From Fodinicola acaciae (GTDB lineage Bacteria; Actinomycetota; Actinomycetes; Mycobacteriales; HKI-0501): 64,000 nt of DNA. The DNA is taken from contig NZ_WOTN01000003.1 in NCBI RefSeq assembly GCF_010993745.1, positions 1,240,001 to 1,304,000 on the forward strand, given 5' to 3'. The notes beneath the pieces were generated by a model, which had not been told where the DNA came from, searched no databases, and worked only from the letters and a program-made list of their open reading frames with translations. A program made the translations under genes and the position numbers. Of this stretch, positions 1 to 64,000 are shown piece after piece (within the stretch, counting starts at the first letter, position 1; every line of letters begins with the position of its first letter).

Positions 1-1
1 C

Positions 2-946
2 GTCAACGCACGCGCGGCGTTCCGTCTCGCTCATGGCTGGAGTCAGCGAGAAGCGTCCGACCAGTGGAACGCTCGATGGCCGGCGGACCCCAAGACGCTC
101 AAGAACTTCTCGTACTGGGAGACGTGGCCGGCAGCATCCGGCTACGAGCCGTCGCTTGCCGTACTGACGCGTCTCGCCGAACTGTATGAATGCAGCGTTG
201 CCGATCTGCTCGTCGATGGCCCGGACTTCCGTGCCCGTGACTCGGTCAACAACGCTTATGAGAACCTAGCCGCTGTGCCCGCACTTTTGGATGGCCTCCA
301 AGGAGAATCGCGCGCCGACGACCAGGCCGGCTCTGCCGACCTTGCAAAGTGGGCACTGCGCCTTGAGGAGATGGACATGGCCGAGATAACCCAGACGGCA
401 GCCGTTTGGGCGCAACGCCTGGAGTCGACGGGAATTGACCGACGTGCGTTGTTGCTCAAGCTCGCCGCAGGAATCAGCGTCGCCGCCACAACACCAGCAC
501 TCGCGCCGGAGCCGGCTGCTGCCGCAACGGGCACCGGACAAAACCGCTACGAGGGAGTCTGGCTGAGCCGGTACGTCTACCACAGCTCAACCGCGACAGA
601 GGACCTGGTAGGCGAGCACTACGTCGTACTTCGCAGCGATGGAACGGATCTCATCGGCGAAAGCCTTCCCCACACGAGTGGTTCTAAGCTTCGCCTTGAG
701 CTGTCCGTCGACGGCCCTATCGTCAGCGGCACGTGGACAGAACACACCTCGCCGACCGGCCACTACAAAGGTGCTGTATACCACGGAACACTGCAAATGA
801 TGGTCGACCCATTGGGACGCAGCATGGAGGGCCAGTGGGTCGGTTTTGGCAAGAAATTCAAGGTAAATAACGGCGAGTGGTCGCTGACGTGGGTCGACGG
901 CAACCTAACGAAACGAGCCATACAGAAATACCACCTAGCCGTATAA
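2..946 (+). CDS. HTH-domain protein with secreted-like C-terminal region (5' truncated)
   Basis: The frame is open from the window edge, so the true start lies upstream; 314 residues are visible. The first ~75 residues read like an XRE-type helix-turn-helix (FRLAHGWSQREASDQW, then AVLTRLAELYECSVADLLVD). A middle stretch carries a hydrophobic segment after twin basic residues (GIDRRALLLKLAAGISVAAT), then an Ala/Pro linker. The last ~130 residues are Trp-, Gly- and Thr-rich and probably beta-structured. This architecture, a DNA-binding domain followed by an extracytoplasmic-looking domain, occurs in actinomycete proteins of unknown role. A function beyond DNA binding cannot be assigned. It converges on the PLP enzyme that ends 8 bases later. 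Confidence 0.75.
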   Translation, partial: VNARAAFRLAHGWSQREASDQWNARWPADPKTLKNFSYWETWPAASGYEPSLAVLTRLAELYECSVADLLVDGPDFRARDSVNNAYENLAAVPALLDGLQGESRADDQAGSADLAKWALRLEEMDMAEITQTAAVWAQRLESTGIDRRALLLKLAAGISVAATTPALAPEPAAAATGTGQNRYEGVWLSRYVYHSSTATEDLVGEHYVVLRSDGTDLIGESLPHTSGSKLRLELSVDGPIVSGTWTEHTSPTGHYKGAVYHGTLQMMVDPLGRSMEGQWVGFGKKFKVNNGEWSLTWVDGNLTKRAIQKYHLAV

Positions 947-953
947 CGTGGCC

Positions 954-1847
954 CTACAGTCCCGCGATAACTGCCACAACCGTGGACCCACGCACGAATC
1001 TCCCGCGCGCAGCGAGCGCAAACACGCCGTACATCATCTTGGCCTCGTAGATCCAATCAAGCCTGATCCCGTGGCGACGCTCAAAGTCATCGATGAAATC
1101 GTCCAACTCTGGAGTCCGCTTCGCGTAACCGCGGAAGTGGAATTCCGTTTCAATCGACCAATTTTGGGTAGCGTGTCCGAGTGCGGACCTCTGAAGTTGG
1201 ACCACATCATCCGTGAGGAAATCGCCGCCTTTCAGTGCAGAGAAACCAATCGCCTGTTGCGACGACTGTAGACCGGCGGCGATGCCGGCGAGTGTTCCGC
1301 CCGTACCCACTGAGCAGCAGATTACGTCAAAATCGCTGTCGATCTCGGCCGGCAACTCCGCACAGCCCTTGACCGCCAAGTCGTTACTGCCGCCTTCCGG
1401 CAGGAGGTAGAAGCGGCCGAATCGTTCATGGAGATCTTCGATGACGTTCGGTTCTGTCTTCTGCCGGTACGTCCTGCGATCGAGATAGGCCAGCTTCATG
1501 CCGTGATCAACGGCGAACTGTAACGCCGGATTCAACGGAAGGTGCTCCTCACCGCGAATGACGCCGACCGTGTCGAAGCCGAACAGTGCACCGGCCGCCG
1601 CAGTCGCGCGGATGTGGTTGGAGTACGCACCACCGAACGTCAGCAAGGACCGATAGCCGCCGGTCCGCGCAGCCTCGAGGTTGTACTTCAGCTTCCGCCA
1701 CTTGTTGCCGGGCAAGTCAGGATGAATCAGATCATCACGCTTGAGGAGGAGGCGTACGCCAGTGACCGTCATCCGGTCGTCGTTGATCTCCTCGACTGGC
1801 GACGGCATGCGTAGCCCCAGCTGCGTGACCACCTCATCACCGTCCAC
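954..1847 (-). CDS. PLP-dependent 1-aminocyclopropane-1-carboxylate deaminase / D-cysteine desulfhydrase family enzyme
   Basis: A fold-type II PLP enzyme of 297 residues, the usual size for this family. The expected Schiff-base lysine lies in GNKWRKLKYNL (about K49). FGGAYSNHIRA is the substrate-carboxylate loop and SVGTGGTLAGIAAGL the phosphate-binding glycine loop. I chose the GTG at 1847 because GGGAG lies 9 bases upstream; the frame stays open to 2036, but that extension looks non-coding. ACC deaminase and D-cysteine desulfhydrase cannot be separated by eye, so the substrate is uncertain. The enzyme would be cytosolic, releasing ammonia and an oxo-acid from an amino-acid substrate. Confidence 0.85.
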   Translation of the reverse strand: MDGDEVVTQLGLRMPSPVEEINDDRMTVTGVRLLLKRDDLIHPDLPGNKWRKLKYNLEAARTGGYRSLLTFGGAYSNHIRATAAAGALFGFDTVGVIRGEEHLPLNPALQFAVDHGMKLAYLDRRTYRQKTEPNVIEDLHERFGRFYLLPEGGSNDLAVKGCAELPAEIDSDFDVICCSVGTGGTLAGIAAGLQSSQQAIGFSALKGGDFLTDDVVQLQRSALGHATQNWSIETEFHFRGYAKRTPELDDFIDDFERRHGIRLDWIYEAKMMYGVFALAARGRFVRGSTVVAVIAGL

Positions 1848-1942
1848 AAGGCCATACTCCCACCAGTACGGCGACGACCTGGCACAACGCGGCCTGACAT
1901 CTCCGGACAGTCGGCCATACGTCGCCGTGTGAGGATAAGGAT

Positions 1943-2206
1943 ATGAACGGGAAGGCGACACACCCAGTGAGCGACCCAACCAGCGACCCTCCGAGCACAG
2001 GCCAGCCAGCCAGCGGCAACCGACCACCGCCACCATCTGCTGATCCGGAAGCCTGGGCGCACTGGACAGCGGTCAACGACCGGCGCGAGCCGATGACCGA
2101 GGATGAACTCGAGGCCGTCGAGACCATTCGACGCGACATCCACGCCAGCCAAAGACACCACGACTCGGCATCCAACGGACCGTCAGCCCCGAGCGCGAGC
2201 ACATAA
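1943..2206 (+). CDS. Small Pro/Ser-rich hypothetical protein
   Basis: An 87-residue frame, divergent from the PLP enzyme (96 bases between starts), with AGGA-type purines just upstream of ATG. The ends are low-complexity Pro/Ser/Ala. The middle (AHWTAVNDRREPMTEDELEA) is acidic, predicted helical and looks protein-like. There is no signal peptide or membrane segment. I do not recognise the family. It may be a real small actinomycete protein or a chance frame. Confidence 0.45.
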   Translation: MNGKATHPVSDPTSDPPSTGQPASGNRPPPPSADPEAWAHWTAVNDRREPMTEDELEAVETIRRDIHASQRHHDSASNGPSAPSAST

Positions 2207-2228
2207 CCCCAGATAACGAATAGGTCAC

Positions 2229-2305
2229 AAAACCCACCTCCGCACTGGGTTGGGTGGGGGCCAGTTTTGCCGTCGGGTACGACAGTTTCGCGCCGTAGCG
2301 GCTAT
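2229..2305 (-). repeat. 3'-end hairpin module, copy 1
   Basis: Read on the minus strand, just after the DUF885 stop codon, this shows the box CGCTACGGCGCGAAACTGTC (complement of 2281-2303) followed by a GC hairpin (CCCACC at 2233-2238 pairing with GGTGGG at 2253-2258). The same arrangement recurs behind other stop codons in the window. It may act as a terminator, though there is no U-tract. Confidence 0.7.
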
Positions 2306-2306
2306 C

Positions 2307-3905
2307 TCAGAGGCCGAGGAGCGTACGGAGGTGGCGCGGCGACGGGCTGCCGTGCGCGAGCATCGCGTCGTGCCACTCACGCGGTGAGGCGCCGGCCGGA
2401 CGCGCGGCGGCGATGGCGGCGACCTCGGTGTAGCCGACGAAGTAGGTGGAGAGCTGCGTCGAGGTGAGCAGCGTACGGTCCCACTTCTTCACCGCCTCGC
2501 TCTCCTCCTGGAAGCCGCGCCGCCGCATCAGGTCGAGCGCCGCGGCCTCGGCCATGTCACCGCAGTGCACCTCGTTGTCGATGATCGCGTTGATGATCAT
2601 GCGCAGCTGCATCTTGAGCTGCTGCATCCGCACCCGCGGCCCGCCGTAACCTGCCTCGGTCATCAGCTGCTCGGCGTAGACGGCCCAGCCCTCGACGAAC
2701 GTACCGCTGCCGCACAATGCGCGGGCACGCGTCGCGCTGCGGAAGCGGTTCGCGTGCGCGAGCTGCAGGTAGTGACCCGGCATCGCCTCGTGTACGGCGA
2801 GGTTTCTGACCATGTGGTTGTTGAGCTCGCGGTAGTACGACTCGACCAGCTCGGCCGACCAGCCGGCTGGTGTCGGCGAGACGGCCAGGAAGGTCGGAAC
2901 GGCCGCCTCCTCCAGCGGTCCCGGCGCGTCGCAGTAGGCGCCGGCGACACCGCGGGCGAACTCCGGCATGACCAGGATCTGGTACGGATCGTCGTACACG
3001 GTGACCAGGTCGTTGTCCCGTACGAAGCGGGTCGTCTCGACCATCACCCGCTCGAACTCCGGCACGATCGTCCGGTCGTCCGGCCGGTCGTTGGCCAGCT
3101 CGTCCAGCGCCGCCTTCGGGTCCGGCCGGCCGGTGAGCTGGCCGGCCACCTCGGCAATCTCCGCGGAGATCAGGTCGAGCCGGTCACGCGCCGCGGCCAG
3201 CACCTCGGCGGCGGTCAGCGGTGAGTCGAGCGTGTGCCAGAGCTTCGCCTCCCACAGCCGGTCGCCGAGCCGCGGCGAGCGTCCCGGCCGGTCGGCCAGC
3301 CGTTGCAGCGTCTCGCGGTGCCGCTCGATGGCCTGCAGGGCGTCCGCGATCGGCACGTCGGCCTTGTTTGGCAGGCCGGCCTGGGCGGCCAGCCGGGGCA
3401 CCTCGTCCTGCACCAGGCCGGCCATGCCGTTCCACTGGGCCAGCGCGGTCGTGACGTGGATGCGCGGACAGTCGGCGAGCGTACGGTCGGCGGTGGCCAG
3501 CGCGTCCGGCAGGTCCTCCAGCCGCGAGATGACCGCGGCGAGGCGCTGGTCGGCCGGTGCGCTCGGCCGCAGCAGCAGGCTGTTGAGCAGGAAACCGGGG
3601 ATGTGCACCAGCGGGTTCCACTCGTGCTCGCGCAGCTCGGTGAGCGCGAACAGCTGTCTGTCCACAGTGGACTGGAGTTGCTCCAGGTCGACCGCGTCCT
3701 GTGGCCCCAGGCCGTCAGCGTCGATCTCGCTGAGCGCGTGCGAATCCTCCTTGAGACGGGCCACGCGGCCGCGTACGGCGTCGTCGGAGTAGTCCGGCAG
3801 CCGGTGGTCGGCGCGGTGGTCGCCGGCCCACAGCGCGGTCGTGGGGTCGGAGTCGAGAAGGTCGTCCACGACGCGTTCGACGGTGGCGACGAAATCCTGC
3901 GGCAT
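2307..3905 (-). CDS. DUF885 family putative metallopeptidase
   Basis: A 532-residue protein of the DUF885 family, which is related to zinc-dependent peptidases. The signature HEAMPGHYLQ begins at about residue 372 and gives the HExxxGH zinc-ligand pattern; downstream are FVEGWAVYAEQLM and a helix-rich C-terminus, as in the family. No signal peptide is visible, so it is probably cytosolic. I start it at the ATG at 3905, where family similarity begins (MPQDFVATVERVVDDLL). The frame stays open far upstream, but there it only translates an intergenic repeat block. The natural substrate is unknown. Confidence 0.88.
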   Translation of the reverse strand: MPQDFVATVERVVDDLLDSDPTTALWAGDHRADHRLPDYSDDAVRGRVARLKEDSHALSEIDADGLGPQDAVDLEQLQSTVDRQLFALTELREHEWNPLVHIPGFLLNSLLLRPSAPADQRLAAVISRLEDLPDALATADRTLADCPRIHVTTALAQWNGMAGLVQDEVPRLAAQAGLPNKADVPIADALQAIERHRETLQRLADRPGRSPRLGDRLWEAKLWHTLDSPLTAAEVLAAARDRLDLISAEIAEVAGQLTGRPDPKAALDELANDRPDDRTIVPEFERVMVETTRFVRDNDLVTVYDDPYQILVMPEFARGVAGAYCDAPGPLEEAAVPTFLAVSPTPAGWSAELVESYYRELNNHMVRNLAVHEAMPGHYLQLAHANRFRSATRARALCGSGTFVEGWAVYAEQLMTEAGYGGPRVRMQQLKMQLRMIINAIIDNEVHCGDMAEAAALDLMRRRGFQEESEAVKKWDRTLLTSTQLSTYFVGYTEVAAIAAARPAGASPREWHDAMLAHGSPSPRHLRTLLGL

Positions 3906-3979
3906 GTTGTCGACGCTACCTGGCCGCGCTTGCCGCGGACTGTCAGCAGGCTGGCGGCCGGGAGCGGGGTCCGGGTCTG

Positions 3980-4210
3980 GTCGCATGGACCCCTTGCGTG
4001 CGTTGGATGGCCGCATGGCCACCATGCGTGCGCTGAACGGCCGCATGGACCCCTCGCGTGCGTCCCCGGTCGCATGGCCACCATGCGTGCATCCCGGTCG
4101 CATGGCCCCCTCGCGTGCATCCCGGTCGCATGGCCCCCTCGCGTGCGTCGGATGCGCGCATGGCCACCATGCGTGCGCTGAACGGCCGCATGGACGCCAT
4201 GCGTGCATCG
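3980..4210 (+). repeat. Tandem array of eight ~28-31 bp palindromic units
   Basis: About eight imperfect units follow one another. Each has the form (T/C)CGCATGG, a variable CCACCAT or ACCCCTC core, then GCGTGC(G/A), and a short spacer such as TCCCGG or CTGAACGG. Where the core is CCACCAT the unit contains a palindrome (GCATGG-cca-CCATGC). The block lies between the DUF885 start and the mazG end, both minus-strand genes. Its open frames encode only repetitive Met/Arg/Pro peptides and are not credible genes. Single copies occur near 8759 and 9586. Confidence 0.85.
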
Positions 4211-4222
4211 GCGCGCGAAACC

Positions 4223-4334
4223 AAGATCAACTTTTCTACTTATGTAAGGTGCCACGCGAACCCACCCCCCGCCCGATCTGGGTGGGGGCCCAGATTGGCA
4301 GGGGGGTACGACAGTTTCGCGCCGTAGCGGGTAG
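4223..4334 (-). repeat. 3'-end hairpin module, copy 2 (most complete)
   Basis: It starts 1 base after the mazG stop. It contains the box matching GACAGTTTCGCGCCGTAGCG (4310-4329), a hairpin with a 9-bp stem and 5-base loop (CCCCCGCCC 4266-4274, GATCT, GGGTGGGGG 4280-4288, one G-T pair), and an outer AAGATCAACTTTT segment. It is nearly identical to the copy at 13072-13166, so the sequence has spread or is conserved as a unit. It may terminate mazG transcription. Confidence 0.75.
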
Positions 4335-4335
4335 T

Positions 4336-5244
4336 TCAGCCGGCGGCTTCGGCGGCGCGTACGGCGGTGGCGTACGCGAGGACGGTCGAGCGGAGTGCGC
4401 CTTCGGGATCCTCACCGGCTGCGCGTGCCTCGGCGACCAGCGCGAGCAAGCGGCCGCCGAGCGTCGACGGGTCCGGCAGCGGCACGGCCACACCGGCGCG
4501 GGCGGCGCGCGAGAGGACCTTGGCGGCGAGCGCCAGCGCCGGCTGCGTACGCGCGATGCCGTCCATCGACGACTCGCGCGACTTCTCGCGGCGCTTGATC
4601 TGTTCCCAGTTCTCGTGCACCTCGGCCGCGCCGGAGACCGCCGTCGCCGCGAACACGTGCGGATGCCGGTTGACCAGCTTGTCGACCAGTCCGGCGGCCA
4701 CGTCGTCGATCGACCAGCGCGACCCGGCCGGCCGCTCCTCGGCCAGCCGAGCGTGGAAGGCGACCTGCAGCAACACGTCGCCGAGCTCCTCGCGCAGCGC
4801 GTCGAGGTCGCCGTCGGCGAGCGCGTCGTATGCCTCGTAGGTCTCCTCCAGCAGATACGGCATCAGCGACTCGTGCGTCTGCTCGGCGTCCCACGGACAG
4901 CCGCCCGGCGACCGCAGCCGGTCCATCACCGCGACCACGTCCAGCAGCCGGCCGCCGGGCGGGTCCCAGCTGCCGGCCATTCGCTCGACGATGACCCCGG
5001 CGTCGACGGCCGGCTCCTCGCCACCGTCGACCAGCCACACCGCCGCGCCGGCCTCCTTGGCGATGCCGGCGGCGTCCTCGGCGGCCGCCAGCCGCACCTC
5101 GTAGCCGGCCTCGCGTACCGCGGTGACCAGCGCGGACTCTGCCGCCGCCAGCACGGTCGCGGAGCCGATCAGCCGCCACGCGGGGCCGCTGAGCAGGCCG
5201 GCCGGCAGCCGTGGCGAGGTGGTCAGCAGGGTGAGTACGGCCAT
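4336..5244 (-). CDS. mazG: Nucleoside triphosphate pyrophosphohydrolase MazG
   Basis: A 302-residue protein. The MazG core starts near residue 110 with LRSPGGCPWDAEQTHESL, followed by LLEETYEAYDAL and LREELGDVLLQVAFHA, which supply the acidic metal-binding residues. KLVNRHPHVF and NWEQIKRREK are typical of actinobacterial and E. coli-type MazG. The N-terminal ~100 residues form an extra, less conserved domain often seen in actinomycetes. The family hydrolyses (d)NTPs to monophosphate and pyrophosphate. The ATG at 5244 lies 4 bases downstream of the lipoprotein gene stop, so the two are probably co-transcribed. Confidence 0.93.
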   Translation of the reverse strand: MAVLTLLTTSPRLPAGLLSGPAWRLIGSATVLAAAESALVTAVREAGYEVRLAAAEDAAGIAKEAGAAVWLVDGGEEPAVDAGVIVERMAGSWDPPGGRLLDVVAVMDRLRSPGGCPWDAEQTHESLMPYLLEETYEAYDALADGDLDALREELGDVLLQVAFHARLAEERPAGSRWSIDDVAAGLVDKLVNRHPHVFAATAVSGAAEVHENWEQIKRREKSRESSMDGIARTQPALALAAKVLSRAARAGVAVPLPDPSTLGGRLLALVAEARAAGEDPEGALRSTVLAYATAVRAAEAAG

Positions 5245-5248
5245 CGGC

Positions 5249-5875
5249 TCAGCTGGCCGGCGCCGTGGTCGCCGGGCGAATCCACGGCTCGGTCGCCGGC
5301 GCCGCCGCGCCAGGCGGATAGACGGCCAGGTTGTGTGGGCTGAACGCGCCATACGCCGGGTTGACGTTGACCGGGTTGGCGGCGAGCACCGGCCGTATCC
5401 GGTCGGTGATCCGCGTGTTCATCTCGGCGCTGGTGACCGGGTCGAAGACACGGAGGCCGTTGACGTCGAAGCGCGGGTCAAGGTGGTGCGAGATCGCGCC
5501 GAACACCAGGTTGGCCTCGGCCAGCAGAGCGACCGGCAGGCCGTTGCTGCGCGCGCTGGCCACGTTCGCCGGATCGCCGGTCGCCGCCGCCAGCGCCGCG
5601 GGATCGATGTGCAGGCCGAGCCGCGCGGCCAGCAACTCCATCAGCCGGTTGCGGACGATCGTCGTCACGATCGACGCGCGAAGGACATCGCGCGAGTAGG
5701 TGCCGCCGCCGGCCGCTGTCACGTCGTCGACGTACGTGTCGACCTCCGACGCGCTGACCCGGTAGTCACCGACCACCACCGCCGCGCCGAACCGGTTCTG
5801 GCAACCGGCCGCGCCCGCCACCGCGAGCACCGCCAGCACCGTTGCCACCACGGCCACCAGCCGCCTGCCGCGCAT
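5249..5875 (-). CDS. SurA N-terminal-like lipoprotein (putative periplasmic chaperone)
   Basis: A 208-residue protein with a lipoprotein signal: a basic start (MRGRR), a long hydrophobic run and a lipobox ending VAGAAGC. The mature part resembles the N-terminal helical domain of SurA/PrsA-type chaperones (RVSASEVDTYVDDV, IVTTIVRNRLMELLAA). No parvulin isomerase domain follows. GGAGG 9 bases before the ATG at 5875 fixes the start. Actinomycetes often place such a gene beside mazG and mfd; here it is directly upstream of mazG, while mfd is 15 kb away. It is likely anchored outside the membrane; its clients are unknown. Confidence 0.82.
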   Translation of the reverse strand: MRGRRLVAVVATVLAVLAVAGAAGCQNRFGAAVVVGDYRVSASEVDTYVDDVTAAGGGTYSRDVLRASIVTTIVRNRLMELLAARLGLHIDPAALAAATGDPANVASARSNGLPVALLAEANLVFGAISHHLDPRFDVNGLRVFDPVTSAEMNTRITDRIRPVLAANPVNVNPAYGAFSPHNLAVYPPGAAAPATEPWIRPATTAPAS

Positions 5876-6016
5876 GTCCCATTGCCTCCGGAAAAGGGGT
5901 GACCGACTCCGGCCCAGAGTCCCACAACCCCATCGTCCGCTGCCTGACCAGCCCCACGCCTCTGCCTCTTTGGCGAAGATCACCACGCGCCGCCGCCGGG
6001 GTCATACCGTCATGAA

Positions 6017-6055
6017 CGTGACGTTCGCGGCGGCCGTACGACCGGAAACGTCACG
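6017..6055. promoter_or_regulatory. Inverted repeat in divergent promoter region
   Basis: CGTGACGTT (6017-6025) and its exact complement AACGTCACG (6047-6055) are separated by 21 bases. They lie between the divergently transcribed lipoprotein and kinase-fusion genes (5876-6142, 267 bases with no gene). This could be an operator or a hairpin in the kinase leader; no regulator can be named. Confidence 0.4.
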
Positions 6056-6142
6056 CTCGTGAGCGCTCGTCTGATTCAACCGAACAGACCTAATTCCGTC
6101 CCGGCGTTACACGACGAGACAGGACGTGCCAACCTGTGAGGT

Positions 6143-8626
6143 GTGTTGGAGCCGGGATCCCGATTCGCCGCGTACGAGGTGCTGGACCGCCTCGCCGTCG
6201 GCGGCATGGGTGAGGTCTACCGGGCCAAGCACCGGCTGCTGGACCGGATCGACGCGCTGAAGGTCCTGCGCCCGCACCTCGCCTCCGACGAGGCGTTCCG
6301 CCGCCGGTTCCTGCGTGAGGCGCTGTCCGCGGCGCGGCTGCGGCATCCGCACATCGTCACCGTCTACACCGCCGACGAGGTCGACGACCAGCTCTATCTC
6401 GCGATGGAGTACATCGAAGGCGCCGACCTCGGCACCGTGCTGCACAACGACGGCCCGATGGACCCCGACCGAGTCGTACGGCTGCTCGCCGAGACCGCCG
6501 AGGCGCTGGACTCGGCGCACTCGCTCGGCATGGCACACCGCGACGTGAAACCCGGCAACGTGCTGATCGAGGACCCCGGCGCGAGCGGCGAGAAGGCCTA
6601 CCTGGTGGACTTCGGCCTCACCAAGGCGCACTCGGTCGAGGACCAGCAGATCACCGCGACCGGCCAGGTGCTCGGCTCGCTCGCGTACATCGCGCCGGAG
6701 CAGATCGACGGCGTCGACAAGGGCGGCAGCGTCGACCAGTACGCGCTGGCCTGCGTGGCGTTCGAGGTGCTCACCGGCCGGATCCCGTTCGTACGCGAAA
6801 ACCCGGTCGCGTCGATCTCCGCGCATCTCACCGCACCGCCGCCGGAGGTCACCGAGCTGCGCGGCGACCTGCCGCGCGCGATGAACGCGGTGATCATCCG
6901 CGGGATGGCGAAGAAGCTCGAGGACCGCTATCCGACCTGCGCCGACTTCGTACAGGCGCTCTCCGAGGCACTGCACCCGCCAGCGCACAAACCCGCGCCC
7001 CCGCAGGCCGGCGCGCCCTCAGCGCCACCCGCAGCGCCGCCTTCTGCACCGCTGTCCGCTCCTCCGGCCGCGCCGTTCTCGGCCCCACCGGCCGGTCAGC
7101 CGCCGCGGCCACAGTCAGGGCCACAGTCAGGGCCACAGTCAGGCCCGCCGCAGGCTCCGGCCGCGCCGGTCGGTCCAGGTGGGCTGCCATACCAGCAGCC
7201 GGGTCCCGGCGTGCCGCAGCGACCCCCTGGCGTGCCGCAGAGCGGACCGGTGTATCCGCAGCAGCAACAACCACCGCGCTATCCGCAGGGTCCGCAGGGT
7301 CCGGCGCCGTCGTACGGTCCGCCGCCGGGACAGCGGCCGCCGCCGTCACAGTCCGGTGGCATCCCGAGCCGTACGCCTGTGCCGCAGGGTTACGGACCGC
7401 CGGCCGCCTACCAGAACGCGCCGCGGCAGGCGCCGCCGCCGCAGGCACCGCAGAGCCGTCCGCTGCCCGGCCGGCCGGCGCCGCAGCCTGGTTATGGACC
7501 GCCACAGCCGGGCTTTCGGCAGCAGCAACAGCCACCGCCGAGCTTCGGTGGCGCCAGCCAGCCGCAGAACGACTCGCTGTCGATCGTCGTCGTCGGCGGT
7601 CCGGCCAGCGGCCAGGTGCTGCCACTGCCGCTCGGTGAGTCGGTGGTCGGCAACAGCGGTCCGCTCGCGATCGAGGACGACGCGCTCGACGCGCAGCACG
7701 TACGTTTTCGGGTGAACGGCTGGAACGTCACCGCCGAGCCGGTCGGCAGCGCGTCGGCGCGGCTGGACGGTACGCCGCTGACCGGACCCCGGCCCGTGCA
7801 GCCGACGCAGATCATCGACGCCGGCTCGTCGCTGCTGGAGGTGCGGCCAAGCGACCGGCTGAGCCGCGCGAGCGCCGACCTGGCGCTGCCGGACCCGGTG
7901 TCGATCATGGCCTCGATCACCCGGCCCGGGTCGCCGCTGCGGCGCGGTCCGCAGCATCCGCTGACGCTGCTGACGCGTGTCGGCTGGCGCCCGGAGCGGC
8001 CACCGCGGGTGATGGCGATGCCGCTGGGCGAGACCACCGGCGGCGCGATCCGTGGTGAGCCCGAGCGTGCGACCGCGCTGGTCCGGTGGGTGATCGGCCA
8101 GGCCGCCGGTCTGCACGACCCGCGCGACCTGTGCCTGGCGGCCGCGCTCACGCCGGTCGGACCGGAGCGCTGGTCGTGGGTCCGCGCGCTGCCACACGCC
8201 CGTCCGAGCACCGCGCCGCTGCAGGGCCCGCACGTGGCCGCCGACAGCGAGGCCGCCGCCGACCTGGTCAACCGCCTGCTGACCGTGCTGGAGCGCCGCC
8301 GGGTCGCCGCCGCCGGCGGCCAACAGCAGCAGCACATCGCCAAGCATCCGCGGGTGCTGGCCATCCTGGACGACAGCGCCGACAGCCCCAAGGCCGACGA
8401 GCTGACCGCGCACGGTCCGGCGCTGGGCATCCACGTGCTGCGCGTCCTCGGCCCGCACCGCCGCGTGCCGCGGACCTGCGGCTATTGCATCGACATCCGC
8501 GGACCGGGTCCGGCCGCGCTGGTCGTACACGCCGGCACGCCAGGCGCGTCGCTGGCCGGCACCGCGGACGGCGTCGACGCCGGCTGGGTCCGCAACCTCG
8601 CCGAGCACCTGGAGGTCCTGGACTGA
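6143..8626 (+). CDS. Ser/Thr protein kinase fused to FHA-like and EccC-like segments
   Basis: 827 residues, GTG start. Residues 10-280 are a PknB-type kinase: glycine loop VGGMGEVYRAKH, K40 in DALKVL, HRDVKPGN at 132-139, DFG at 156-158 and APE at 184-186, so catalysis is expected. A Pro/Gln-rich linker covers ~280-475. An FHA-like beta domain follows (LSIVVVGGPASGQVLPLPLG). The C-terminal ~230 residues resemble the segment before the ATPase domains of FtsK/EccC type VII secretion proteins (GPERWSWVRALPHAR; DGVDAGWVRNLAEHL). No Walker ATPase is present and no membrane segment is seen. It may be a cytosolic kinase scaffold for phospho-regulation; the EccC link is inferred from motifs. Confidence 0.88.
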   Translation: MLEPGSRFAAYEVLDRLAVGGMGEVYRAKHRLLDRIDALKVLRPHLASDEAFRRRFLREALSAARLRHPHIVTVYTADEVDDQLYLAMEYIEGADLGTVLHNDGPMDPDRVVRLLAETAEALDSAHSLGMAHRDVKPGNVLIEDPGASGEKAYLVDFGLTKAHSVEDQQITATGQVLGSLAYIAPEQIDGVDKGGSVDQYALACVAFEVLTGRIPFVRENPVASISAHLTAPPPEVTELRGDLPRAMNAVIIRGMAKKLEDRYPTCADFVQALSEALHPPAHKPAPPQAGAPSAPPAAPPSAPLSAPPAAPFSAPPAGQPPRPQSGPQSGPQSGPPQAPAAPVGPGGLPYQQPGPGVPQRPPGVPQSGPVYPQQQQPPRYPQGPQGPAPSYGPPPGQRPPPSQSGGIPSRTPVPQGYGPPAAYQNAPRQAPPPQAPQSRPLPGRPAPQPGYGPPQPGFRQQQQPPPSFGGASQPQNDSLSIVVVGGPASGQVLPLPLGESVVGNSGPLAIEDDALDAQHVRFRVNGWNVTAEPVGSASARLDGTPLTGPRPVQPTQIIDAGSSLLEVRPSDRLSRASADLALPDPVSIMASITRPGSPLRRGPQHPLTLLTRVGWRPERPPRVMAMPLGETTGGAIRGEPERATALVRWVIGQAAGLHDPRDLCLAAALTPVGPERWSWVRALPHARPSTAPLQGPHVAADSEAAADLVNRLLTVLERRRVAAAGGQQQQHIAKHPRVLAILDDSADSPKADELTAHGPALGIHVLRVLGPHRRVPRTCGYCIDIRGPGPAALVVHAGTPGASLAGTADGVDAGWVRNLAEHLEVLD

Positions 8627-8758
8627 TCCCGCCTCTGCCGCGTCTCCGCGTCTGAGAGCGGCCTGAATCCGCCGTCGGATGCGGGGACATCCCGCATCGA
8701 ACGGCCGGCTTTAGCGCGATTTCCCCACAATCGACGACCCGGCGGCCTCCGTGCGATG

Positions 8759-8783
8759 TTCGCATGGCCACCATGCGTGCGTT
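8759..8783 (+). repeat. Left copy of 24-bp inverted repeat (palindrome family)
   Basis: TCGCATGGCCACCATGCGTG plus CGTT matches the complement of 9586-9610 over 24 of 25 bases. It belongs to the same palindrome family as the tandem block at 3980-4210. The inner part can fold as GCATGG-cca-CCATGC. Confidence 0.8.
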
Positions 8784-9585
8784 GGGCGTGAGTTTTGACC
8801 TCTGGGTTGGTGACTGGTTCCGCGCCGCTGGACGCCGGACTGCTGGGTCCCCGGCTGGCCTACCCTGCTCCGAGAGCTGCCCATCCTGGTCATCGTCCGG
8901 TGGCGCAGCGACCGGGTGATGTACGTCCAGTCATCGGCTGCGCGGGCCGGCTCGGAAGGTGTCATGGTGTCCCGGTAGGCGGCAAAAGGGTCCACTCAAT
9001 GGGATCCACAGCACCGTGTAACGCTAAATGTCTGTCTTGCGAGGTTTACCGGAGGGATGAATGTCGAGTTACTGGCGCTAGATGCACGAAACACGGCTTT
9101 CACGCCTGCGTGACCGTCAGCCCCTGTGGTGGGTGTGACTGCCGAGGCCAGTAATGCTGTTGTGGCTGCTCGCCGGGCCGGGCTCAATGTCCGGGCGTGC
9201 CAATCGCCCGGATCTGATGTCCTGTTGACCAAGTACTACCCGGTCAAGCCGTCTCTCCCGCATGGTTGGCCACAGCAGTCACACCAGCACCGCCCCAGCC
9301 GCCGCTGGACGTTCACAAAGAGTCCCTTACGCCTGGATCGCGGCGGCGGGGACGTCGCTGCGTCCCATACTGGTCCGCCGCGACAGCTCACGCCATCACA
9401 ACCCAGGACCTGCCATGCGGCTGTGGCACTCCAGCACCGACCCAACAACGGCGCGCTCCGGCCGAAAATCACTCCCCCAACCAGCGCACCAAAACCACCC
9501 GACCCAGACCACCCCACTCAACAACCGCAAAAAAAGACACAGCCCCAAAGACCGCCAGAGCCAAACAGGGTTAAAACTCAAGCTG

Positions 9586-9610
9586 AACGCACGCATGGTG
9601 GCCATGCGAC
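9586..9610 (-). repeat. Right copy of 24-bp inverted repeat (palindrome family)
   Basis: Its reverse complement equals the left copy at 8759-8783 apart from the first base. The two copies enclose about 800 bp that contain no credible gene. Confidence 0.8.
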
Positions 9611-9656
9611 CAGCCGCCAAGCACACAAACCCGACATGTAGCGCTCCACGACCCGC

Positions 9657-9730
9657 CGACATGATCGACTTCGTACTTACGTGACGTCCGAAACCCACGT
9701 ACCCACCCCCCGCCCAGGGTGGGGGCCAAT
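9657..9730 (-). repeat. 3'-end hairpin module, partial copy 3
   Basis: This matches the outer half of the module (ATGATCGACTTCGTACTTAC, then the C-rich hairpin CCCCCGCCC 9707-9715 / GGGTGGGGG 9717-9725). It lies downstream of the kinase gene ending at 9797. The GACAGTTTCGCGCC box is not present here; the DnaA-box palindrome stands between this hairpin and the gene. Confidence 0.55.
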
Positions 9731-9744
9731 TATTTCAGCGAAAA

Positions 9745-9770
9745 CCTGTGGACAACGGGTTATCCACAGG
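9745..9770. promoter_or_regulatory. Paired inverted DnaA boxes
   Basis: TGTGGACAA (9747-9755; TTGTCCACA on the other strand) and TTATCCACA (9760-9768) are two consensus-quality DnaA boxes in opposite orientation, 4 bases apart. The flanking CC/GG make a 26-base near-palindrome. It lies behind the stop of the minus-strand kinase gene and far from any replication gene in view. A DnaA-titrating or replication-timing site is possible. Confidence 0.55.
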
Positions 9771-9796
9771 ACGACTTTTGGCGGGTACGGCGCCGG

Positions 9797-10597
9797 TCAG
9801 GCGGCGATGGAGGTCAGGCGGTCGGCGACCTCGGCGGCCGTGGCGGGTCGTTCGGTGCGGTCCTCGGCGATGCAGCTGCGGACCACGGCGGCGATCTCCG
9901 GGTCGAGGTCGGGGGCCACGTCGGGCTTGGTGGACAGGACGCGGCGCAGCACCAGGACCGGGTCGGAGTCCGGCAGGTCGCCGAACAGGCCGCGGCCGGT
10001 GGCGACCCGGTGCAGGGTGGCACCGAGGGAGAAGATGTCGCTGGCGCGGGACGGCGAGTCGCCGTGCAGCAGCGCCGGGTCGGTGAACTCGACCGAGCCG
10101 AGCGAGCCCATGCCGGTCATCGTCATCCCCGGCGCGAGTACGCGGCTCAGGCCCAGGTCGGACAGCTTCGCGCTGCCGTCGCCCCCGAGCAGGATGTTGG
10201 CCGGCTTGATGTCGTTGTGCACGATTCCGGCCTCGTGCAGCGCGTGCGCGGCGCGCGCGGCGCTGGCGACGGCGTCGGCGACGCGGCCCAGCTCCAGCGT
10301 GTTGGCCGGCTCGGCGAGCGACCCGTCGGACAGGTATTCCATTGAGTAGTAGACGACACCGGCCTGCTGACCCGCGTCATAGAGCGCGACCAGGTGGGGC
10401 GACTGCACCGCGGCGAACGCCTTGAGCTCGCGGGTCGCGCGGCGAAACACGTCCTCGGACTTCTCGCCGGACAGCACCTTGACCGCCACGTACGGCGCGT
10501 CCACCGGCAGCCGCTGCGGTGTCTTGGCCAGGAAGAACTCACCGTGGTTGCCGGTACCCAGCGATCGTACGAACTCGTAGTCGGCGATGCCGTCCAC
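9797..10597 (-). CDS. Protein kinase-like protein with non-canonical catalytic motifs
   Basis: 266 residues from the GTG at 10597, which has AGGAGG 4 bases upstream. The protein-kinase fold is clear: glycine loop GTGNHGEFFLAK, Lys in YVAVKVL, hinge YSMEYLSDGSL. The catalytic loop reads VHNDIKPANILL (HND instead of HRD) and the metal loop SDLGLSRV (DLG instead of DFG). Catalytic Asp and Asn remain, so it may be an active non-RD kinase. There is no membrane or sensor domain. It is divergent from the CPA2 antiporter with 183 bases between starts, so a functional link is possible. Confidence 0.85.
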   Translation of the reverse strand: MDGIADYEFVRSLGTGNHGEFFLAKTPQRLPVDAPYVAVKVLSGEKSEDVFRRATRELKAFAAVQSPHLVALYDAGQQAGVVYYSMEYLSDGSLAEPANTLELGRVADAVASAARAAHALHEAGIVHNDIKPANILLGGDGSAKLSDLGLSRVLAPGMTMTGMGSLGSVEFTDPALLHGDSPSRASDIFSLGATLHRVATGRGLFGDLPDSDPVLVLRRVLSTKPDVAPDLDPEIAAVVRSCIAEDRTERPATAAEVADRLTSIAA

Positions 10598-10780
10598 GGC
10601 CCCTCCTGCCTTCGTCGCGCACATTCGGTGCGGTGTCCAGTTGCGTATCGTCGCACGAGTCGACGCCGTCAGCGTACGCACGACGAACAACACACGCCGA
10701 CTCCACCGAACCTACCGGCACGCGTATGCGTCGCTGAGCTACGTTACGGCGGACACCATCGCAGAATTTGGAGTGCCACC

Positions 10781-12805
10781 GTGACTTCCGCACAGACGGC
10801 GTGGGTCCTGCTGGATATCGCCCTGATCCTCGTGCTGGCCCGGTTGCTCGGCTGGCTCTTCCGCAAGATCGGCCAACCTGCCGTCATCGGCGAGGTCATC
10901 GCCGGCATCCTGCTGGGTCCGACGCTGTTCAACGGCTGGATCTCCACGCATCTGGTGCCGGTCGACGTACGCGGCTTCCTCAACGCGCTGGCCAGCATCG
11001 GCTTGGTGCTGTTCATGTTCATCGTCGGCTTCGAGCTGGACACGTCGCTGATCCGCGGCAAGGGACGGATCGCGGCCAGCGTGTCGACCGGCTCGATCCT
11101 GCTGCCGTTCGGTCTCGGCATCCTGCTGGCGTTCTGGTTGTACACGTCACATCCGACCGGTGCCGGCCAGCTGGCCTTCGCCCTGTTCATCGGTGCCGCG
11201 ATGTCCGTCACGGCGTTCCCGGTCCTCGCGCGGATCCTCACCGACCGCGGCATGCACCGTACGCAGCTCGGCGGCCTCGCGCTGGCCAGCGCGGCGGTCG
11301 ACGACATCATGGCGTGGAGCATCCTGGCCGTCGTCGTGGCGATCGCCGCCGCCGGCGCGTCCGCCGGTCACGGCGCGAGCTGGCAGATCCTGTTCGCGAT
11401 CCCCTATCTGGTGGTGATGTTCGCGGTCGTACGTCCGCTGCTGAAGCGGCTGGTGGACATGCGCGACAAGGCCGGCCGGCTCACCCCGAGCATCCTCGCG
11501 ATCGTGCTGACCGGCGTCATGCTGTCGGCGTGGGCCACCGAGTGGATGGGGATCCACTTCATCTTCGGCGCGTTCCTGTTCGGCGTGGTGATGCCGCGGG
11601 CCGGCGTGGAGAAGATGCGCCACGAGATCCTGGAGCGGTTGGAGCAGGTGTCGGTGCTGCTCCTGCTGCCGCTCTTCTTCATCAACGCCGGCCTGAAGGT
11701 CGATCTGTCGAAGGTGGGCCTGGACGGGCTGGTGGAGCTGCTGGCGATCCTGGCGGTCGCGATCGGCGGCAAGTTCATCGGCGCGTACATCGGCGCACGG
11801 CTCAACAAGGTGCGTAACCAGCAGGCCGCGGCGCTGGCGACGCTGATGAACACCCGAGGCCTGACCGAGCTGATCATCCTGACCGTCGGTGTGCAGCTGA
11901 TGGTGCTGGACACCAAGCTCTACTCGCTGATGGTCGTGATGGCTGTCGTCACCACGGTGATGACCGGTCCGCTGCTGAAGTGGATCTATCCGGACCGGCG
12001 GATCGCCAAGGACGTGGCCGAAGCCGAAGCCGCCGCGCTCGGTGTCACCGCCGCGCATCGCGTACTCACGCTGATCCCCGACCCGTCCGACGGCACGGCG
12101 CGTACGGACCTGGCCACCGACCTGGCCGGCGGCCGCCGGCCGGCCGAGGTGGTGCTGACCCACATCAAGCGCTATGCGACGCCCAACCTGGAGGTCGGCA
12201 GCGGCCTGTCCGGCGAGCTCGCCGAGATGGCCGGCACGATGGGTGAGCTGGAAGGCCTCGCGCGGCACGCCAAGCAGCGTGGTCTGGACGCGCCGGTGCT
12301 CAGCCGGTTCTCCGACGACCCGATCCGCGAGGTCGCCGAACAGGTCGCCGCCGCCACCCCGCAGGCCGTACTGGTGGCCCGGTCGGACGACGGCTACGAG
12401 CAGATCAGTGCCGCCACCACCGGTCAGCTGCTGACCCTGCTGGACACCCCGCCGACCGGCGGCCCGGTGGTCGTACTCGGTGCCAGCGGCCGCAACGCCG
12501 AGTCGGCCATCGAGGCCGGCGCCGCCATCGCCTCCGCACGCGGCGTCGAGCTCCTGCTGGCCGAGAGCGGCAAACCCAGTCGCAAGTCGACCCAGCTCGC
12601 TGCCACCCTGACCACCAACGGCCTGCCGACCCGCGCCGTATCCATGCTGGAAGTGCCGACCGAACCGGCCCCGATGATGGTGGCCACCGACGACGGCAAC
12701 CCTCCGGCACCCGGCGTCCACCTGCTCGTCCGGCCGGCGCAGGACCCGGACGAACCCAACTGGCCCGAGGTCATCGGCACTCCGGCCACCGTGCCGACGG
12801 CATAA
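10781..12805 (+). CDS. CPA2-type cation:proton antiporter with C-terminal USP-like region
   Basis: 674 residues from a GTG with TTGGAG 8 bases upstream. Residues ~5-400 form about 12 membrane segments of the KefB/NapA (CPA2) type: KIGQPAVIGEVIAGILLGP, VGFELDTSLIRGKG, MSVTAFPVLARIL, ASAAVDDIMAWSIL and the C-terminal MNTRGLTELIIL. The remaining ~270 residues are soluble and look like two degenerate universal-stress-protein-like repeats (RVLTLIPDPSDGTARTDL; GPVVVLGASGRNAESAIEAG). No TrkA-N/KefB nucleotide domain is present. It probably exchanges K+ or Na+ for H+; the ion is not decided by sequence. Confidence 0.9.
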   Translation: MTSAQTAWVLLDIALILVLARLLGWLFRKIGQPAVIGEVIAGILLGPTLFNGWISTHLVPVDVRGFLNALASIGLVLFMFIVGFELDTSLIRGKGRIAASVSTGSILLPFGLGILLAFWLYTSHPTGAGQLAFALFIGAAMSVTAFPVLARILTDRGMHRTQLGGLALASAAVDDIMAWSILAVVVAIAAAGASAGHGASWQILFAIPYLVVMFAVVRPLLKRLVDMRDKAGRLTPSILAIVLTGVMLSAWATEWMGIHFIFGAFLFGVVMPRAGVEKMRHEILERLEQVSVLLLLPLFFINAGLKVDLSKVGLDGLVELLAILAVAIGGKFIGAYIGARLNKVRNQQAAALATLMNTRGLTELIILTVGVQLMVLDTKLYSLMVVMAVVTTVMTGPLLKWIYPDRRIAKDVAEAEAAALGVTAAHRVLTLIPDPSDGTARTDLATDLAGGRRPAEVVLTHIKRYATPNLEVGSGLSGELAEMAGTMGELEGLARHAKQRGLDAPVLSRFSDDPIREVAEQVAAATPQAVLVARSDDGYEQISAATTGQLLTLLDTPPTGGPVVVLGASGRNAESAIEAGAAIASARGVELLLAESGKPSRKSTQLAATLTTNGLPTRAVSMLEVPTEPAPMMVATDDGNPPAPGVHLLVRPAQDPDEPNWPEVIGTPATVPTA

Positions 12806-12806
12806 A

Positions 12807-12905
12807 TACCCGCTACAGCGCGAAACTGTCGTACCTGGGTGTATATGTTTCCCCCACCCATTCCGGGTGGGGGGTGGGTTGAGAGGCCGCGCGCGCGAGC
12901 GAAAA
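12807..12905 (+). repeat. 3'-end hairpin module, copy 4
   Basis: This begins 1 base after the antiporter stop, in the same gene-relative orientation as the other copies. TACCCGCTACAGCGCGAAAC with TGTCGTACC (12807-12835) is followed by a perfect hairpin, CCCCCACCC 12851-12859, loop ATTCC, GGGTGGGGG 12865-12873. The AAATGATCTTGGTC tail (from ~12901) mirrors the AAGATCA segment of other copies. Confidence 0.75.
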
Positions 12906-12968
12906 TGATCTTGGTCCTGACACCGGCGCCTCAGCGGCCTCATTGGTCACATCCGCCACAGGCCCTCT

Positions 12969-13021
12969 GCAAGCAAGGCCCCCTTACGTGCGTCAGGTGC
13001 ACGCAAGGGGGCCTTGCTTGC
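12969..13021. terminator. Long hairpin between convergent genes
   Basis: Arms 12969-12991 and 12999-13021 pair over 23 bases with one mismatch around a 7-base loop (core GCAAGGCCCCCTTACGTGC). It lies between the antiporter (plus) and the isomerase (minus), so it could terminate from both sides. The CGTGCGT tail relates it to the GCATGG...CGTGCG family. Confidence 0.65.
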
Positions 13022-13071
13022 GTTGACCATTGCGGCAAATGGGGCATTTAGCGCTCCAATACAGCGTGAGC

Positions 13072-13166
13072 AAGATCAACTTTCTATGTAGGTAAGTTGC
13101 CACGCGAACCCACCCCCCGCCCGATCTGGGTGGGGGCCCAGATTGGCACGGGGGTACGACAGTTTG
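13072..13166 (-). repeat. 3'-end hairpin module, copy 5
   Basis: Nearly identical to 4223-4317: the AAGATCAACTTTC segment, CCACGCGAACCCACC, hairpin CCCCCGCCC 13114-13122 / loop / GGGTGGGGG 13128-13136, and GTACGACAGTTT at 13154-13165. The box diverges into TGGCGG after that. It lies behind the isomerase gene, whose stop is 29 bases away. Confidence 0.75.
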
Positions 13167-13194
13167 GCGGTGGGGGGCGGGATGGTTGGGGTGG

Positions 13195-13938
13195 CTAACG
13201 AGAGTTCAGCCAGCTGAGGAGGGTTTCGGCTTCGGGGGCCAAGAGGGCCGGGTCGTTGTCGACGACGAATTCGAGGAGTGCGTTGTACGAGCCGGGCGCG
13301 GCGGACAGTTCGTCGAGGACGGTGCGCCACAGGCGTTCGCCGGCGGACAGCGGAAGGCGGGAGCCGTCGGTGTCCCAGCTGAAGACGTGCACCGTCGGCA
13401 GGCCGTACGGCAGCAGCGCCCGCACCTGCGCACGTGCCGCGTCGACGGCGTGGCAGTCCCACGGCTGCCAGTACGGCACCACGCCAGGCCCGACCTCGTC
13501 GAAGAGCCGCAGCGCCGACTCGAGCGTGTCGGTGAGCGTGTTGGGGTGGTATTCCACCGCGACCGTCACACCGTGGCCGGTCGCGGCCTTCAGCGCGCGT
13601 ACGACGGCCGCGCGATAGTCGTCGGTGGCCTCGGCCGATCCGAGCCGGCCGGCCCACACCCGGACGTACGGCGCGCCCAAAGCAACGGCCACGCGCGCGG
13701 CGGCGGCGAAATCGGCCGGGTCACTGACGCCGGCCCGGTAGTACGACCCGTACGCCGCGACCGCCAGTCCGGCATCGGCCGCCAGGTCGCGCGTACGCAC
13801 CGCGGCGCCGACGTCCGGCACGTGCACGTCGCCACCCCACTCGACCGCCGCCAGGCCCGCTTTCGCCGCGACGTCCACGACTTCCGGCACCGACAACTGC
13901 CGGAACGTCACCGAGACCAACCCAGCCCGCACGCTCAT
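13195..13938 (-). CDS. Sugar phosphate isomerase/epimerase-like TIM-barrel protein
   Basis: 247 residues of the AP-endonuclease-2/xylose-isomerase-like superfamily. Recognisable strands are AGLAAVEWGGDVHVPD, TVAVEYHPNTLTDT and TVHVFSWDTDG, plus a terminal LLEFVVDND. The Glu, His and Asp at strand ends are the expected metal ligands. The ATG at 13938 overlaps the stop of the upstream small zinc-finger gene by 4 bases, so translation is coupled. The substrate is probably a sugar or polyol but cannot be assigned. Confidence 0.8.
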   Translation of the reverse strand: MSVRAGLVSVTFRQLSVPEVVDVAAKAGLAAVEWGGDVHVPDVGAAVRTRDLAADAGLAVAAYGSYYRAGVSDPADFAAAARVAVALGAPYVRVWAGRLGSAEATDDYRAAVVRALKAATGHGVTVAVEYHPNTLTDTLESALRLFDEVGPGVVPYWQPWDCHAVDAARAQVRALLPYGLPTVHVFSWDTDGSRLPLSAGERLWRTVLDELSAAPGSYNALLEFVVDNDPALLAPEAETLLSWLNSR

Positions 13939-14342
13939 CCCCGTAGGTTAGAACGCCGGTGCGCCGGACACGAACGGGTCGTGGCGCCCATCGTCCGGTC
14001 GATGAACGGCTGCCGGCACCGGCCACAGCACCGGATCCGGTGCCAGCCGGCACGCGCCACCAACACCGCGAGCATCGTCGCGGCGTCCGCGACGTCGGAC
14101 AGCTCGCCGAGCGCGAGCTGCCACGCCTCGCCGTCCCGACGCAGCCGCGGCCGCACACCGAGGATTTCCAAGGAAAAGTTGAGGTGTACGGCCGCCGCGT
14201 CCTCATCCGGTAACGCCGCGGCCATCCGGCGCAGCGCGTCGGCCGCCGGCACGTCGCGTACGTCGCCGGCCAGGATTCGCTCTGCCAGAGCCAATCCCGG
14301 GTCGAGCATCCGAAACGGCGGGATCACCGCACCGAAGATCAT
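13935..14342 (-). CDS. Small CGNR-like zinc-finger protein
   Basis: 135 residues. The N-terminal ~100 residues are helical (ALRRMAAALPDEDAAAVHLN). The C-terminus has RCCGRCRQPFIDRTMGATTR followed by SCPAH, giving C-x2-C (106/109) and C-x2-H (125/128), which would bind zinc. This resembles the end of CGNR zinc-finger regulators, though the CGNR tetrad itself is absent. The ATG at 14342 overlaps the uL11-paralogue stop by 4 bases, and its own stop overlaps the isomerase start by 4. Nucleic-acid binding is likely; the target is unknown. Confidence 0.72.
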   Translation of the reverse strand: MIFGAVIPPFRMLDPGLALAERILAGDVRDVPAADALRRMAAALPDEDAAAVHLNFSLEILGVRPRLRRDGEAWQLALGELSDVADAATMLAVLVARAGWHRIRCCGRCRQPFIDRTMGATTRSCPAHRRSNLRG

Positions 14343-14770
14343 TCCGGCGCGACGGAGACACCCATCGACCGCGCGGTCCCGGCGACGATGCTCATCGCCT
14401 TCTCCACGTCCGTCGTGTTGAGGTCCGGCAGTTTCCGTTCGGCGACCCGCCGAAGCGCGGCCCGGCTCAACGTGCCGGCCGAGATCTGGCCGGGTTTTGC
14501 CGACGCAGCCTCGATTCCGAGCTCGCGACGGATCAGGAACGCCGCCGGCGGTGTCTTGTAGCGCAGCTGAAAACTGCGGTCCTCGAAGATCTCCACGACG
14601 ACCGGCACGATGTCGTCGCGCTGCGACGCCGTCGCCTCGTCGTATTCCTTCTTGACCAGCGCCATGTTCACGCCGGTCGGCCCCAGCATCTTTCCGAGGT
14701 CGACCATGGTGGCGTTGCCGCCGCGCAGCTGGATGGTCACCCGGTTCACGGTTTTCCTGGCGGGTGCCAT
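14339..14770 (-). CDS. Ribosomal protein uL11 (L11) paralogue
   Basis: 143 residues, the length of housekeeping L11. Conserved L11 core segments are present: TGVNMALVKKEYDEATASQR, EDRSFQLRYKTPPAAFLIRR and the 23S-binding C-terminal motif AMSIVAGTARSMGV. The usual Pro-rich PAPPVGPALGQHG stretch is replaced by NATMVDLGKMLGPTG, which differs where thiopeptides and elongation factors contact L11. I start at the ATG at 14770, after a GGGAAAGGGG purine run; an in-frame GTG at 14803 is less likely. It heads a coupled unit with the zinc-finger and isomerase genes, not with rplA or nusG as a main rplK would. It may be a specialised or stress-state L11. Confidence 0.88.
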   Translation of the reverse strand: MAPARKTVNRVTIQLRGGNATMVDLGKMLGPTGVNMALVKKEYDEATASQRDDIVPVVVEIFEDRSFQLRYKTPPAAFLIRRELGIEAASAKPGQISAGTLSRAALRRVAERKLPDLNTTDVEKAMSIVAGTARSMGVSVAPE

Positions 14771-14957
14771 CGTCGGCCCCTTTCCCTCGCCTGCAATTGC
14801 CACGAAGGACGCTAAAGTTTGACGTTACGGAAGAGTCAACTGTGTTCCAGCACATAATGGATTCGCTGGTCCACAGCCGGCCCGCCAACCAGATTGACCA
14901 CCGCTGGCCCGCGAGTTACGTTCGATTCGTTGGAAAAGTCGCCAGGAGGTCCGCGGT

Positions 14958-15728
14958 TTGTCGCAACATTCCCGTCGTGTCCTGGTCATTGGTGGCTGCG
15001 GCGTGGTCGGCCGGATCGTGGTGCCGATCCTGGCCGCCGGTCACCACCTCACCGTCCTCGACCTGAAGCCGCCGGCCGACCCGGTGCCCGGCGTCGGCTA
15101 CCACACCGGCGACGCGCGCGACGCCGACCTGACCCGCGAGCTCGCCACCGGCGCGGATTCGTTGATCTACATGGCAATGGGGCCGGTGCAGGGCTGGAAC
15201 ACGCCGCCGACCGTACGCAGCCACCTGGAGGTCGCGGTCAGCGGTCTCTACCTGGCCTTGCGTGCGGCCCACGAGGCCGGCGTACGGCACGCGGTCTACA
15301 CCAGCAGCATGTCGGTTTTCCGTTACCTGATCCCGGGAACGCAGCGCGAGGCGAGCCGCGACGAGATCGGCCGCTTCCCCGGCGACGACGCGCGACCGGA
15401 CGCCCGCGACTTCTACGGCCTGGCCAAACGGCTCGGCGAGGAGGTGTGCCGGTCGGCGGCGGCCGAATGGGACATGGACGTGGTCTGCCTGCGACTGGCG
15501 TTCCCCACTCCGGACACCGAGTGGCCGCCGGTCGACCCGCTTTTCCACCGGCTGATCGCGACCTCCGGCAGCGATGTCGCGGCCGCGCTGGACGCGGCGT
15601 TGAACTACCGCGGGCACGGGTTCGCCGCGTTCAACATCAGCGGCGACCTCGACGGCCACACGATGAGCCTGGCCAAGGCCCGCGAGCAGCTCGGCTGGAC
15701 CCCGGCCCACGCCGCACCTGGTCCGTAG
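14958..15728 (+). CDS. NAD-dependent epimerase/dehydratase (extended SDR)
   Basis: 256 residues starting at a TTG (14958) fixed by a perfect AGGAGG 8 bases upstream. The Rossmann motif is VLVIGGCGVVGRIVVP; D/K after strand 2 (VLDLK) favours NAD. AVYTSSMSVF and FYGLAKRLGEE give the catalytic Ser and the YxxxK pair. The substrate region is short compared with full nucleotide-sugar epimerases. It is divergent from the uL11-paralogue unit. Substrate unknown, probably a sugar derivative. Confidence 0.88.
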   Translation: MSQHSRRVLVIGGCGVVGRIVVPILAAGHHLTVLDLKPPADPVPGVGYHTGDARDADLTRELATGADSLIYMAMGPVQGWNTPPTVRSHLEVAVSGLYLALRAAHEAGVRHAVYTSSMSVFRYLIPGTQREASRDEIGRFPGDDARPDARDFYGLAKRLGEEVCRSAAAEWDMDVVCLRLAFPTPDTEWPPVDPLFHRLIATSGSDVAAALDAALNYRGHGFAAFNISGDLDGHTMSLAKAREQLGWTPAHAAPGP

Positions 15729-15786
15729 CCGTCACAACGGCAAAGCCCGTACCGTCTTTGTTTTCACAACGGACGGGAGAACCAAC

Positions 15787-16284
15787 ATGACGATGATCCG
15801 GTCGGACGAGCAGGGATCGATCCTGGTCCGCGAGGCGGACGCCGAACGGCTCGGTACGGAGAAGGTCGGCATGATCCTCTACGCCGACCACGACCAGACC
15901 GGTGGAGCGTTGAGCGCCAACCGCGCGTTGATCGCCGACGGCATGGACGGCGCCGCGCCGCATTTCCACAACACCTCGGCGGAGATCTTCTTCATTGTCG
16001 ACGGCAGCCTGCAGGTGCTGGCCGGTGACGACGTGGTCACCGCGGAGAAAGGCGACTTTCTTTTCGTACCACCGAAAATGCCGCACGCCTTCGGTGCGCC
16101 GAAAGGCTCGTCGGCCGACGTGCTGATCCTGTTCGCACCCGGCCTGGCGCGGTTCGACTACTTCCGGCTGGTCGACAAGGTGGCCCGTGGCAAGGCCAGC
16201 CCGCAGGAGGTCCTGCGGACACAGGACCTGTTCGACAACCATTTCATGGACAGCGCGATCTGGCGGGCCGTACGCGACAGCTGA
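15787..16284 (+). CDS. Cupin domain protein
   Basis: 165 residues from an ATG preceded by GGGAG. Cupin motif 1 is seen as APHFHNTSAEIFFIVDGSLQ and motif 2 as PPKMPHAFGAP, giving His/His/Glu and His metal ligands. Cupins of this kind are small single-domain dioxygenases, isomerases or sensors. It follows the epimerase by 58 bases and may be co-transcribed. It ends near the convergent FHA gene; a 14-base palindrome (GACCCGGCCGGGTC, 16287-16300) sits in the junction. Function not assigned. Confidence 0.85.
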   Translation: MTMIRSDEQGSILVREADAERLGTEKVGMILYADHDQTGGALSANRALIADGMDGAAPHFHNTSAEIFFIVDGSLQVLAGDDVVTAEKGDFLFVPPKMPHAFGAPKGSSADVLILFAPGLARFDYFRLVDKVARGKASPQEVLRTQDLFDNHFMDSAIWRAVRDS

Positions 16285-16298
16285 CAGACCCGGCCGGG

Positions 16299-17831
16299 TC
16301 AACGAGGTGCGGTGCCCGCCTCGAAGACCGGCGACTTGCGGTGCGACTCGTAGAGGAAGCCGCGCCGGCCAAGGCCGACACGGGTGCCCGGCGTGATGGT
16401 GATCGGCGCGTTGGGCAGTACGCGGATCCAGCCGTCGGCGCCGGGCGGGAACACGTACGTGCCGTTGGCCGAGCCGAGGTCGTTGACCTTCACGTCCCAG
16501 TCGACCAGCTCGATCATGGCGTGCGCGCGGGAGACCAGGCCCTCCGGGTCGTACAGCCGGACGGACCTGGCCCGGCCCTCGGCGACCTCCTGGTTGCGCT
16601 CGGGCTCGCGGCCGATCACATAGCTGGTGTCCAGCCGGAAGGTGGCGCCGTCGTCGAGCACCAGCACGCCCAGTGGCGGCCGCGGACCCGGTCGCGCGAT
16701 GTGCGTGAGCTGGACCATCGAGATGCCGCAGACGCCGCAGTACGGCGCGCGCGGGTCGTTGAAGTGGTCGTTCTTGCAGTAGATGCCGAGGACCTCGGGG
16801 TGGACCTCCTCCTCTTCCTCGGCGGCCTCCTCGCCGACCGGCAGCGGAGCCAACGGCGTGTCGTTGAGGCTCGCCTCCGGCCCGGCCAGCAGCACCGACT
16901 CGAACGGCTCGCTGCGGTCCACACCAGCCGCCGGACCCGGCTCGGCCGGCGGTGTCGGCATGTCCGGCATCGGGGTGGCCGGAGCGTCCAGCGGCACGGC
17001 CGCGACCGGCTCGTCCATCGGCGCAGCAGGCTCAGCCGGTGCCGGTGCCGGTGCCGGAGCCGGAGTCGGTGGTGGTGGCGGCGGAGGAGGTGGAGGCGCC
17101 GGAGTGGCGGCGGCCGGCATCGGCGACGAGAAGTCGTCGGCCGGTGGCGGCGAGGTGAAGTCCTGCACCGGCGGCGTGGAGAAGTCGTCGGACGGCGGAG
17201 CGGCGGTGAAGTCGCGCACCGGCTCCTCGTCCACGAAGGACGACGCGGCGACCGCGCCGGAGGTGGCGACCGCCTGCGCCGGACCGGCGGACGGCGTGAT
17301 CACCGGCTCCGGAGGCGGCGGTGGAGGCGGCGCGGCCGGCGTGGCCGGTGCCGGCGTACGCCGTGGCCGGCCGCCGCCCGGCTGCATGACGAAGCCGTCG
17401 GCCGGCACGACGCCGTCGTCCAGCCGGAAGCGCGTGGACGCGCCGGCGGCCCCCTTGCCCAGCGACGCGGAGATCGAGGTGGCGTCGGAGATGACCCGAT
17501 CGACCCAGGTCATCGCCTGGCTGCCGTCCAGCCGCACCTCGCCGCCGGCGGTGTTGGCGACCAGCATCGCGTCGCCGTGTACGAGCACGGCGACCTGGTC
17601 GCCGGTCGGACCGAAGGCCACCAGCGGCGGCGCGTCGTCCAGGCTGGAGAGCAGGCCGGCCAGCCGGCGGCCCAGCCGGCGGCCGTCACCACCCTCCGCA
17701 TCGACCGTCTCGAGCAGCTCCAGGAGCTGCTGGACGGCGTCGTCCGGCTGGGCCCCGAATAACAGGACCACGTCCCCCAATCGCGCCAGCACCCCGTTGC
17801 CGGGGGCCGGACGCACTGTCCAGCCGGTCAC
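16299..17831 (-). CDS. FHA-domain protein with zinc ribbon and Pro-rich linker
   Basis: 510 residues from a GTG at 17831 with GGGAGG 5 bases upstream. The N-terminal ~150 residues are globular (LARLGDVVLLFGAQPDD, DQVAVLVHGDAMLVANT). A long Pro/Ala linker of over 200 residues follows. Then comes a putative zinc ribbon (IYCKNDHFNDPRAPYCGVCG) and a classical C-terminal FHA domain (SYVIGRE, LVSRAHAMIEL, DLGSANGTYVF), which binds phosphothreonine. It is the last gene of a three-gene operon after a membrane protein and a flavoprotein. Substrates of the kinases at 6-10 kb are candidate partners, by inference only. Confidence 0.88.
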   Translation of the reverse strand: MTGWTVRPAPGNGVLARLGDVVLLFGAQPDDAVQQLLELLETVDAEGGDGRRLGRRLAGLLSSLDDAPPLVAFGPTGDQVAVLVHGDAMLVANTAGGEVRLDGSQAMTWVDRVISDATSISASLGKGAAGASTRFRLDDGVVPADGFVMQPGGGRPRRTPAPATPAAPPPPPPPEPVITPSAGPAQAVATSGAVAASSFVDEEPVRDFTAAPPSDDFSTPPVQDFTSPPPADDFSSPMPAAATPAPPPPPPPPPPTPAPAPAPAPAEPAAPMDEPVAAVPLDAPATPMPDMPTPPAEPGPAAGVDRSEPFESVLLAGPEASLNDTPLAPLPVGEEAAEEEEEVHPEVLGIYCKNDHFNDPRAPYCGVCGISMVQLTHIARPGPRPPLGVLVLDDGATFRLDTSYVIGREPERNQEVAEGRARSVRLYDPEGLVSRAHAMIELVDWDVKVNDLGSANGTYVFPPGADGWIRVLPNAPITITPGTRVGLGRRGFLYESHRKSPVFEAGTAPR

Positions 17832-18271
17832 ACAAACCTCCCGCCGCGGAACCGCCACCGGATGAACGGGACCCGCAACGGCCCGTTCGCGGTCAGCCAC
17901 TGAGCGATCCACACAATCACGAACAGGATGGTGAACGCCAGCCAAGGCACGTCGGCGCCGTTCATCCAGGGGATGAAGTCGAGCTTGACCAGGCCGAAGA
18001 TGAGCAGGCCCTCGTTGATGACGGTGGCCAGTCCGAACAGCGTCGGCCAGTCCTTCTCCCAGCGGAACTGCATCAGGAGGTGATAGAGCAGTTCCCACAG
18101 GATGCCGACCACGATGGTCAGACCGAGGATGGTGTACGTGGTGGCGTACTTCTGGCCGATGGTGCCGACCAGGCCAGGCAGGATCGGAGTGAGTACGAGC
18201 GTCCAGAACCCGCCGACGACCAGCAGCAACACGATCCGGACCTGGATTCTGCCGAAAAGGGTTGGCAGCAC
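17828..18271 (-). CDS. Small polytopic membrane protein
   Basis: 147 residues with about four membrane helices (VRIVLLLVVGGFWTLVLTPI, TILGLTIVVGILWELLYHLL, a third near LATVINEGLLIFGLV, and WLAFTILFVIVWIAQWL) and a basic C-terminal tail (RVPFIRWRFRGG). It starts 18 bases after the flavoprotein stop and overlaps the FHA start by 4 bases, so the three genes form one translationally linked unit. I do not recognise the family. It may anchor the two soluble partners at the membrane. Confidence 0.8.
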   Translation of the reverse strand: MLPTLFGRIQVRIVLLLVVGGFWTLVLTPILPGLVGTIGQKYATTYTILGLTIVVGILWELLYHLLMQFRWEKDWPTLFGLATVINEGLLIFGLVKLDFIPWMNGADVPWLAFTILFVIVWIAQWLTANGPLRVPFIRWRFRGGRFV

Positions 18272-18289
18272 TTTACGACTCCTACCTGT

Positions 18290-20167
18290 CTATGGCGCGC
18301 TGTTGAACAGCCACTTGAACCAGCCGACCGTGGACCTGATCGGACCGATCTTCTTGCAGAACCGGTGTCGCGCGAGCGAGTCGGCGATCTCCTGCGCGGC
18401 GATCTGCAACCCCAGGAAGGTGTCCACACCGGGGAAGTAGCCGCCGAGCGTCGCGGTGCCGGAGGCATAGAGCACGCCGTCGCCGCTGCGCGCACCACGA
18501 ACCTCGAAGTCGCGCTCCACGTCCAGCCTGCCGACCGGGTTGCGTCCGGCGCCGCCGTGGTCGAGCAGGTCCTTGATGACGCGGTGCTCGGCGATGTCGG
18601 CCTCCAGGCCGGTGCAGTCGATGATGTAGTGCGCCGGCACGTCCACCACCCCCTGCGGGGTCTCGACCCGGCTGACCAGCGTGCCGTCGGTGTGCGCGGT
18701 GACCTCGCGGACCTGGCCGGCCATCGTCACGTACCAGCCACCCTGGCGGCCCTCGCGCATCTGCCTCTGCCAGGACCGTCGCCACGGCGTGTTGGTGCCA
18801 CCCATCTCCTTGTAGAGACGCGCGCGGTCGGCACCTTCGGACTTGCGCACCTTGGCCTTCAGCTGGCCACCCCACACCGACTTCGGGTAGTTGAAGCCCT
18901 GGTAGGCGAAGCCGTTGCTGCCTTTGCGGCGGTTGAAGATGTTCTTGCCGTGCGACCCGGAGATGAACGTGCGGAAGATGTGCACGATCCGGGTTTCCAG
19001 GTTGTACTTCTTGCGGTCGTCCATCAGCCGCTGCAGCACCCGCGAGGCCACGATGCCGCCGCCGCGTACGACCACCGTGCCGGGACGCGTGCGGAGGAAG
19101 TCGTAGACGTGCTCGTGCGGCTCGTACGCGTTGACCACGTGCGTGAAGTCGCCGCTCTTGGTGCGGAACTCCTGCAGGTCAGGCAGGAAGCGCAGGCCCG
19201 GATAGCCGATCGCCATGTGGACGTGGCGCGCGCGGAAGGCGATGCGCTTGGTCTGCGAGGCACCTTCCGGCGGCGTCAGGATCACGAAGTAACCACCGCC
19301 GCGGCGGCGGCGGATCATCCGGACCTGACCCTTGACGATCATGTCGCGGAAGTTGATCCGCTTGAACTCGCGCTCCATGTTCTCGAAGACCATGCCGGCG
19401 CGCGGCGTGTAGAAGTCGTCCCAGACCGGCTCGACCAGCACCTGCCACAGCGCGCGCGGGCTCTTGTCCTTCCAGGCCTCCTCCAGCGCGTACGACGGGA
19501 AGCCCCAGATGTTGTCCGGCCGGGACGCCGAGTCCGACCGGATCCGCTCCGGCCGCGGGATCTGCGAGACGCGGGTCAGGTATTCGTAGGTCTGCCACGG
19601 AAAGTCGAGGTTGGTCAGCACCTTCATCTGGTTGGTCGGCACGCCGGCGACCCGCAGGTAGTCGACCGTGACGAAGGAGCCGATGCCACCGCCGACGCTG
19701 ACGAACGGCACGTCGTAGACCGGGATGGCGGCCTCGGCCAGCATCCCGTCCTCCCACCAGTCGTTGCGCAGGAGCGTGTCGGTGAGGTCACCGCTGCCAG
19801 GCGGCGCGCCTGGCGGGATCGGCGCCGGCGGCTCTTTCGGCTGCTGCTGCGGCTGGCCAGGCTGTGGCGGCTGTCCCGGCAGCGGTGGCGGCGGGAACGG
19901 CTGCTGGCCCGGAGGCGGCGGCGGATAACCCGGCTGGCCCGGCGGCGGTCCAGGCGGCGGATAACCCGGCTGGCCCGGTGGTGGCGGGTACGCCGGCTGA
20001 CCTGGCACCGGTGGATAACCCGGCTGCGGCGCCGGCGGGTAACCCGGAGGTGGTGGCGGTGGGTAACCCGGCTGTCCGGGCGGTGCCGGATAACCGGGCT
20101 GCGGCGGGTAACCCGGCGGTGGCGCACCGTGTCCCTGGCCAGCGCCGCCGGGATACTGCGTCGACAT
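18290..20167 (-). CDS. Flavoprotein-like oxidoreductase with long Pro-rich N-terminus
   Basis: 625 residues, ATG at 20167 with GGAG upstream. The first ~125 residues are tandem PGYPP/PGQPGYPP repeats, encoded by a DNA repeat at 19900-20150. The rest has two dinucleotide-binding motifs (PFVSVGGGIGSF and VVVRGGGIVASRVLQRL) and late motifs YIIDCTGLEAD and LYASGTATLGGYFPGVDTF. This resembles FAD/NAD(P)-binding oxidoreductases or N-hydroxylating monooxygenases, though the first glycine motif is unusually far into the protein. It leads the operon with the membrane and FHA proteins. Substrate unknown. Confidence 0.82.
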   Translation of the reverse strand: MSTQYPGGAGQGHGAPPPGYPPQPGYPAPPGQPGYPPPPPPGYPPAPQPGYPPVPGQPAYPPPPGQPGYPPPGPPPGQPGYPPPPPGQQPFPPPPLPGQPPQPGQPQQQPKEPPAPIPPGAPPGSGDLTDTLLRNDWWEDGMLAEAAIPVYDVPFVSVGGGIGSFVTVDYLRVAGVPTNQMKVLTNLDFPWQTYEYLTRVSQIPRPERIRSDSASRPDNIWGFPSYALEEAWKDKSPRALWQVLVEPVWDDFYTPRAGMVFENMEREFKRINFRDMIVKGQVRMIRRRRGGGYFVILTPPEGASQTKRIAFRARHVHMAIGYPGLRFLPDLQEFRTKSGDFTHVVNAYEPHEHVYDFLRTRPGTVVVRGGGIVASRVLQRLMDDRKKYNLETRIVHIFRTFISGSHGKNIFNRRKGSNGFAYQGFNYPKSVWGGQLKAKVRKSEGADRARLYKEMGGTNTPWRRSWQRQMREGRQGGWYVTMAGQVREVTAHTDGTLVSRVETPQGVVDVPAHYIIDCTGLEADIAEHRVIKDLLDHGGAGRNPVGRLDVERDFEVRGARSGDGVLYASGTATLGGYFPGVDTFLGLQIAAQEIADSLARHRFCKKIGPIRSTVGWFKWLFNSAP

Positions 20168-20236
20168 GTCTCTCCGAGCCCCCTTGCGGTTCAGTCGTTC
20201 TTTACTTTCAGCCTCGACTGGCAGCCTAGCCAGCCC

Positions 20237-20263
20237 GCGCACGTCCCTGAGGGGGACGCGCGC
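20237..20263. terminator. Hairpin downstream of mfd
   Basis: GCGCACGTCCC (20237-20247) and GGGACGCGCGC (20253-20263) form an 11-bp stem with one mismatch and a 5-base loop. It lies between the mfd stop and the flavoprotein start on the minus strand, and could end mfd transcription. No U-tract is seen. Confidence 0.5.
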
Positions 20264-20326
20264 TGAGCTGGCACAAATACGTGACGAACGATATCGATCG
20301 ATCAACTCGTGCCGGTCCGCAGGTCT

Positions 20327-23300
20327 CTACCCGGTCACCGCCGACAGCACCTTGGCGGCCCAGTCCAGCAAAGCAACGTCACGCAACGGCGTGCCACCGA
20401 CTCGTGCCGTGGTGGGCTGCGGGATCGAGACGGTGTTGACCGTCTGTTTGTACGCCGTTCCCGGATAAAGCCGCTGCAACCGCATCACCTTGGACTCCGG
20501 CAGCGGCCACGGCGAGAATCGGATCGTTCGGCCTTGCGCGGAAACGTCGGTGAGACCGGCGGCGCGTGCCAGCTGCCGGAACGCCGCGACGGCGAACAGG
20601 TTCTGCACCGGATCCGGCATCGGTCCATAGCGGTCGACGACCTCCTCGCGCAGCGCCTGCAGCTCCTCGTCGCTCTGTACGGACGCGAGCTTGCGATAGG
20701 TCTCCATCCGCAGCCGCTCGGCCGGCACGTACTCGTGCGGCAGGTGCGCGGTCACCGGCAGGTCGACCTTGACCTCGGCCTGCTCGACCTCCTTGTCGCC
20801 CTTGAACTCCTGGACCGCCTCGCCGACCAGCCGCACGTACAGGTCGAAGCCGATGTTGGCGACGTGGCCGGACTGCTCGCCGCCGAGCAGGTTGCCGGCG
20901 CCGCGGATCTCCAGGTCCTTCATCGCCACCGCCATGCCGGCGCCCAGGTCGGTGTTCTGCGCGATCGTGGCGAGCCGGTCGTGTGCCGTCTCGGTGAGCG
21001 GTTTCTCCGGTGGATAAAGGAAATACGCGTACGCGCGCTCGCGGCTGCGGCCGACCCGGCCGCGGATCTGGTGCAGCTGGCTCAGGCCGAAGGTGTCGGC
21101 GCGCTCCACCACCAGTGTGTTGGCATTGGGAATGTCCAGTCCCGACTCGACGATCGTGGTCGAGACGAGCACGTCGAATTCCTTTTCCCAGAATCCGACC
21201 ATCACCCGCTCGAGCACGTCCTCGTGCATCTGGCCGTGCGCGACCGCGACGCGGGCCTCCGGGACCAGCTCGCGTACGCGCGCGGCGGCACGCTCGATCG
21301 ACTCGACCCTGTTGTGCAGATAGAAAACCTGGCCGTCGCGCAGCAGCTCGCGGCGGATCGCCGCGGCCACCTGCTTGTCCTCGTACGCGCCGACGTAGGT
21401 CAGCACCGGATGGCGCTCCTCCGGCGGCGTGAGGATCGTGGACATCTCCCGGATGCCGGTCAGGCTCATTTCCAGCGTTCGCGGAATCGGCGTCGCGGAA
21501 AGCGTCAGCACGTCGATGGACGTGCGCATCTGCTTGAGATGTTCCTTGTGTTCCACGCCAAAACGCTGCTCCTCGTCCACAATGGCCAGTCCGAGGTGCT
21601 TGAAGCGCGTGCTGTTCTGCAGCAGCCGGTGCGTGCCGACGACGATGTCGACGCTGCCGTCGGCCAGCCCGTCGAGCACCTCGCGCGCCTCGGCGTCGGT
21701 CTGGAAACGGGAAAGCTGCTTGACGGTCACCGGAAACTGCGCCAGCCGCTCGGAAAACGTGGCGAAGTGCTGGCGGGCGAGCAGGGTGGTCGGCACCAGG
21801 ATCGCGACCTGTTTTCCGTCCTGCACGGCCTTGAACGCGGCGCGTACGGCAATCTCGGTCTTGCCATAGCCGACGTCGCCGCAGATGACGCGGTCCATCG
21901 GGAATGGCTTTTCCATGTCCGCCTTGACTTCCTCGATGGCGGCCAGCTGGTCGGGAGTTTCCGCGTACGGAAAGGCGTCTTCCAGCTCGCGCTGCCACGG
22001 GGTGTCGGGCGCGAACGCGTGCCCCTCGGTGGCCGTGCGCGCCGCGTACAGCCGGATCAGCTCGGCGGCGATCTCCTTGACCGCTTTTCGCGCTCGTCCC
22101 TTGGCTTTCTGCCAGTCGGCGCCGCCGAGCCGGTGCAGGCTCGGCGCCTCGCCGCCGACGTAGCGGGTCAGCTGATCGAGCGCGTCGGTCGGCATGAACA
22201 GCCGGTCGCCGGGCTGGCCGCGCTTGCTCGGCGCGTACTCCAACACCAGGTATTCGCGCTCGGCGCCGCCGATCGTCCGGCGGATCATCTCGACGTATCG
22301 ACCGACGCCGTGCTGCTCGTGTACGACGTAATCGCCCGGCTGCAGCTGCAAAAGATCGACCGCGTTGCGGCGGCGCGACGGCATCCGGTTGGTGCGGCTG
22401 GCGGTGCCGGTCCGCGCGCCGGTCAGGTCGGCCTCGCCGAGGACGGCCAGCCTGACCTGGTCGTCGAGCATGCCGCGGTCGATCGCGCCGGTGGTGACCA
22501 GCACCTCGCCGGCGCGCGGCGGCTCGGTGATCGCGGCGACCAGCCTGGCGCCGATCTCCTGCTCGCCGAGCACCTCGACCGCGCGCTTGGCCGGACCGTG
22601 ACCGGGGAAGACGAGCACCTGCCGCCAGCCGTCGGTGGAGCGGCCGTGGATGTCGGCGACCGCGCGCTCGATCTCGCCGTGATACGGCTCGACCGGATGC
22701 GTCGGCAGCGTCAACACCGTCGCCGTGTCATCGATGTCGGCGATCGTCGGGATCGCGACGTCGTACGCGTCGTCGTCATCGAGGTCGTCGGTCTTGACCT
22801 CGGTCGGCGCCTCGGCGAACGGGCTGACCGACCACCACGGCATGCCGAGCTGGATCGCCGTCGCGCGTACGTCCTGGAGGTTGTGGAAGGCGGCCGCGCC
22901 GAGGTCGATCGGCGCCTCTCCCCCGGTCGCCGCGGCGGCCCAGGACGCCTGCAGGAACTCCTCGCTGGTCGCCACCAGGTCGCGCGCGCGGCGCCGGATG
23001 CGCTCCGGCTCGACCAGCACGACGTGTGTGTCGGCCGGCATCTCGTGCAACACGAGCCGGAGGTTGTCCGAGCCGATCAGCGCCGGTGTCAGCGACTCCA
23101 TGCCGTCGACCGGGATGCCTTCTGCCACCTTGTCGAGCATCTCGGCCAGCGCCGGATGCTCCTGCGCCAGCTCGGCGGCCTTCGCGCGTACCTCCGGCGT
23201 CAGCAGCAGCTCGCGACACGGCGGAGCCCACAGGCCGTGCGTCGCGACCTCCAGGCTTCGCTGGTCGGCGACCGCGAAGTAACGGATCTCCTCGACCTCG

Positions 23301-23941
23301 TCACCCCAGAACTCGACCCGGATGGGGTGCTCCTCGGTCGGCGGAAACACGTCGAGGATGCCGCCGCGCACGGCGAACTCGCCACGCTTGCCGACCAGAT
23401 CGACGCGCGCGTACGCGATCGCGGACAGCCGCTCGACGACGTCCTCGAGGTCGGCCTCCTCGCCCTGGCGCAGCTGCACCGGCATCAGGTCGGCAAGGCC
23501 GGCCGGCTGCGGCTGCAGCACTGAGAGGATCGGCGCGCAGACGACGCTGATCGGCCCGGTCGTCGGATCGTCGTGGCTCGGATGCTTGAGGCGGCGCAGC
23601 ACCGCCAGCCGGCGGCCGATGGTGTCGGCGCGCGGCGACAGCCGCTCGTGCGGCAGCGTCTCCCAGGCCGGATACGAGACGACCTGGTCGGCCGGCAGCA
23701 GCTCGCCGAGCGCGGCGGCCAGGTCGTCGGCCTCGCGGCCGGTCGCGGTGACGGCGAGCACCGGCTTGCCAGCGCCGTTACGGTCGTTGGTCGCCGCCAA
23801 CGCGGCGATCGCGTACGGTGCCGCGACCGCCGGCGCGGTCAGCGACACCTCGGTGGTCTTGTTCTCGGCCGCCTGGACGGCCTCGGCCAGCGCTCCTTCG
23901 GTGAGCAGCGCGTCGAGGACGCCGGTGAGCGATCCGGCCAT
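20327..23941 (-). CDS. mfd: Transcription-repair coupling factor Mfd
   Basis: 1204 residues, normal for Mfd. The N-terminal UvrB-like part binds UvrA. The RNA polymerase interaction domain is near [15 protein letters not shown]. The translocase follows: [20 protein letters not shown] (Walker A), DEEQRFG (Walker B variant), [15 protein letters not shown] and [13 protein letters not shown]. The C-terminal regulatory domain is intact ([18 protein letters not shown]). It removes RNA polymerase stalled at lesions and recruits UvrAB. The ATG at 23941 has GGAGG 10 bases upstream. It is a single-gene unit in this view. Confidence 0.97.
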
Positions 23942-24245
23942 GGATTTCCCGCCTCCACATTGGCACGCACAAAGGCCCCCGGCCGCGGTCGACAGGGGGT
24001 GATGACCAAGAGCCTACCCAGTCCGTACGACATTCCCGCCGTCGAGCGGATGGCCGCAGGGACTCCCTGCGGCGTCTGTGGTGCGGTCGGTGCGAGGGCT
24101 GCCGTCGAGATGGGCTGCCGTCGAGATGGGCGCGGGGCTCACCCTCGTCGCGTTGGGTGGGTGGTTGGTTGGCTGCGCCCGCCGACGGGGAGAACGAGCA
24201 AGCCAGCCCCCGTTCTGGAAGCAACCCGTCCCACAACCGGGGGCG

Positions 24246-24341
24246 AAATGTCCGGTTCGCTAAACGATCATGGAGGTCTCGCGCCGTTCCATCGTTGTCA
24301 TGCCACGAGATCTCCATGATCGTTTTCAGAATCGGACATTT
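24246..24341. repeat. Long imperfect inverted repeat (36-base arms)
   Basis: Left arm 24246-24281 and right arm 24306-24341 pair around a 24-base loop. The inner 20 bases (AAACGATCATGGAGGTCTCG) pair with the right arm with a single G-T wobble, and the outer AAATGTCCG pairs exactly with CGGACATTT. It is too strong for chance. It could be a transcript-ending hairpin, a protein-binding cruciform or a miniature element. Confidence 0.75.
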
Positions 24342-24380
24342 AGCCCGCATGAGCGGGTGTGACCAGCGCCTCCGGGCAAG

Positions 24381-24421
24381 TTCTACCGATCGTAGAAGAT
24401 GTGGTTCTACGCTTTGTAGAA
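24381..24421 (+). promoter_or_regulatory. Two tandem TTCTAC-N5-GTAGAA operators upstream of cydA
   Basis: TTCTAC-cgatc-GTAGAA (24381-24397) and TTCTAC-gcttt-GTAGAA (24405-24421) are two perfect 6-bp dyads, centres 24 bases apart, ending 18 bases before the cydA ATG. They probably bind a dimeric repressor or activator controlling the cyd operon. The sequence is not the Rex box (TTGTGA-N4-TCACAA). A BlaI/CopY-like or MarR-like regulator is possible; none is encoded nearby. Confidence 0.7.
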
Positions 24422-24439
24422 GGACGAGGAGGTCGGCAC

Positions 24440-25909
24440 ATGGATGCGATCGACATCGCGCGCTGGCAGTTCGGGATCACGACCGTCTACCACTTCCTGA
24501 TGGTGCCGCTGACCATCGGCCTCGGGCTGGTGGTGGCCACGATGCAGACCGCCTACCTGCGCACCGGCAAGGACCACTACCGGCTGATGGTGGCGTTCTG
24601 GTCGAAGATCTTCCTGGTCAACTTCGCCATGGGAGTGGTGACCGGGCTGGTGCAGGAGTTCCAGTTTGGCCTGGCCTGGAGCGAATACAGCCGGTTCGTC
24701 GGCGACGTGTTCGGTGCGCCGTTGGCGATGGAGGCGTTGCTGGCGTTCTTCCTGGAGTCGACCTTCCTCGGCCTGTGGATCTTCGGCGCCGGGCGGTTGT
24801 CCGAGCGGGTACGGCTCGCGTGTCTGTGGACGGCGGTGCTCGGCTCGGTCGCCTCGGCGTATTTCATTCTGTGCGCCAACTCGTGGATGCAGCATCCGGT
24901 CGGCGTGGAGTTCGTCGCTGGACAGGTGCGGATGACCAGCATCTGGGCCGTACTCACCAACAACACCGCACTGGTCACGATGGCGCACACGATCGCCGGC
25001 TCGCTCGCGGTGGCCGGCTCGGTGTTGGTCGGCGTTTCCTGGTGGCACCTGCGAAAAGACGAGCATCCGACCTGGCGGCGGTCGCTGCGCTCCGGCGCCT
25101 ATCTGTCGATGGCGGCCTTCGCGGCGCTCGCGATTTCCGGTGACACGCAGGCGAAACTGATGTTCGAGCAACAGCCGATGAAGATGGCCTCGGCGGAAGC
25201 ACTGTGCCACACCGAAAAACCGGCGTCGTTCTCGGTCTTCGCGATCGGCGACGTGGCGCGGCCGGAGTGCGAGTCGGTGAAGTCGCTGACCGTGCCGTTT
25301 CTGCTGTCGTTTCTCGCGCACGGCGACCTGACCAGCGAGGTGCGCGGCGTCGAGCAGTTGCAGACGCAGTACGAGCAACGCTACGGCGACCGCTATCCCG
25401 ACAAGCCGAGTTTTGGCCGGTACGCCGGAAAACCGATCGACTACAGTCCGATCCTGCCGGTCACCTACTGGGGTTTCCGGCTGATGATCGGCTTCGGCGC
25501 GATCGCCGCCGGGCTGAGCGCGGTCGCGTTGTGGCTGACCAGGAAGGGCCGCATGCCGCGGTCGAAATGGCTCGGCCGCGCCGCGCTCGCCAGCGTCGCG
25601 ACACCGTTCCTGGCCAACATCGCCGGCTGGATCTTCACCGAGATGGGCCGCCAACCGTTCGTGGTCGCCCCGAATCCGAGCGGCATCGACGGCGTGTTCA
25701 TGTACACCGTGCAGGCGATGTCGCCCGGCGTGACGGCGACCGAGTTGCTGGTGTCGGTGATCGCGCTGACCAGCGTGTACGCGCTGCTGGCGGTCATCGA
25801 GCTGACCTTGCTGGCGCGACTCGTGCGGCGCGGTTTGGCGCCGTACCAGGAAAAGCCGGACGAAGACGACCGGCACTCGGTCCGCGACGTACTCAGTTTC
25901 GCGTACTAG
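24440..25909 (+). CDS. cydA: Cytochrome bd quinol oxidase subunit I
   Basis: 489 residues, ATG at 24440 with GGAGG 7 bases upstream. CydA features: RWQFGITTVYHFLMVPLTIG with the N-terminal haem-ligand His (about residue 18), FQFGLAWSEYSRFVGDVFGA, TFLGLWIFGAGRL, NSWMQHPVG, and the C-terminal GWIFTEMGRQPFVV. Subunit I carries the quinol site and the haems b558, b595 and d. It is the first gene of cydA-cydB-cydDC, and its leader holds the paired TTCTAC-N5-GTAGAA operator. High-affinity oxygen respiration is the expected role. Confidence 0.97.
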   Translation: MDAIDIARWQFGITTVYHFLMVPLTIGLGLVVATMQTAYLRTGKDHYRLMVAFWSKIFLVNFAMGVVTGLVQEFQFGLAWSEYSRFVGDVFGAPLAMEALLAFFLESTFLGLWIFGAGRLSERVRLACLWTAVLGSVASAYFILCANSWMQHPVGVEFVAGQVRMTSIWAVLTNNTALVTMAHTIAGSLAVAGSVLVGVSWWHLRKDEHPTWRRSLRSGAYLSMAAFAALAISGDTQAKLMFEQQPMKMASAEALCHTEKPASFSVFAIGDVARPECESVKSLTVPFLLSFLAHGDLTSEVRGVEQLQTQYEQRYGDRYPDKPSFGRYAGKPIDYSPILPVTYWGFRLMIGFGAIAAGLSAVALWLTRKGRMPRSKWLGRAALASVATPFLANIAGWIFTEMGRQPFVVAPNPSGIDGVFMYTVQAMSPGVTATELLVSVIALTSVYALLAVIELTLLARLVRRGLAPYQEKPDEDDRHSVRDVLSFAY

Positions 25910-25919
25910 GGCAGGAGCC

Positions 25920-26906
25920 ATGGCGGAGTTCTGGTTCATCGTCATCGCGGTCCTCTGGATCGGCTTCTTCTTCCTGGAGGGTTTCGACTTCGGCGTCGGC
26001 ATGCTGTTGCCGTTCCTGCCGGAAAACGAGCGGCAGAAGCGCGTCCTCATCAACACGATCGGACCGGTCTGGGACGGCAACGAGGTCTGGCTGATCACCG
26101 CGGTCGGCGCCACCTTCGCGGCCTTCCCCCGCTGGTACGCCGCGTGGCTCTCCGCGCTGTACCTGCCGCTGGTCCTGGTCCTGCTCGGCCTGATCGTCCG
26201 CGGTGTGGCGTTCGAATATCGCGGCCAGCTCGACAGTCCGCGGTGGCGGCGGTGGTGGACGGCGGCGATCTGCACCGGATCGCTGGTCCCCTGTCTCGGC
26301 ATCGGATACGCGCTGACGACCACGCTCACCGGACTTCCGTTGGACAGCGCCGGAAACCGCGTCGGAGGCCCGTTCGCGGTCTTCAGCTGGCCGGCGATGG
26401 TCGGCGCCATCGGCTTTGTCGGATTCGCGCTGCTGCACGGATCTGCTTTCCTGGCACTGAAAACCGACGGAGCTGTCCGGCGCCGCGCGGTGCGCATCAC
26501 GCTCTTCGCTCCGCTGGCACTGCTGCCGCTGGCGATTTTCTCCGGCTGGCTGCCAAACGACACCGTCACCTGGCTGGTCTGGGGCATCGGCATCGCGGCC
26601 GGACTGCTCGCCTGGCTGGCCGCCTGGCGGCGGCGCGAAGGCCTGGCTTTCCTGTTACTCGGCGGTTTTCTGGTGGCGACGCTGGCATCCGCTTTTGTCG
26701 CGCAGTTTCCGGTCGTGTTGCCGTCCACAGTGGACACCCACTGGAGCCTCACCGTCGCCACTGCCAGCGCGTCACCGTATCCGCTGACCGTGATGACCTG
26801 GCTGGCGGCTTTCGGCCTGCCGCTGGTGTTGGCATACCAGGCCTGGACCTACTGGGTTTTCCGGCGCCGCATCGGTGACACGCACATCCCGGATGGTGCG
26901 CATTGA
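25920..26906 (+). CDS. cydB: Cytochrome bd quinol oxidase subunit II
   Basis: 328 residues, ATG at 25920 after an AGGAG site, 10 bases beyond the cydA stop. CydB motifs: WIGFFFLEGFDFGVGMLLPF, GPVWDGNEVWLITAVGATFA and FPRWYAAWLSALYLPLVL. About eight to nine membrane helices are visible. It pairs with CydA in the cytoplasmic membrane. Its stop overlaps the cydDC TTG start. Confidence 0.96.
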   Translation: MAEFWFIVIAVLWIGFFFLEGFDFGVGMLLPFLPENERQKRVLINTIGPVWDGNEVWLITAVGATFAAFPRWYAAWLSALYLPLVLVLLGLIVRGVAFEYRGQLDSPRWRRWWTAAICTGSLVPCLGIGYALTTTLTGLPLDSAGNRVGGPFAVFSWPAMVGAIGFVGFALLHGSAFLALKTDGAVRRRAVRITLFAPLALLPLAIFSGWLPNDTVTWLVWGIGIAAGLLAWLAAWRRREGLAFLLLGGFLVATLASAFVAQFPVVLPSTVDTHWSLTVATASASPYPLTVMTWLAAFGLPLVLAYQAWTYWVFRRRIGDTHIPDGAH

Positions 26907-29900
26907 GCCCGCTCGGTGACGCGCCTCGGCTGTCGCGTACGGCCAGGATCGCGGCGGCCTGGCTGACCGTCCTCGCGGTGGCGCAGGCAGTGGCGACGAT
27001 CGTCGTCGCGGTGGCGATTTCCAACGCTGTCGCCACAATCGCCGCCGGTGGCCCGCTGGAGCCGGCACCGGTCGCGGTTTTCCTTGCGGCTGTTGGCGTA
27101 CGCATGACGCTGACCTGGTCGGCCTCGGTGTTGGCTCGCCGCGCCGCGGCCGGCACCAAGGAGGAAATCCGTGCGCGCGCCGCACAAGCCGCGCTGGCCC
27201 GGCCGGGATCCGGACCGGTCGGCAGCGTGGTGGCGTTGCTGACCAGCGGCCTGGACGATCTCGACGACTGGTTCACCGCGTATCTTCCGGCGCTGTTGTC
27301 GGCGGCGGTCGGTCCGCCGGTGGTTGTGGCCTGGTTGCTGTGGATCGACTGGCCGTCGGCGTTGATCGTCGGCCTCACACTGCCACTGGTGCCGCTTTTC
27401 ATGGTGCTGGTCGGCCGGTTCACGCAGGGTCGCACGGCAGCCGCCGTCGACGCGTTGGCACGGCTCGCCGACCACGTCGTCGAGCTGGCCGCCGGCCTGC
27501 CGGTGCTGGTCGGGCTCGGCCGCGCCGCCGACCATGGCCGCGCGCTGGCGCGGATCGGCGAGCGGCATCGCCAGCGTACGTTGGAAAGTCTGCGCGTCGC
27601 GTTTCTTTCCGCGCTGGTGCTCGAACTGATCGCGATGCTGTCGGTGGCGCTCGTCGCCGTGACAATCGGACTCCGATTGATCGGCGGCCGGATGTCGTTG
27701 GAAACCGGCCTGTTGGTGCTGGTGTTGGCGCCGGAGTGCTATCTGCCGTTGCGTGCGCTCGGTGCCGCCTACCATTCGTCCGCCGGCGGCCTGGAAGCGT
27801 TACGCCGCAGCGGTGAGCTGATCGACGCCGCCCCGCCCGCCGATCGCCAAACCGATGACGGCTGGACGGCCAGCGGTTTGACCGTACGATGGCCGGATCG
27901 GTCCGTGCCGGCGCTTTCCGATCTGGATCTGGTCATCCGGCCAGGAGAAATCGTCGGCGTCGCCGGTCCGAGCGGCTGCGGCAAGTCGACGCTGCTCGCG
28001 CTGCTTTCCGGCGCTTGGGACGGCGATGGCGCCGAGGTGAGCGGCCGGCTCTGGCTGCCGGAGAATCGAGCGTACGCGGCGCAACATCCGCGTACGACCG
28101 AGGAAACCGTCGGCGCCGAGGTCGCGGCCGCCGCGCTTGGGCCCGCTCCGGTGTTGGATGTGTTAGAAGACCTCGATATCAGCCATCTCGCCGACGCGCA
28201 TCCGGCCGAGCTGAGTCCCGGCGAGTTGCGCCGCGTGGCGTTGGCGCGCGTGCTCGTACGTGTGCGCACCGGCGCCAAGGCGGTGGTCCTCGATGAGCCA
28301 ACCGCGCATCTGGATGGCAACGCTCGCGCCAATGTGGAGCTGCTGCTGCGCGGATTCGGTCCTGACGTCGCGGTCGTTGTCGCCTCACACGATGAAAATC
28401 TCCTCGCCGCCGCCGACCGCGTCATCCGGCTCGCCGGCGGTCCGTCCGTCGGCATCGACGCCGACACGACCGAAGCGGCACCAGCCGTCACGCGTACGCG
28501 GATCGCGGCCGAGGCACCGGAAAGCCGGCACGTCCGCGAGCTTTTGCCGATCCTGCGGCCGTATGCCGGCAGGTTGCTCGCGGTGACCGTCCTCGGTGCG
28601 CTGGCCCTCGCGGCCGGTGTCGGCTTGACGGCCACCTCGGCGTGGCTGATCGCGCGAGCCGCGCAGCATCCGCCGGTGCTGATGTTGATGGTCGCGATCG
28701 TCGGCGTCCGGTTCTTCGGCCTGTCGCGAGCAATCTTGCGATATGCCGAGCGGCTGTCTGGCCACGATGCCGTGCTGCGGCTGACAACCGCGATCCGCGA
28801 CCGGCTCTGGCGCGCGCTCGCGGCCGCGCCGATGCGCAAGCGCGACCTGCGTGACGGCACGCCGATGCGCCGCCTTGTCACCGATATCGACGCCCTCACC
28901 GCCGGACTGCTGCGAGTTGTGTTGCCACCATTGGCATCCATCGCCGTGATCGTCGCCGCGATCGCGATTTTGCCTTCGTACGCCCGATGGATGGCCGCGC
29001 CGCTGATCGCGACGACGATCGCCGTGCCGCTGGCAGCGTGGTGGACCGACCGGCATGCCAGCGACCGGACGACCGCCGGTCGCCGTGAGCTTGCCGGCGC
29101 GCTCGCCGTCGCTCTGCCGGCCGCGCCGGACCTGCGCGCGCATGGCATGGTCGCCACCTGGGTCGCACGGATCGCCGAAATGGACGCGAAACTCGCCGCC
29201 GCCACCCGACGCAGTGCCTGGGCCGACGGACTGGCTGGCGGTCTGGTGGTGGCCGGCTGCGGAGCGACCTCGGTCGTCGGTCTGTTGACCGGCATAGCCG
29301 CCGTGTCCGCGGGCAGCCTCTCGCCGATCGCGGTCAGCGTCCTCGCCTTGGCGCCACTGGCGTTGGCCGAAACCTTCCAGGCACTGATCCCGGCCGCGCG
29401 CCAGGCATCCGCGTTGTGGTCCTGCGTCGTACGGACAAGCAACGCGCTGCACATTGACGACCAGCCGACGCGCACCGGAAAACCGCCAGTCAGCGTCGAA
29501 ACGCTGGAGCTGGACGGCGTACGCGCCAGCTGGCCACGGCTCGACGGCTGGTCGGCCGGACCGGTCAGCGCGACCGTCCACACTGGACAGTGGCTGGCGG
29601 TCACCGGACCGTCCGGCGCCGGCAAGTCCACGATCCTGGCCGTGTTGCTCGGATTCCTGCGCCCGGCCGGCGGTCGCTGTCTGCTGTCCGATGTGGACAC
29701 GGCCACGCTGTCGGCCGAGGCGATCCGCGAACGGACCAGCTGGTGTCCGCAGGAGGCGACGCTGTTTTCCGCGAGCGTACGGGCAAACCTGCTGCTCGGA
29801 GCCGATCCGGACGCGCCGCCGACCGACGACGAGCTGACCGGCGTCCTGCACCGCGTCGGCCTCGGAAAACTGCTCGCTCAGCTGCCGAACGGCCTGGACA

Positions 29901-30160
29901 CCGAGGTCGGAGCCGGCGGAGTCGCGCTCTCCGGCGGCGAACGGCATCGCGTCGCCGTCGCCAGGGCACTCCTGCGAAAGGCCGAGATCGTGTTGCTCGA
30001 CGAGCCGACCGCGCACCTCGACCGCGAGACGGCCGATGCGTTGATCAGCGATCTTCGCGGTGCACTGGCCGAAAAGATCGTCGTGCTGGTGACTCACGAC
30101 CGGCGATACGCGACGATCTGCGACCGCGAGATCAGCCTCGGCCAGCTCGTCAACGTCTAG
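26903..30160 (+). CDS. cydDC: Fused CydD-CydC thiol-reductant ABC exporter
   Basis: 1085 residues; both half-transporters are joined in one chain. CydD half: N-terminal membrane domain, Walker A GPSGCGKST at 355-363, signature LSPGELRRVALA and Walker B AVVLDEPTAHLD. CydC half from ~540: a second membrane domain (VGLTATSAWLIARAAQHPPV), Walker A GPSGAGKST near residue 902, signature LSGGERHRVAVA and IVLLDEPTAHLD. The TTG start overlaps the cydB stop by 4 bases. The family exports cysteine/glutathione-type reductants or loads haem, and is needed for bd oxidase assembly. Fusion of D and C is known in actinobacteria. Confidence 0.95.
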   Translation: MSPLGDAPRLSRTARIAAAWLTVLAVAQAVATIVVAVAISNAVATIAAGGPLEPAPVAVFLAAVGVRMTLTWSASVLARRAAAGTKEEIRARAAQAALARPGSGPVGSVVALLTSGLDDLDDWFTAYLPALLSAAVGPPVVVAWLLWIDWPSALIVGLTLPLVPLFMVLVGRFTQGRTAAAVDALARLADHVVELAAGLPVLVGLGRAADHGRALARIGERHRQRTLESLRVAFLSALVLELIAMLSVALVAVTIGLRLIGGRMSLETGLLVLVLAPECYLPLRALGAAYHSSAGGLEALRRSGELIDAAPPADRQTDDGWTASGLTVRWPDRSVPALSDLDLVIRPGEIVGVAGPSGCGKSTLLALLSGAWDGDGAEVSGRLWLPENRAYAAQHPRTTEETVGAEVAAAALGPAPVLDVLEDLDISHLADAHPAELSPGELRRVALARVLVRVRTGAKAVVLDEPTAHLDGNARANVELLLRGFGPDVAVVVASHDENLLAAADRVIRLAGGPSVGIDADTTEAAPAVTRTRIAAEAPESRHVRELLPILRPYAGRLLAVTVLGALALAAGVGLTATSAWLIARAAQHPPVLMLMVAIVGVRFFGLSRAILRYAERLSGHDAVLRLTTAIRDRLWRALAAAPMRKRDLRDGTPMRRLVTDIDALTAGLLRVVLPPLASIAVIVAAIAILPSYARWMAAPLIATTIAVPLAAWWTDRHASDRTTAGRRELAGALAVALPAAPDLRAHGMVATWVARIAEMDAKLAAATRRSAWADGLAGGLVVAGCGATSVVGLLTGIAAVSAGSLSPIAVSVLALAPLALAETFQALIPAARQASALWSCVVRTSNALHIDDQPTRTGKPPVSVETLELDGVRASWPRLDGWSAGPVSATVHTGQWLAVTGPSGAGKSTILAVLLGFLRPAGGRCLLSDVDTATLSAEAIRERTSWCPQEATLFSASVRANLLLGADPDAPPTDDELTGVLHRVGLGKLLAQLPNGLDTEVGAGGVALSGGERHRVAVARALLRKAEIVLLDEPTAHLDRETADALISDLRGALAEKIVVLVTHDRRYATICDREISLGQLVNV

Positions 30161-30168
30161 GGCCTGTC

Positions 30169-31971
30169 CTAGAGTTTCCAGACCCACACATCATCGACCG
30201 GTTTGCCAGGACCGAAAAGTGCCTGCAACGCCGCGCGCAGCTCGGCCTGCCGCGGATCGGGACCGAGCACGACACACGACGATTTCCAGTAACGCAGGTC
30301 CCTTTCCGCCTGCGTGCGTTCCTTCGCACCGATCGGTGGCACCACGCCGGACTTGCGGACCTTGGTCAGCAACTGCGAGGTCGAGGTCGGATAGACACCG
30401 AATGCCGCCGTGCCGTGCGCACCATAGGGACCGACGAAAAACCCTTGTGGCAAGGCAAACCGCGTATCGGTCGCCGCGGCCCAACGCATCGCGAGCGGAT
30501 CGCCCGGCTCCGGCAGCGGTACGGTCACGATCGTCTGGCCGGGCGCCGCGCACTGCTGCCAGTCACCGGACGCGAAATACGTCGGCACCGGCTGGCGCGC
30601 GGCGGTCGGCAGCGGCAACGGCACGAGCGGAATCAACGCCACGGTCACCGCCACCGGCACGGCGACCGTCGTAAATCGTCCTTCAAACGTACGATCCAAC
30701 GCCAGTGCCACCAACAAACCGATCAACGGCAGCAAAACGATCGCGTAACGCGTCGGCAATGCGCCGTCGACGGCCGGCAACCCCTTGATCAACTCGTACG
30801 GCATCCAGATGCCGGTGTTGTGGCCGTCGATCACCAGCCGTGGACCAAAAGACAGCAGCACCATCACAATGCCGGTCACCGCGACCGCTGGCACCACACC
30901 GCCGCGCCGCCGCCACAGCCAGCCGACAAGCACCGCCACCAGCAGCACCAGCGGCCAGCCGAGAAACGTGTTGTACTCCGTCGGTCCGAGCGCGAGCTTG
31001 CCCACGTCGTATGGCGCCGGCAGGCCGCCACCGGCGACCGACAGCGGCGGAAACGCGACGTACGACCGCAAATCCGCGACGTACGCGACCGACCACTCCA
31101 GATGCCGGACGGCCTGCGGACCGGCGAACTGGATGGTCAGCGGATAGGCCAACAACAGCGCGCCGACCGCCATCGCGACGCTGAGACCGCGCACCAGATC
31201 CGGCAGTGCCTTGCGCACGTCGTTGCGACGGAATGCCGCATACGCCAAGGAAAAGACGACCAGCGACAGCGCGGCCAGGAACAGGATCTCCTCACCGAGA
31301 AACGCCTGCGAAGCGACCAGCACGCCGAGCACGACACCGGTGATCAGCGGACGCTGACCGCGGAAAATTCGTACGACACAATAGATGATCGGCGGCACCA
31401 GCCATTGGGCCGTGATGTGCAGATGACTGTTGGACTGGGTGATCATCGCCGGCCCGAAACCGCAGACCGCCGCGCCGACCGCGGCCGACATCCAGCCGAT
31501 GCGCGACACGCGCGAGAAAAGGAAAAACCAGCCGATCGCCGTGCCAGCGAGGTTGAGCGCGACACACAACGCGAAAGCGGTCGCCACACCGGCGACCGCG
31601 ATCACCGGCGCCAGCAGGATGCCGTGCAGGATGTGCGCGGCATTGGACATCAGGTTGATGCCTTCCGGCGCGTTGAGCCGGTCGGTCACCAGGCTGAAGT
31701 CGCCGACCCAGAAGCGGCTGGCCCTGGCCATGAACCATTCGATCAGGATCTGGTCGTTGGGGTTGACCGACAGCGTACGGTTGTCCGGTCCGCCCTGCCA
31801 CAGGCCGGCGGTCAGATAGCCGGCGCACAGCACGTACGCGACACAGACCAGAACGTCGATCCGCTGCCTGACCCACTGCCGCGGAGCGGATTTGTCGTCT
31901 TCCGGGCGCACTTCCGGCGTCTTGACTAAGGTCACCCCGTCGGCCATGCCAGAAAGGCTAGTGGTCGCCAT
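30169..31971 (-). CDS. Large polytopic membrane protein, GT-C glycosyltransferase-like
   Basis: 600 residues with about 11-12 hydrophobic helices followed by a ~130-residue soluble C-terminal domain. After the first helix comes SVNPNDQILIEWFMA, an acidic loop reminiscent of the catalytic Asp loop of GT-C enzymes, then NAPEGINLMSNAAHILHG. Such proteins transfer sugars from lipid donors outside the membrane; activity here is inferred from topology. The ATG at 31971 has no strong ribosome site; an internal ATG at 31947 is an alternative. It converges on cydDC with 8 bases between stops, bridged by TCTAGG-N6-CCTAGA (30156-30173). Confidence 0.75.
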   Translation of the reverse strand: MATTSLSGMADGVTLVKTPEVRPEDDKSAPRQWVRQRIDVLVCVAYVLCAGYLTAGLWQGGPDNRTLSVNPNDQILIEWFMARASRFWVGDFSLVTDRLNAPEGINLMSNAAHILHGILLAPVIAVAGVATAFALCVALNLAGTAIGWFFLFSRVSRIGWMSAAVGAAVCGFGPAMITQSNSHLHITAQWLVPPIIYCVVRIFRGQRPLITGVVLGVLVASQAFLGEEILFLAALSLVVFSLAYAAFRRNDVRKALPDLVRGLSVAMAVGALLLAYPLTIQFAGPQAVRHLEWSVAYVADLRSYVAFPPLSVAGGGLPAPYDVGKLALGPTEYNTFLGWPLVLLVAVLVGWLWRRRGGVVPAVAVTGIVMVLLSFGPRLVIDGHNTGIWMPYELIKGLPAVDGALPTRYAIVLLPLIGLLVALALDRTFEGRFTTVAVPVAVTVALIPLVPLPLPTAARQPVPTYFASGDWQQCAAPGQTIVTVPLPEPGDPLAMRWAAATDTRFALPQGFFVGPYGAHGTAAFGVYPTSTSQLLTKVRKSGVVPPIGAKERTQAERDLRYWKSSCVVLGPDPRQAELRAALQALFGPGKPVDDVWVWKL

Positions 31972-32043
31972 CGGATTACGCTGCTCGGTTGTCACGCGGA
32001 TGAGCAAGCGCCGGCGCATTTTGTCGGCCAGAGGAGGTGCACC

Positions 32044-33015
32044 GTGTTCGACGTCTTCGATCCGGACGCCGTGCATGGCCGCGTCTACCAGGCACTGGTG
32101 GCCGAGCCGCGCGCCTCGGTGGCGGCGATCGCGAAACGCACGTGCCTGCCGGAAAAACTGGTCCGCGACACGCTCGCCGAGCTCCGACAGGCCGATATGG
32201 CAACCGATTCGGACGGCGACCGGTGGGACGCGCGCAGCCCCGATCTGGTTGCCGCCACCGAGTTGCGCCGCGAGGACGACCGGCGCGTGCGGCTGCGCGC
32301 GGCCGAGGCGCAGCTGATGGAGGTGTTTCGCTACAGCCGGCTGCGGACCCCTGGTTTCGTCGAGATCATCCACGGTCCGGCCGCGTTTTTCGCGCGGTTC
32401 CAGAAGATCCAGGAGGGCGTACGGTCCGAGGTGAAGGCGATCGACCGGCCACCGTACTACTGGGACGCGGCCGAGATCGACCGCCAGGAGCGGCTGCAGA
32501 TCGCCCAGATGGCGACCGGCATCAGCTATCGCACCGTCTACCAGGAAAGCGAAAGCGACTCGCCGGTCCGCAACGCGAGCATGATGCGGACGATCACCGC
32601 CGGCGAAAACGCGCGGGTGCTGGCCGATCCACCGGTGAAGCTGACCATCGTCGACGACGAGGTCGCCGTGTTGGCCACCGACCCGCCGGACGGGGCCGGC
32701 GGCACGCTGCTCGTGCTGCTGGTGCACAAGTCGGTGCTGCTGGACTCGCTGACCAGGATCTTCGAGTCGCTGTGGCGGCTGGCGGTGCCGGTCAACCTGG
32801 CGCGGCTCAATGAGACGATCAACGAGACGCTGAGCGACCGCGAGCGCGAGATCCTGACGCTGATGGCCAGCGGCGCCACCGACGACGCGATCGCGCGGCG
32901 GCTCGGCCTGTCGCGGCGCACGGTCGTACGCGACGTTGGCCGGCTGCTGGAACAGCTCGGCGCCACCACCCGATTCCAGGCCGGCGCGCAGGCCGCCCGC
33001 CGCGGCTGGCTGTGA
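32044..33015 (+). CDS. LuxR-type HTH transcriptional regulator with TrmB-like N-terminus
   Basis: 323 residues, GTG start with AGGAGG upstream. The N-terminal ~60 residues look like a winged helix (VYQALVAEPRASVAAIAKRT). The middle is a helical sensor-like region (DPPVKLTIVDDEVAVLATDP). The C-terminus is a LuxR/GerE HTH (LSDREREILTLMASGATDDA, LGLSRRTVVRDVGRLLEQLG). This two-HTH architecture is common in actinomycetes. It is divergent from the GT-C-like gene (72 bases) and may regulate it. There is no receiver domain, so the signal is unknown. Confidence 0.87.
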   Translation: MFDVFDPDAVHGRVYQALVAEPRASVAAIAKRTCLPEKLVRDTLAELRQADMATDSDGDRWDARSPDLVAATELRREDDRRVRLRAAEAQLMEVFRYSRLRTPGFVEIIHGPAAFFARFQKIQEGVRSEVKAIDRPPYYWDAAEIDRQERLQIAQMATGISYRTVYQESESDSPVRNASMMRTITAGENARVLADPPVKLTIVDDEVAVLATDPPDGAGGTLLVLLVHKSVLLDSLTRIFESLWRLAVPVNLARLNETINETLSDREREILTLMASGATDDAIARRLGLSRRTVVRDVGRLLEQLGATTRFQAGAQAARRGWL

Positions 33016-33099
33016 CATACCGGCACGATTCGCCCCGCGTACGTGACCGGTCGGCGACGAGAAGAGACGTGGAAGAACCGATTCAGTAGGGTGCTGCAC

Positions 33100-35838
33100 A
33101 TGAGCACCGAGGACGTCGTCGAGGAGCAGCCGCCGCATCCGGCCGACGCGGCGTTGCGTGCCGACATCCGGCGGCTCGGCCGGCTGCTCGGCGAGTCGCT
33201 GGTCCGCCAGGTCGGCCCCGAGCTGCTGGAGCTGGTCGAGACCGTACGCCGGCTGACCCGCTCTGACCCGGACAAGGCCGCCGAGCTGCTGCGCGAGGCC
33301 GACGTGCCGACCGCGATCCGGCTGGTGCGCGCGTTTTCCGAGTTTTTCCAGCTGGCCAACGTCACCGAGCAGACGCATCGCGGCCGCGAGCTGGCGACCA
33401 GGCGGCGCGAGGAGGGCGGCTGGCTGGAGGCGACCGCGCGGATGATCCGCGAGCGCGGCGTGCCGGCCGCCGAGATCGCCGCCGCCGCGCGCAACCTGGC
33501 CGTACGACCCGTGTTCACCGCCCACCCGACCGAGGCGGCGCGCCGGTCGGTGCTGGCCAAGCAGCGCAAGATCGCCGACCTGCTCGACGCGGAGGCGGCC
33601 GGCCGGTCCGGCCGGCGCACCGACGAGCGGCTGGCCGAGCTGATCGACCTGCTCTGGCAGACCGACGACCTGCGGCTGGAGCGTCCGGAGCCGGACGACG
33701 AGGCCCGCAACGCGATCTACTACCTCGACGACCTCTACGCCGAGGCCGCGCCGGAGGTGCTCACCGAGCTGGCCGGCACGCTCGCCGACCTCGGCGCCAG
33801 CCTGCCGGACGACACCCGGCCGCTCAGCTTCGGCACCTGGACCGGCGGCGACCGCGACGGCAACCCGTACGTCTCGGCCGCGGTCACCATGCGGGTGCTG
33901 CGGCTGCAGTACGAGCACGGCATCCGGGACGCCGAGCGGATGCTGGCCGGCCTGGTCGACGAGCTGAGCGTGTCGAGCCGCGTCGCCGGCGCGTCGGAGG
34001 AGCTGCGCGAGAGCGTACGCGTCGACCTCGACGCGCTGCCGGAGGTCGAGCAGCGTTTCCGGCGGATCAACGTCGAGGAGCCGTATCGGCTGAAAATCCG
34101 TTGTATCCAGGCGAAACTCCACCGTACGCGGCAGCGGCTGGCGGCCGGTCTGCCGCACTCGCCGGGCCTGGACTACCTGGGCAGCGCGGAGATAGTCGCC
34201 GACCTGGAGGTCATGCGGCGGTCGCTGCTGGAGCACGACGGACAGCTGATGGCGCGAGGCCGGCTGGCCGAGGCGATCCGTACGGTCCGCGCTTTCGGCC
34301 TGCACCTGGCCACGATGGACGTACGTGAGCACGCCGACGCGCATCATGCCGTGCTGGCCACGCTTTTCGACCGGCTGGGCGAGATGGACCGCAAGTATGC
34401 CGAGCTCGACCGTCCACAAAGGACGGCGCTGCTGGTGCGCGAGCTGTCCAACCGGCGGCCGCTGACCGGTCTCGCGACTCATCTGGAAGACACCGACGCG
34501 CGCACTTTTGGTGTCTTCACGACGATCCGCGACGCGCTGAACGCCTTCGGTCCGGAGGTCGTCGAGTCCTACATCATCTCCATGACCCAGGGCATCGACG
34601 ACGTACTCGCCGCCGTGCTGCTGGCACGTGAGGCCGGTCTGGTCGACGTGCACAACGGTGAGGCGCGGCTGGGTTTCGTACCATTGCTGGAACAAGCCGC
34701 CGAGCTGCGCGCCGCCGGCGAGATTTTGGACCAGCTGCTGTCCATCCCGGGCTATCGGCGGATCGTGGCCGCGCGCGGTGACGTGCAGGAGGTCATGCTC
34801 GGCTATTCCGACTCCAACAAGGACGCCGGCATCGCCACCAGCCAGTGGGAAATCCACAAGGCGCAGCGCGCTTTGCGTGACGTGGCGGCGAAACACGGCG
34901 TACGGCTGCAACTTTTCCATGGCCGCGGCGGCACGGTCGGTCGCGGCGGCGGTCCGACGCACGACGCGATCCTGGCGCAGCCGTGGGGCACGCTGGACGG
35001 CGCGATCAAGGTCACCGAGCAGGGCGAGGTGATCAGCGACAAATACATGCTGCCCACGCTGGCCAGGGAAAACCTGGAGCTGACCGTCGCCGCCGTGCTG
35101 CAGGCCTCGGTGCTGCACACCGCGCCGCGGCAGTCCGGCGAGCAGCTGGCCAGGTGGAACGCGGCGATGGAGGCGATCAGCGACGCCGCGTACGGCCGCT
35201 ATCGCGAGCTGATCACCGACGAGGACCTGCCGCGCTATTTCTGGGCCTCCACGCCGGCCGAGCTGCTCGGCGAGCTCAACATCGGCTCACGGCCGGCGAA
35301 ACGACCCAACGCCGACGCGGGTCTGGCCGGCCTGCGCGCGATCCCGTGGGTCTTCGGCTGGACGCAGTCGCGGCAGATCGTGCCCGGCTGGTACGGCGTC
35401 GGCTCCGGCCTGGCCGCCGCGCGCGCCGCCGGGCTCGACGGACTGCTGACCGAGATGTACGCGGAGTGGCACTTTTTCCGCACTTTCGTGTCCAACGTCG
35501 AGATGACGCTGACCAAGACCGACCTGCGGATGGCGGCGCAGTATGTCGAGCGGCTGGTGCCCGGCGAGCTGCACCACGTCTTCGAGCGGATCCAGGCGGA
35601 GTTCGACCTGACCATCGCCGAGCTGCTGCGGCTGACCGACGAGGAGAGTCTGCTGGCCAGCCAGCCGCAGCTGCGCCGCACCCTTGGCGTACGCGACCGC
35701 TACCTTTCGCCTTTGCATCAATTGCAGATCGAGCTGATGGCGCGGCGGCGGCAGGCAGGCGAGCCGGATCCGGCCCTTTCTCGCGCTTTGTTGCTCACGG
35801 TGAACGGCATCGCGGCAGGAATGCGCAACACCGGCTGA
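33100..35838 (+). CDS. ppc: Phosphoenolpyruvate carboxylase
   Basis: 912 residues. Diagnostic motifs: [15 protein letters not shown] with the catalytic His, [44 protein letters not shown] and the C-terminal RNTG. The enzyme converts PEP and bicarbonate to oxaloacetate, replenishing the TCA cycle. I start at the ATG at 33100 (MSTEDVVEE), with TAGGGTG upstream; a longer reading from 33043 is less likely. It is a single gene between the LuxR-type regulator and a secreted peptide gene. Confidence 0.97.
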
Positions 35839-35934
35839 GTTTTCACGCAGGCCGTACCGCTGGCCGCTGGGCCCGTGGTACAACGTGGGAAACCTCGAGA
35901 AACCGATTTCTAAGACCCTTGTCGGAGGTCTGAG

Positions 35935-36126
35935 ATGCATAACGCCATCGTCCGCGTCGCCGCTGCCGCTGCCGCCATCTTCGCCACCGCCGCGCTCGGT
36001 GTCGCTCTCGCCGCCCCGGTCAACGCCAGTGTGCCCGTCGGCACCATCAACGGCGACGGCGTACCGTCGTGGACCCAGGGCAGCGGCGGCACCATCAACG
36101 GCGACGAAACCCCCGGCCACGGCTGA
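35935..36126 (+). CDS. Small secreted peptide with GTINGD repeat
   Basis: 63 residues with a perfect-looking signal peptide (MHNAIVRV, long Ala-rich core, cleavage near ALAAPVNA). The mature part is only ~30 residues and contains GTINGD twice (VGTINGDGVPSWTQ; GGTINGDETPGHG). CGGAGG lies 6 bases before the ATG, a strong ribosome site supporting translation. A hairpin follows at 36136-36189. No family is recognised; it may be a secreted signal or surface peptide. Confidence 0.75.
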   Translation: MHNAIVRVAAAAAAIFATAALGVALAAPVNASVPVGTINGDGVPSWTQGSGGTINGDETPGHG

Positions 36127-36135
36127 CGTTGGTCC

Positions 36136-36189
36136 AATGTGCTATTTGGGACCACTTTCACGCCGAGAAGTGGTCCCCAACAGCACATT
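36136..36189. terminator. Bipartite hairpin after secreted peptide gene
   Basis: AATGTGCT (36136-36143) pairs with AGCACATT (36182-36189), and inside GGGACCACTT (36148-36157) pairs with AAGTGGTCCC (36168-36177), both perfect, with a 10-base loop. It lies 10 bases after the peptide stop and overlaps the 3' end of the DUF559 pseudogene on the other strand. Confidence 0.7.
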
Positions 36190-36540
36190 CGACTGGCCGG
36201 TCGGCTCCCAGCCGCGGCTGATGAGGGCGGCGCGGAGTTTGCTGAGGAAACGGTGGCTGCCGCCGGCCAGGTCAGCGGCGGACGAGCGGAGGATCAGCCA
36301 GCCGTCGGCGGACAGGTCCGTGTAACGCGCGGTGTCGATGGCGAACTGCTTCGGCTCCGTGTGGTGCCGGCCCTCATGCTCGACACCAATCTAGTACTCG
36401 CGGTAACCGAGATCCAGTCGCGGCAGACCGCAGCAGCCAGTCGCCAACATCGCATCGCCGACCGCCACGAGTTCTTCCAACTCGACGCGGACTGACTTCG
36501 GGGACCGCCTCGAAAGGCAACCGCCTGGCTGGTGGCATGC
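36142..36540 (-). pseudogene. DUF559/Vsr-like endonuclease-domain remnant
   Basis: The minus strand encodes GLPRLDLGYREY, a TAG stop (36391-36393), then IGVEHEGRHHTEPKQFAID and YTDLSADGWLILR. This is the characteristic C-terminal domain of DUF559 proteins (restriction-endonuclease-like fold), interrupted by one in-frame amber codon. A helical stretch, VELEELVAVGDAML, precedes it. No start codon or full N-terminal half is present; intact relatives are about 280-300 residues. It is therefore a truncated and interrupted relic. The frame ends at 36142, inside the hairpin. Confidence 0.75.
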
Positions 36541-36580
36541 CTCAATCGTCAGGCAGCGTACGAGCACCGCGGCGGGACGT

Positions 36581-36608
36581 CGGCGAATCTGTGGATGGAG
36601 ATTCGCCG
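36581..36608. terminator. Perfect 10-bp hairpin downstream of DUF397 gene
   Basis: CGGCGAATCT (36581-36590) and AGATTCGCCG (36599-36608) pair fully around an 8-base loop. It lies 50 bases beyond the DUF397 stop on the minus strand and may terminate the XRE/DUF397 operon. A TGTGGATAA DnaA box follows at 36609-36617. Confidence 0.6.
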
Positions 36609-36657
36609 TGTGGATAACGTCGTACGCCGAACTTTCGCTGGTAGCCTGGCCGGTTTC

Positions 36658-36846
36658 TCAGGCGGTCTGCCAGGCGAGGAAGGCGGACCAGGCGGTGGAA
36701 GCTACGGCGAGGACGGGGCCGGCGGGGTCCTTGGAGTCGCGAATGCCGACGACCCGCTGCCGAGCCGCCACCTCCACGCAGTCAGTCGAGTTGCCACTGC
36801 GCGAGCTTTTACGCCATTGAGCCTTGCCAAAGTCCACGTTGGTCAT
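36658..36846 (-). CDS. DUF397 domain protein
   Basis: 62 residues, a whole DUF397 protein: AQWRKSSRSGNSTDCVEVA, then VVGIRDSKDPAGPVLAV and a terminal WSAFLAWQ. These actinomycete proteins are nearly always paired with an XRE/DUF5753 regulator, as here, where the start overlaps its stop by 4 bases. In Streptomyces such pairs (WhiJ-like systems) modulate development; the small partner is thought to antagonise the regulator. The role here is inferred from family. Confidence 0.92.
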   Translation of the reverse strand: MTNVDFGKAQWRKSSRSGNSTDCVEVAARQRVVGIRDSKDPAGPVLAVASTAWSAFLAWQTA

Positions 36847-37718
36847 CTCTGCTCCTCTGAGTGCCGCGCCATGTTGGCTGCCGCTCTGGCGATGAGCTCA
36901 GCCGACCGCTCCGGCGACAGAGCCTTCGCAAGAATAGTCTTCCATGCGAGCCGGTAGGTCTCGATATGCGCTGTCTCCTCAAGGAAAATGCTGAGGACCT
37001 TGTTCTCCAGGTAGACCAGAGTCTCGTACGCGTCCGAGTCCATGATCATGAATGGACTCTCCAGGCCGGGATGTGGTCCGGCCGAGATAGGCACGACCTG
37101 AATCGTGATCTGGCGTTTGCCGGCCATCACCAACAGATGTCGCAACTGTGCGGCAAGCACGTCCGCGCCGCCGACCTGGGTAAGGAGAGCCGCTTCGTAG
37201 ACGAGTGCATGAAGCTCCGGCGGCAGGGGCCGGCTGAGGATCGCCTGGCGACCGAGGCGCGCGGCAACGCGCGATTCGATCTCGCTGTCTGTACGTTTAC
37301 ATACTGCCGTCGCGTGAATGATCGCTCTCGCGTATTCAGGCGTCTGCAACAAACCTGGAACCACCAGCGGCTCGTAGTTTCGGAGACGAGTGGCAGACCG
37401 TTCGTAGTCAATTAACGCTTTCCACTGTTCGGAGAGGCCTTCTCCGTGTGCTTCGACCCAGCCGGGTTTGGCGGCTTCGCGTACCAGGCCAAGGATCTCG
37501 TCGCGGCGGTCGATCGGTACGTGGTAGAGGCCGAGCATCGCTGCGACCTCTTCCAGCTGCAGGCCGAGCTGGCAGTTCTCGATGCGGCTGATCTTGCTCT
37601 GCGACACGCCGAGGCGCGCGCCGACCTCGCCGGTGGTCAGGCCACGCGCCTTGCGCAGGCGACGCAGCTCGGACGAGACCTGGCGCGAGCGTACGGTCGG
37701 CTTTCCCTGACCGGTCAT
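36843..37718 (-). CDS. XRE-family regulator with DUF5753 domain
   Basis: 291 residues. The N-terminal HTH spans ~15-70 (LRRLRKARGLTTGEVGARLG, VSQSKISRIENCQLGL). DUF5753 follows (NYEPLVVPGLLQTPEYARAI; QITIQVVPISAGPHPGLESP). I start at the ATG at 37718 after a GGGGG run; the family begins here and the upstream extension is unlike the family. It is the partner of the DUF397 gene immediately downstream and belongs to the WhiJ-like class. It is divergent from the small hypothetical gene at 37872, which it may control. Confidence 0.92.
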   Translation of the reverse strand: MTGQGKPTVRSRQVSSELRRLRKARGLTTGEVGARLGVSQSKISRIENCQLGLQLEEVAAMLGLYHVPIDRRDEILGLVREAAKPGWVEAHGEGLSEQWKALIDYERSATRLRNYEPLVVPGLLQTPEYARAIIHATAVCKRTDSEIESRVAARLGRQAILSRPLPPELHALVYEAALLTQVGGADVLAAQLRHLLVMAGKRQITIQVVPISAGPHPGLESPFMIMDSDAYETLVYLENKVLSIFLEETAHIETYRLAWKTILAKALSPERSAELIARAAANMARHSEEQR

Positions 37719-37871
37719 GGCCAGCCCCCCAATTCGCGATGGTACGAGAGAAAATTCCGCGGTCGCATGAACGTGCGTGGCGCCGCTGACCCGTGCCAAG
37801 GTAGCCCGCATCGGCCGAAGCGCAAATCGCATGAATGCGACGAATAATCCGACGGGAACGAGGTTCGCGAC

Positions 37872-38072
37872 ATGAAGGACTCACCGTTACGCGTGTGGAA
37901 GATCGACGGGGAGGTGCCGCTGGTGATCACGATCTACCGGCCGGCCGTCACGGTGCGGTGTGGCGACGGACCGGAGGCCTGTCTGACGCCGAAACAGGTC
38001 AACGCTCTGTGCATGCAGTTCGACGACGCGGAGGCGTATTTTCTCGACGAGGCACCCCAGACGATCGGCTGA
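37872..38072 (+). CDS. Small hypothetical protein next to XRE regulator
   Basis: 66 residues, ATG with GAGG 8 bases upstream. It reads as a folded small protein (EVPLVITIYRPAVTVRCGDG, then LTPKQVNALCMQFDDAEAYF). No signal peptide or membrane segment is seen. I do not recognise the family. It is divergent from the XRE/DUF5753 gene and may be a third member of that switch module. Confidence 0.6.
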   Translation: MKDSPLRVWKIDGEVPLVITIYRPAVTVRCGDGPEACLTPKQVNALCMQFDDAEAYFLDEAPQTIG

Positions 38073-38185
38073 CGGCTGCGCGAAGAGGCAGAGCGCGAAA
38101 CCGCCGTGCAACCGAACGAACGACTGGACCCGTTCCTGGATCGTGCGGCCGACGGCGGTCGTACGAAACGGAGAGGGATCACCAA

Positions 38186-38542
38186 ATGCGCAACACCATT
38201 GCTCGTACGCTCGCCATCGGCGCCTTGCTGGCCATTCCGTTCGCCGGCGCCACCGCGGCGAACGCGGCGACCGTGAAAGTCACCGGAAACTGGACGCTCG
38301 ACCAGCGCGCCGACGACCCGTATCCGACAAACGACAGGCTGACGATCAACAAGGACGGATCTTTCCGGCTCGGCGGCGAGGACGGCAACCGATACGACTG
38401 CTACGGGCTGGTCGACTCGGCCGGCACCGGGAAGTACGTTTTCCGGATGCACTGCACGACCGGTGACACGACGGCAAAGGCCGAATACAAGGGAAAGTCG
38501 CTGATCGTCCACTTCAGCGCCGACGAGTCCTTCCACCGCTGA
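38186..38542 (+). CDS. Secreted protein of unknown function
   Basis: 118 residues with a typical signal peptide (MRNTIARTLAIGALLAIPFA, cleavage after NAA near residue 28). The ~90-residue mature part is beta-rich (NDRLTINKDGSFRLGGEDGN, GKYVFRMHCTTGDTT) and has two Cys (YDCYG and MHCTT) that could form a disulfide. GGAGAGGG precedes the ATG. A strong bidirectional terminator follows 2 bases after the stop. Family unknown. Confidence 0.8.
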   Translation: MRNTIARTLAIGALLAIPFAGATAANAATVKVTGNWTLDQRADDPYPTNDRLTINKDGSFRLGGEDGNRYDCYGLVDSAGTGKYVFRMHCTTGDTTAKAEYKGKSLIVHFSADESFHR

Positions 38543-38544
38543 CG

Positions 38545-38582
38545 AAAAGGCCTCATCACCGGTCGCGGTGATGAGGCCTTTT
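38545..38582. terminator. Bidirectional rho-independent-type terminator
   Basis: AAAAGGCCTCATCACC (38545-38560) and GGTGATGAGGCCTTTT (38567-38582) form a perfect 16-bp stem with a 6-base loop. There is a T run on either side depending on strand. It lies exactly between the convergent secreted-protein and membrane-protein genes. Confidence 0.92.
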
Positions 38583-38590
38583 CACGACCG

Positions 38591-39268
38591 TCACCGTGGC
38601 CAGCGCCGCGGCATCAGCGCGGCGACCGCGATTATCCAGACGAAACCAGGAAAACGCGCCAGCGGCAGCAGCGCGGCCAGGGCTGGTAGGAGCAGGCTCA
38701 GCGTCGACAGCTCAGCGATCGCCGCGACGACCAGACCGAGGATCGCGACCCAGCGCGGCAAAATCCGCGTGAACAACGCGATCACCGAGACGCCGGCGAT
38801 CAGCAGGCCGAGAAAGACCACGTGCGCCGGACCACCGGTCAGAAACGCCAGGTCCTGGATCGTACGCACCAGCGCCGGACTGCTGACGATGTCCGGCCGC
38901 GACAGGCACCAGCTCAGAATTCCGGACAGCATAAGGAAAACAGACGACGCGATGCCGCCGACCAGCGTGATCACGGCACCTGGCACGGCAACCTTGAAAT
39001 GCCGCAGACGCGCGTAGACGACAGCGGTGAACAACAGCAACGGCACCGCCGCCGCAAACTGGAAGAAGCCGGTCAACAGCGCGCCGGTCGGATGCTGCGC
39101 GAAGTACGCCAGGATGCGCTCCGCCGGATCGTACGGCGACGGAAAGGTCGTGCCAGCCGCCAGTGTCGCGCCGACCAGGCCGGCGAGGAACAGCACGACG
39201 AAAACAATGCCGATCGCCAGCAACGGCGGCCCAGGCAGCGGACGAGTCTGCGGTTCGGTGGTGGTCAT
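38591..39268 (-). CDS. Polytopic membrane protein (DUF4386-like)
   Basis: 225 residues with six hydrophobic segments (AIGIVFVVLFLAGLVGATLA; LLTGFFQFAAAVPLLLFTAV; VITLVGGIASSVFLMLSGIL). GGAG 7 bases before the ATG at 39268 sets the start. It is divergent from the MarR gene with a 9-bp inverted repeat between them, so it is probably the MarR target. Small MarR-linked membrane proteins of this shape have no known transport substrate. Confidence 0.78.
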   Translation of the reverse strand: MTTTEPQTRPLPGPPLLAIGIVFVVLFLAGLVGATLAAGTTFPSPYDPAERILAYFAQHPTGALLTGFFQFAAAVPLLLFTAVVYARLRHFKVAVPGAVITLVGGIASSVFLMLSGILSWCLSRPDIVSSPALVRTIQDLAFLTGGPAHVVFLGLLIAGVSVIALFTRILPRWVAILGLVVAAIAELSTLSLLLPALAALLPLARFPGFVWIIAVAALMPRRWPR

Positions 39269-39277
39269 GTCGAGCTC

Positions 39278-39318
39278 CAATCGTTCTGTCGATGAATCAT
39301 TTCTAGCATGAACGATTG
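39278..39318. promoter_or_regulatory. Inverted repeat in MarR / membrane-protein promoter region
   Basis: CAATCGTTC (39278-39286) and its exact complement GAACGATTG (39310-39318) are separated by 23 bases in the 71-base divergent gap. This is a plausible autoregulatory MarR binding region covering both promoters. Confidence 0.5.
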
Positions 39319-39339
39319 TCATCCGCTAGCGTTAACCGC

Positions 39340-39816
39340 ATGGACGATGCCCCCAGCCGCGGCGCGGCGTTCCTGGTCACGCAGCTCGGCACGCACTGCG
39401 CGGCGAAGTTCGCCGTGCGTGCGCGGGAGATCGGCCTGACGCCGCCACAGGTCGGCATCCTCGGCCTGATCGCGCGCTCGCCCGGCCAGAGCCAGCAGGC
39501 GGTGGCGACCGCGCTCGGCCTGCTGCCCAGCCGGCTGGTCGGCTTCGTCGACGACCTGGAGGACCAGGGCCTGCTCGAGCGCGTACGCAGCCGCACCGAC
39601 CGGCGCAACTACGCGCTCCAGCTCACCGAGGCCGGCCGTCGCAAGCTCGGCGAGATCGGCCGCGTCGGCCGCGAGCACGAGCAGGACATCTTCGGCAACC
39701 TGACCGACGAGCAGCACACCGAGCTGGTCCGGCTGTTGCAGCGCGTCGCCGACGAGCAGGGCCTGACCGCCGGCGTGCACCCCGGCTTTCGCAGCCTCAA
39801 CAGCGAGGTCTGCTGA
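39340..39816 (+). CDS. MarR-family transcriptional regulator
   Basis: 158 residues from the ATG at 39340. The winged helix is clear (TPPQVGILGLIARSPGQSQQ, SRLVGFVDDLEDQGLLERV, then the wing RSRTDRRNYALQLTEAG). A C-terminal dimerisation helix follows. A TTG at 39316 in frame is less likely because it lies inside the putative operator. It is divergent from the membrane protein and only 1 base from the cysC-like gene. Confidence 0.9.
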   Translation: MDDAPSRGAAFLVTQLGTHCAAKFAVRAREIGLTPPQVGILGLIARSPGQSQQAVATALGLLPSRLVGFVDDLEDQGLLERVRSRTDRRNYALQLTEAGRRKLGEIGRVGREHEQDIFGNLTDEQHTELVRLLQRVADEQGLTAGVHPGFRSLNSEVC

Positions 39817-39817
39817 C

Positions 39818-40915
39818 GTGACCAGCCAACTGGCGCTGGACGGTGCCGCGCTCGGCCACGCCGAGCTGCTGCTCTCCGGCGCGTACGCACCGCTGACCGG
39901 CTTCATGACCAGCGCCGAGGCCGCTTCGTGGCCGGCGCCGGTGACGCTCGCCGCGGAGGTGGCCGGCGACCAGGTCGAGCTGACCGATCCGGAAGGCGCG
40001 CCGATCGCACTGATGACCGTCGAAGAGCGCTGGGACGGCCATATCGCCGGTCCGCTCAAGGCGCTGAAGCCGCTCGCGTACGGTCCGTTCCAGGCGCTGC
40101 GGCGCCTGCCCGCCGACGTCACGCTCCCTGCCGGCGCTGTCGCCGTAGTCGCCGAGCGGCCACTGACCCCCGCCGACGTTCCTGACGCGCCACTGCTGGT
40201 GATCGTGCCGATCGTGGCCGGCCGCGAGCGGCTGGTACGCGCCGTACGCGACAGTGTCGATGGGGTCGCCTGCGAGCTCATCGCCCTGCCGCTGCCAGAG
40301 CCGGCGCTGGCCGGGGTCGTCGCCCGCAACTATGGCGCTGACCAGCTCGTACGCCTGGCGGCCGAGGACATGGACCGGCGCGGCCTGGTCGTCTTCTTCA
40401 CCGGCCTGTCCGGCTCCGGCAAGTCGACGGTCGCGCGCGGCCTGGTCGACCGGCTGCGTGAGCGCGGCGACCGGACGATCACCATGCTCGACGGCGATGT
40501 CGTCCGCCGGCTGCTCTCCAAGGGCCTGACCTTCAGCCGCGAGGACCGCGACCTCAACATCCGCCGGATCGGTTTCGTGGCGGCCGAGGTGGCGCGGCAC
40601 GGCGGCCTGGCCGTGTGCGCGCCGATCGCGCCGTACGCGTCGACGCGCGCGGAGGTCCGCGCGATGGTCGAGGCCGCCGGCGGCCGGCTGATGCTCGTCC
40701 ACGTGTCGACGCCACTGGAGGTCTGCGAGCAGCGCGACCGCAAAGGTCTCTATGCCAAAGCGCGCGCGGGCCTGATCCCCGAGTTCACCGGCATCAGCGA
40801 CCCGTACGAGACGCCGACCGACGCCGACCTCACGATCGACACCTCGACGATGTCCGAAGCAGAGGCCGTCGAGGTCATGCTCACCGCACTCAAAACTGGA
40901 TACGATATACTGTGA
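39818..40915 (+). CDS. cysC: Adenylylsulfate kinase with N-terminal ATP-sulfurylase-like domain
   Basis: 365 residues, GTG start 1 base after the MarR stop. Residues ~1-170 resemble the N-terminal PUA-like domain of ATP sulfurylase (LLLSGAYAPLTGFMTSAEAA), but the catalytic sulfurylase domain (QxRNP, HxxH) is missing. Residues ~188-365 are a complete APS kinase: P-loop FFTGLSGSGKST at 196-204, MLDGDVVRRLLSKGLTFSRE, NIRRIGFVAAEVA, APYASTRAEVR. It phosphorylates adenylyl sulfate to PAPS, the donor for sulfotransferases such as the one at 54598. No other sulfate-assimilation gene lies beside it except the SulP transporter that follows. Confidence 0.92.
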   Translation: MTSQLALDGAALGHAELLLSGAYAPLTGFMTSAEAASWPAPVTLAAEVAGDQVELTDPEGAPIALMTVEERWDGHIAGPLKALKPLAYGPFQALRRLPADVTLPAGAVAVVAERPLTPADVPDAPLLVIVPIVAGRERLVRAVRDSVDGVACELIALPLPEPALAGVVARNYGADQLVRLAAEDMDRRGLVVFFTGLSGSGKSTVARGLVDRLRERGDRTITMLDGDVVRRLLSKGLTFSREDRDLNIRRIGFVAAEVARHGGLAVCAPIAPYASTRAEVRAMVEAAGGRLMLVHVSTPLEVCEQRDRKGLYAKARAGLIPEFTGISDPYETPTDADLTIDTSTMSEAEAVEVMLTALKTGYDIL

Positions 40916-41062
40916 CCATCAGTCATACGTCCGATATCTCATCATGTGGTGTGTTTCGCATGATCTAACTGTCAAATCACAGTAAAGGGAACTTTTATCT
41001 CGCCTGTCCCGTGTGACGAGTCGTGTGAAGCACCTCGTCTTACGGCAAGGAGGCGACAAGCA

Positions 41063-43309
41063 ATGACCACCGGCACCGAAGTGCCAACCGATCCGACCTG
41101 GCAGGGCCGCCTCGGCAGCGTGCTGCGGCACGACGTGCCGGCGTCACTCGTCGTATTCCTGATCGCTCTGCCCCTCTCGCTCGGCATCGCCATCGCGTCC
41201 GGCGCGCCGGTGGTGGCCGGCCTGATCGCGGCCGCCGTCGGCGGCATCGTGGCCGGCGCGACCGGCGGCTCGGTCGTGCAGGTCAGTGGACCAGCGGCCG
41301 GCCTCACGGTGATCGTCGCGGAGATCAACGTGCAGTACGGCTGGCAGGTCACCTGCCTGATCACGCTGCTCGCCGGCCTCGTGCAGATCGCCCTCGGCGC
41401 GGTCAGGGTGGCGCGTACGGCGTTGGCCGTCTCCCCCGCGATCGTGCACGGCATGCTGGCCGGCGTCGGCATCACCATCGCGCTGGCGCAGATCCACGTG
41501 ATTCTGGGCGACCAGCCGCAAAGCTCGGCCGTACGCAACATCCTCGACCTGCCTGGTGAGTTGCTGCGGCCCAACATTCTCACCGCCGCGGTTGGCCTCT
41601 CGGTCGTGGCGGTCATGCTGCTCTGGCCGCGTTTGCCAGCTGTGGCGCAGAAAGTCCCCGGCGCGCTGGTGGCGGTCGTCATTCCGACGGCGGCCGTCGC
41701 GCTGCTCGGCTGGAACGTGCCGCGGATTTCGTTGCCGGACAACCCGCTGCAGTCGTTCGTGTTGCCGAAACTGCCGGAGGCAGCGCAAATCCAGGGTGTC
41801 GTCATCGCGGTGTTCACCGTGGCATTGGTGGCCAGCGTCGAGTCGCTGCTGTCCGCGGTCGCGGTCGACAAGCTGCACGACGGACCGCGGGTGAGGCTCG
41901 ACCGCGAACTTGTCGGCCAAGGCGCGGCAAACGTCGTGACCGGCGCGCTCGGCGGCTATCCAGTGACCGGCGTGATCGTCCGCAGCTCGACCAACGTACG
42001 AGCCGGCGCCCGGTCGCGTGCGTCCACGGTCCTGCACGGCGTGTGGATTCTCGCATCGGTCGCCGCCTTGGCGTCGCTCATCGAGCGCATTCCGGTCGCG
42101 GCGCTGGCCGGACTCCTGGTCGTCATCGGCGTACAACTGGTGAACATCAAGCACATCCGGCACCTGCGCCACCATCGCGAGCTGCCAGTGTACGTCGTGA
42201 CCGCGGCCGGCGTCGTCATGCTCAACCTGATCGAGGGCGTGTTGCTCGGCGTCGCGCTCGCCGTGGTGATCGCGCTGCGCCGGCTCGGCCGTACGCGCAT
42301 CCGCACCGAACAGGACGGCGACCGCTGGCACGTACGCGTCGCCGGCTCGCTCACCTTCCTGTCGGTGCCGGGACTTTCCCGCGCTTTGGCGGAAATCCCC
42401 GACGGCGCCGCGGTCGACGTCGATCTTTACGTGGATTTCATGGATCACGCCGCATTCGACGCGCTGCACTCCTGGCGGGTTGACCACCAGCGGCGCGGCG
42501 GAATCGTTGACATCGACGAGATCCACGAGCGTTGGTATCACCCCTCGGTCCGAGGCACGCCGCCGAAACCGGCGGCCGAGAAATCGCCGTCGCCGCGGTG
42601 GTTCGCGCCGTGGTCGAGCTGGCAGCCGGACCGTACGAGCGCTCGCACGGACAGCCATCCGGTCGAGCTGACGCCACTGGTCGTCGGCACGCGCGACTAT
42701 CACCGGCGGGCCCGGCCACTTGTCCATCCGTTTCTGCAAAGGCTCGCGCGCGAAGGCCAGAAACCGTCGCAGATGTTCATCACCTGCGCCGACTCGCGGA
42801 TCGTGCCCAACCTGATCACCGCCAGCGGGCCCGGCGACCTGTTCACGTTGCGCAACATCGGAAACCTGGTGCCGCCGTACGGCTCGGCGGATCGCTCGGT
42901 CGGTGCCGCGGTGGAATATGCCGTGGACGTGCTCGGTGTGCGGCTCATCACGGTGTGCGGACATTCCAGCTGTGGCGCGATGAACGCGCTGGCCTACCAG
43001 CCGGCGCCGGCCGGTGCCCTGCCGGAATGGCTGGCGTATGCGGCGGACAGCCGTGAGCGTTGGCTGCGCAGCGGCGGCGGTGTCGAGGACCTGGCGCACG
43101 TGAACATCGCGCTGCAGCTCGACCACCTGCTCAGCTATCCGAGCGTACGCGCGAAAGTCGCGGCCGGACAGCTGCGGCTGGCCGGCCTTTACTTCGACAT
43201 CGAAGGCGCCGAGCTGTTCCTGCTGGACCAGGCGGCCGAGCTGTTCCGTCCGCTCAGCCGGACGATCGACGTGACCGACGGACAGGTGAGTGCGTTGCCG
43301 GTAAAGTGA
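41063..43309 (+). CDS. SulP-family anion transporter fused to beta-carbonic anhydrase
   Basis: 748 residues, ATG with AGGAGG upstream. The N-terminal ~400 residues form a SulP membrane domain (VPASLVVFLIALPLSLGIAI; GPAAGLTVIVAE; ESLLSAVAVDKLHDGPR). A short STAS-like domain follows. From ~535 there is a beta-carbonic anhydrase with zinc ligands in FITCADSRIVPNLI (Cys, Asp) and VCGHSSCGAMNAL (His, Cys). It probably moves bicarbonate or sulfate with CO2 interconversion; similar fusions are known in mycobacteria. The 147-base leader is AT-rich, with dyad TACTGTGA (40908-40915) / TCACAGTA (40977-40984). Confidence 0.93.
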   Translation: MTTGTEVPTDPTWQGRLGSVLRHDVPASLVVFLIALPLSLGIAIASGAPVVAGLIAAAVGGIVAGATGGSVVQVSGPAAGLTVIVAEINVQYGWQVTCLITLLAGLVQIALGAVRVARTALAVSPAIVHGMLAGVGITIALAQIHVILGDQPQSSAVRNILDLPGELLRPNILTAAVGLSVVAVMLLWPRLPAVAQKVPGALVAVVIPTAAVALLGWNVPRISLPDNPLQSFVLPKLPEAAQIQGVVIAVFTVALVASVESLLSAVAVDKLHDGPRVRLDRELVGQGAANVVTGALGGYPVTGVIVRSSTNVRAGARSRASTVLHGVWILASVAALASLIERIPVAALAGLLVVIGVQLVNIKHIRHLRHHRELPVYVVTAAGVVMLNLIEGVLLGVALAVVIALRRLGRTRIRTEQDGDRWHVRVAGSLTFLSVPGLSRALAEIPDGAAVDVDLYVDFMDHAAFDALHSWRVDHQRRGGIVDIDEIHERWYHPSVRGTPPKPAAEKSPSPRWFAPWSSWQPDRTSARTDSHPVELTPLVVGTRDYHRRARPLVHPFLQRLAREGQKPSQMFITCADSRIVPNLITASGPGDLFTLRNIGNLVPPYGSADRSVGAAVEYAVDVLGVRLITVCGHSSCGAMNALAYQPAPAGALPEWLAYAADSRERWLRSGGGVEDLAHVNIALQLDHLLSYPSVRAKVAAGQLRLAGLYFDIEGAELFLLDQAAELFRPLSRTIDVTDGQVSALPVK

Positions 43310-43310
43310 T

Positions 43311-44252
43311 GTGGTGCCCAGAGCCGAGAAATTCGACACCATATCGGGTTTTCTGAGCCGGCTCGGCGATCGCGAGGTCGCCGAGCTGGTCGCCACCGCG
43401 ACGCCGCTGGGAGCCGGGATCGGTGGCACCACCTCGCTGCTGCGGATCGGGGACGTGCCGGTCTTCCTCAAGAAGATCCGGCTCACCGACCTGGAGATGG
43501 CACATCCACGGTCCACGGCGAATCTCTACGATGTGCCGGCGTACATGCAATATGGCGCCAACGCGATCGGCTCGACGGCGATCAACGCCTGGCGCGAGGT
43601 CGCCACGCACGAGATGACCACGGAGTGGGTGCTGAGCCGTGCGTACGACGGCTTTCCGTTGACCTACCACTGGCGGGTGCTGCCGGAAACGCTGGCGATA
43701 TACGAAGAACTGGCCGACGTGGAGAAGGTCGTCGCCTATTGGGGTGGTTCGCAGGCCGTACGACGGCGGTTGCTCGCTTTGCACGACTCGTCGGCGGTCG
43801 CCGTGTTGTTCTGCGAATACATTCCTCAGTCGCTGGAGTCCTGCGACGACGCACCGAAACGACAGCTGCTGGACGGCGTGGCGTTCATGAACTCTCACGA
43901 GCTGCTGCACTTCGACCCGCATTTCGGCAATCTGCTGACCGACGGCGAGCGGATCTACTTCGCCGACTTCGGCCTGGCGACCAGCACGCGTTTCGAGCTG
44001 TCGCCGGCCGAGCGCGAGTTCTTCCAGACTCATCGCACGTACGACCACGCGTACGTCCTCAGCTATGTCGATCGCTGGCAGATCTACAAAAAGCACGACA
44101 TCGCCTGGCGCGATCATCTCGCTTTCCTGCGCGAACACGGAGGATCGGCGCTCACGCTGTTGATGACCGAGTTCTTCGACACGCTGATCAACGAAAGCCG
44201 CACCACGCCGTATCCGGTGGCGGAGATCGAAAAACTGCTAAGCGAGCAGTGA
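43311..44252 (+). CDS. Protein kinase-like protein (atypical)
   Basis: 313 residues, GTG start 1 base after the SulP stop, so probably co-transcribed. A compact kinase-like fold: PLGAGIGGTTSLLRIGDVPV with VFLKKIRL supplying a possible ATP lysine, catalytic loop LLHFDPHFGNLLTDGERIYF and metal loop ADFGLATS. The HxDxxxxN and DFG elements suggest activity towards protein or small molecules. There is no membrane or sensor domain. Its 3' end overlaps the convergent LysR gene by 15 bases. Confidence 0.8.
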   Translation: MVPRAEKFDTISGFLSRLGDREVAELVATATPLGAGIGGTTSLLRIGDVPVFLKKIRLTDLEMAHPRSTANLYDVPAYMQYGANAIGSTAINAWREVATHEMTTEWVLSRAYDGFPLTYHWRVLPETLAIYEELADVEKVVAYWGGSQAVRRRLLALHDSSAVAVLFCEYIPQSLESCDDAPKRQLLDGVAFMNSHELLHFDPHFGNLLTDGERIYFADFGLATSTRFELSPAEREFFQTHRTYDHAYVLSYVDRWQIYKKHDIAWRDHLAFLREHGGSALTLLMTEFFDTLINESRTTPYPVAEIEKLLSEQ

Positions 44253-45104
44253 GAGAAAGTCGGCGACCAGCGGCGTCGGCCGCTTTCGGTGGACGACGTG
44301 GATCTGCCAGGCCGGTTTGATGCCGGTGAGCCGACCGACGCAGATCTTCCGGTCGACGCGGCCGTCGAGCAGGCTGGCTGGCACGAGCGCGATGCCGAGG
44401 CCAGCCGCCACCAAGGCCAGTGTCACCTCATAATCGGCCGTCTCGTACGCGACATGCGGCTGGAACCCGTTGGTCAACGACTCGAGGCAGGCTCGGTTAG
44501 CCACACCACGCGCGCCGCAAATCCACTGCTCACCGGAAAGATCGGCCATCCGGTTGCGGCACGCGGCCCGCGGATGGTCTCTGGGCAGCACGAGTTTCAG
44601 CGGATCGGACAGCAGCAACTGGCGGTGCAGGCCGGTGGCCTCCGGCATCGCCACACCGGGATATTGGTGCGTGATAAGGACATCCAGGTCGCGTGCGGTC
44701 ACCAGGCCATAGCCGGCTGGCGGTTCGACGTCGAGCAACGAGAGATTGGCGGTCGGATGGCGGCGGCGCAGCGCGGCCAGCGCTCGCGGCACGATTGTCT
44801 TGCCCGCGGTGGCAAACGTGCCGATCGCCAGCCGCTGCGGCGCCGACGCGGCGGCCAGTGCCGCCTCGGCATCGCGCAACTCGCCGATCACCCGCTCACC
44901 ATGGCGTACGAGCAGAGCGCCGGCGCTGGTCAACCGTACGCCGGTCGGCAACCGGTCGACCAACGTCACGCCGACCTCGCGCTCAAGTTTGGACAGCTGC
45001 TGCGAAAGCGCGGACGGCGTGAACGACATCCGTTGCGCCGCCGCCGCGATCGAGCCGGCGTGGGCGATTTCCACGAGTACGCGCAGTCTGGCGACTTCGA
45101 GCAT
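44238..45104 (-). CDS. LysR-family transcriptional regulator
   Basis: 288 residues, ATG with AAAGGAGT upstream. The N-terminal HTH is typical (LRVLVEIAHAGSIAAAAQRM, SALSQQLSKLEREVGVTLVD), followed by a periplasmic-binding-protein-like effector domain (LAIGTFATAGKTIVPRALAA). The start is nested in the stop of the MFS gene (TGATG), so the two are translated from one message. The threonine dehydratase-like gene across the divergent gap is a candidate target; the effector is unknown. Confidence 0.93.
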   Translation of the reverse strand: MLEVARLRVLVEIAHAGSIAAAAQRMSFTPSALSQQLSKLEREVGVTLVDRLPTGVRLTSAGALLVRHGERVIGELRDAEAALAAASAPQRLAIGTFATAGKTIVPRALAALRRRHPTANLSLLDVEPPAGYGLVTARDLDVLITHQYPGVAMPEATGLHRQLLLSDPLKLVLPRDHPRAACRNRMADLSGEQWICGARGVANRACLESLTNGFQPHVAYETADYEVTLALVAAGLGIALVPASLLDGRVDRKICVGRLTGIKPAWQIHVVHRKRPTPLVADFLSLLA

Positions 45105-46270
45105 CAACGACTCCTTTTTGCGAACATACGATGCGCGATGAACGCGGCCAGCGCCACCGCGACCGGCATCAGCGCCAGTGTGACCACGGCACCGAAACGG
45201 TCGGCGAGCAGGCCCGCCACAGCCGAGCCGGTCGCGCTGCCGGCGGCGAGTCCGGTCGACAGCCAGGCGAACGCCTCCGCACCCGGTGTCGCCTTTCCGA
45301 CCAGCAGGTAGCTCGCCGCGGCGATCGGCGTGAGAAACAGGCCGGCGCCGACCAGGACGACCCCGGTCGCGAACAACGTAACGTTTGCCGGATAAACAGC
45401 GAAAAACGCGACCGGCGTCAATGCCACCGAAAACCATGACAGCATCCGCACGTACGTGCGCTCACCGTCGGCACCCAGCGGCGCGAACGTACCAAGGATG
45501 CCACCGAAAGTCAGCATCGCCTGGACAACGCCGGCCAGCTGCACCGCACCGGCCGCGCCGGCGAAAGCCGACAACCCGACCGGCTCGGCGCCGAAAGCCA
45601 TCCCCTGCAGGAAAGCGCTGGCGGTGAGCACGCGCACCGCCGGCAACCACAGCACTCCTGCCTGGCGAGACCGGCCGCCGGCGACCGGCTCCGGCGCCGC
45701 CACGACAAACCAGATGGTGCCGGCGAGCACCAAAAACGCCGCCGACAGCAGCGCGACGAGCGGACTGGCGGCGACGACGACCAGCGTGACCAACAGCGGA
45801 CCGGCGAGAAACAACACCTGCTGCAGCAACGATTCCAGCACGTACGCGGCCGGCAGTCGCTGCCGGTCGACCAGCCGCGGCCAGACCGCTTTGACACTGC
45901 CGGAAACCGGCGGCATTCCGATGCCGGCGGCCGCGGCGCTCACCGCCAATGCGAGCGGCCAGGCGGTCAGGAAAATCAGGCTGACGACGGCAACGACGTG
46001 CAGCGCGGCGATCGGCGGCAACACGCGCTTGAGGCCATAGCGGTCGATCAAACGTCCCTGCAGCGGCGTGGTCGCCGCGTCCCCGATCGCCAGCAGGGCC
46101 GCCGCCAGGCCGGCGAGCGCGTACGAACCGGTGACCTGGTGCAGAAGCAACACGGTCGCCAGCGGCAGCATGCCTTTGGGCAGCCGAGCGACCAGTGAGC
46201 TCGCGGCGACCTGGCGTACGCGCGGATCGGCGAGGACGAGGCGGAGGGACCGTACGTGAGCCAAAAACAT
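45104..46270 (-). CDS. MFS transporter
   Basis: 388 residues with 11-12 membrane helices. An MFS-like loop is seen after helix 2 (GRLIDRYGLKRVLPPIAAL). GAGG 5 bases before the ATG at 46270 sets the start. Residues ALAGLAAALLAIGDAATTPL fit the drug-efflux (DHA-like) style. It leads the MFS-LysR operon, divergent from the PLP enzyme gene by 246 bases. The export substrate may be an amino-acid-related compound, inferred only from the neighbours. Confidence 0.87.
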   Translation of the reverse strand: MFLAHVRSLRLVLADPRVRQVAASSLVARLPKGMLPLATVLLLHQVTGSYALAGLAAALLAIGDAATTPLQGRLIDRYGLKRVLPPIAALHVVAVVSLIFLTAWPLALAVSAAAAGIGMPPVSGSVKAVWPRLVDRQRLPAAYVLESLLQQVLFLAGPLLVTLVVVAASPLVALLSAAFLVLAGTIWFVVAAPEPVAGGRSRQAGVLWLPAVRVLTASAFLQGMAFGAEPVGLSAFAGAAGAVQLAGVVQAMLTFGGILGTFAPLGADGERTYVRMLSWFSVALTPVAFFAVYPANVTLFATGVVLVGAGLFLTPIAAASYLLVGKATPGAEAFAWLSTGLAAGSATGSAVAGLLADRFGAVVTLALMPVAVALAAFIAHRMFAKRSR

Positions 46271-46444
46271 GGACACCTCGAGCGATAGTCAGGCACGCGA
46301 CAGCGCACCGACGTCGCCCTACCAGGCTTTTGCCCCTTCAGATGCCCACCGTCTCCGGCGGGTCGTGGCGCTCGGACCAGTCCCGACTCCGCGAAGCCGG
46401 CGGAACCCTAGCCACGTCCAGTCGATCCAGCACCGATGTTACCG

Positions 46445-46462
46445 CATTAAGTGCTGCTAATG
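46445..46462. promoter_or_regulatory. Possible LysR-type binding dyad
   Basis: CATTA-N8-TAATG lies in the divergent gap between the MFS/LysR operon and the threonine dehydratase-like gene, 54 bases before the latter. Its size and AT character suit a LysR box. No other gene separates it from the LysR operon. Confidence 0.4.
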
Positions 46463-46516
46463 GCCATCCAGAAACCGTAGCTGGCGGTTAAGGCTCGCGT
46501 CGGCCATGGTGGGGTC

Positions 46517-47404
46517 ATGACATCGCTCACGCCAGCCGACGTGGCCGCCGCCGCGGACCGGATCGCGCCATACGCCCGGCGTACGCCGGCCATCCGCATC
46601 GAGGTCGACGGCCGGCCGTTGCTGCTGAAACTGGAATATCTGCAGCGAAGCGGATCCTTCAAGCTGCGCGGCGCGCTGAACGCCCTGCTGATGGCGCGTC
46701 CGGATTCGGTGGTGACCGCCTCCGGCGGCAACCACGGACTCGCTGTCGCGACGGCCGCGGCGATCCTCGGCATCCCCGCGACCGTTTTCGTGCCAGAAAC
46801 CGTGCCTTTCGCCAAGGCGCGGCGGATCGAGGCCGCCGGCGCGCGACTCGTACGACACGGCACGACCTACGCCGAGGCGGCCGCAGCCGCTGTCGCGGAG
46901 CCAGGACATTACGTGCACGCGTACGACGATCCGACCGTCGTGCCCGGCCAAGGCACCTCCGCCCTCGAGGTGATCGCCGATTTTCCCGAGGTGGAAGCGT
47001 TTTACGTCGCCGTCGGCGGCGGTGGACTCGCCGCTGGGACCTCCCTGGCGATCGGTGACCGTCGCACGGTGGCCGTCGAGCCAGAGAACTGCTGCGCACT
47101 TTTTCGCGCGCTGGCAGCGGGAAAACCGGTCGATTCGCCGGTCGACTCGGTCGCCTCGTCGGCGCTTGGTGCGACACGTGCCGGCGAGTTGCCTTTCGCC
47201 ATCCTGAACAACGACCGGACCTCGTCCGTCTTGGTCAGTGACAAGGAAATGCTCGAAGCGCGTGACTTCCTGTGGGAGGAAGCGAGGATCGCCGCCGAGC
47301 CGGCCGCCGCGGCACCGTTCGCGGCCTGGCGCGACGCGCGTACGACCGAGTTTTCGTGTGTCATCGTGTGCGGCGCCAACACCGACTGGCATCCGCAGGA
47401 CTGA
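46517..47404 (+). CDS. Threonine/serine dehydratase-like PLP enzyme
   Basis: 295 residues. A fold-type II PLP enzyme: Schiff-base Lys in RSGSFKLRGALNAL, TASGGNHGLAVATAAAILG and tetraglycine loop YVAVGGGGLAAGTSLA. It lacks the C-terminal ACT-like regulatory domain, so it resembles catabolic dehydratases or racemases. It probably deaminates Thr or Ser to an oxo-acid and ammonia, or acts on a related hydroxy-amino acid. It is followed by a strong hairpin at 47453-47514. Confidence 0.88.
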   Translation: MTSLTPADVAAAADRIAPYARRTPAIRIEVDGRPLLLKLEYLQRSGSFKLRGALNALLMARPDSVVTASGGNHGLAVATAAAILGIPATVFVPETVPFAKARRIEAAGARLVRHGTTYAEAAAAAVAEPGHYVHAYDDPTVVPGQGTSALEVIADFPEVEAFYVAVGGGGLAAGTSLAIGDRRTVAVEPENCCALFRALAAGKPVDSPVDSVASSALGATRAGELPFAILNNDRTSSVLVSDKEMLEARDFLWEEARIAAEPAAAAPFAAWRDARTTEFSCVIVCGANTDWHPQD

Positions 47405-47452
47405 CCCGTTTGAGGCCAGGTCCACCGGGTCTCGGCACACCCAAACCGCACC

Positions 47453-47514
47453 CGCGAACTTGACGTTTTGGTGGTCAGTTACGGCGTGTCGACCACCAAA
47501 ACGTCGAGTTCGCG
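47453..47514. terminator. Strong hairpin between convergent genes
   Basis: Arms 47453-47476 and 47491-47514 pair over 24 bases with one T/C mismatch (core ACGTTTTGGTGGTC / GACCACCAAAACGT) around a 14-base loop. It separates the convergent dehydratase-like and sugar-transporter genes and can serve both strands. Confidence 0.8.
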
Positions 47515-47545
47515 AAACCGGGTGCCTGCCACTCGCTTTTTCGAG

Positions 47546-48931
47546 CTATGCCTTGGCGCCACCGGTACGCGCACGCAGGTCGAGCTCGATCTCCTCCAGG
47601 CTGCGGCCCTTGGTCTCCGGTACGAGCCAGCGCACCAGGAAGAACAAAATGACGCTGATGGCGGCGAAAACGAACGCCGAGTTGGCCAGCCCGATGCCGG
47701 TGTTCATCACCGGGAAGATGAACGTGATGGCAAACGTCGCGGCCCACAGCGCCACGCTGCTGACGCCCATGCCGATGCCGCGCACCTTCAGCGGGAACAC
47801 CTCGGCCATCATGACCCACACGACCGCACCCCAGCCGAGCTCGTAGCCGGCCAGGTAGACGATCAGCAGTACGAGCGTGGTCACGCCGACGACGGTCTGG
47901 TTGTGGATGGTCAGTACGGCCACGCCGAGCAGCGCGAGCGTCAGCGCCATGCACACACTTCCGAGCAGCAGCAAGGGTTTGCGGCCCCAGCGGTCCACCA
48001 CGAAGATGACCCACGCGGTGAAGGCGACCTTCACGGCGCCGAGTACGACGGCGGCCAGCAGCGAGGTGGAGTTGCCGAAGCCGAGGTTGGTGAACATCGT
48101 CGGCGCGTACAGGTTGATCGCGTTGACGCCGGACAGTTGCTGACCGACGGCCAGCAGCAGCGCCACGATCAGCGCCGGCTTGGCCCATTTGGCGGCCAGG
48201 TCGCGCAGCCGGCCCTGCTGCGCCGCGTCGAGCCGGATGACCTCGCGGATGCTGGCCAGCTCCGACTCGATGTCGCCGCCCCGGTTCGTACTCACCAGCA
48301 CCGCTCGTGCCTCGTCGTCGCGGCCGGCTTTGAGCAGCCAGCGCGGCGTTTCCGGCATGCCGATCATGCCAAAGAGCAGCACCAGCGCCGGTACGAGCGC
48401 GGCGGCGAACATCGCGCGCCAGTTGGCCGACGGGGTGAGGGCCCAGTCGACGATGTACGCGAGCAGGATGCCGGAGACGATCATCAGCTGGTTGAGCGTC
48501 GACAGCGCGCCGCGGATCCGAGCCGGTGCGAGCTCGGACAGGTAGGTCGGCACGGTCGCCGACGAGCAGCCGACCGCGAGGCCGACGATCGTCCGCGAGA
48601 CGACCAGCGTCCACACCTCCGGCGCGAACGTGCAGCCCAGCGTGCCGACGGTGAAGATCGCCGCGGCGACCATGATGGTACGGCGGCGGCCGAGCCGGTC
48701 GGTCATCTTGCCGGCAAAGGCCGCGCCGACGACAGCGCCGGCCGCCAGGCAGCCGCCGACGACGCCCTGCTCGACCGCGCCCATGCTCCAGGTTTTCTTG
48801 ATGAACAACAGGACGCCGGAGATGACACCGAGGTCGTATCCGAACAGGATGCCGCCCAGAGCGCCGAAGAAGTAGTACAACCAGGTGCTGCTGAAAGTGC
48901 GCCGGGTCGGCGCAGCCGTCGCTTGTTGCAC
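47546..48931 (-). CDS. Sugar porter-type MFS transporter
   Basis: 461 residues, GTG at 48931. Sugar-porter signatures are complete: ALGGILFGYDLGVISGVLLF, DRLGRRRTIMVAAAIF, PTYLSELAPARIRGALSTLN, QQLSGVNAINLYAPTMF, DRWGRKPLLLLGS and PETKGRSLEEIE. It belongs to the GlcP/XylE/GalP group, importing a hexose or pentose with H+. In the 205-base upstream gap a TTCTG-aa-CAGAA dyad (49085-49096) lies in an AT-rich patch that may be its promoter or operator. No sugar-catabolic genes are adjacent. Confidence 0.94.
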   Translation of the reverse strand: MQQATAAPTRRTFSSTWLYYFFGALGGILFGYDLGVISGVLLFIKKTWSMGAVEQGVVGGCLAAGAVVGAAFAGKMTDRLGRRRTIMVAAAIFTVGTLGCTFAPEVWTLVVSRTIVGLAVGCSSATVPTYLSELAPARIRGALSTLNQLMIVSGILLAYIVDWALTPSANWRAMFAAALVPALVLLFGMIGMPETPRWLLKAGRDDEARAVLVSTNRGGDIESELASIREVIRLDAAQQGRLRDLAAKWAKPALIVALLLAVGQQLSGVNAINLYAPTMFTNLGFGNSTSLLAAVVLGAVKVAFTAWVIFVVDRWGRKPLLLLGSVCMALTLALLGVAVLTIHNQTVVGVTTLVLLIVYLAGYELGWGAVVWVMMAEVFPLKVRGIGMGVSSVALWAATFAITFIFPVMNTGIGLANSAFVFAAISVILFFLVRWLVPETKGRSLEEIELDLRARTGGAKA

Positions 48932-49136
48932 GTCCAGTCCGCCTTCACTTGGTCCGCAGGTTGTGCCGTCGCCGTCACGGACGGTCAGCGATGGGCACCT
49001 GTCGCCGCCGCCGCTGGTGAGGCTGTGCCAACGGTCACATGACACAGACCTGAAGACAAGATGCTGGAGCGAAGAGATTCTGATTTCTGAACAGAATTCG
49101 GATACATGAATACGCATTCGTGGCGTACGGTTTGAA

Positions 49137-49934
49137 TCACCCAGCCAGTGAGCGGCGTGCGCGCAGGCACGACGGAGCGAGCGCGGCCGTCGACAGCGCT
49201 CCGCGCGCGTATCGCGGACCGAGCCGGCCCGGCGCCTGGACGAACCGCGCGACCCACTCCATGCCGGCGGCGCGCATCCACTCCGGGGCGCGGCGCTCGT
49301 TGCCGACCAGGAAGCCAAACCAGCCACCGCAGGTGAGGACGAGCGCCGGCGGCAACCGGTCGAGCCAGCCGGCAACCCACAGCATCTCGGCCGGCGCGCC
49401 CAGGCCGACGACGATCGCGTCCGGCCGGGTCGCGCGCAGCCGGTTGACCACCGGGGCCCAGTCCGGCTGGAAACCGTGCTCGGCCAACACCACCTGGCCG
49501 CCGAGCCGGCCGGCCAGCACCTCGCCGGCCTCGCCGGCCAGCCCGATCGGACCGCCGACCAGCGCCAGCCGCAGCCGCCGGCCGCGCAGCTTTGCCAGCC
49601 CCTGCAACACATCCCAGCCGAGGTCGGTGGTCACCGACCGGCCGATGACCTTGGCACCGGCGAGCTTGGCCAGCCCGACGACCGACGCGCCGTCGGCATA
49701 GACCACGTCGGCTTTCGCCATGGCGGCGACGAAATCCGCGTCGTGCCGGTGGTTGAGGCCGCCGACGTGCAGCGCGAAAGCCAAAAACGGCCTGGTGCCG
49801 CCGACGCGTACGACCGAACGCGCGATGTGGTCGGCGAGCAGCGGCCGCGGCAGGTCGACGACGTCGAACGGTCCGACGCGTACGGTCGCCGGCCGTTCGG
49901 GGGCCGTCGTGACTCGTGCCGACGGGATGGTCAT
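49137..49934 (-). CDS. WecG/TagA/CpsF family glycosyltransferase
   Basis: 265 residues from the ATG at 49934. The GT26 pattern is clear: NHRHDADFVAAMAKADVVYA, DGASVVGLAKLAG, LALVGGPIGLAGEAGEVLAG, PDAIVVGLGAPAEMLWVAG and the terminal GMEWVARFVQAPGRLGPRY. The family transfers N-acetylmannosaminuronate, GlcNAc-type or related residues to an undecaprenyl-linked acceptor on the inner membrane face. It starts 4 bases after the beta-propeller stop, so the two share a transcript, divergent from the polysaccharide operon. Confidence 0.92.
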   Translation of the reverse strand: MTIPSARVTTAPERPATVRVGPFDVVDLPRPLLADHIARSVVRVGGTRPFLAFALHVGGLNHRHDADFVAAMAKADVVYADGASVVGLAKLAGAKVIGRSVTTDLGWDVLQGLAKLRGRRLRLALVGGPIGLAGEAGEVLAGRLGGQVVLAEHGFQPDWAPVVNRLRATRPDAIVVGLGAPAEMLWVAGWLDRLPPALVLTCGGWFGFLVGNERRAPEWMRAAGMEWVARFVQAPGRLGPRYARGALSTAALAPSCLRARRSLAG

Positions 49935-49938
49935 CGCG

Positions 49939-51861
49939 TCACGCCTGGAAAGCGAACATCGCGCCGGAGCGCCAGTCGCGGCGGTCCACACCCGGACCGG
50001 AGACCACCGTCGGGCTGCCGGAAACCCCGCCGTACGCGAAGGAAAAACACCGCAGGTTGCCGTCGGTCGCCACCGAATAGCAGTATTTGCCGCCGGCGTA
50101 GAAACCGGATTTCACCTGCGCGAAGGCGGAGTTGCGGGCTGAGGTGAACTGCTGCGCGCCGACCACGTCACTTTGCTGGGTGAAGTAACGGAAATACAGG
50201 CCGCTCTGCCCGGCGAGGGTGTAGTAGAGCCGGCCACGGTCGAAAAACATCGACGTGATCGACTGGATCTGGTCGTGCCAGTCGGAGTCGGCGACCACCC
50301 GGTCGGCACCGGTGACCGCGACCGCGCTGCCGTACGCACCGCCGCGGAACGGCCGGCGGATCAGCTGTCCGTTGGACTGTCCATAGTAGACAGTGCCGTT
50401 CAGCATGAACGCGCCGCGTACGGTCGACCAGTTGATGCCGCCACCGGATCCGCCGCTCGTCGCGGTCACCCGACTGCCGTTGAAATCGTTGACAGTGCTG
50501 GAAGTGCCGACCTGTTTGTAGACCTTCGCCGGCAGTCCTGGCGCGGCCGTCGACCGTACGCCGGTGCCACCGCTCAACGGCATGAACGCGATCCGCGCGT
50601 GATACTGGTTGGCGATCCGGTCCGTGTCGCTGGCGACCCACAGCCCGGACGGTGTGGCCAGCAGGTCCAGCACGCCGACGCCGAGCGGGTTTCTGGTCGG
50701 GTTCCAGGAAAACGGCAGGCCGTTGACCGGGTCGAGCGCGGCGATGCCGGGCCGCGAGACGGCACCCTCGGCCTGCGCGTTGTTGCCGTTGGGGTTGTTT
50801 TCCCAGCGAAAATGGCCACCGACGTAGACCGCGGTGCCGGTGATCGCGACCGAGTACGCCGTGTCGCCGCCGGTGTAGTCGACCCAGGTCGGCCACAGCC
50901 CGGCACCGCGCGCACCGGTCTCCCAGCGCGCCGACTCGTCGCACGGCGTGCCGGGACCGCGCGGTCCGCCGGTCGTGACGACCACGAAATAGCCGCCGTC
51001 CGGCGAAAACCCGACGTTGCGCATGATCGACGGGAATTCCTCGTCGCACGCCTCGTTGTAGAAGTCGGTCTGCCACCAGTCGACCGCGGCGGCACCTCCG
51101 CCGGTGGTCAGCATCGCGATCTGCGGTCGCGCGTATCCGCCGACCTGGTTGAAGCTGCCGATCGCGACCAGTTTCCCGGCCGGGCTCACGTCCATCTTGC
51201 TGACCTGCAGCGGCGCGCCGTCCTGCGGCTCGGCGAACCGCAGCCGCATGAACGGGTCGTACGCGCCGCTGCTCGCGCTCACCGTCGCGAGCGCCGGCTG
51301 CACCGCACCGCCGACGTGCGTGAACGCGCCGGCCACCCAGAGCCGGCCGCCGGACATCCGCAGGTCGGTCACCGGACCGTCCAGCCGCGGCGCGAAACCG
51401 CTGATCACCGCGCCGTCGCTGACGCGTACGCGGGCCAGGCCCGGCCGCGACACGCCGCGTACGGTCCGGAACGAGCCGCCGACATACACCGTCCGGCCGT
51501 CGCCGGCCGACAGCACCTTGGTGACCTGGCCGTCGACACCCGGGTTGAAGCCGGTGAGTTTGCCGGTGGTCGCGTTGAAAGCGAGCAGCCGCGCGCGCCC
51601 GGTCGCCGAGCCACCGACGTTCTGCGCGCGGGTGAACGTGCCACCGAGCACGATCACGTCGCCGACCTGCGCGACCGAGTCGACCTGGCCGTCGAGCACG
51701 TTCGGCGTCCAGCCGGCCGGGCGCGCGCTGACCAGCTGGCTCTGCCGGGCCTGCGCGGTGGCGCTCGGCGGGCTCAGCGTGACGGCACACACAGTGACGA
51801 CCACGCCGGCGAGGATCCGCGACACGCGGCGGCCGGATACGCTGTGCAACCGCTCGACCAT
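49939..51861 (-). CDS. Secreted beta-propeller-like repeat protein
   Basis: 640 residues with an N-terminal signal (MVERLHSVSGRRVSRILAGV, cleavage near TAQA). The mature part consists of repeats such as GFNPGVDGQVTKVLSAGDG, VYVGGSFRTVRGVSRPGLA and LWVAGAFTHVGGAVQPALA, typical of delta-60-like beta-propeller proteins. No anchor is visible, so it may be secreted or bind the wall or glycan. AGAGG before the ATG fixes the start. It lies back-to-back with the polysaccharide operon. Glycan binding is inferred from location only. Confidence 0.85.
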   Translation of the reverse strand: MVERLHSVSGRRVSRILAGVVVTVCAVTLSPPSATAQARQSQLVSARPAGWTPNVLDGQVDSVAQVGDVIVLGGTFTRAQNVGGSATGRARLLAFNATTGKLTGFNPGVDGQVTKVLSAGDGRTVYVGGSFRTVRGVSRPGLARVRVSDGAVISGFAPRLDGPVTDLRMSGGRLWVAGAFTHVGGAVQPALATVSASSGAYDPFMRLRFAEPQDGAPLQVSKMDVSPAGKLVAIGSFNQVGGYARPQIAMLTTGGGAAAVDWWQTDFYNEACDEEFPSIMRNVGFSPDGGYFVVVTTGGPRGPGTPCDESARWETGARGAGLWPTWVDYTGGDTAYSVAITGTAVYVGGHFRWENNPNGNNAQAEGAVSRPGIAALDPVNGLPFSWNPTRNPLGVGVLDLLATPSGLWVASDTDRIANQYHARIAFMPLSGGTGVRSTAAPGLPAKVYKQVGTSSTVNDFNGSRVTATSGGSGGGINWSTVRGAFMLNGTVYYGQSNGQLIRRPFRGGAYGSAVAVTGADRVVADSDWHDQIQSITSMFFDRGRLYYTLAGQSGLYFRYFTQQSDVVGAQQFTSARNSAFAQVKSGFYAGGKYCYSVATDGNLRCFSFAYGGVSGSPTVVSGPGVDRRDWRSGAMFAFQA

Positions 51862-51995
51862 GAGCACCTCTCGATCCGGCGTCCGAGTTATCCGCCTTGA
51901 CGGCAAATGTTATCGACGCTTCGTTGCAGGCAGAATACTGAGGGTCGTGCACACTACGCGGAGCGACCCGCCGCCTCGCGTACGCTCTGCAGCCG

Positions 51996-53366
51996 ATGCG
52001 TACGAAACCGCGACTTCCCGAGGGCTGGCCACTGTCGGTGGCCTTCCTCGGCTATCCGCTCTGGTGGGTCCTCGGGATCGGCGAGTTCGTGTTCCTGGCG
52101 GCCGCGGTGCCGCTCGCCGTCGCGCTCGTCCGGCGGCGTGACTGGCGTACGCCGCGCGGCTTCGGCTGGTGGTTGCTGTTCCTCGCGATGGTGCTGGTGA
52201 GCGCCGCACTGCTGCCGGCGCACGCGCCCGGCGCCGTACCGGAGGCGGGATCGCCGCTGACGTACGGATATCGGCTGCTCTGGTATGCCGCCGTCACCGT
52301 CGCGCTGCTCTACATCGGCACGTCGACGGTCAGCGACCTGCGGATGTCGCGGCTGCTCGGCTACATGTTCCTCGTCACGACGATCGGCGGCCTGCTCGGC
52401 GTTTTCGCGCCATGGCTGGATTTCCGGTCGCCGGTGGAGATGCTGCTGCCGCATTCGGTGACCGGCAAGGAGTTCATGCACGTGATCGTGCATCCGGCGA
52501 CCGCCGAGGTGCAGTCGGTCCTCGGATACGTCGAGCCGCGGCCGAAAGCGCCGTTCACGTACGTCAACTCCTGGGGCGCCAACCTGTCGTTCTTCCTGCC
52601 GTTCTTCCTGTTCTCGTGGTGCCGGAGGGACTGCGGCTGGCGGCGGTACGTCGCGCCGTTCGTACTCGCCGCGGCGGCGGTGCCGGTCGTCTACTCGCTC
52701 AACCGGGGCCTGTGGATCGCGCTCGGCGTCGGCGCCGCCTACGGCATCTTCCAGCTCGCGCGCGCCGGCCGCACGTGGATCGTCGGCGCGGCGGCGGGCG
52801 CGGTGCTGGTGATCGTGCTGGCGATCGTCGTGTCGCCGCTCGGCGAGGTGATCAACGAGCGGCTGCAGCATCCACACAGCAACAACCGGCGTTCCGCGCT
52901 CGCCGTCGCCACCGTCGATTCGATGATGCGCGGCTCGCCGCTGGTCGGCTTCGGCAACACGCGCGACGTACAGGGCAACTTCTTCTCGATCGCCGGCTCG
53001 GGCACACCGGACTGTCCGGCCTGCGCGGTGCCGCCGCTGGGCACCCAGGGCCACCTGTGGCTGTTGCTGTTTTCGCAGGGTCTGGTCGGCACCGCCTTCT
53101 TCCTGGCATTTCTGCTGGTCAGGGGCTTCTACGCGTATCGCTGCCGAGACCCGATGGCGGTCGTCGCGCTCGCGCTGCTGCTCTTCTTCGGCATCGAGAT
53201 GTTCGTCTACGACGTGCTCGGGCCACCGGTCTTCACGCTGATGCTCGCGCTGGGGCTTGCCTGGCGGGCCGGGCGCGGGGCGGAAACCGGACACGGCAAA
53301 ATATCGCAAAACATGGCAATTGCTGAGCTATCGTCGCGAGCTATCGCAGAACGCGCGAGGAGGTGA
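51996..53366 (+). CDS. O-antigen ligase / Wzy polymerase-like membrane protein
   Basis: 456 residues with about 11-12 membrane helices and a large extracytoplasmic loop (~160-190). The last loops carry HPHSNNRRSALAVATVDSMM and LVGFGNTRDVQGN, similar to the HSSFL and GxGxGS-type regions of Wzy/WaaL proteins. Such proteins polymerise or ligate lipid-linked oligosaccharides outside the membrane. It is the first gene of an eight-gene run to 61512 and overlaps the next by 4 bases. The promoter should lie in the 134-base gap upstream; no clear consensus was found. Confidence 0.82.
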   Translation: MRTKPRLPEGWPLSVAFLGYPLWWVLGIGEFVFLAAAVPLAVALVRRRDWRTPRGFGWWLLFLAMVLVSAALLPAHAPGAVPEAGSPLTYGYRLLWYAAVTVALLYIGTSTVSDLRMSRLLGYMFLVTTIGGLLGVFAPWLDFRSPVEMLLPHSVTGKEFMHVIVHPATAEVQSVLGYVEPRPKAPFTYVNSWGANLSFFLPFFLFSWCRRDCGWRRYVAPFVLAAAAVPVVYSLNRGLWIALGVGAAYGIFQLARAGRTWIVGAAAGAVLVIVLAIVVSPLGEVINERLQHPHSNNRRSALAVATVDSMMRGSPLVGFGNTRDVQGNFFSIAGSGTPDCPACAVPPLGTQGHLWLLLFSQGLVGTAFFLAFLLVRGFYAYRCRDPMAVVALALLLFFGIEMFVYDVLGPPVFTLMLALGLAWRAGRGAETGHGKISQNMAIAELSSRAIAERARR

Positions 53367-54601
53367 GTGGGATCGACAGCACCGACCTCGTGGTCCGGCA
53401 CCGGCCAGCCGTGGATCTCACACAGGTCGCCGAACGGCTCTGGCCGGCCCCCGCGCGCGTTGAACAGTGCGCGCGGCGGGAGCCGGCGACCTCGGTCGTA
53501 CGCGAGCTGGCCTTCGTCCCCAACGCGCGCGAGCCGCGCATGCTCGTACCAGCGGACCTCCCGCGCGCCGCGTCCGGCGCGGTCCGCCGGTTCAGCGCCG
53601 GGCTCAGCCGCGCCGAGCACCTGACCAGGCTCGTCGCCGGCCTGGCGCTGCGGCTGCCGGGCTCCGGCCGGCTGCTCGCCGACCGGCTGCGGATCACCGC
53701 GACCGGTCATCCGGAGTCGATCGAGACGCACCTGTCGGACCTGCTCGGCATGCCGGTGCTGGTCGGCATCGGCGTCGGCGCGCTGCGCGCCAACCAGAAG
53801 CCGGTGCTGCAGGTCTTCGACCGCGCCGGCCGCACGGTCGCGTTCGTCAAGGTCGGCGACGGACCGGTGTCGCGCCAGCTGGTCGAGCGCGAGGCTGTGG
53901 CGTTGCGGGAGGTCAACGGCCGGTGCTGGCAGCGGCTGCGTACGCCGACGGTCGTCCACAATGGATGGTGGCGCGATCTGCGGCTGCTGGTGATCTCACC
54001 GGTGCCGGCGACCAGCCGGCCGCGGTTGCGCCGGGCCGGCGGCCCGCCGACCGCGGCGATGGCCGAGCTGGCCGCGGGTTTCGACAGCGGCACAAGGAAA
54101 ATCGCCGACTGCCCGCTGCTGTCGCGGCTGCGTACGACGGCGGATCTGTTGGCGGACGGGGAAAACGCGCGGCGGCTCGGATCGGCGGTCGACGCGATCG
54201 AAGCGCGTGCCGGCGACGTCTCGTTGCGGCTGGGCGGATGGCACGGCGACTGGACGCCGTGGAACATGTCGGCGCGCGGCCAGCAGGTCGGCCTGTGGGA
54301 CTGGGAACGCTTCGACACCGGGGTGCCGGTCGGCTTCGACCTCGTGCACTTTCTCGTCCAGTCCGCGGCGCGCCGGCACGGCATCGCCGAGGCCGTCGTC
54401 GACCACGCGGTTTCGCAGGCGGGACAACGAATCGGGCCGTATGGCGAGCTGATCGGCACGCTCTACACGGCGACCGTCGCGGCGCGATATCTGCACGCGT
54501 CGGAGCCGGCGACGGGCGCGCCGCTGCGCGCGCAGGCACAGCTGATGCTGCGGATGCTCGGCGCACGCGTCGACCGCGTGCCGGAAGGACAGGTGCGATG
54601 A
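53363..54601 (+). CDS. Aminoglycoside phosphotransferase-like kinase in polysaccharide operon
   Basis: 412 residues. The C-terminal half is an APH/choline-kinase-type fold: VAFVKVGDGPVSRQLVEREA (ATP lysine), LRLGGWHGDWTPWNMS (catalytic loop, D and N) and QVGLWDWERFDTGVPVGFDL (metal loop). The N-terminal ~140 residues are an extra domain of unknown role. The GTG at 53363 overlaps the previous stop (GTGA); the AGGAGG there (53358-53363) overlaps the codon, so a slightly later start is possible. It may phosphorylate a sugar or lipid intermediate of the glycan. Confidence 0.8.
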   Translation: MSGIDSTDLVVRHRPAVDLTQVAERLWPAPARVEQCARREPATSVVRELAFVPNAREPRMLVPADLPRAASGAVRRFSAGLSRAEHLTRLVAGLALRLPGSGRLLADRLRITATGHPESIETHLSDLLGMPVLVGIGVGALRANQKPVLQVFDRAGRTVAFVKVGDGPVSRQLVEREAVALREVNGRCWQRLRTPTVVHNGWWRDLRLLVISPVPATSRPRLRRAGGPPTAAMAELAAGFDSGTRKIADCPLLSRLRTTADLLADGENARRLGSAVDAIEARAGDVSLRLGGWHGDWTPWNMSARGQQVGLWDWERFDTGVPVGFDLVHFLVQSAARRHGIAEAVVDHAVSQAGQRIGPYGELIGTLYTATVAARYLHASEPATGAPLRAQAQLMLRMLGARVDRVPEGQVR

Positions 54602-55419
54602 TCGCCAGCTCGGTGCGCAAACCGGTCATCGGAGCGGTCCGTACGGTCGGCCGGTTGACGCCGACTTTCCGTATGTTGCCAAGCTTTCTGGTGGTCGGCG
54701 CGCAGCGCGCCGGCACCACCAGCATGCACAAGCTGCTGTCCGCCCACCCGGCCGTCGCCGCGCCGCTGTTTCTCAAGGGCACCAGCTATTTCGACGTGAA
54801 CTACGACCGCGGACCGTCCTGGTATCGCGGCCACTTTCCGGTGCGTACGGGGAAAGTCACCTTCGAGTCGTCCGGCTACTACCTGTTTCATCCGCTCGCG
54901 GCGGCTCGGATCGGCCACGATCTGCCAGACGTACGGCTGGTCGCGCTGGTGCGCGATCCGGTCGAGCGCGCGTATTCGGCCTTCCGGCACGAGCTGGCGC
55001 GTGGATTCGAGACCGAGACCGACTTCGTACGCGCGTTGGCGCTGGAGGACGAGCGGCTGCTCGGTGAGGAGCAACGGATCCGCGCGGATCCGCGCTATCG
55101 CAGCCACAGCCACCGCCATCACGCGTACGCGCGGCGCAGCCTCTACGCACCGCAGCTGCGGCGGCTGCGCGAGGTGGTCGGCGACCGGTTGCTGACCATC
55201 GACGCGGACGCTTTCTTCGCCGAGCCGGAAAAGGAGTTCGTCCGGCTGCAGGAATGGCTCGGCCTGCCGGTGTGGACGCCAGAGGAGTATCCGCGGCTGA
55301 ACGCCAGGCCCGGCTCGGCGTTGGAGCCGGCTTTGCGGCAACGACTGCTCGACGGTTTCGAGGCCGCGGACCAGGAACTGGTCGAGTTTCTCGGCGACAT
55401 CCCGAGCTGGCGGCGATGA
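54598..55419 (+). CDS. Sulfotransferase
   Basis: 273 residues. The PAPS 5'-phosphosulfate loop is FLVVGAQRAGTTSMHKLLSA, and the 3'-phosphate motif is VRLVALVRDPVERAYSAFRH. SGYYLFHPLAAARI and the C-terminal RLNARPGSALEPAL match bacterial carbohydrate sulfotransferases. It would transfer sulfate from PAPS to a hydroxyl of the glycan or its precursor. ATGA overlaps couple it to both neighbours. The APS kinase at 39818 could supply PAPS. Sulfation is the most distinctive chemistry of this cluster. Confidence 0.92.
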   Translation: MIASSVRKPVIGAVRTVGRLTPTFRMLPSFLVVGAQRAGTTSMHKLLSAHPAVAAPLFLKGTSYFDVNYDRGPSWYRGHFPVRTGKVTFESSGYYLFHPLAAARIGHDLPDVRLVALVRDPVERAYSAFRHELARGFETETDFVRALALEDERLLGEEQRIRADPRYRSHSHRHHAYARRSLYAPQLRRLREVVGDRLLTIDADAFFAEPEKEFVRLQEWLGLPVWTPEEYPRLNARPGSALEPALRQRLLDGFEAADQELVEFLGDIPSWRR

Positions 55420-56159
55420 CGGACCTGGTTTTGGCCGCCTATCTCCGGATCCCACGCCGGGGTTGGGCCGCCATCGGCGGCTGCGCGCTGATCGGCCTGC
55501 TCGCCGGCGTGGCGGTGTTGCTCGGCCAGCCGGCGAGTTTTCGCGCGACCGTGCCGATCCTGGTCGCCGACCAGCCGGTGGCGGTCGTCGCGCCGGGCCA
55601 GGGCACCGCGAAGTGGATCACCGTGGACACCGAGGCCCGGCGGGTGACCAGTGAGGACGTACTCGCCGAGATTTCCCGCGCCACCGGTGACGGCGATCCG
55701 CTGGCGCATCTCGATCTCGGCGCCGTGCCAGGGACGAAGGTGCTGACGATCGGCTATCGGTCCGGCTCGGCGGCCCAGGCGGTGGCCGGAGTTTCGGCCG
55801 CCGTGAAGGGATATCTGACGGCGCGCACCGACTTTCTGTTGGCACGGCGGTCCGCCGCGGTCGCGGCACTGTCCGGCAACGTCGACCGCCTGGTCGCGGA
55901 GTTGGGTGATACACCGAAAAACGCTGCCGGCAAGGCCGCGCGGCAGCAGCTCTATCGGCGGATCGGCGAGTTGCAGACGGCGATGGTCAACAGCGCCAAC
56001 CTCGGCGTCTATGCCGGCGACGCGCTGCGTACGCCGTCGGTCGCCGCGGAAGGCACCGCCAACCGTCCCGTGCCACTGGTCTCCGGCGCCGTGCTCGGCG
56101 CGCTCGCCGGTCTCTGGTTCGCGCGCCGCACACACACATTGGCGAAAGGCAAGGCATGA
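55416..56159 (+). CDS. Wzz-like membrane protein (chain length / export)
   Basis: 247 residues with a membrane helix at ~17-37 (GWAAIGGCALIGLLAGVAVL) and another near the C-terminus (GAVLGALAGLWFARR), enclosing an extracytoplasmic region. That topology is Wzz/polysaccharide co-polymerase-like. The extracellular part is shorter than in standard Wzz, and no tyrosine-kinase domain follows. It is coupled by ATGA overlaps to the sulfotransferase and GT2. It probably sets chain length or links polymerase and export. Confidence 0.8.
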   Translation: MTDLVLAAYLRIPRRGWAAIGGCALIGLLAGVAVLLGQPASFRATVPILVADQPVAVVAPGQGTAKWITVDTEARRVTSEDVLAEISRATGDGDPLAHLDLGAVPGTKVLTIGYRSGSAAQAVAGVSAAVKGYLTARTDFLLARRSAAVAALSGNVDRLVAELGDTPKNAAGKAARQQLYRRIGELQTAMVNSANLGVYAGDALRTPSVAAEGTANRPVPLVSGAVLGALAGLWFARRTHTLAKGKA

Positions 56160-57073
56160 CCGAGAAAGTCAGCGTGGTCGTCGCGACGCACAAGCGGCCG
56201 GAGCTGTTGCGCGCGGCCGTACGGTCGATCCTCGCGCAGGACTATCGCGGCGAGGTCGAGTGTGTGGTCGTCTTCGACCGCTGCGAACCGGACCATCAGC
56301 TGCGCGAGGAGCTGGTGCCGCTCGGACCCGACCGGTCGCTGGTCGTCATCGGCAACGATCGCACGCCAGGCCTGGCCGGCGCGCGTAATGCCGGTGTCGC
56401 GGCGAGTTCCGGCTCGTTGCTGGCCTTCTGCGATGACGACGACAGCTGGTGGCCGGACAAGCTCGCCAAGCAGGTTGGCTTGTTACGTGCGGAAAACCGC
56501 GACCTGGTGGTGTGCGGCATCGAGATCAACTACGGCGACCGCACGCACCTACGCGTGCCGCGGCCGGCCGACCTGACCGTCGACGAGCTGGCCAGGCGCC
56601 GGGTCATGGAGGCGCATCCGTCGACGGTTTTGGTCACTCGCCAGGCATTCACCCTGATCGGCGAGGTCGATGAGAAGTTGCCCGGCAGTTATGCGGAGGA
56701 TTACGACTGGATGCTGCGTGCGGTGTCGTACGCCTCGGTCGGTGTCGTGCCGGAGCCGCTGGTCGAGGTTTTGTGGCACCGTGGCTCGTATTTCGCCGAG
56801 CGCTGGCAGATGATCATCGACGCTTTGGACTATTGCGTGGCGAAACATCCGGCGCTGCGCAACAGCTCGCGCGGACTTTCCCGGATTTATGGCCAGAAGG
56901 CGTTCGCGTACGCGGCGCTGGGTCGCCGCTCGGACGCGCGGCGGTGGGCCTGGCGGTCGTTGCGGCTGCATCCGGCCGAGCGGCGCTCGTATCTGGCCAT
57001 CCTGGTCAGTGCGCGGCTGATCTCGGCGGCCACCGTCCTGCACCTCGCCCACAACGCCGGCCGGGGGATCTGA
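56156..57073 (+). CDS. Family 2 glycosyltransferase
   Basis: 305 residues, GT-A fold: VSVVVATHKRPELLRAAVRS at the N-terminus, GLAGARNAGVAASSGSLLAF, then CDDDDSWWPDKL with the DxD metal motif, and the acceptor Asp in YAEDYDWMLRAV. No membrane helix, so cytosolic or membrane-peripheral. It adds one sugar from a nucleotide donor; the sugar is unknown. It overlaps the Wzz-like gene by 4 bases and ends 1 base before the next gene. Confidence 0.93.
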   Translation: MTEKVSVVVATHKRPELLRAAVRSILAQDYRGEVECVVVFDRCEPDHQLREELVPLGPDRSLVVIGNDRTPGLAGARNAGVAASSGSLLAFCDDDDSWWPDKLAKQVGLLRAENRDLVVCGIEINYGDRTHLRVPRPADLTVDELARRRVMEAHPSTVLVTRQAFTLIGEVDEKLPGSYAEDYDWMLRAVSYASVGVVPEPLVEVLWHRGSYFAERWQMIIDALDYCVAKHPALRNSSRGLSRIYGQKAFAYAALGRRSDARRWAWRSLRLHPAERRSYLAILVSARLISAATVLHLAHNAGRGI

Positions 57074-57074
57074 C

Positions 57075-58628
57075 GTGACCGAGCAACGGCGTGGAATCGG
57101 CTGGATCTGGCCGCGGCTGCGGCGCAGCTGGCTGCCGCTGGTGCTGGTTTTCGTGGTGGTGGCCGGAGGTGTGGCCGTTGTCGGTGTCGTGCGGCCGGCG
57201 AGCCGCGTCGCGACCGCCAGCGTGCTGATCAATCCCTTGGACGGCAACCCGTACTCGACCGGGTCGCGGGGCCAGAACCTGACCAACCTGCAGACCGAAA
57301 GTCAGCTGGTGACCAGCGACGCGGTGGTGGCGATCGCGAAGCGTACGATCGGCACCGACGAGGACTTTCCAGCGCTGGCGGCGAAAGTCTCGGTCGACAC
57401 ACCGAGCAACACACAGGTGTTGGAGATCAGCTTCGCCGCGCGTACGACTCCGGCCGCGGTCGCCGGCGCCAACGCTTTCGCGAAGGCCTATTTGGCCACG
57501 CGCGCACAACGCGCCGACGCCAACGCCGCTTCGCAACTGGCGCTCTACACCGCTGAGGCCAACAAAATCCGTGCCGCGATGACGTCGACCGGAGCGGACC
57601 TGGCCAACACCAGCGCCACCAGCCCGCGCGGCCAGGTGCTGACGCAGCAGCTCACCGTCTACGCCTCGCAGCTGGCAAAAGTGCAGGCGACGATCAGCGA
57701 CCTGCGGACCAGCCAGCCCGAGCCCGGCCAGGTCATCACGCCGGCCGCGGACGCGACCGGCGGCCTCGGCCTGCCGGTCTATCTGCTCGCCGGCCTGTTG
57801 CTCGGCCTGCTCGCCGCCGCCTTTCTGGCTGGTTGGCTGGCCTTTTCCGACGACCGCGTGTATGTCCCGGCCGATCTTTCTCGCGCCGGCTTCACGGCGC
57901 TCGGCGACGCCGCGCCACTGTCCACTGTGGACGCACCGACCACCGATGCCGACCGCTCCCGGCGAGTCATGGTGTCGGTTGGCGCGACGGCCCCGGCGAC
58001 GCTGCTCGTCGTCGACGCGGCGGTGGCCGCGGCACGGCTGGCGATTTCGTTTGCCAAGGCCGACAACTCGGTGATCCTGATCGACGCCGCGCGCGGCGCG
58101 TTGACCGAGGCGCTCGACGAGCCGGCGATTCCGGGGCTGTCCGAGGTGCTGGTGCGCAAGCGCGAGGCGGTCAAGCTGCTGCGCCGGCCGCGGCCCCGGC
58201 TGGCTTTTCTGGCCAGTGGCGCCGATCCGGATGCGGCGGCCGACCGCTTCCAGTCGGACCGCTGGTCGGCGCAGCTGGCTCTGCTGGCGCAACATGCCGA
58301 CTATGTCGTACTTTCCGCGTCGGCCACGGACAGTCTCGCGCTCGCCAGCTCGTCGTCGGCGGCCATTCTCTGCGCGACCGCCGGGCAGACGCGCGTACGC
58401 GACCTGCGCGCGACGGCCGACGAGCTGGAGCGGTGCGGCGGCAGCGTACTCGGCGTCTTCCTGACCGCCGGCGAGGCGGTGTCCGATTGTCACCCCGCGG
58501 CTGAATCCGAGCAGGAGCAATCGATTTCGCCGGCGCAATCGGAATCCGATCGCGTCGACGTGGCGGCGGCGGAGCGGCCGTCGCCGCGGCCAAAGCAGGC
58601 CGAGCGGACGGCGGCCGGACGACCGTGA
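57075..58628 (+). CDS. Wzz-like protein fused to degenerate BY-kinase domain
   Basis: 517 residues, GTG start. N-terminal helix at ~20-40 and extracytoplasmic Wzz domain (ATASVLINPLDGNPYSTGSR; VLEISFAARTTPAAVAGANA). A second helix lies at ~235-258, followed by a cytosolic domain shaped like a bacterial tyrosine kinase. Walker A is absent (VMVSVGATAPATLLVVDAAV where a GKT/S loop should be), but strands resembling Walker A' (SVILIDAARGAL) and the later YVVLSASA remain. The C-terminus is Ser/Glu-rich without a Tyr cluster. It is probably a pseudokinase regulating export. Confidence 0.82.
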   Translation: MTEQRRGIGWIWPRLRRSWLPLVLVFVVVAGGVAVVGVVRPASRVATASVLINPLDGNPYSTGSRGQNLTNLQTESQLVTSDAVVAIAKRTIGTDEDFPALAAKVSVDTPSNTQVLEISFAARTTPAAVAGANAFAKAYLATRAQRADANAASQLALYTAEANKIRAAMTSTGADLANTSATSPRGQVLTQQLTVYASQLAKVQATISDLRTSQPEPGQVITPAADATGGLGLPVYLLAGLLLGLLAAAFLAGWLAFSDDRVYVPADLSRAGFTALGDAAPLSTVDAPTTDADRSRRVMVSVGATAPATLLVVDAAVAAARLAISFAKADNSVILIDAARGALTEALDEPAIPGLSEVLVRKREAVKLLRRPRPRLAFLASGADPDAAADRFQSDRWSAQLALLAQHADYVVLSASATDSLALASSSSAAILCATAGQTRVRDLRATADELERCGGSVLGVFLTAGEAVSDCHPAAESEQEQSISPAQSESDRVDVAAAERPSPRPKQAERTAAGRP

Positions 58629-60211
58629 CCGCCGCTCGCGTCCCCACGCTGGCCGCCTCGCCGGCCGGCAGCCTCGACGCGATCGCGCGCGGCGGCACGG
58701 CCAACCTGATCGGCGCCGGGGTGTCAGCGGTGGCGACCTTCGCGGTCGTCGCGGTCGTCACCAACCGCGTGCCGACCGAGGTCGCCGGCAGCTTTTTCGC
58801 GTCCACGTCGGTGTTCCTGGTCGCGATCGCGGTCGCCGAGCTGGGGTCGGACGTGTCGCTGGCGCGCTGGCTTCCGCATTATTTGGTGGAAAGGCGTACG
58901 ACCGCGGCGCGCACCTGCCTGCGCGTCTGCCTGCGGTCGGTGCTGGTGGCCGGCATCCTCTGCGGCATCGCGATGTTGATTGCCGGTCCGGCGCTCGCGC
59001 CGCTGGTCGGCGGCGCGACCGACCACCGGCAGGTGACCGTCGGCCTGCTGGCATTGGCGGTGTTCGTACCGATCGCCGGCGTCTACGACACGGTGATCGC
59101 GGCGACCCGCGGCTATGGCTCGATGCGACCGTCCGCCCTGGTCGAACGCGTCGGGCGCAGCGTTTTGCAGGTGCTGACAGTGGCGATCGCCGTCCTGGCC
59201 GGCGCGCCGATGGCCTGGCTGTCGATCGCCTGGGCCATTCCGTACGGCGTCGGACTGGTCGTCGGCGCGTGGTGGCTGCTGCGGTTGGTACGGGCTGCGG
59301 ACGTTGACCGGCGGCCGAGTCCGATCGGCACTGCCGCGGTGACGCGCGAATACTGGTCGTACACGCTGCCGCGAGCGGTCGCGCGGATCTGCCAGATTCT
59401 GTTGCAGCGGGCCGACATCGTGCTGGTCGCTGTGCTGCGGTCGCCGACCGAGGCAGCGGTCTACACGGCGGCCACGCGGTTCCTGGTGCTCGGCCAGCTG
59501 GTCGCCCTGGCCGTGCAGAACGTCCTCGCGCCGCACCTGTCGAAACTGTTGGCGCGCCACGACCATCGCGGCGCGGAACGGGTTTTCCAGGTGACCACGG
59601 CATGGACGATGGCGGTCAGCTGGCCGCTCTATCTGGTCAGCGTCGGCCTCGCGCCGCTGCTGCTGTCGATCTTCGGCGATCACTACCACTCCGGTGAGTT
59701 GGTGGTCGTCCTGCTCGCGCTGGCAACGGTCGTGTCGGCGGTCTGCGGTCCGGTCGACACCGTCCTGCTGATGGCCGGCGGCAGCAAACGCAGCCTGTTC
59801 AACAACGCCGCTGCGCTGGTCGTCGACCTGGTTTTGGACGTATTGCTGATCCCCTCGCTCGGGATGACCGGCGCGGCGATCGGCTGGGCCGCCGCGATCG
59901 TCGTTCGCAACGTGCTGCCGCTCGCGCAGGTGCGCGGCCAGCTGCACATGACGCCGTTCACCAAGGCGGTCTGGTGGGTCGCCGGCCTGACCGTCGTCTG
60001 CTTCGGCCTGCCGCCGCTCGCGCTGCGGTTTTTCTTTGGCCTGCAATGGTGGTCGGCGACCGTGTTGGTGGCGGTCTGCTCCGCCGGCTACGCCGCCGCG
60101 CTGCTGAGCCGGCCGGACCTGCTCGCCCTGGACTCCTTTGCCAGCATGCTGCCGCGCCGGCTGCGTCCGCTGATCACCCGCACCGCCACGCTGAAGGAAA
60201 ACTACTCATGA
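58625..60211 (+). CDS. Wzx-type polysaccharide flippase
   Basis: 528 residues with about 14 membrane helices of the MOP/polysaccharide-transport fold. Typical pieces are GGTANLIGAGVSAVATFAVV near the N-terminus, YWSYTLPRAVARICQILLQR and ADIVLVAVLRSPTEAAVYTA. It would flip undecaprenyl-linked repeat units to the outer face for the Wzy-like polymerase. GTGA and ATGA overlaps join it to both neighbours. Confidence 0.92.
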   Translation: MTAARVPTLAASPAGSLDAIARGGTANLIGAGVSAVATFAVVAVVTNRVPTEVAGSFFASTSVFLVAIAVAELGSDVSLARWLPHYLVERRTTAARTCLRVCLRSVLVAGILCGIAMLIAGPALAPLVGGATDHRQVTVGLLALAVFVPIAGVYDTVIAATRGYGSMRPSALVERVGRSVLQVLTVAIAVLAGAPMAWLSIAWAIPYGVGLVVGAWWLLRLVRAADVDRRPSPIGTAAVTREYWSYTLPRAVARICQILLQRADIVLVAVLRSPTEAAVYTAATRFLVLGQLVALAVQNVLAPHLSKLLARHDHRGAERVFQVTTAWTMAVSWPLYLVSVGLAPLLLSIFGDHYHSGELVVVLLALATVVSAVCGPVDTVLLMAGGSKRSLFNNAAALVVDLVLDVLLIPSLGMTGAAIGWAAAIVVRNVLPLAQVRGQLHMTPFTKAVWWVAGLTVVCFGLPPLALRFFFGLQWWSATVLVAVCSAGYAAALLSRPDLLALDSFASMLPRRLRPLITRTATLKENYS

Positions 60212-61512
60212 AGTCACTCCCCCGCCGCGCGCTCAACGCCGCCAAGTTCCGCGGCCGCAAGGTCGCACTTCGCAGCCGTACGACCGCGTTGGCGCTCGCC
60301 GACCGTGCCACCAGCGCCGCTCGCCGTAACGTGCCGGAGCCGATCCGGCTGCGGCTGTCGCGCACCTTCCTTCGGCCGGCGCAACCCGCGCGCGTGTCGA
60401 TCGACAAACTGTTGCTCGGAGCGCAAGGCGGCCTCAGCGCGACCGATTTCGCGCGTGTCACTGGCAATCCGCTCTGGCCGTCGACGCGCGTCGCCGACGG
60501 TCCGCATGTCGCCTTGTTGCAGGCCGGCGCCGTCACCGACGACGACATCCTGGCGAGCCGCTATGGCCAGCTCGGGTTGGCCTGCCTGCGCGCCACCGGC
60601 GGCTTTTTCTGGGCCGACTCGCCGGCCGGGGTGGTCGAGGTCGCGCGCGATTTCCTCGCGCGGCGCCGATCCACCGGCGGGTACGAGCCGCGTGCCAACC
60701 AGAGCGGCACCGACGATCCGATCCTGGTGGAGAAGATCCGCGACTCCGACTGCTATTCGGTGCTGGACGGCCATCACCGGATCGCGCTCGCCTACGCGGC
60801 GGGTGAGACCGCGGTTTCCGTTGTCGTGAAACGTACGTCCACCAGCACGCCGCTGCAGGAGCTGCTGCGCCGGATGAGCTGGCTGGAAGGCTCGACCGAG
60901 CTTTATCAGCCGGTGGACTTCCCGGAGCTGAAAAGCTGGACGCTGGTGCGGCAGTGCACCGACCGGCTGGACAAGATGCAGAAATTTCTCGACACCCGGC
61001 GCATTTTCGGCTCCTACCTCGATGTCGCGAGCTGCTATGGCTGGTTCGTCGAACGCATGTCGGCGGTCGGCTTCGTCGCGGAAGGCATCGAAAAAGACCC
61101 GCTGGCGGTGCCGCTGGGGACGGCGATCTACCGGCTCCAGCCCGGCATGGTCCACAGTGGACAGTGCGAGGAGTTCCTGCGCGGCGGCCGGGTCTGGGAC
61201 GTGGTCTCCTGCTTCAGCCTGCTGCACCATTTCGTCCTCGGCCGCGGCTCGGTGAGTGCCGAGGAGCTGGTCAAGCTGCTCGACGCGGCGACCGGATCGG
61301 TGCTGTTCCTGGACATGGGCCAGGAGCACGAGGACTGGTTCGGCACCAGCCTCGCCGGCTGGGACGCCGAGCGGATCAGGGCTTTCCTTGCCGAGCACGG
61401 CACTTTCGACGAGATCGTCGACCTCGGTCCGGACAGCGACGGCGTCGGCGCGTACGCCGGCAACTACGGCCGGCACCTCTTCGCCTGCGTCCGTCAAGCG
61501 GTGTCGAGGTAG
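60208..61512 (+). CDS. ParB-like / SAM-dependent methyltransferase fusion
   Basis: 434 residues. The N-terminal part contains DSDCYSVLDGHHRIALAYAA (GHHRIA at ~188-193), the signature of ParB/Srx-like nucleotide-binding domains. The C-terminal part begins near 267 with GSYLDVASCYGWFVERMSAV, a class I methyltransferase motif I, followed by VVSCFSLLHHFVLGR and VLFLDMGQEHEDWF. The pairing could phosphorylate or hydrolyse and methylate a glycan terminus; terminal methyl or phosphate groups cap O-antigens in other bacteria. It is the last gene of the coupled operon, and its last 19 bases overlap the convergent response regulator. Confidence 0.8.
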   Translation: MKSLPRRALNAAKFRGRKVALRSRTTALALADRATSAARRNVPEPIRLRLSRTFLRPAQPARVSIDKLLLGAQGGLSATDFARVTGNPLWPSTRVADGPHVALLQAGAVTDDDILASRYGQLGLACLRATGGFFWADSPAGVVEVARDFLARRRSTGGYEPRANQSGTDDPILVEKIRDSDCYSVLDGHHRIALAYAAGETAVSVVVKRTSTSTPLQELLRRMSWLEGSTELYQPVDFPELKSWTLVRQCTDRLDKMQKFLDTRRIFGSYLDVASCYGWFVERMSAVGFVAEGIEKDPLAVPLGTAIYRLQPGMVHSGQCEEFLRGGRVWDVVSCFSLLHHFVLGRGSVSAEELVKLLDAATGSVLFLDMGQEHEDWFGTSLAGWDAERIRAFLAEHGTFDEIVDLGPDSDGVGAYAGNYGRHLFACVRQAVSR

Positions 61513-62123
61513 GCGAGGACAGCCAGTACGCGGCGGTGGTCCTCGTCGGTGGCGGCGAGGCCGAGCTTGGTGAGGATGCTGCCCACGTGCGTCTCCACGG
61601 TCCGCTCGGTCAGCCAGAGCCGGCGCGCGATGCCGACGTTCGTACGGCCCTCGGCCATCAGGCCCAGCACCTCACGCTCGCGCCGCGTCAGGCTGTCGAG
61701 CGGGTTCTGGCCGATCAGCCGCGCCACCACCTCCGGATCGAGCGCGGAGCCACCGCCGGCCACGCGCCGCAGCGCGTCGAGGAAATCATCGACGTCCAGC
61801 ACACGGTCCTTGAGCAGATAGCCAAAACGGCCACTGCTGACCAGCTCGACCGAGTGCCGCGTCTCGACGTGCTGCGACAGCAACACGATGCCAAGCCGCG
61901 GAAACTCCTTCCGGATCCGCCGCGCCGCGCGAGCGCCGTCGTCGGTGCCGTCCGGCGGCATCCGGATGTCGACGATCGCGAGATCCGGCCGCTGCGCGCG
62001 TACGGCCTCCACCAGGCTCGGCGCATCCGGCGCCTTGGCGGCGATCTCATGGCCGGCGTCGGCGAGCAGACGCGCGAGACCTTCGCGAAAGAGCACCGAG
62101 TCCTCGCCGATCACGATGCGCAC
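61494..62123 (-). CDS. NarL/LuxR-type response regulator
   Basis: 209 residues. The receiver domain has the phospho-acceptor D52 in DLAIVDIRMPPDG, acidic pair ED at 7-8 and Lys in LLKDRVLDVDD. The C-terminal GerE HTH follows (SLTRREREVLGLMAEGRTNV, LWLTERTVETHVGSILTKLG). Its start overlaps the histidine kinase stop by 13 bases, a coupled cognate pair. It faces the polysaccharide operon end; control of that operon is only a guess. Confidence 0.94.
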   Translation of the reverse strand: MRIVIGEDSVLFREGLARLLADAGHEIAAKAPDAPSLVEAVRAQRPDLAIVDIRMPPDGTDDGARAARRIRKEFPRLGIVLLSQHVETRHSVELVSSGRFGYLLKDRVLDVDDFLDALRRVAGGGSALDPEVVARLIGQNPLDSLTRREREVLGLMAEGRTNVGIARRLWLTERTVETHVGSILTKLGLAATDEDHRRVLAVLAYLDTA

Positions 62124-64000
62124 GGCAGCACCGCCTCCACCGTCGTGCCGCCGCCGAGTGCGCTGTCGACCAGCAGTTTTCCGCCGACCGCCGCGACCCG
62201 ATCGGTGAGCCCGACCAGTCCGGATCCCGGGCCGACGCGCGCACCGCCGCGGCCGTCGTCCATCACGCGTACGCGCAGACAGCCGTCCGCCTGGCCAACG
62301 GACAGCGCGATCCGGTCGGCGGCGGCGTGCTTGACCGCGTTGGCGATCGCCTCGCTGGCCACGTAATAGGCGGTTGTCACGACGTCGTCCGGCAGGTCGC
62401 CGGGCGGCAGGTCGACGCGTACGTCCACCGGACTGCTGCGGGTCAGCGCGGCGAGCGCTGGACCGAGACCATCGTCGAGGCTGCTCGGGCGCAGGCCGTG
62501 CGCGATCTGCCGCAGCTCGGCGACCGCCGTGCCCAGCTCGGCGACGGCCTCGTCGATCAGGCCATCGACCTCGACACTGCCGTCGTCCAGGTGGCGCTGC
62601 GCCAACCGGAGCGTCATGCCGAGCGCGACCAGCCGCTGCTGCGCGCCGTCATGCAGGTCGCGCTCCAACCTCCGCCGCTCCTGATAGCCGACATGCAGCA
62701 GCCGCGCGCGACTGGATTCGACCGCGCGCAAGGCGTTCGCCAGTTCCAGGCGCAGCCGCACGACCTCGACGATCAGCGCGGCCGCGGCGGCGATCTCACG
62801 CAGCAGCTCGCGCGAGGCGGCGCCGGCCAGCAGGCCGATCCGCTGGCCGCCGAGCATGATCGGCGCGTGGCCGTCGACCTCCGGCATCGCGGCGCCATTG
62901 GCATCGACGAACTCCGACTCGCCAGGCAGCACGTAACCGACGCGCAGCGACGGATCGCGCATGGCCACACGCAACACGTCTTCCAGCTGCTCCGGCCGCG
63001 CCGTGCCGGCGTTGGTGCCCTGCCGGAGGTTGTCGAGCGCGGCCAGCGCGGCGCGGCGCAGCGGATAGAGGCGCCGGTCGACCTGCCGTTGCAGGCCGGC
63101 GCGCAGCGGACTCAGCGCGACCGCGCACAACGCGGTGGCACCGGCCGCCGCGACGGCGGACGTACGGCCGAGAATCAGGCCGCCGGCAAAGGATACTGCG
63201 CTGAAGATCGCCAGCAGCGCGGCGGTGAGCAGGCCGTACGTGACCGCCGCGCTGATCGCCTTGTCGACGTCGTAGAGGTCGTGCCGGAGCACCGCGATGG
63301 TGGTCGCGGCCGGTACGGCCAGATAGGTCGCGGCGAGGCCAACCAGCACGAACTCGTCGGGCCGGCCGAGCACCGCGTATCCGGTCCAGCACAGCAACAG
63401 CGTCGCCGGCAGGAAGCCGCCGGCCAGCGCGAACCACTTCAGCTGCGCTCGCCGTACGGCGTCGGCGCGCCGATAGCGCAGCACCATCGACACCGCCGCG
63501 GCGACGAGGAAACCCAGCAACGTAGGCAAAAGTACGGCCGCACCGGCGACCGCCACAGTGGACATCGGCTGGCCGTTCTCGTACGGCGGCCGATATGAGC
63601 CGGGGTCGAGCGCGATGACCAGCTGGATCGCCAGCGCGTCGGCGAGCAGCGCGGCGATCCCCCAGCGCCAGCGACGGCTCGGCAGCCGGCCGTCCGGCAG
63701 GAACAGCACCAGCAGGACCACCGGCACGTACCACCAGACCCAGTCGCCCTGCAGCGCCGCGACCAGCCACGACCACTCGGCCACCCGCCCGGCGGCGCTG
63801 ACCGACAGGTATGTGTCGCCGGCGGCGACCGCGATCGGCGTGAGGCCGATCCAGCACAGCAACGCGCCGACCGGATTCGCCGGCCGGAGCCGCGCGACGA
63901 GCAGGCCGAGGAACGTCGAGACCGCGCCTATTGCGGCGGCGCCACCGACATAGCCGATCGCGTCGGCGGTCGGTGCGTACGTGAGCAGCCAGATGCCGAC
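62111..64000 (-). CDS. Sensor histidine kinase (HisKA_3 type, start beyond window)
   Basis: 629 residues are visible and the frame is open to the window edge, so the N-terminus is missing. Seven or more membrane helices occupy the visible N-terminal half. A GAF-like region follows. The dimerisation/phosphotransfer motif is YQERRRLERDLHDGAQQRLV (acceptor His), with N-box ASEAIANAVKHA and G-box VMDDGRGGARVGPGSGLVGL. NarL-type kinases of this form sense membrane or extracellular cues in actinomycetes. It would phosphorylate the adjacent response regulator. Confidence 0.93.
   Translation of the reverse strand, partial: VGIWLLTYAPTADAIGYVGGAAAIGAVSTFLGLLVARLRPANPVGALLCWIGLTPIAVAAGDTYLSVSAAGRVAEWSWLVAALQGDWVWWYVPVVLLVLFLPDGRLPSRRWRWGIAALLADALAIQLVIALDPGSYRPPYENGQPMSTVAVAGAAVLLPTLLGFLVAAAVSMVLRYRRADAVRRAQLKWFALAGGFLPATLLLCWTGYAVLGRPDEFVLVGLAATYLAVPAATTIAVLRHDLYDVDKAISAAVTYGLLTAALLAIFSAVSFAGGLILGRTSAVAAAGATALCAVALSPLRAGLQRQVDRRLYPLRRAALAALDNLRQGTNAGTARPEQLEDVLRVAMRDPSLRVGYVLPGESEFVDANGAAMPEVDGHAPIMLGGQRIGLLAGAASRELLREIAAAAALIVEVVRLRLELANALRAVESSRARLLHVGYQERRRLERDLHDGAQQRLVALGMTLRLAQRHLDDGSVEVDGLIDEAVAELGTAVAELRQIAHGLRPSSLDDGLGPALAALTRSSPVDVRVDLPPGDLPDDVVTTAYYVASEAIANAVKHAAADRIALSVGQADGCLRVRVMDDGRGGARVGPGSGLVGLTDRVAAVGGKLLVDSALGGGTTVEAVLPCAS

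Follow-up and report, generated by a model that had tools for sequence, protein, structure and literature searches.

Gene Content and Organization of the Locus

The window analyzed, a 64-kb stretch of the Fodinicola acaciae genome, contains eight plus-strand genes at positions 51996–61512, and the gene content and order of this region were observed directly. The original prediction of an eight-gene operon, with ATGA/GTGA overlaps or a 1-base gap at every junction, was borne out, coordinates included, when the junctions were read from the sequence. Six are 4-base overlaps (GTGA at 53363 and 58625; ATGA at 54598, 55416, 56156, and 60208) and one is a 1-base gap (57074). Elsewhere in the window and in six more stretches of this genome, 4-base overlaps or 1-base joins account for 21 of 89 same-strand junctions, such that seven tight junctions out of seven are unlikely to have arisen by chance (about 5e-5). 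The first start of the operon is ambiguous (ATG at 51996 or GTG at 52038). A search for a sigma-70-like promoter found none, which says little in an actinomycete. The WecG-type transferase and the beta-propeller, which had been predicted as divergent, are indeed encoded on the minus strand (49137–49934 and 49939–51861, respectively). F. acaciae is an actinomycete of soil/plant roots. The species has been described as non-sporulating (PMC7232338).

The first gene (51996–53366) encodes a Wzy/O-antigen-ligase-like membrane protein (WpsJ-like) that matches Wzy_C (E = 6.9e-5) with a score of 23.1 bits, below the curated cut-off of 31.7. Wzz-like protein 1 (55416–56159), which starts at the ATGA at 55416 and not at 55254, has a weak match to Wzz (E = 0.009). 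Wzz-like protein 2 (57075–58628; WpsK-like) has a below-cut-off match to TIGR01007 (E = 3.5e-10) and a BY-kinase-like C-terminus, in which sequence inspection found no recognizable Walker A motif. The Wzy and Wzz assignments are predictions from weak profile scores. Matches above cut-off were obtained for a GT2 glycosyltransferase (56156–57073; WpsA-like; Glycos_transf_2, E = 7.8e-21) and a Wzx flippase (58625–60211; WpsG-like; Polysacc_synt and MatE). The divergent transferase belongs to the WecG/TagA/CpsF (GT26) type (WpsC-like; PF03808, E = 1.1e-33), and the divergent beta-propeller (DUF5122), a predicted secreted protein with a signal-peptide-like N-terminus, has orthologs in 31 of the 80 named loci described below.

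The product of the second gene (53363–54601) has no significant match in Pfam. The best PDB matches of its AlphaFold model (pLDDT 91) are APH(3') kinases, and the motifs HGDxxxxN and WDxE are invariant in 33 orthologs, which includes both the HxDxxxxN pattern and the catalytic Asp that follows. The kinase part of the original prediction ("phosphotransferase-like kinase") is retained, and the AlphaFold model and motif conservation correct it to an APH-fold small-molecule/glycan kinase (WpsI-like) with intact catalytic motifs. Similarly, the last gene (60208–61512) does encode the expected methyltransferase fusion, more exactly a protein that probably combines a SerK/ParB-like domain with a WbdD-like SAM methyltransferase. 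The SerK match (E = 0.006) spans profile positions 166–203, and the methyltransferase domain match in the domain profile search is weak. By hhalign, the latter domain aligns to WbdD (E = 9.4e-6; reference sequence in agreement with PDB entry 4azw, with no mismatch over residues 2–218). The WbdD residues Y16, R36, H132, and H133 are conserved, and Y16, H132, and H133 are needed for methylation in WbdD. The column aligned to R203, which is also needed, reads V/V/R/R/V/H, and the alignment is uncertain there. WbdD ranked first by fold but was tied within 1 Z, and a HMMER search of PDB with the methyltransferase profile, taken to E = 10, did not list it. Therefore, the link to WbdD is based on the hhalign result, the conserved residues, and a motif that both proteins have ahead of the core. 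The methyltransferase genes that follow Wzx in the Glycomyces and Catellatospora loci have no match to the WbdD-like model.

The third gene (54598–55419) encodes a sulfotransferase (WpsH-like) that scores above cut-off for Sulfotransfer_3 (51 bits) and Sulfotransfer_1. Genome searches with PF13469 and PF00685 found this to be the only protein of these two families, and no second sulfotransferase (WpsB). The enzyme resembles NDST and 3-OST structures and keeps the PAPS-binding motifs (the 5'-phosphosulfate loop and the 3'-phosphate motif RDPxERxxS), which are invariant among orthologs. The position of the NDST catalytic Glu (E642) is occupied by Gly61 (invariant in 12/12 orthologs), such that catalysis must use another residue. 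The protein is best described as a putative PAPS-binding sulfotransferase-fold protein and is not assigned to the NDST/3-OST type.

Sulfate Activation Genes and Conservation of the Locus

The window also contains a gene for an APS kinase (CysC; 39818–40915, plus strand; PF01583, E = 1.2e-56) with an N-terminal PUA_2 remnant of ATP sulfurylase. As a single match in genome searches, this is the only APS kinase of F. acaciae. The gene is followed by one for a SulP sulfate permease-carbonic anhydrase fusion (41063–43309, plus strand; PF00916, E = 8.6e-71; PF00484, E = 4.9e-40). A search for an initiating phosphoglycosyltransferase found none within the window. The closest gene for one is located some 36 kb downstream of the operon, in keeping with the original guess that further parts sit elsewhere. 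This gene lies in one run with CysN, CysD, and CysQ (C3:1334864–1339444), where CysN is the only one in the genome above cut-off. Together with a GH26-related protein, this run occupies a region 31–38 kb downstream of the operon. The GH26-related product, a CBM96 protein about 31 kb downstream, has 28–42% BLAST identity to GH26-family proteins of other loci and no GH26 match in Pfam; a GH26-like enzyme is absent from the operon itself.

The linkage of these parts is conserved, as observed directly in other genomes. The Wzz-Wzy-kinase-sulfotransferase-Wzx core recurs across 80 named actinobacterial loci, a set that excludes Actinoplanes missouriensis itself. Orthologs of the Wzy-like protein are present in 78 of these loci, followed by the kinase (74), Wzz (73), Wzx (72), CysC (40), and CysN (20). 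PAPS genes occur in 40 of the 63 full-length loci, compared with about 0.6 expected. CysC is common in the order (85/101 genomes), and its presence alone is therefore uninformative. Among these 101 genomes, the kinase and a strong PUA_2-type CysC match occur together in 18 of the 20 that have either.

Predicted Pathway and Alternative Explanations

The operon is probably the Fodinicola version of a wps-1 type Wzx/Wzy pathway for a predicted sulfated exopolysaccharide. The original reading of a sulfated surface glycan is supported by the genome-unique linked PAPS synthesis, the sole PF13469/PF00685 sulfotransferase, the conserved linkage, and the resemblance to wps-1. From these genes, we infer the enzymatic steps, which sugars are used, and where the product is located. 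The phosphoglycosyltransferase probably starts the unit by attaching the first sugar to undecaprenyl phosphate, and the WecG-type and GT2 enzymes would extend it to some three sugars. A sugar hydroxyl is probably the target of the APH-fold kinase, the phosphate added there may be methylated by the WbdD-like domain, and the sulfotransferase would add sulfate from PAPS at the cytoplasmic face. PAPS would be made by CysND and the CysC of the window, with CysQ removing PAP. Wzx would then flip the unit, Wzy would polymerize it, and the two Wzz-like proteins would set the chain length. The secreted propeller and the GH26-related protein may work outside the cell, perhaps to trim or anchor the chain. 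A polysaccharide with both sulfate and methyl phosphate, the phosphate being placed on a sugar by the kinase and then methylated by the WbdD-like domain, would represent a split WbdD-type capping/decorating step in a Wzx/Wzy pathway of a non-sporulating bacterium; this more specific proposal is tentative and rather doubtful.

The polysaccharide may alternatively be made but remain unsulfated, if the sulfotransferase is inactive or has a different substrate (lipid, small metabolite, or protein). Members of this sulfotransferase superfamily use many acceptors, and the invariant Gly at the position of the NDST catalytic Glu is consistent with this explanation. However, the sulfotransferase gene overlaps both neighbors by 4 bases and lies within the same Wzy-kinase-sulfotransferase-Wzx block in most related loci, its PAPS-binding motifs are invariant, most loci carry a second sulfotransferase (and those of Streptosporangiaceae a third), and deletion of wpsH in A. 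missouriensis phenocopies the wzx and wzy deletions (PMC13390465). An unsulfated polymer is accordingly considered quite unlikely. Instead of a loose exopolysaccharide, the product may also be a cell-wall-linked secondary polymer, which could still be sulfated; the Wzy-like protein would then be the ligase that attaches it to a cell-wall/lipid anchor. WecG/TagA enzymes also prime teichoic acids, and the below-cut-off Pfam match of the Wzy-like protein is named O-Antigen ligase. Nevertheless, the two Wzz-like proteins argue for length-controlled polymerization, and the operon genes include no LytR-CpsA-Psr ligase gene, which makes such a polymer an unlikely explanation.

Finally, the PAPS genes may be ordinary sulfate assimilation genes whose proximity to the operon is incidental. 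CysND, present in one copy in the genome, must double as an assimilation enzyme if the organism assimilates sulfate, and the PAPS and phosphoglycosyltransferase genes lie outside the operon at distances of 11–38 kb. Yet CysH and sulfite reductase are encoded on another contig, CysC is also near the orthologous block in F. feengrottensis, and CysC, CysNDQ, and the phosphoglycosyltransferase are ≤10 kb from this block in many other genera. Neither CysH nor sulfite reductase was detected close to these loci, which indicates that they are not ordinary assimilation operons. Moreover, CysH of F. acaciae carries CC and CxxC motifs, as Fe-S APS reductases typically do, suggesting that assimilation need not use PAPS, although in NCBIfam it scores above the PAPS-reductase cut-off and below the APS-reductase cut-off. 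Incidental proximity thus appears highly improbable, and a sulfated exopolysaccharide is the preferred reading. With a conserved locus and its own PAPS supply present in many actinobacterial families, including a non-sporulating species, the question of sulfated glycans is directly testable, and Fodinicola, which has just one sulfotransferase and one APS kinase, provides a clean genetic test case.

Comparison With Known Systems

Among bacteria, sulfated polysaccharides have been stated to be confined to cyanobacteria (PMC8205485; PMC13390465). In the literature on sulfated actinomycete glycans, only the A. missouriensis study was directly relevant. The wps-1 cluster of this species (AMIS_7280–7380) was proposed to produce a sulfated sporangium-matrix polysaccharide, and sporangia are disrupted in mutants that lack wpsA, C, G, H, I, J, or K, or the adjacent gene of the ATP sulfurylase/APS kinase family (PMC13390465, 2026). 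Compared by published gene list, the Fodinicola operon is of this already published type. Both loci have Wzz, Wzy, kinase-like, sulfotransferase, Wzx, methyltransferase, GT26, and GT2 genes in nearly the same order, and the features of the type found here are the Wzy-kinase-sulfotransferase block with Wzx and Wzz and the GT2 and GT26 transferases. The adjacent sulfurylase/kinase family gene of wps-1 corresponds to the linked CysC, and the CBM96 protein is a possible Fodinicola counterpart of the wps-1 GH26 gene. The published cluster, which is needed for sporangia, contains two sulfotransferases and a single Wzz. The Fodinicola locus is split, contains a single sulfotransferase, two Wzz-like proteins, and the SerK-like/WbdD-like fusion as its methyltransferase, and belongs to an organism without spores. 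A single sulfotransferase is also all that several other members of the 80-locus set show, and a second one is therefore not taken as defining the type. New here are this subtype, with its lone sulfotransferase, its pair of Wzz-like proteins, and its fusion of a SerK/ParB-like domain to a methyltransferase that resembles the phosphate methyltransferase WbdD; the PAPS module linked to it; and the finding of the wps-1 type in a non-sporulating species. The spread of the locus through many actinobacterial families, with this species among them, suggests that the glycan serves as more than a sporangium matrix.

WbdD of Escherichia coli O9a has a methyltransferase domain related to that of the eighth gene, and in both systems a kinase belongs to the same pathway (PMC3482155). 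However, WbdD is a single kinase-methyltransferase polypeptide that caps an ABC-exported mannan, whereas in Fodinicola two distinct genes encode these activities within a Wzy-type pathway. The xss (synechan) cluster of Synechocystis PCC 6803 is also a Wzx/Wzy pathway with sulfotransferases (PMC8205485), and, compared by pathway parts, it works like the predicted Fodinicola system. The cyanobacterial cluster is plasmid-borne, with eight glycosyltransferases, two sulfotransferases, and its own regulators, and the sulfate of its product was shown chemically.

Organization of the operon and encoded proteins

The Fodinicola acaciae assembly comprises 8,860,993 bases in four contigs, and the window occupies positions 1240001–1304000 of contig C3. 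The eight-gene operon (plus strand) starts at 51996 or at an alternative GTG at 52038, and its last gene ends at 61512. Six of its seven junctions are 4-base overlaps (GTGA or ATGA) and one is a 1-base gap, whereas only 21 of 89 same-strand junctions in the rest of the window and six further genome stretches are of this kind. This run of tight junctions is more than chance and fits translationally coupled genes transcribed as a single unit. The propeller and WecG-type genes, separated by 4 bases, are divergent from the operon. Directly 3' of the operon lies a convergent two-component-like pair (61494–63862, minus strand), named from the sequences as a LuxR-type response regulator and a sensor kinase. 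The gene for the regulator and the last operon gene, read from opposite strands, share 19 bases.

The Wzy and Wzz proteins are putatively assigned from weak profiles and position. The second Wzz-like protein (57075–58628, plus strand) has a BY-kinase-like C-terminus with no recognizable Walker A motif, and therefore probably lacks tyrosine kinase activity. The predicted structure of the operon kinase (pLDDT 91) matches APH(3') enzymes, and K163 and the HGDxxxxN and WDxE motifs are invariant across 33 orthologues. Gene 8 (60208–61512, plus strand) encodes a fusion protein, the N-terminal part of which has a DGHHR motif like that of the free serine kinase SerK (E 0.006). Its methyltransferase domain is related to that of WbdD, the kinase-methyltransferase of Escherichia coli O9a (hhalign E 9.4e-6, 26% identity, 171 columns). 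Phosphate methylation by WbdD requires Y16, H132, H133, and R203 (PMC3482155). All six sequences retain WbdD residues Y16, R36, H132, and H133. R203 is not clearly conserved in the gene 8 alignment; the two histidines are also found in other methyltransferases of the same class (PMC3482155). Hypothetically, the kinase and the gene 8 methyltransferase may together produce a methyl phosphate group. Besides Fodinicola, only Thermomonosporaceae and a single Marmoricola genome have this type of fusion among the loci compared.

Sulfotransferase and sulfate activation genes

The operon sulfotransferase, related to NDST and 3-O-sulfotransferases, retains the PAPS-binding motifs; the position of the expected catalytic Glu aligns with Gly. 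A genome search covering families PF13469 and PF00685 found it as the sole protein of either family. The homolog in the sister genome, F. feengrottensis HKI 0501, is 75% identical.

The sole APS kinase gene (cysC) of the genome, located at 39818–40915, encodes a PUA_2 remnant of ATP sulfurylase and is followed by a SulP-carbonic anhydrase fusion gene. Both belong to a sulfate uptake/activation group (39340–44252, plus strand) that consists, in order, of genes for a MarR-family regulator, the APS kinase, the fusion, and a protein with a weak protein-kinase match. The only CysN above the cut-off is encoded at positions 1334864–1336108 of contig C3, in a minus-strand run of initiating phosphoglycosyltransferase (PGT), CysQ, CysD, and CysN genes. 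The gene beyond that for CysN encodes a CBM96 protein with relatives among the GH26-family proteins of other loci, and an rmlABCD set (dTDP-rhamnose) is nearby. In F. feengrottensis, the PGT-CysQ-CysD-CysN run and the methyltransferase gene share a contig and are about 20 kb apart, and CysC is on the opposite side of the operon. Apparent frameshifts break many genes of this locus (L055 and L160, contig C26); these are probably errors in the assembly, a draft of 74% completeness.

The cysH gene is on a different F. acaciae contig and adjoins a sulfite-reductase-like gene, named from sequence. CysH carries CC and CxxC motifs, as do iron-sulfur APS reductases, and its NCBIfam scores are ambiguous. 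If CysH reduces APS, as these motifs may indicate, sulfation alone would need PAPS.

Conservation among actinobacteria

The kinase is present in 19 of 101 relatives searched, with a sulfotransferase orthologue adjoining it in most of the 19. Among these 101 genomes, 18 have both the kinase and a strong match (over ~250 bits) to PUA_2-type CysC, one has the kinase alone, one has the CysC match alone, and 81 have neither; without the largest positive family, the corresponding counts are 7, 1, 1, and 81. In a sample of 394 genomes from the class, 68 gave a match to the kinase profile, in some cases a weak one.

A Wzz-Wzy-kinase-sulfotransferase-Wzx block recurs across 80 named loci from Streptosporangiaceae, Micromonosporaceae, Thermomonosporaceae, Nocardioidaceae, Geodermatophilaceae, Glycomycetaceae, and others; these loci were picked by their sulfotransferase, such that counts describe its neighbors rather than its overall frequency. 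At least one PAPS gene occurs in 40 of 63 full-length loci, compared with about 0.6 expected at random, with several families contributing and related genomes not being independent. Neither CysH nor a sulfite reductase was detected in the vicinity of these loci. A typical Streptosporangiaceae locus encodes CysC, GH26, Wzz, Wzy, kinase, sulfotransferase, Wzx, another sulfotransferase, GT26, GT2, ST2, CysN, CysD, CysQ, and PGT. The gene after Wzx is a sulfotransferase by Pfam, bringing the number to as many as three per locus; in L101 (12189–13115, plus strand) and its Streptosporangiaceae equivalents, this protein starts with VTGLPRSGTSW and its gene is directly 3' of Wzx. In L061 (12446–13420, plus strand) and its Micromonospora equivalents, a DUF3048 protein gene lies between Wzz and Wzy; the Fodinicola operon has none.

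Comparison with the wps-1 cluster

The wps-1 cluster of Actinoplanes missouriensis encodes Wzz (WpsK), Wzy (J), a kinase-like protein (I), a sulfotransferase (H), Wzx (G), a methyltransferase (F), GH26 (E), GT26 (C), a second sulfotransferase (B), and GT2 (A) (PMC13390465). This list fits the Fodinicola and related loci, a match judged on gene content and order. F. acaciae was described as forming no spores, its aerial hyphae breaking up into rods (PMC7232338). The authors of the wps-1 study proposed, without verification, that its product is a sulfated polysaccharide (PMC13390465). Deletion of most wps genes, or of the adjoining AMIS_7390, described as a member of the ATP sulfurylase/APS kinase family, resulted in defective sporangia, and the authors termed the AMIS_7390 effect unexpected (PMC13390465). 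A requirement for PAPS would predict this effect of the AMIS_7390 deletion.
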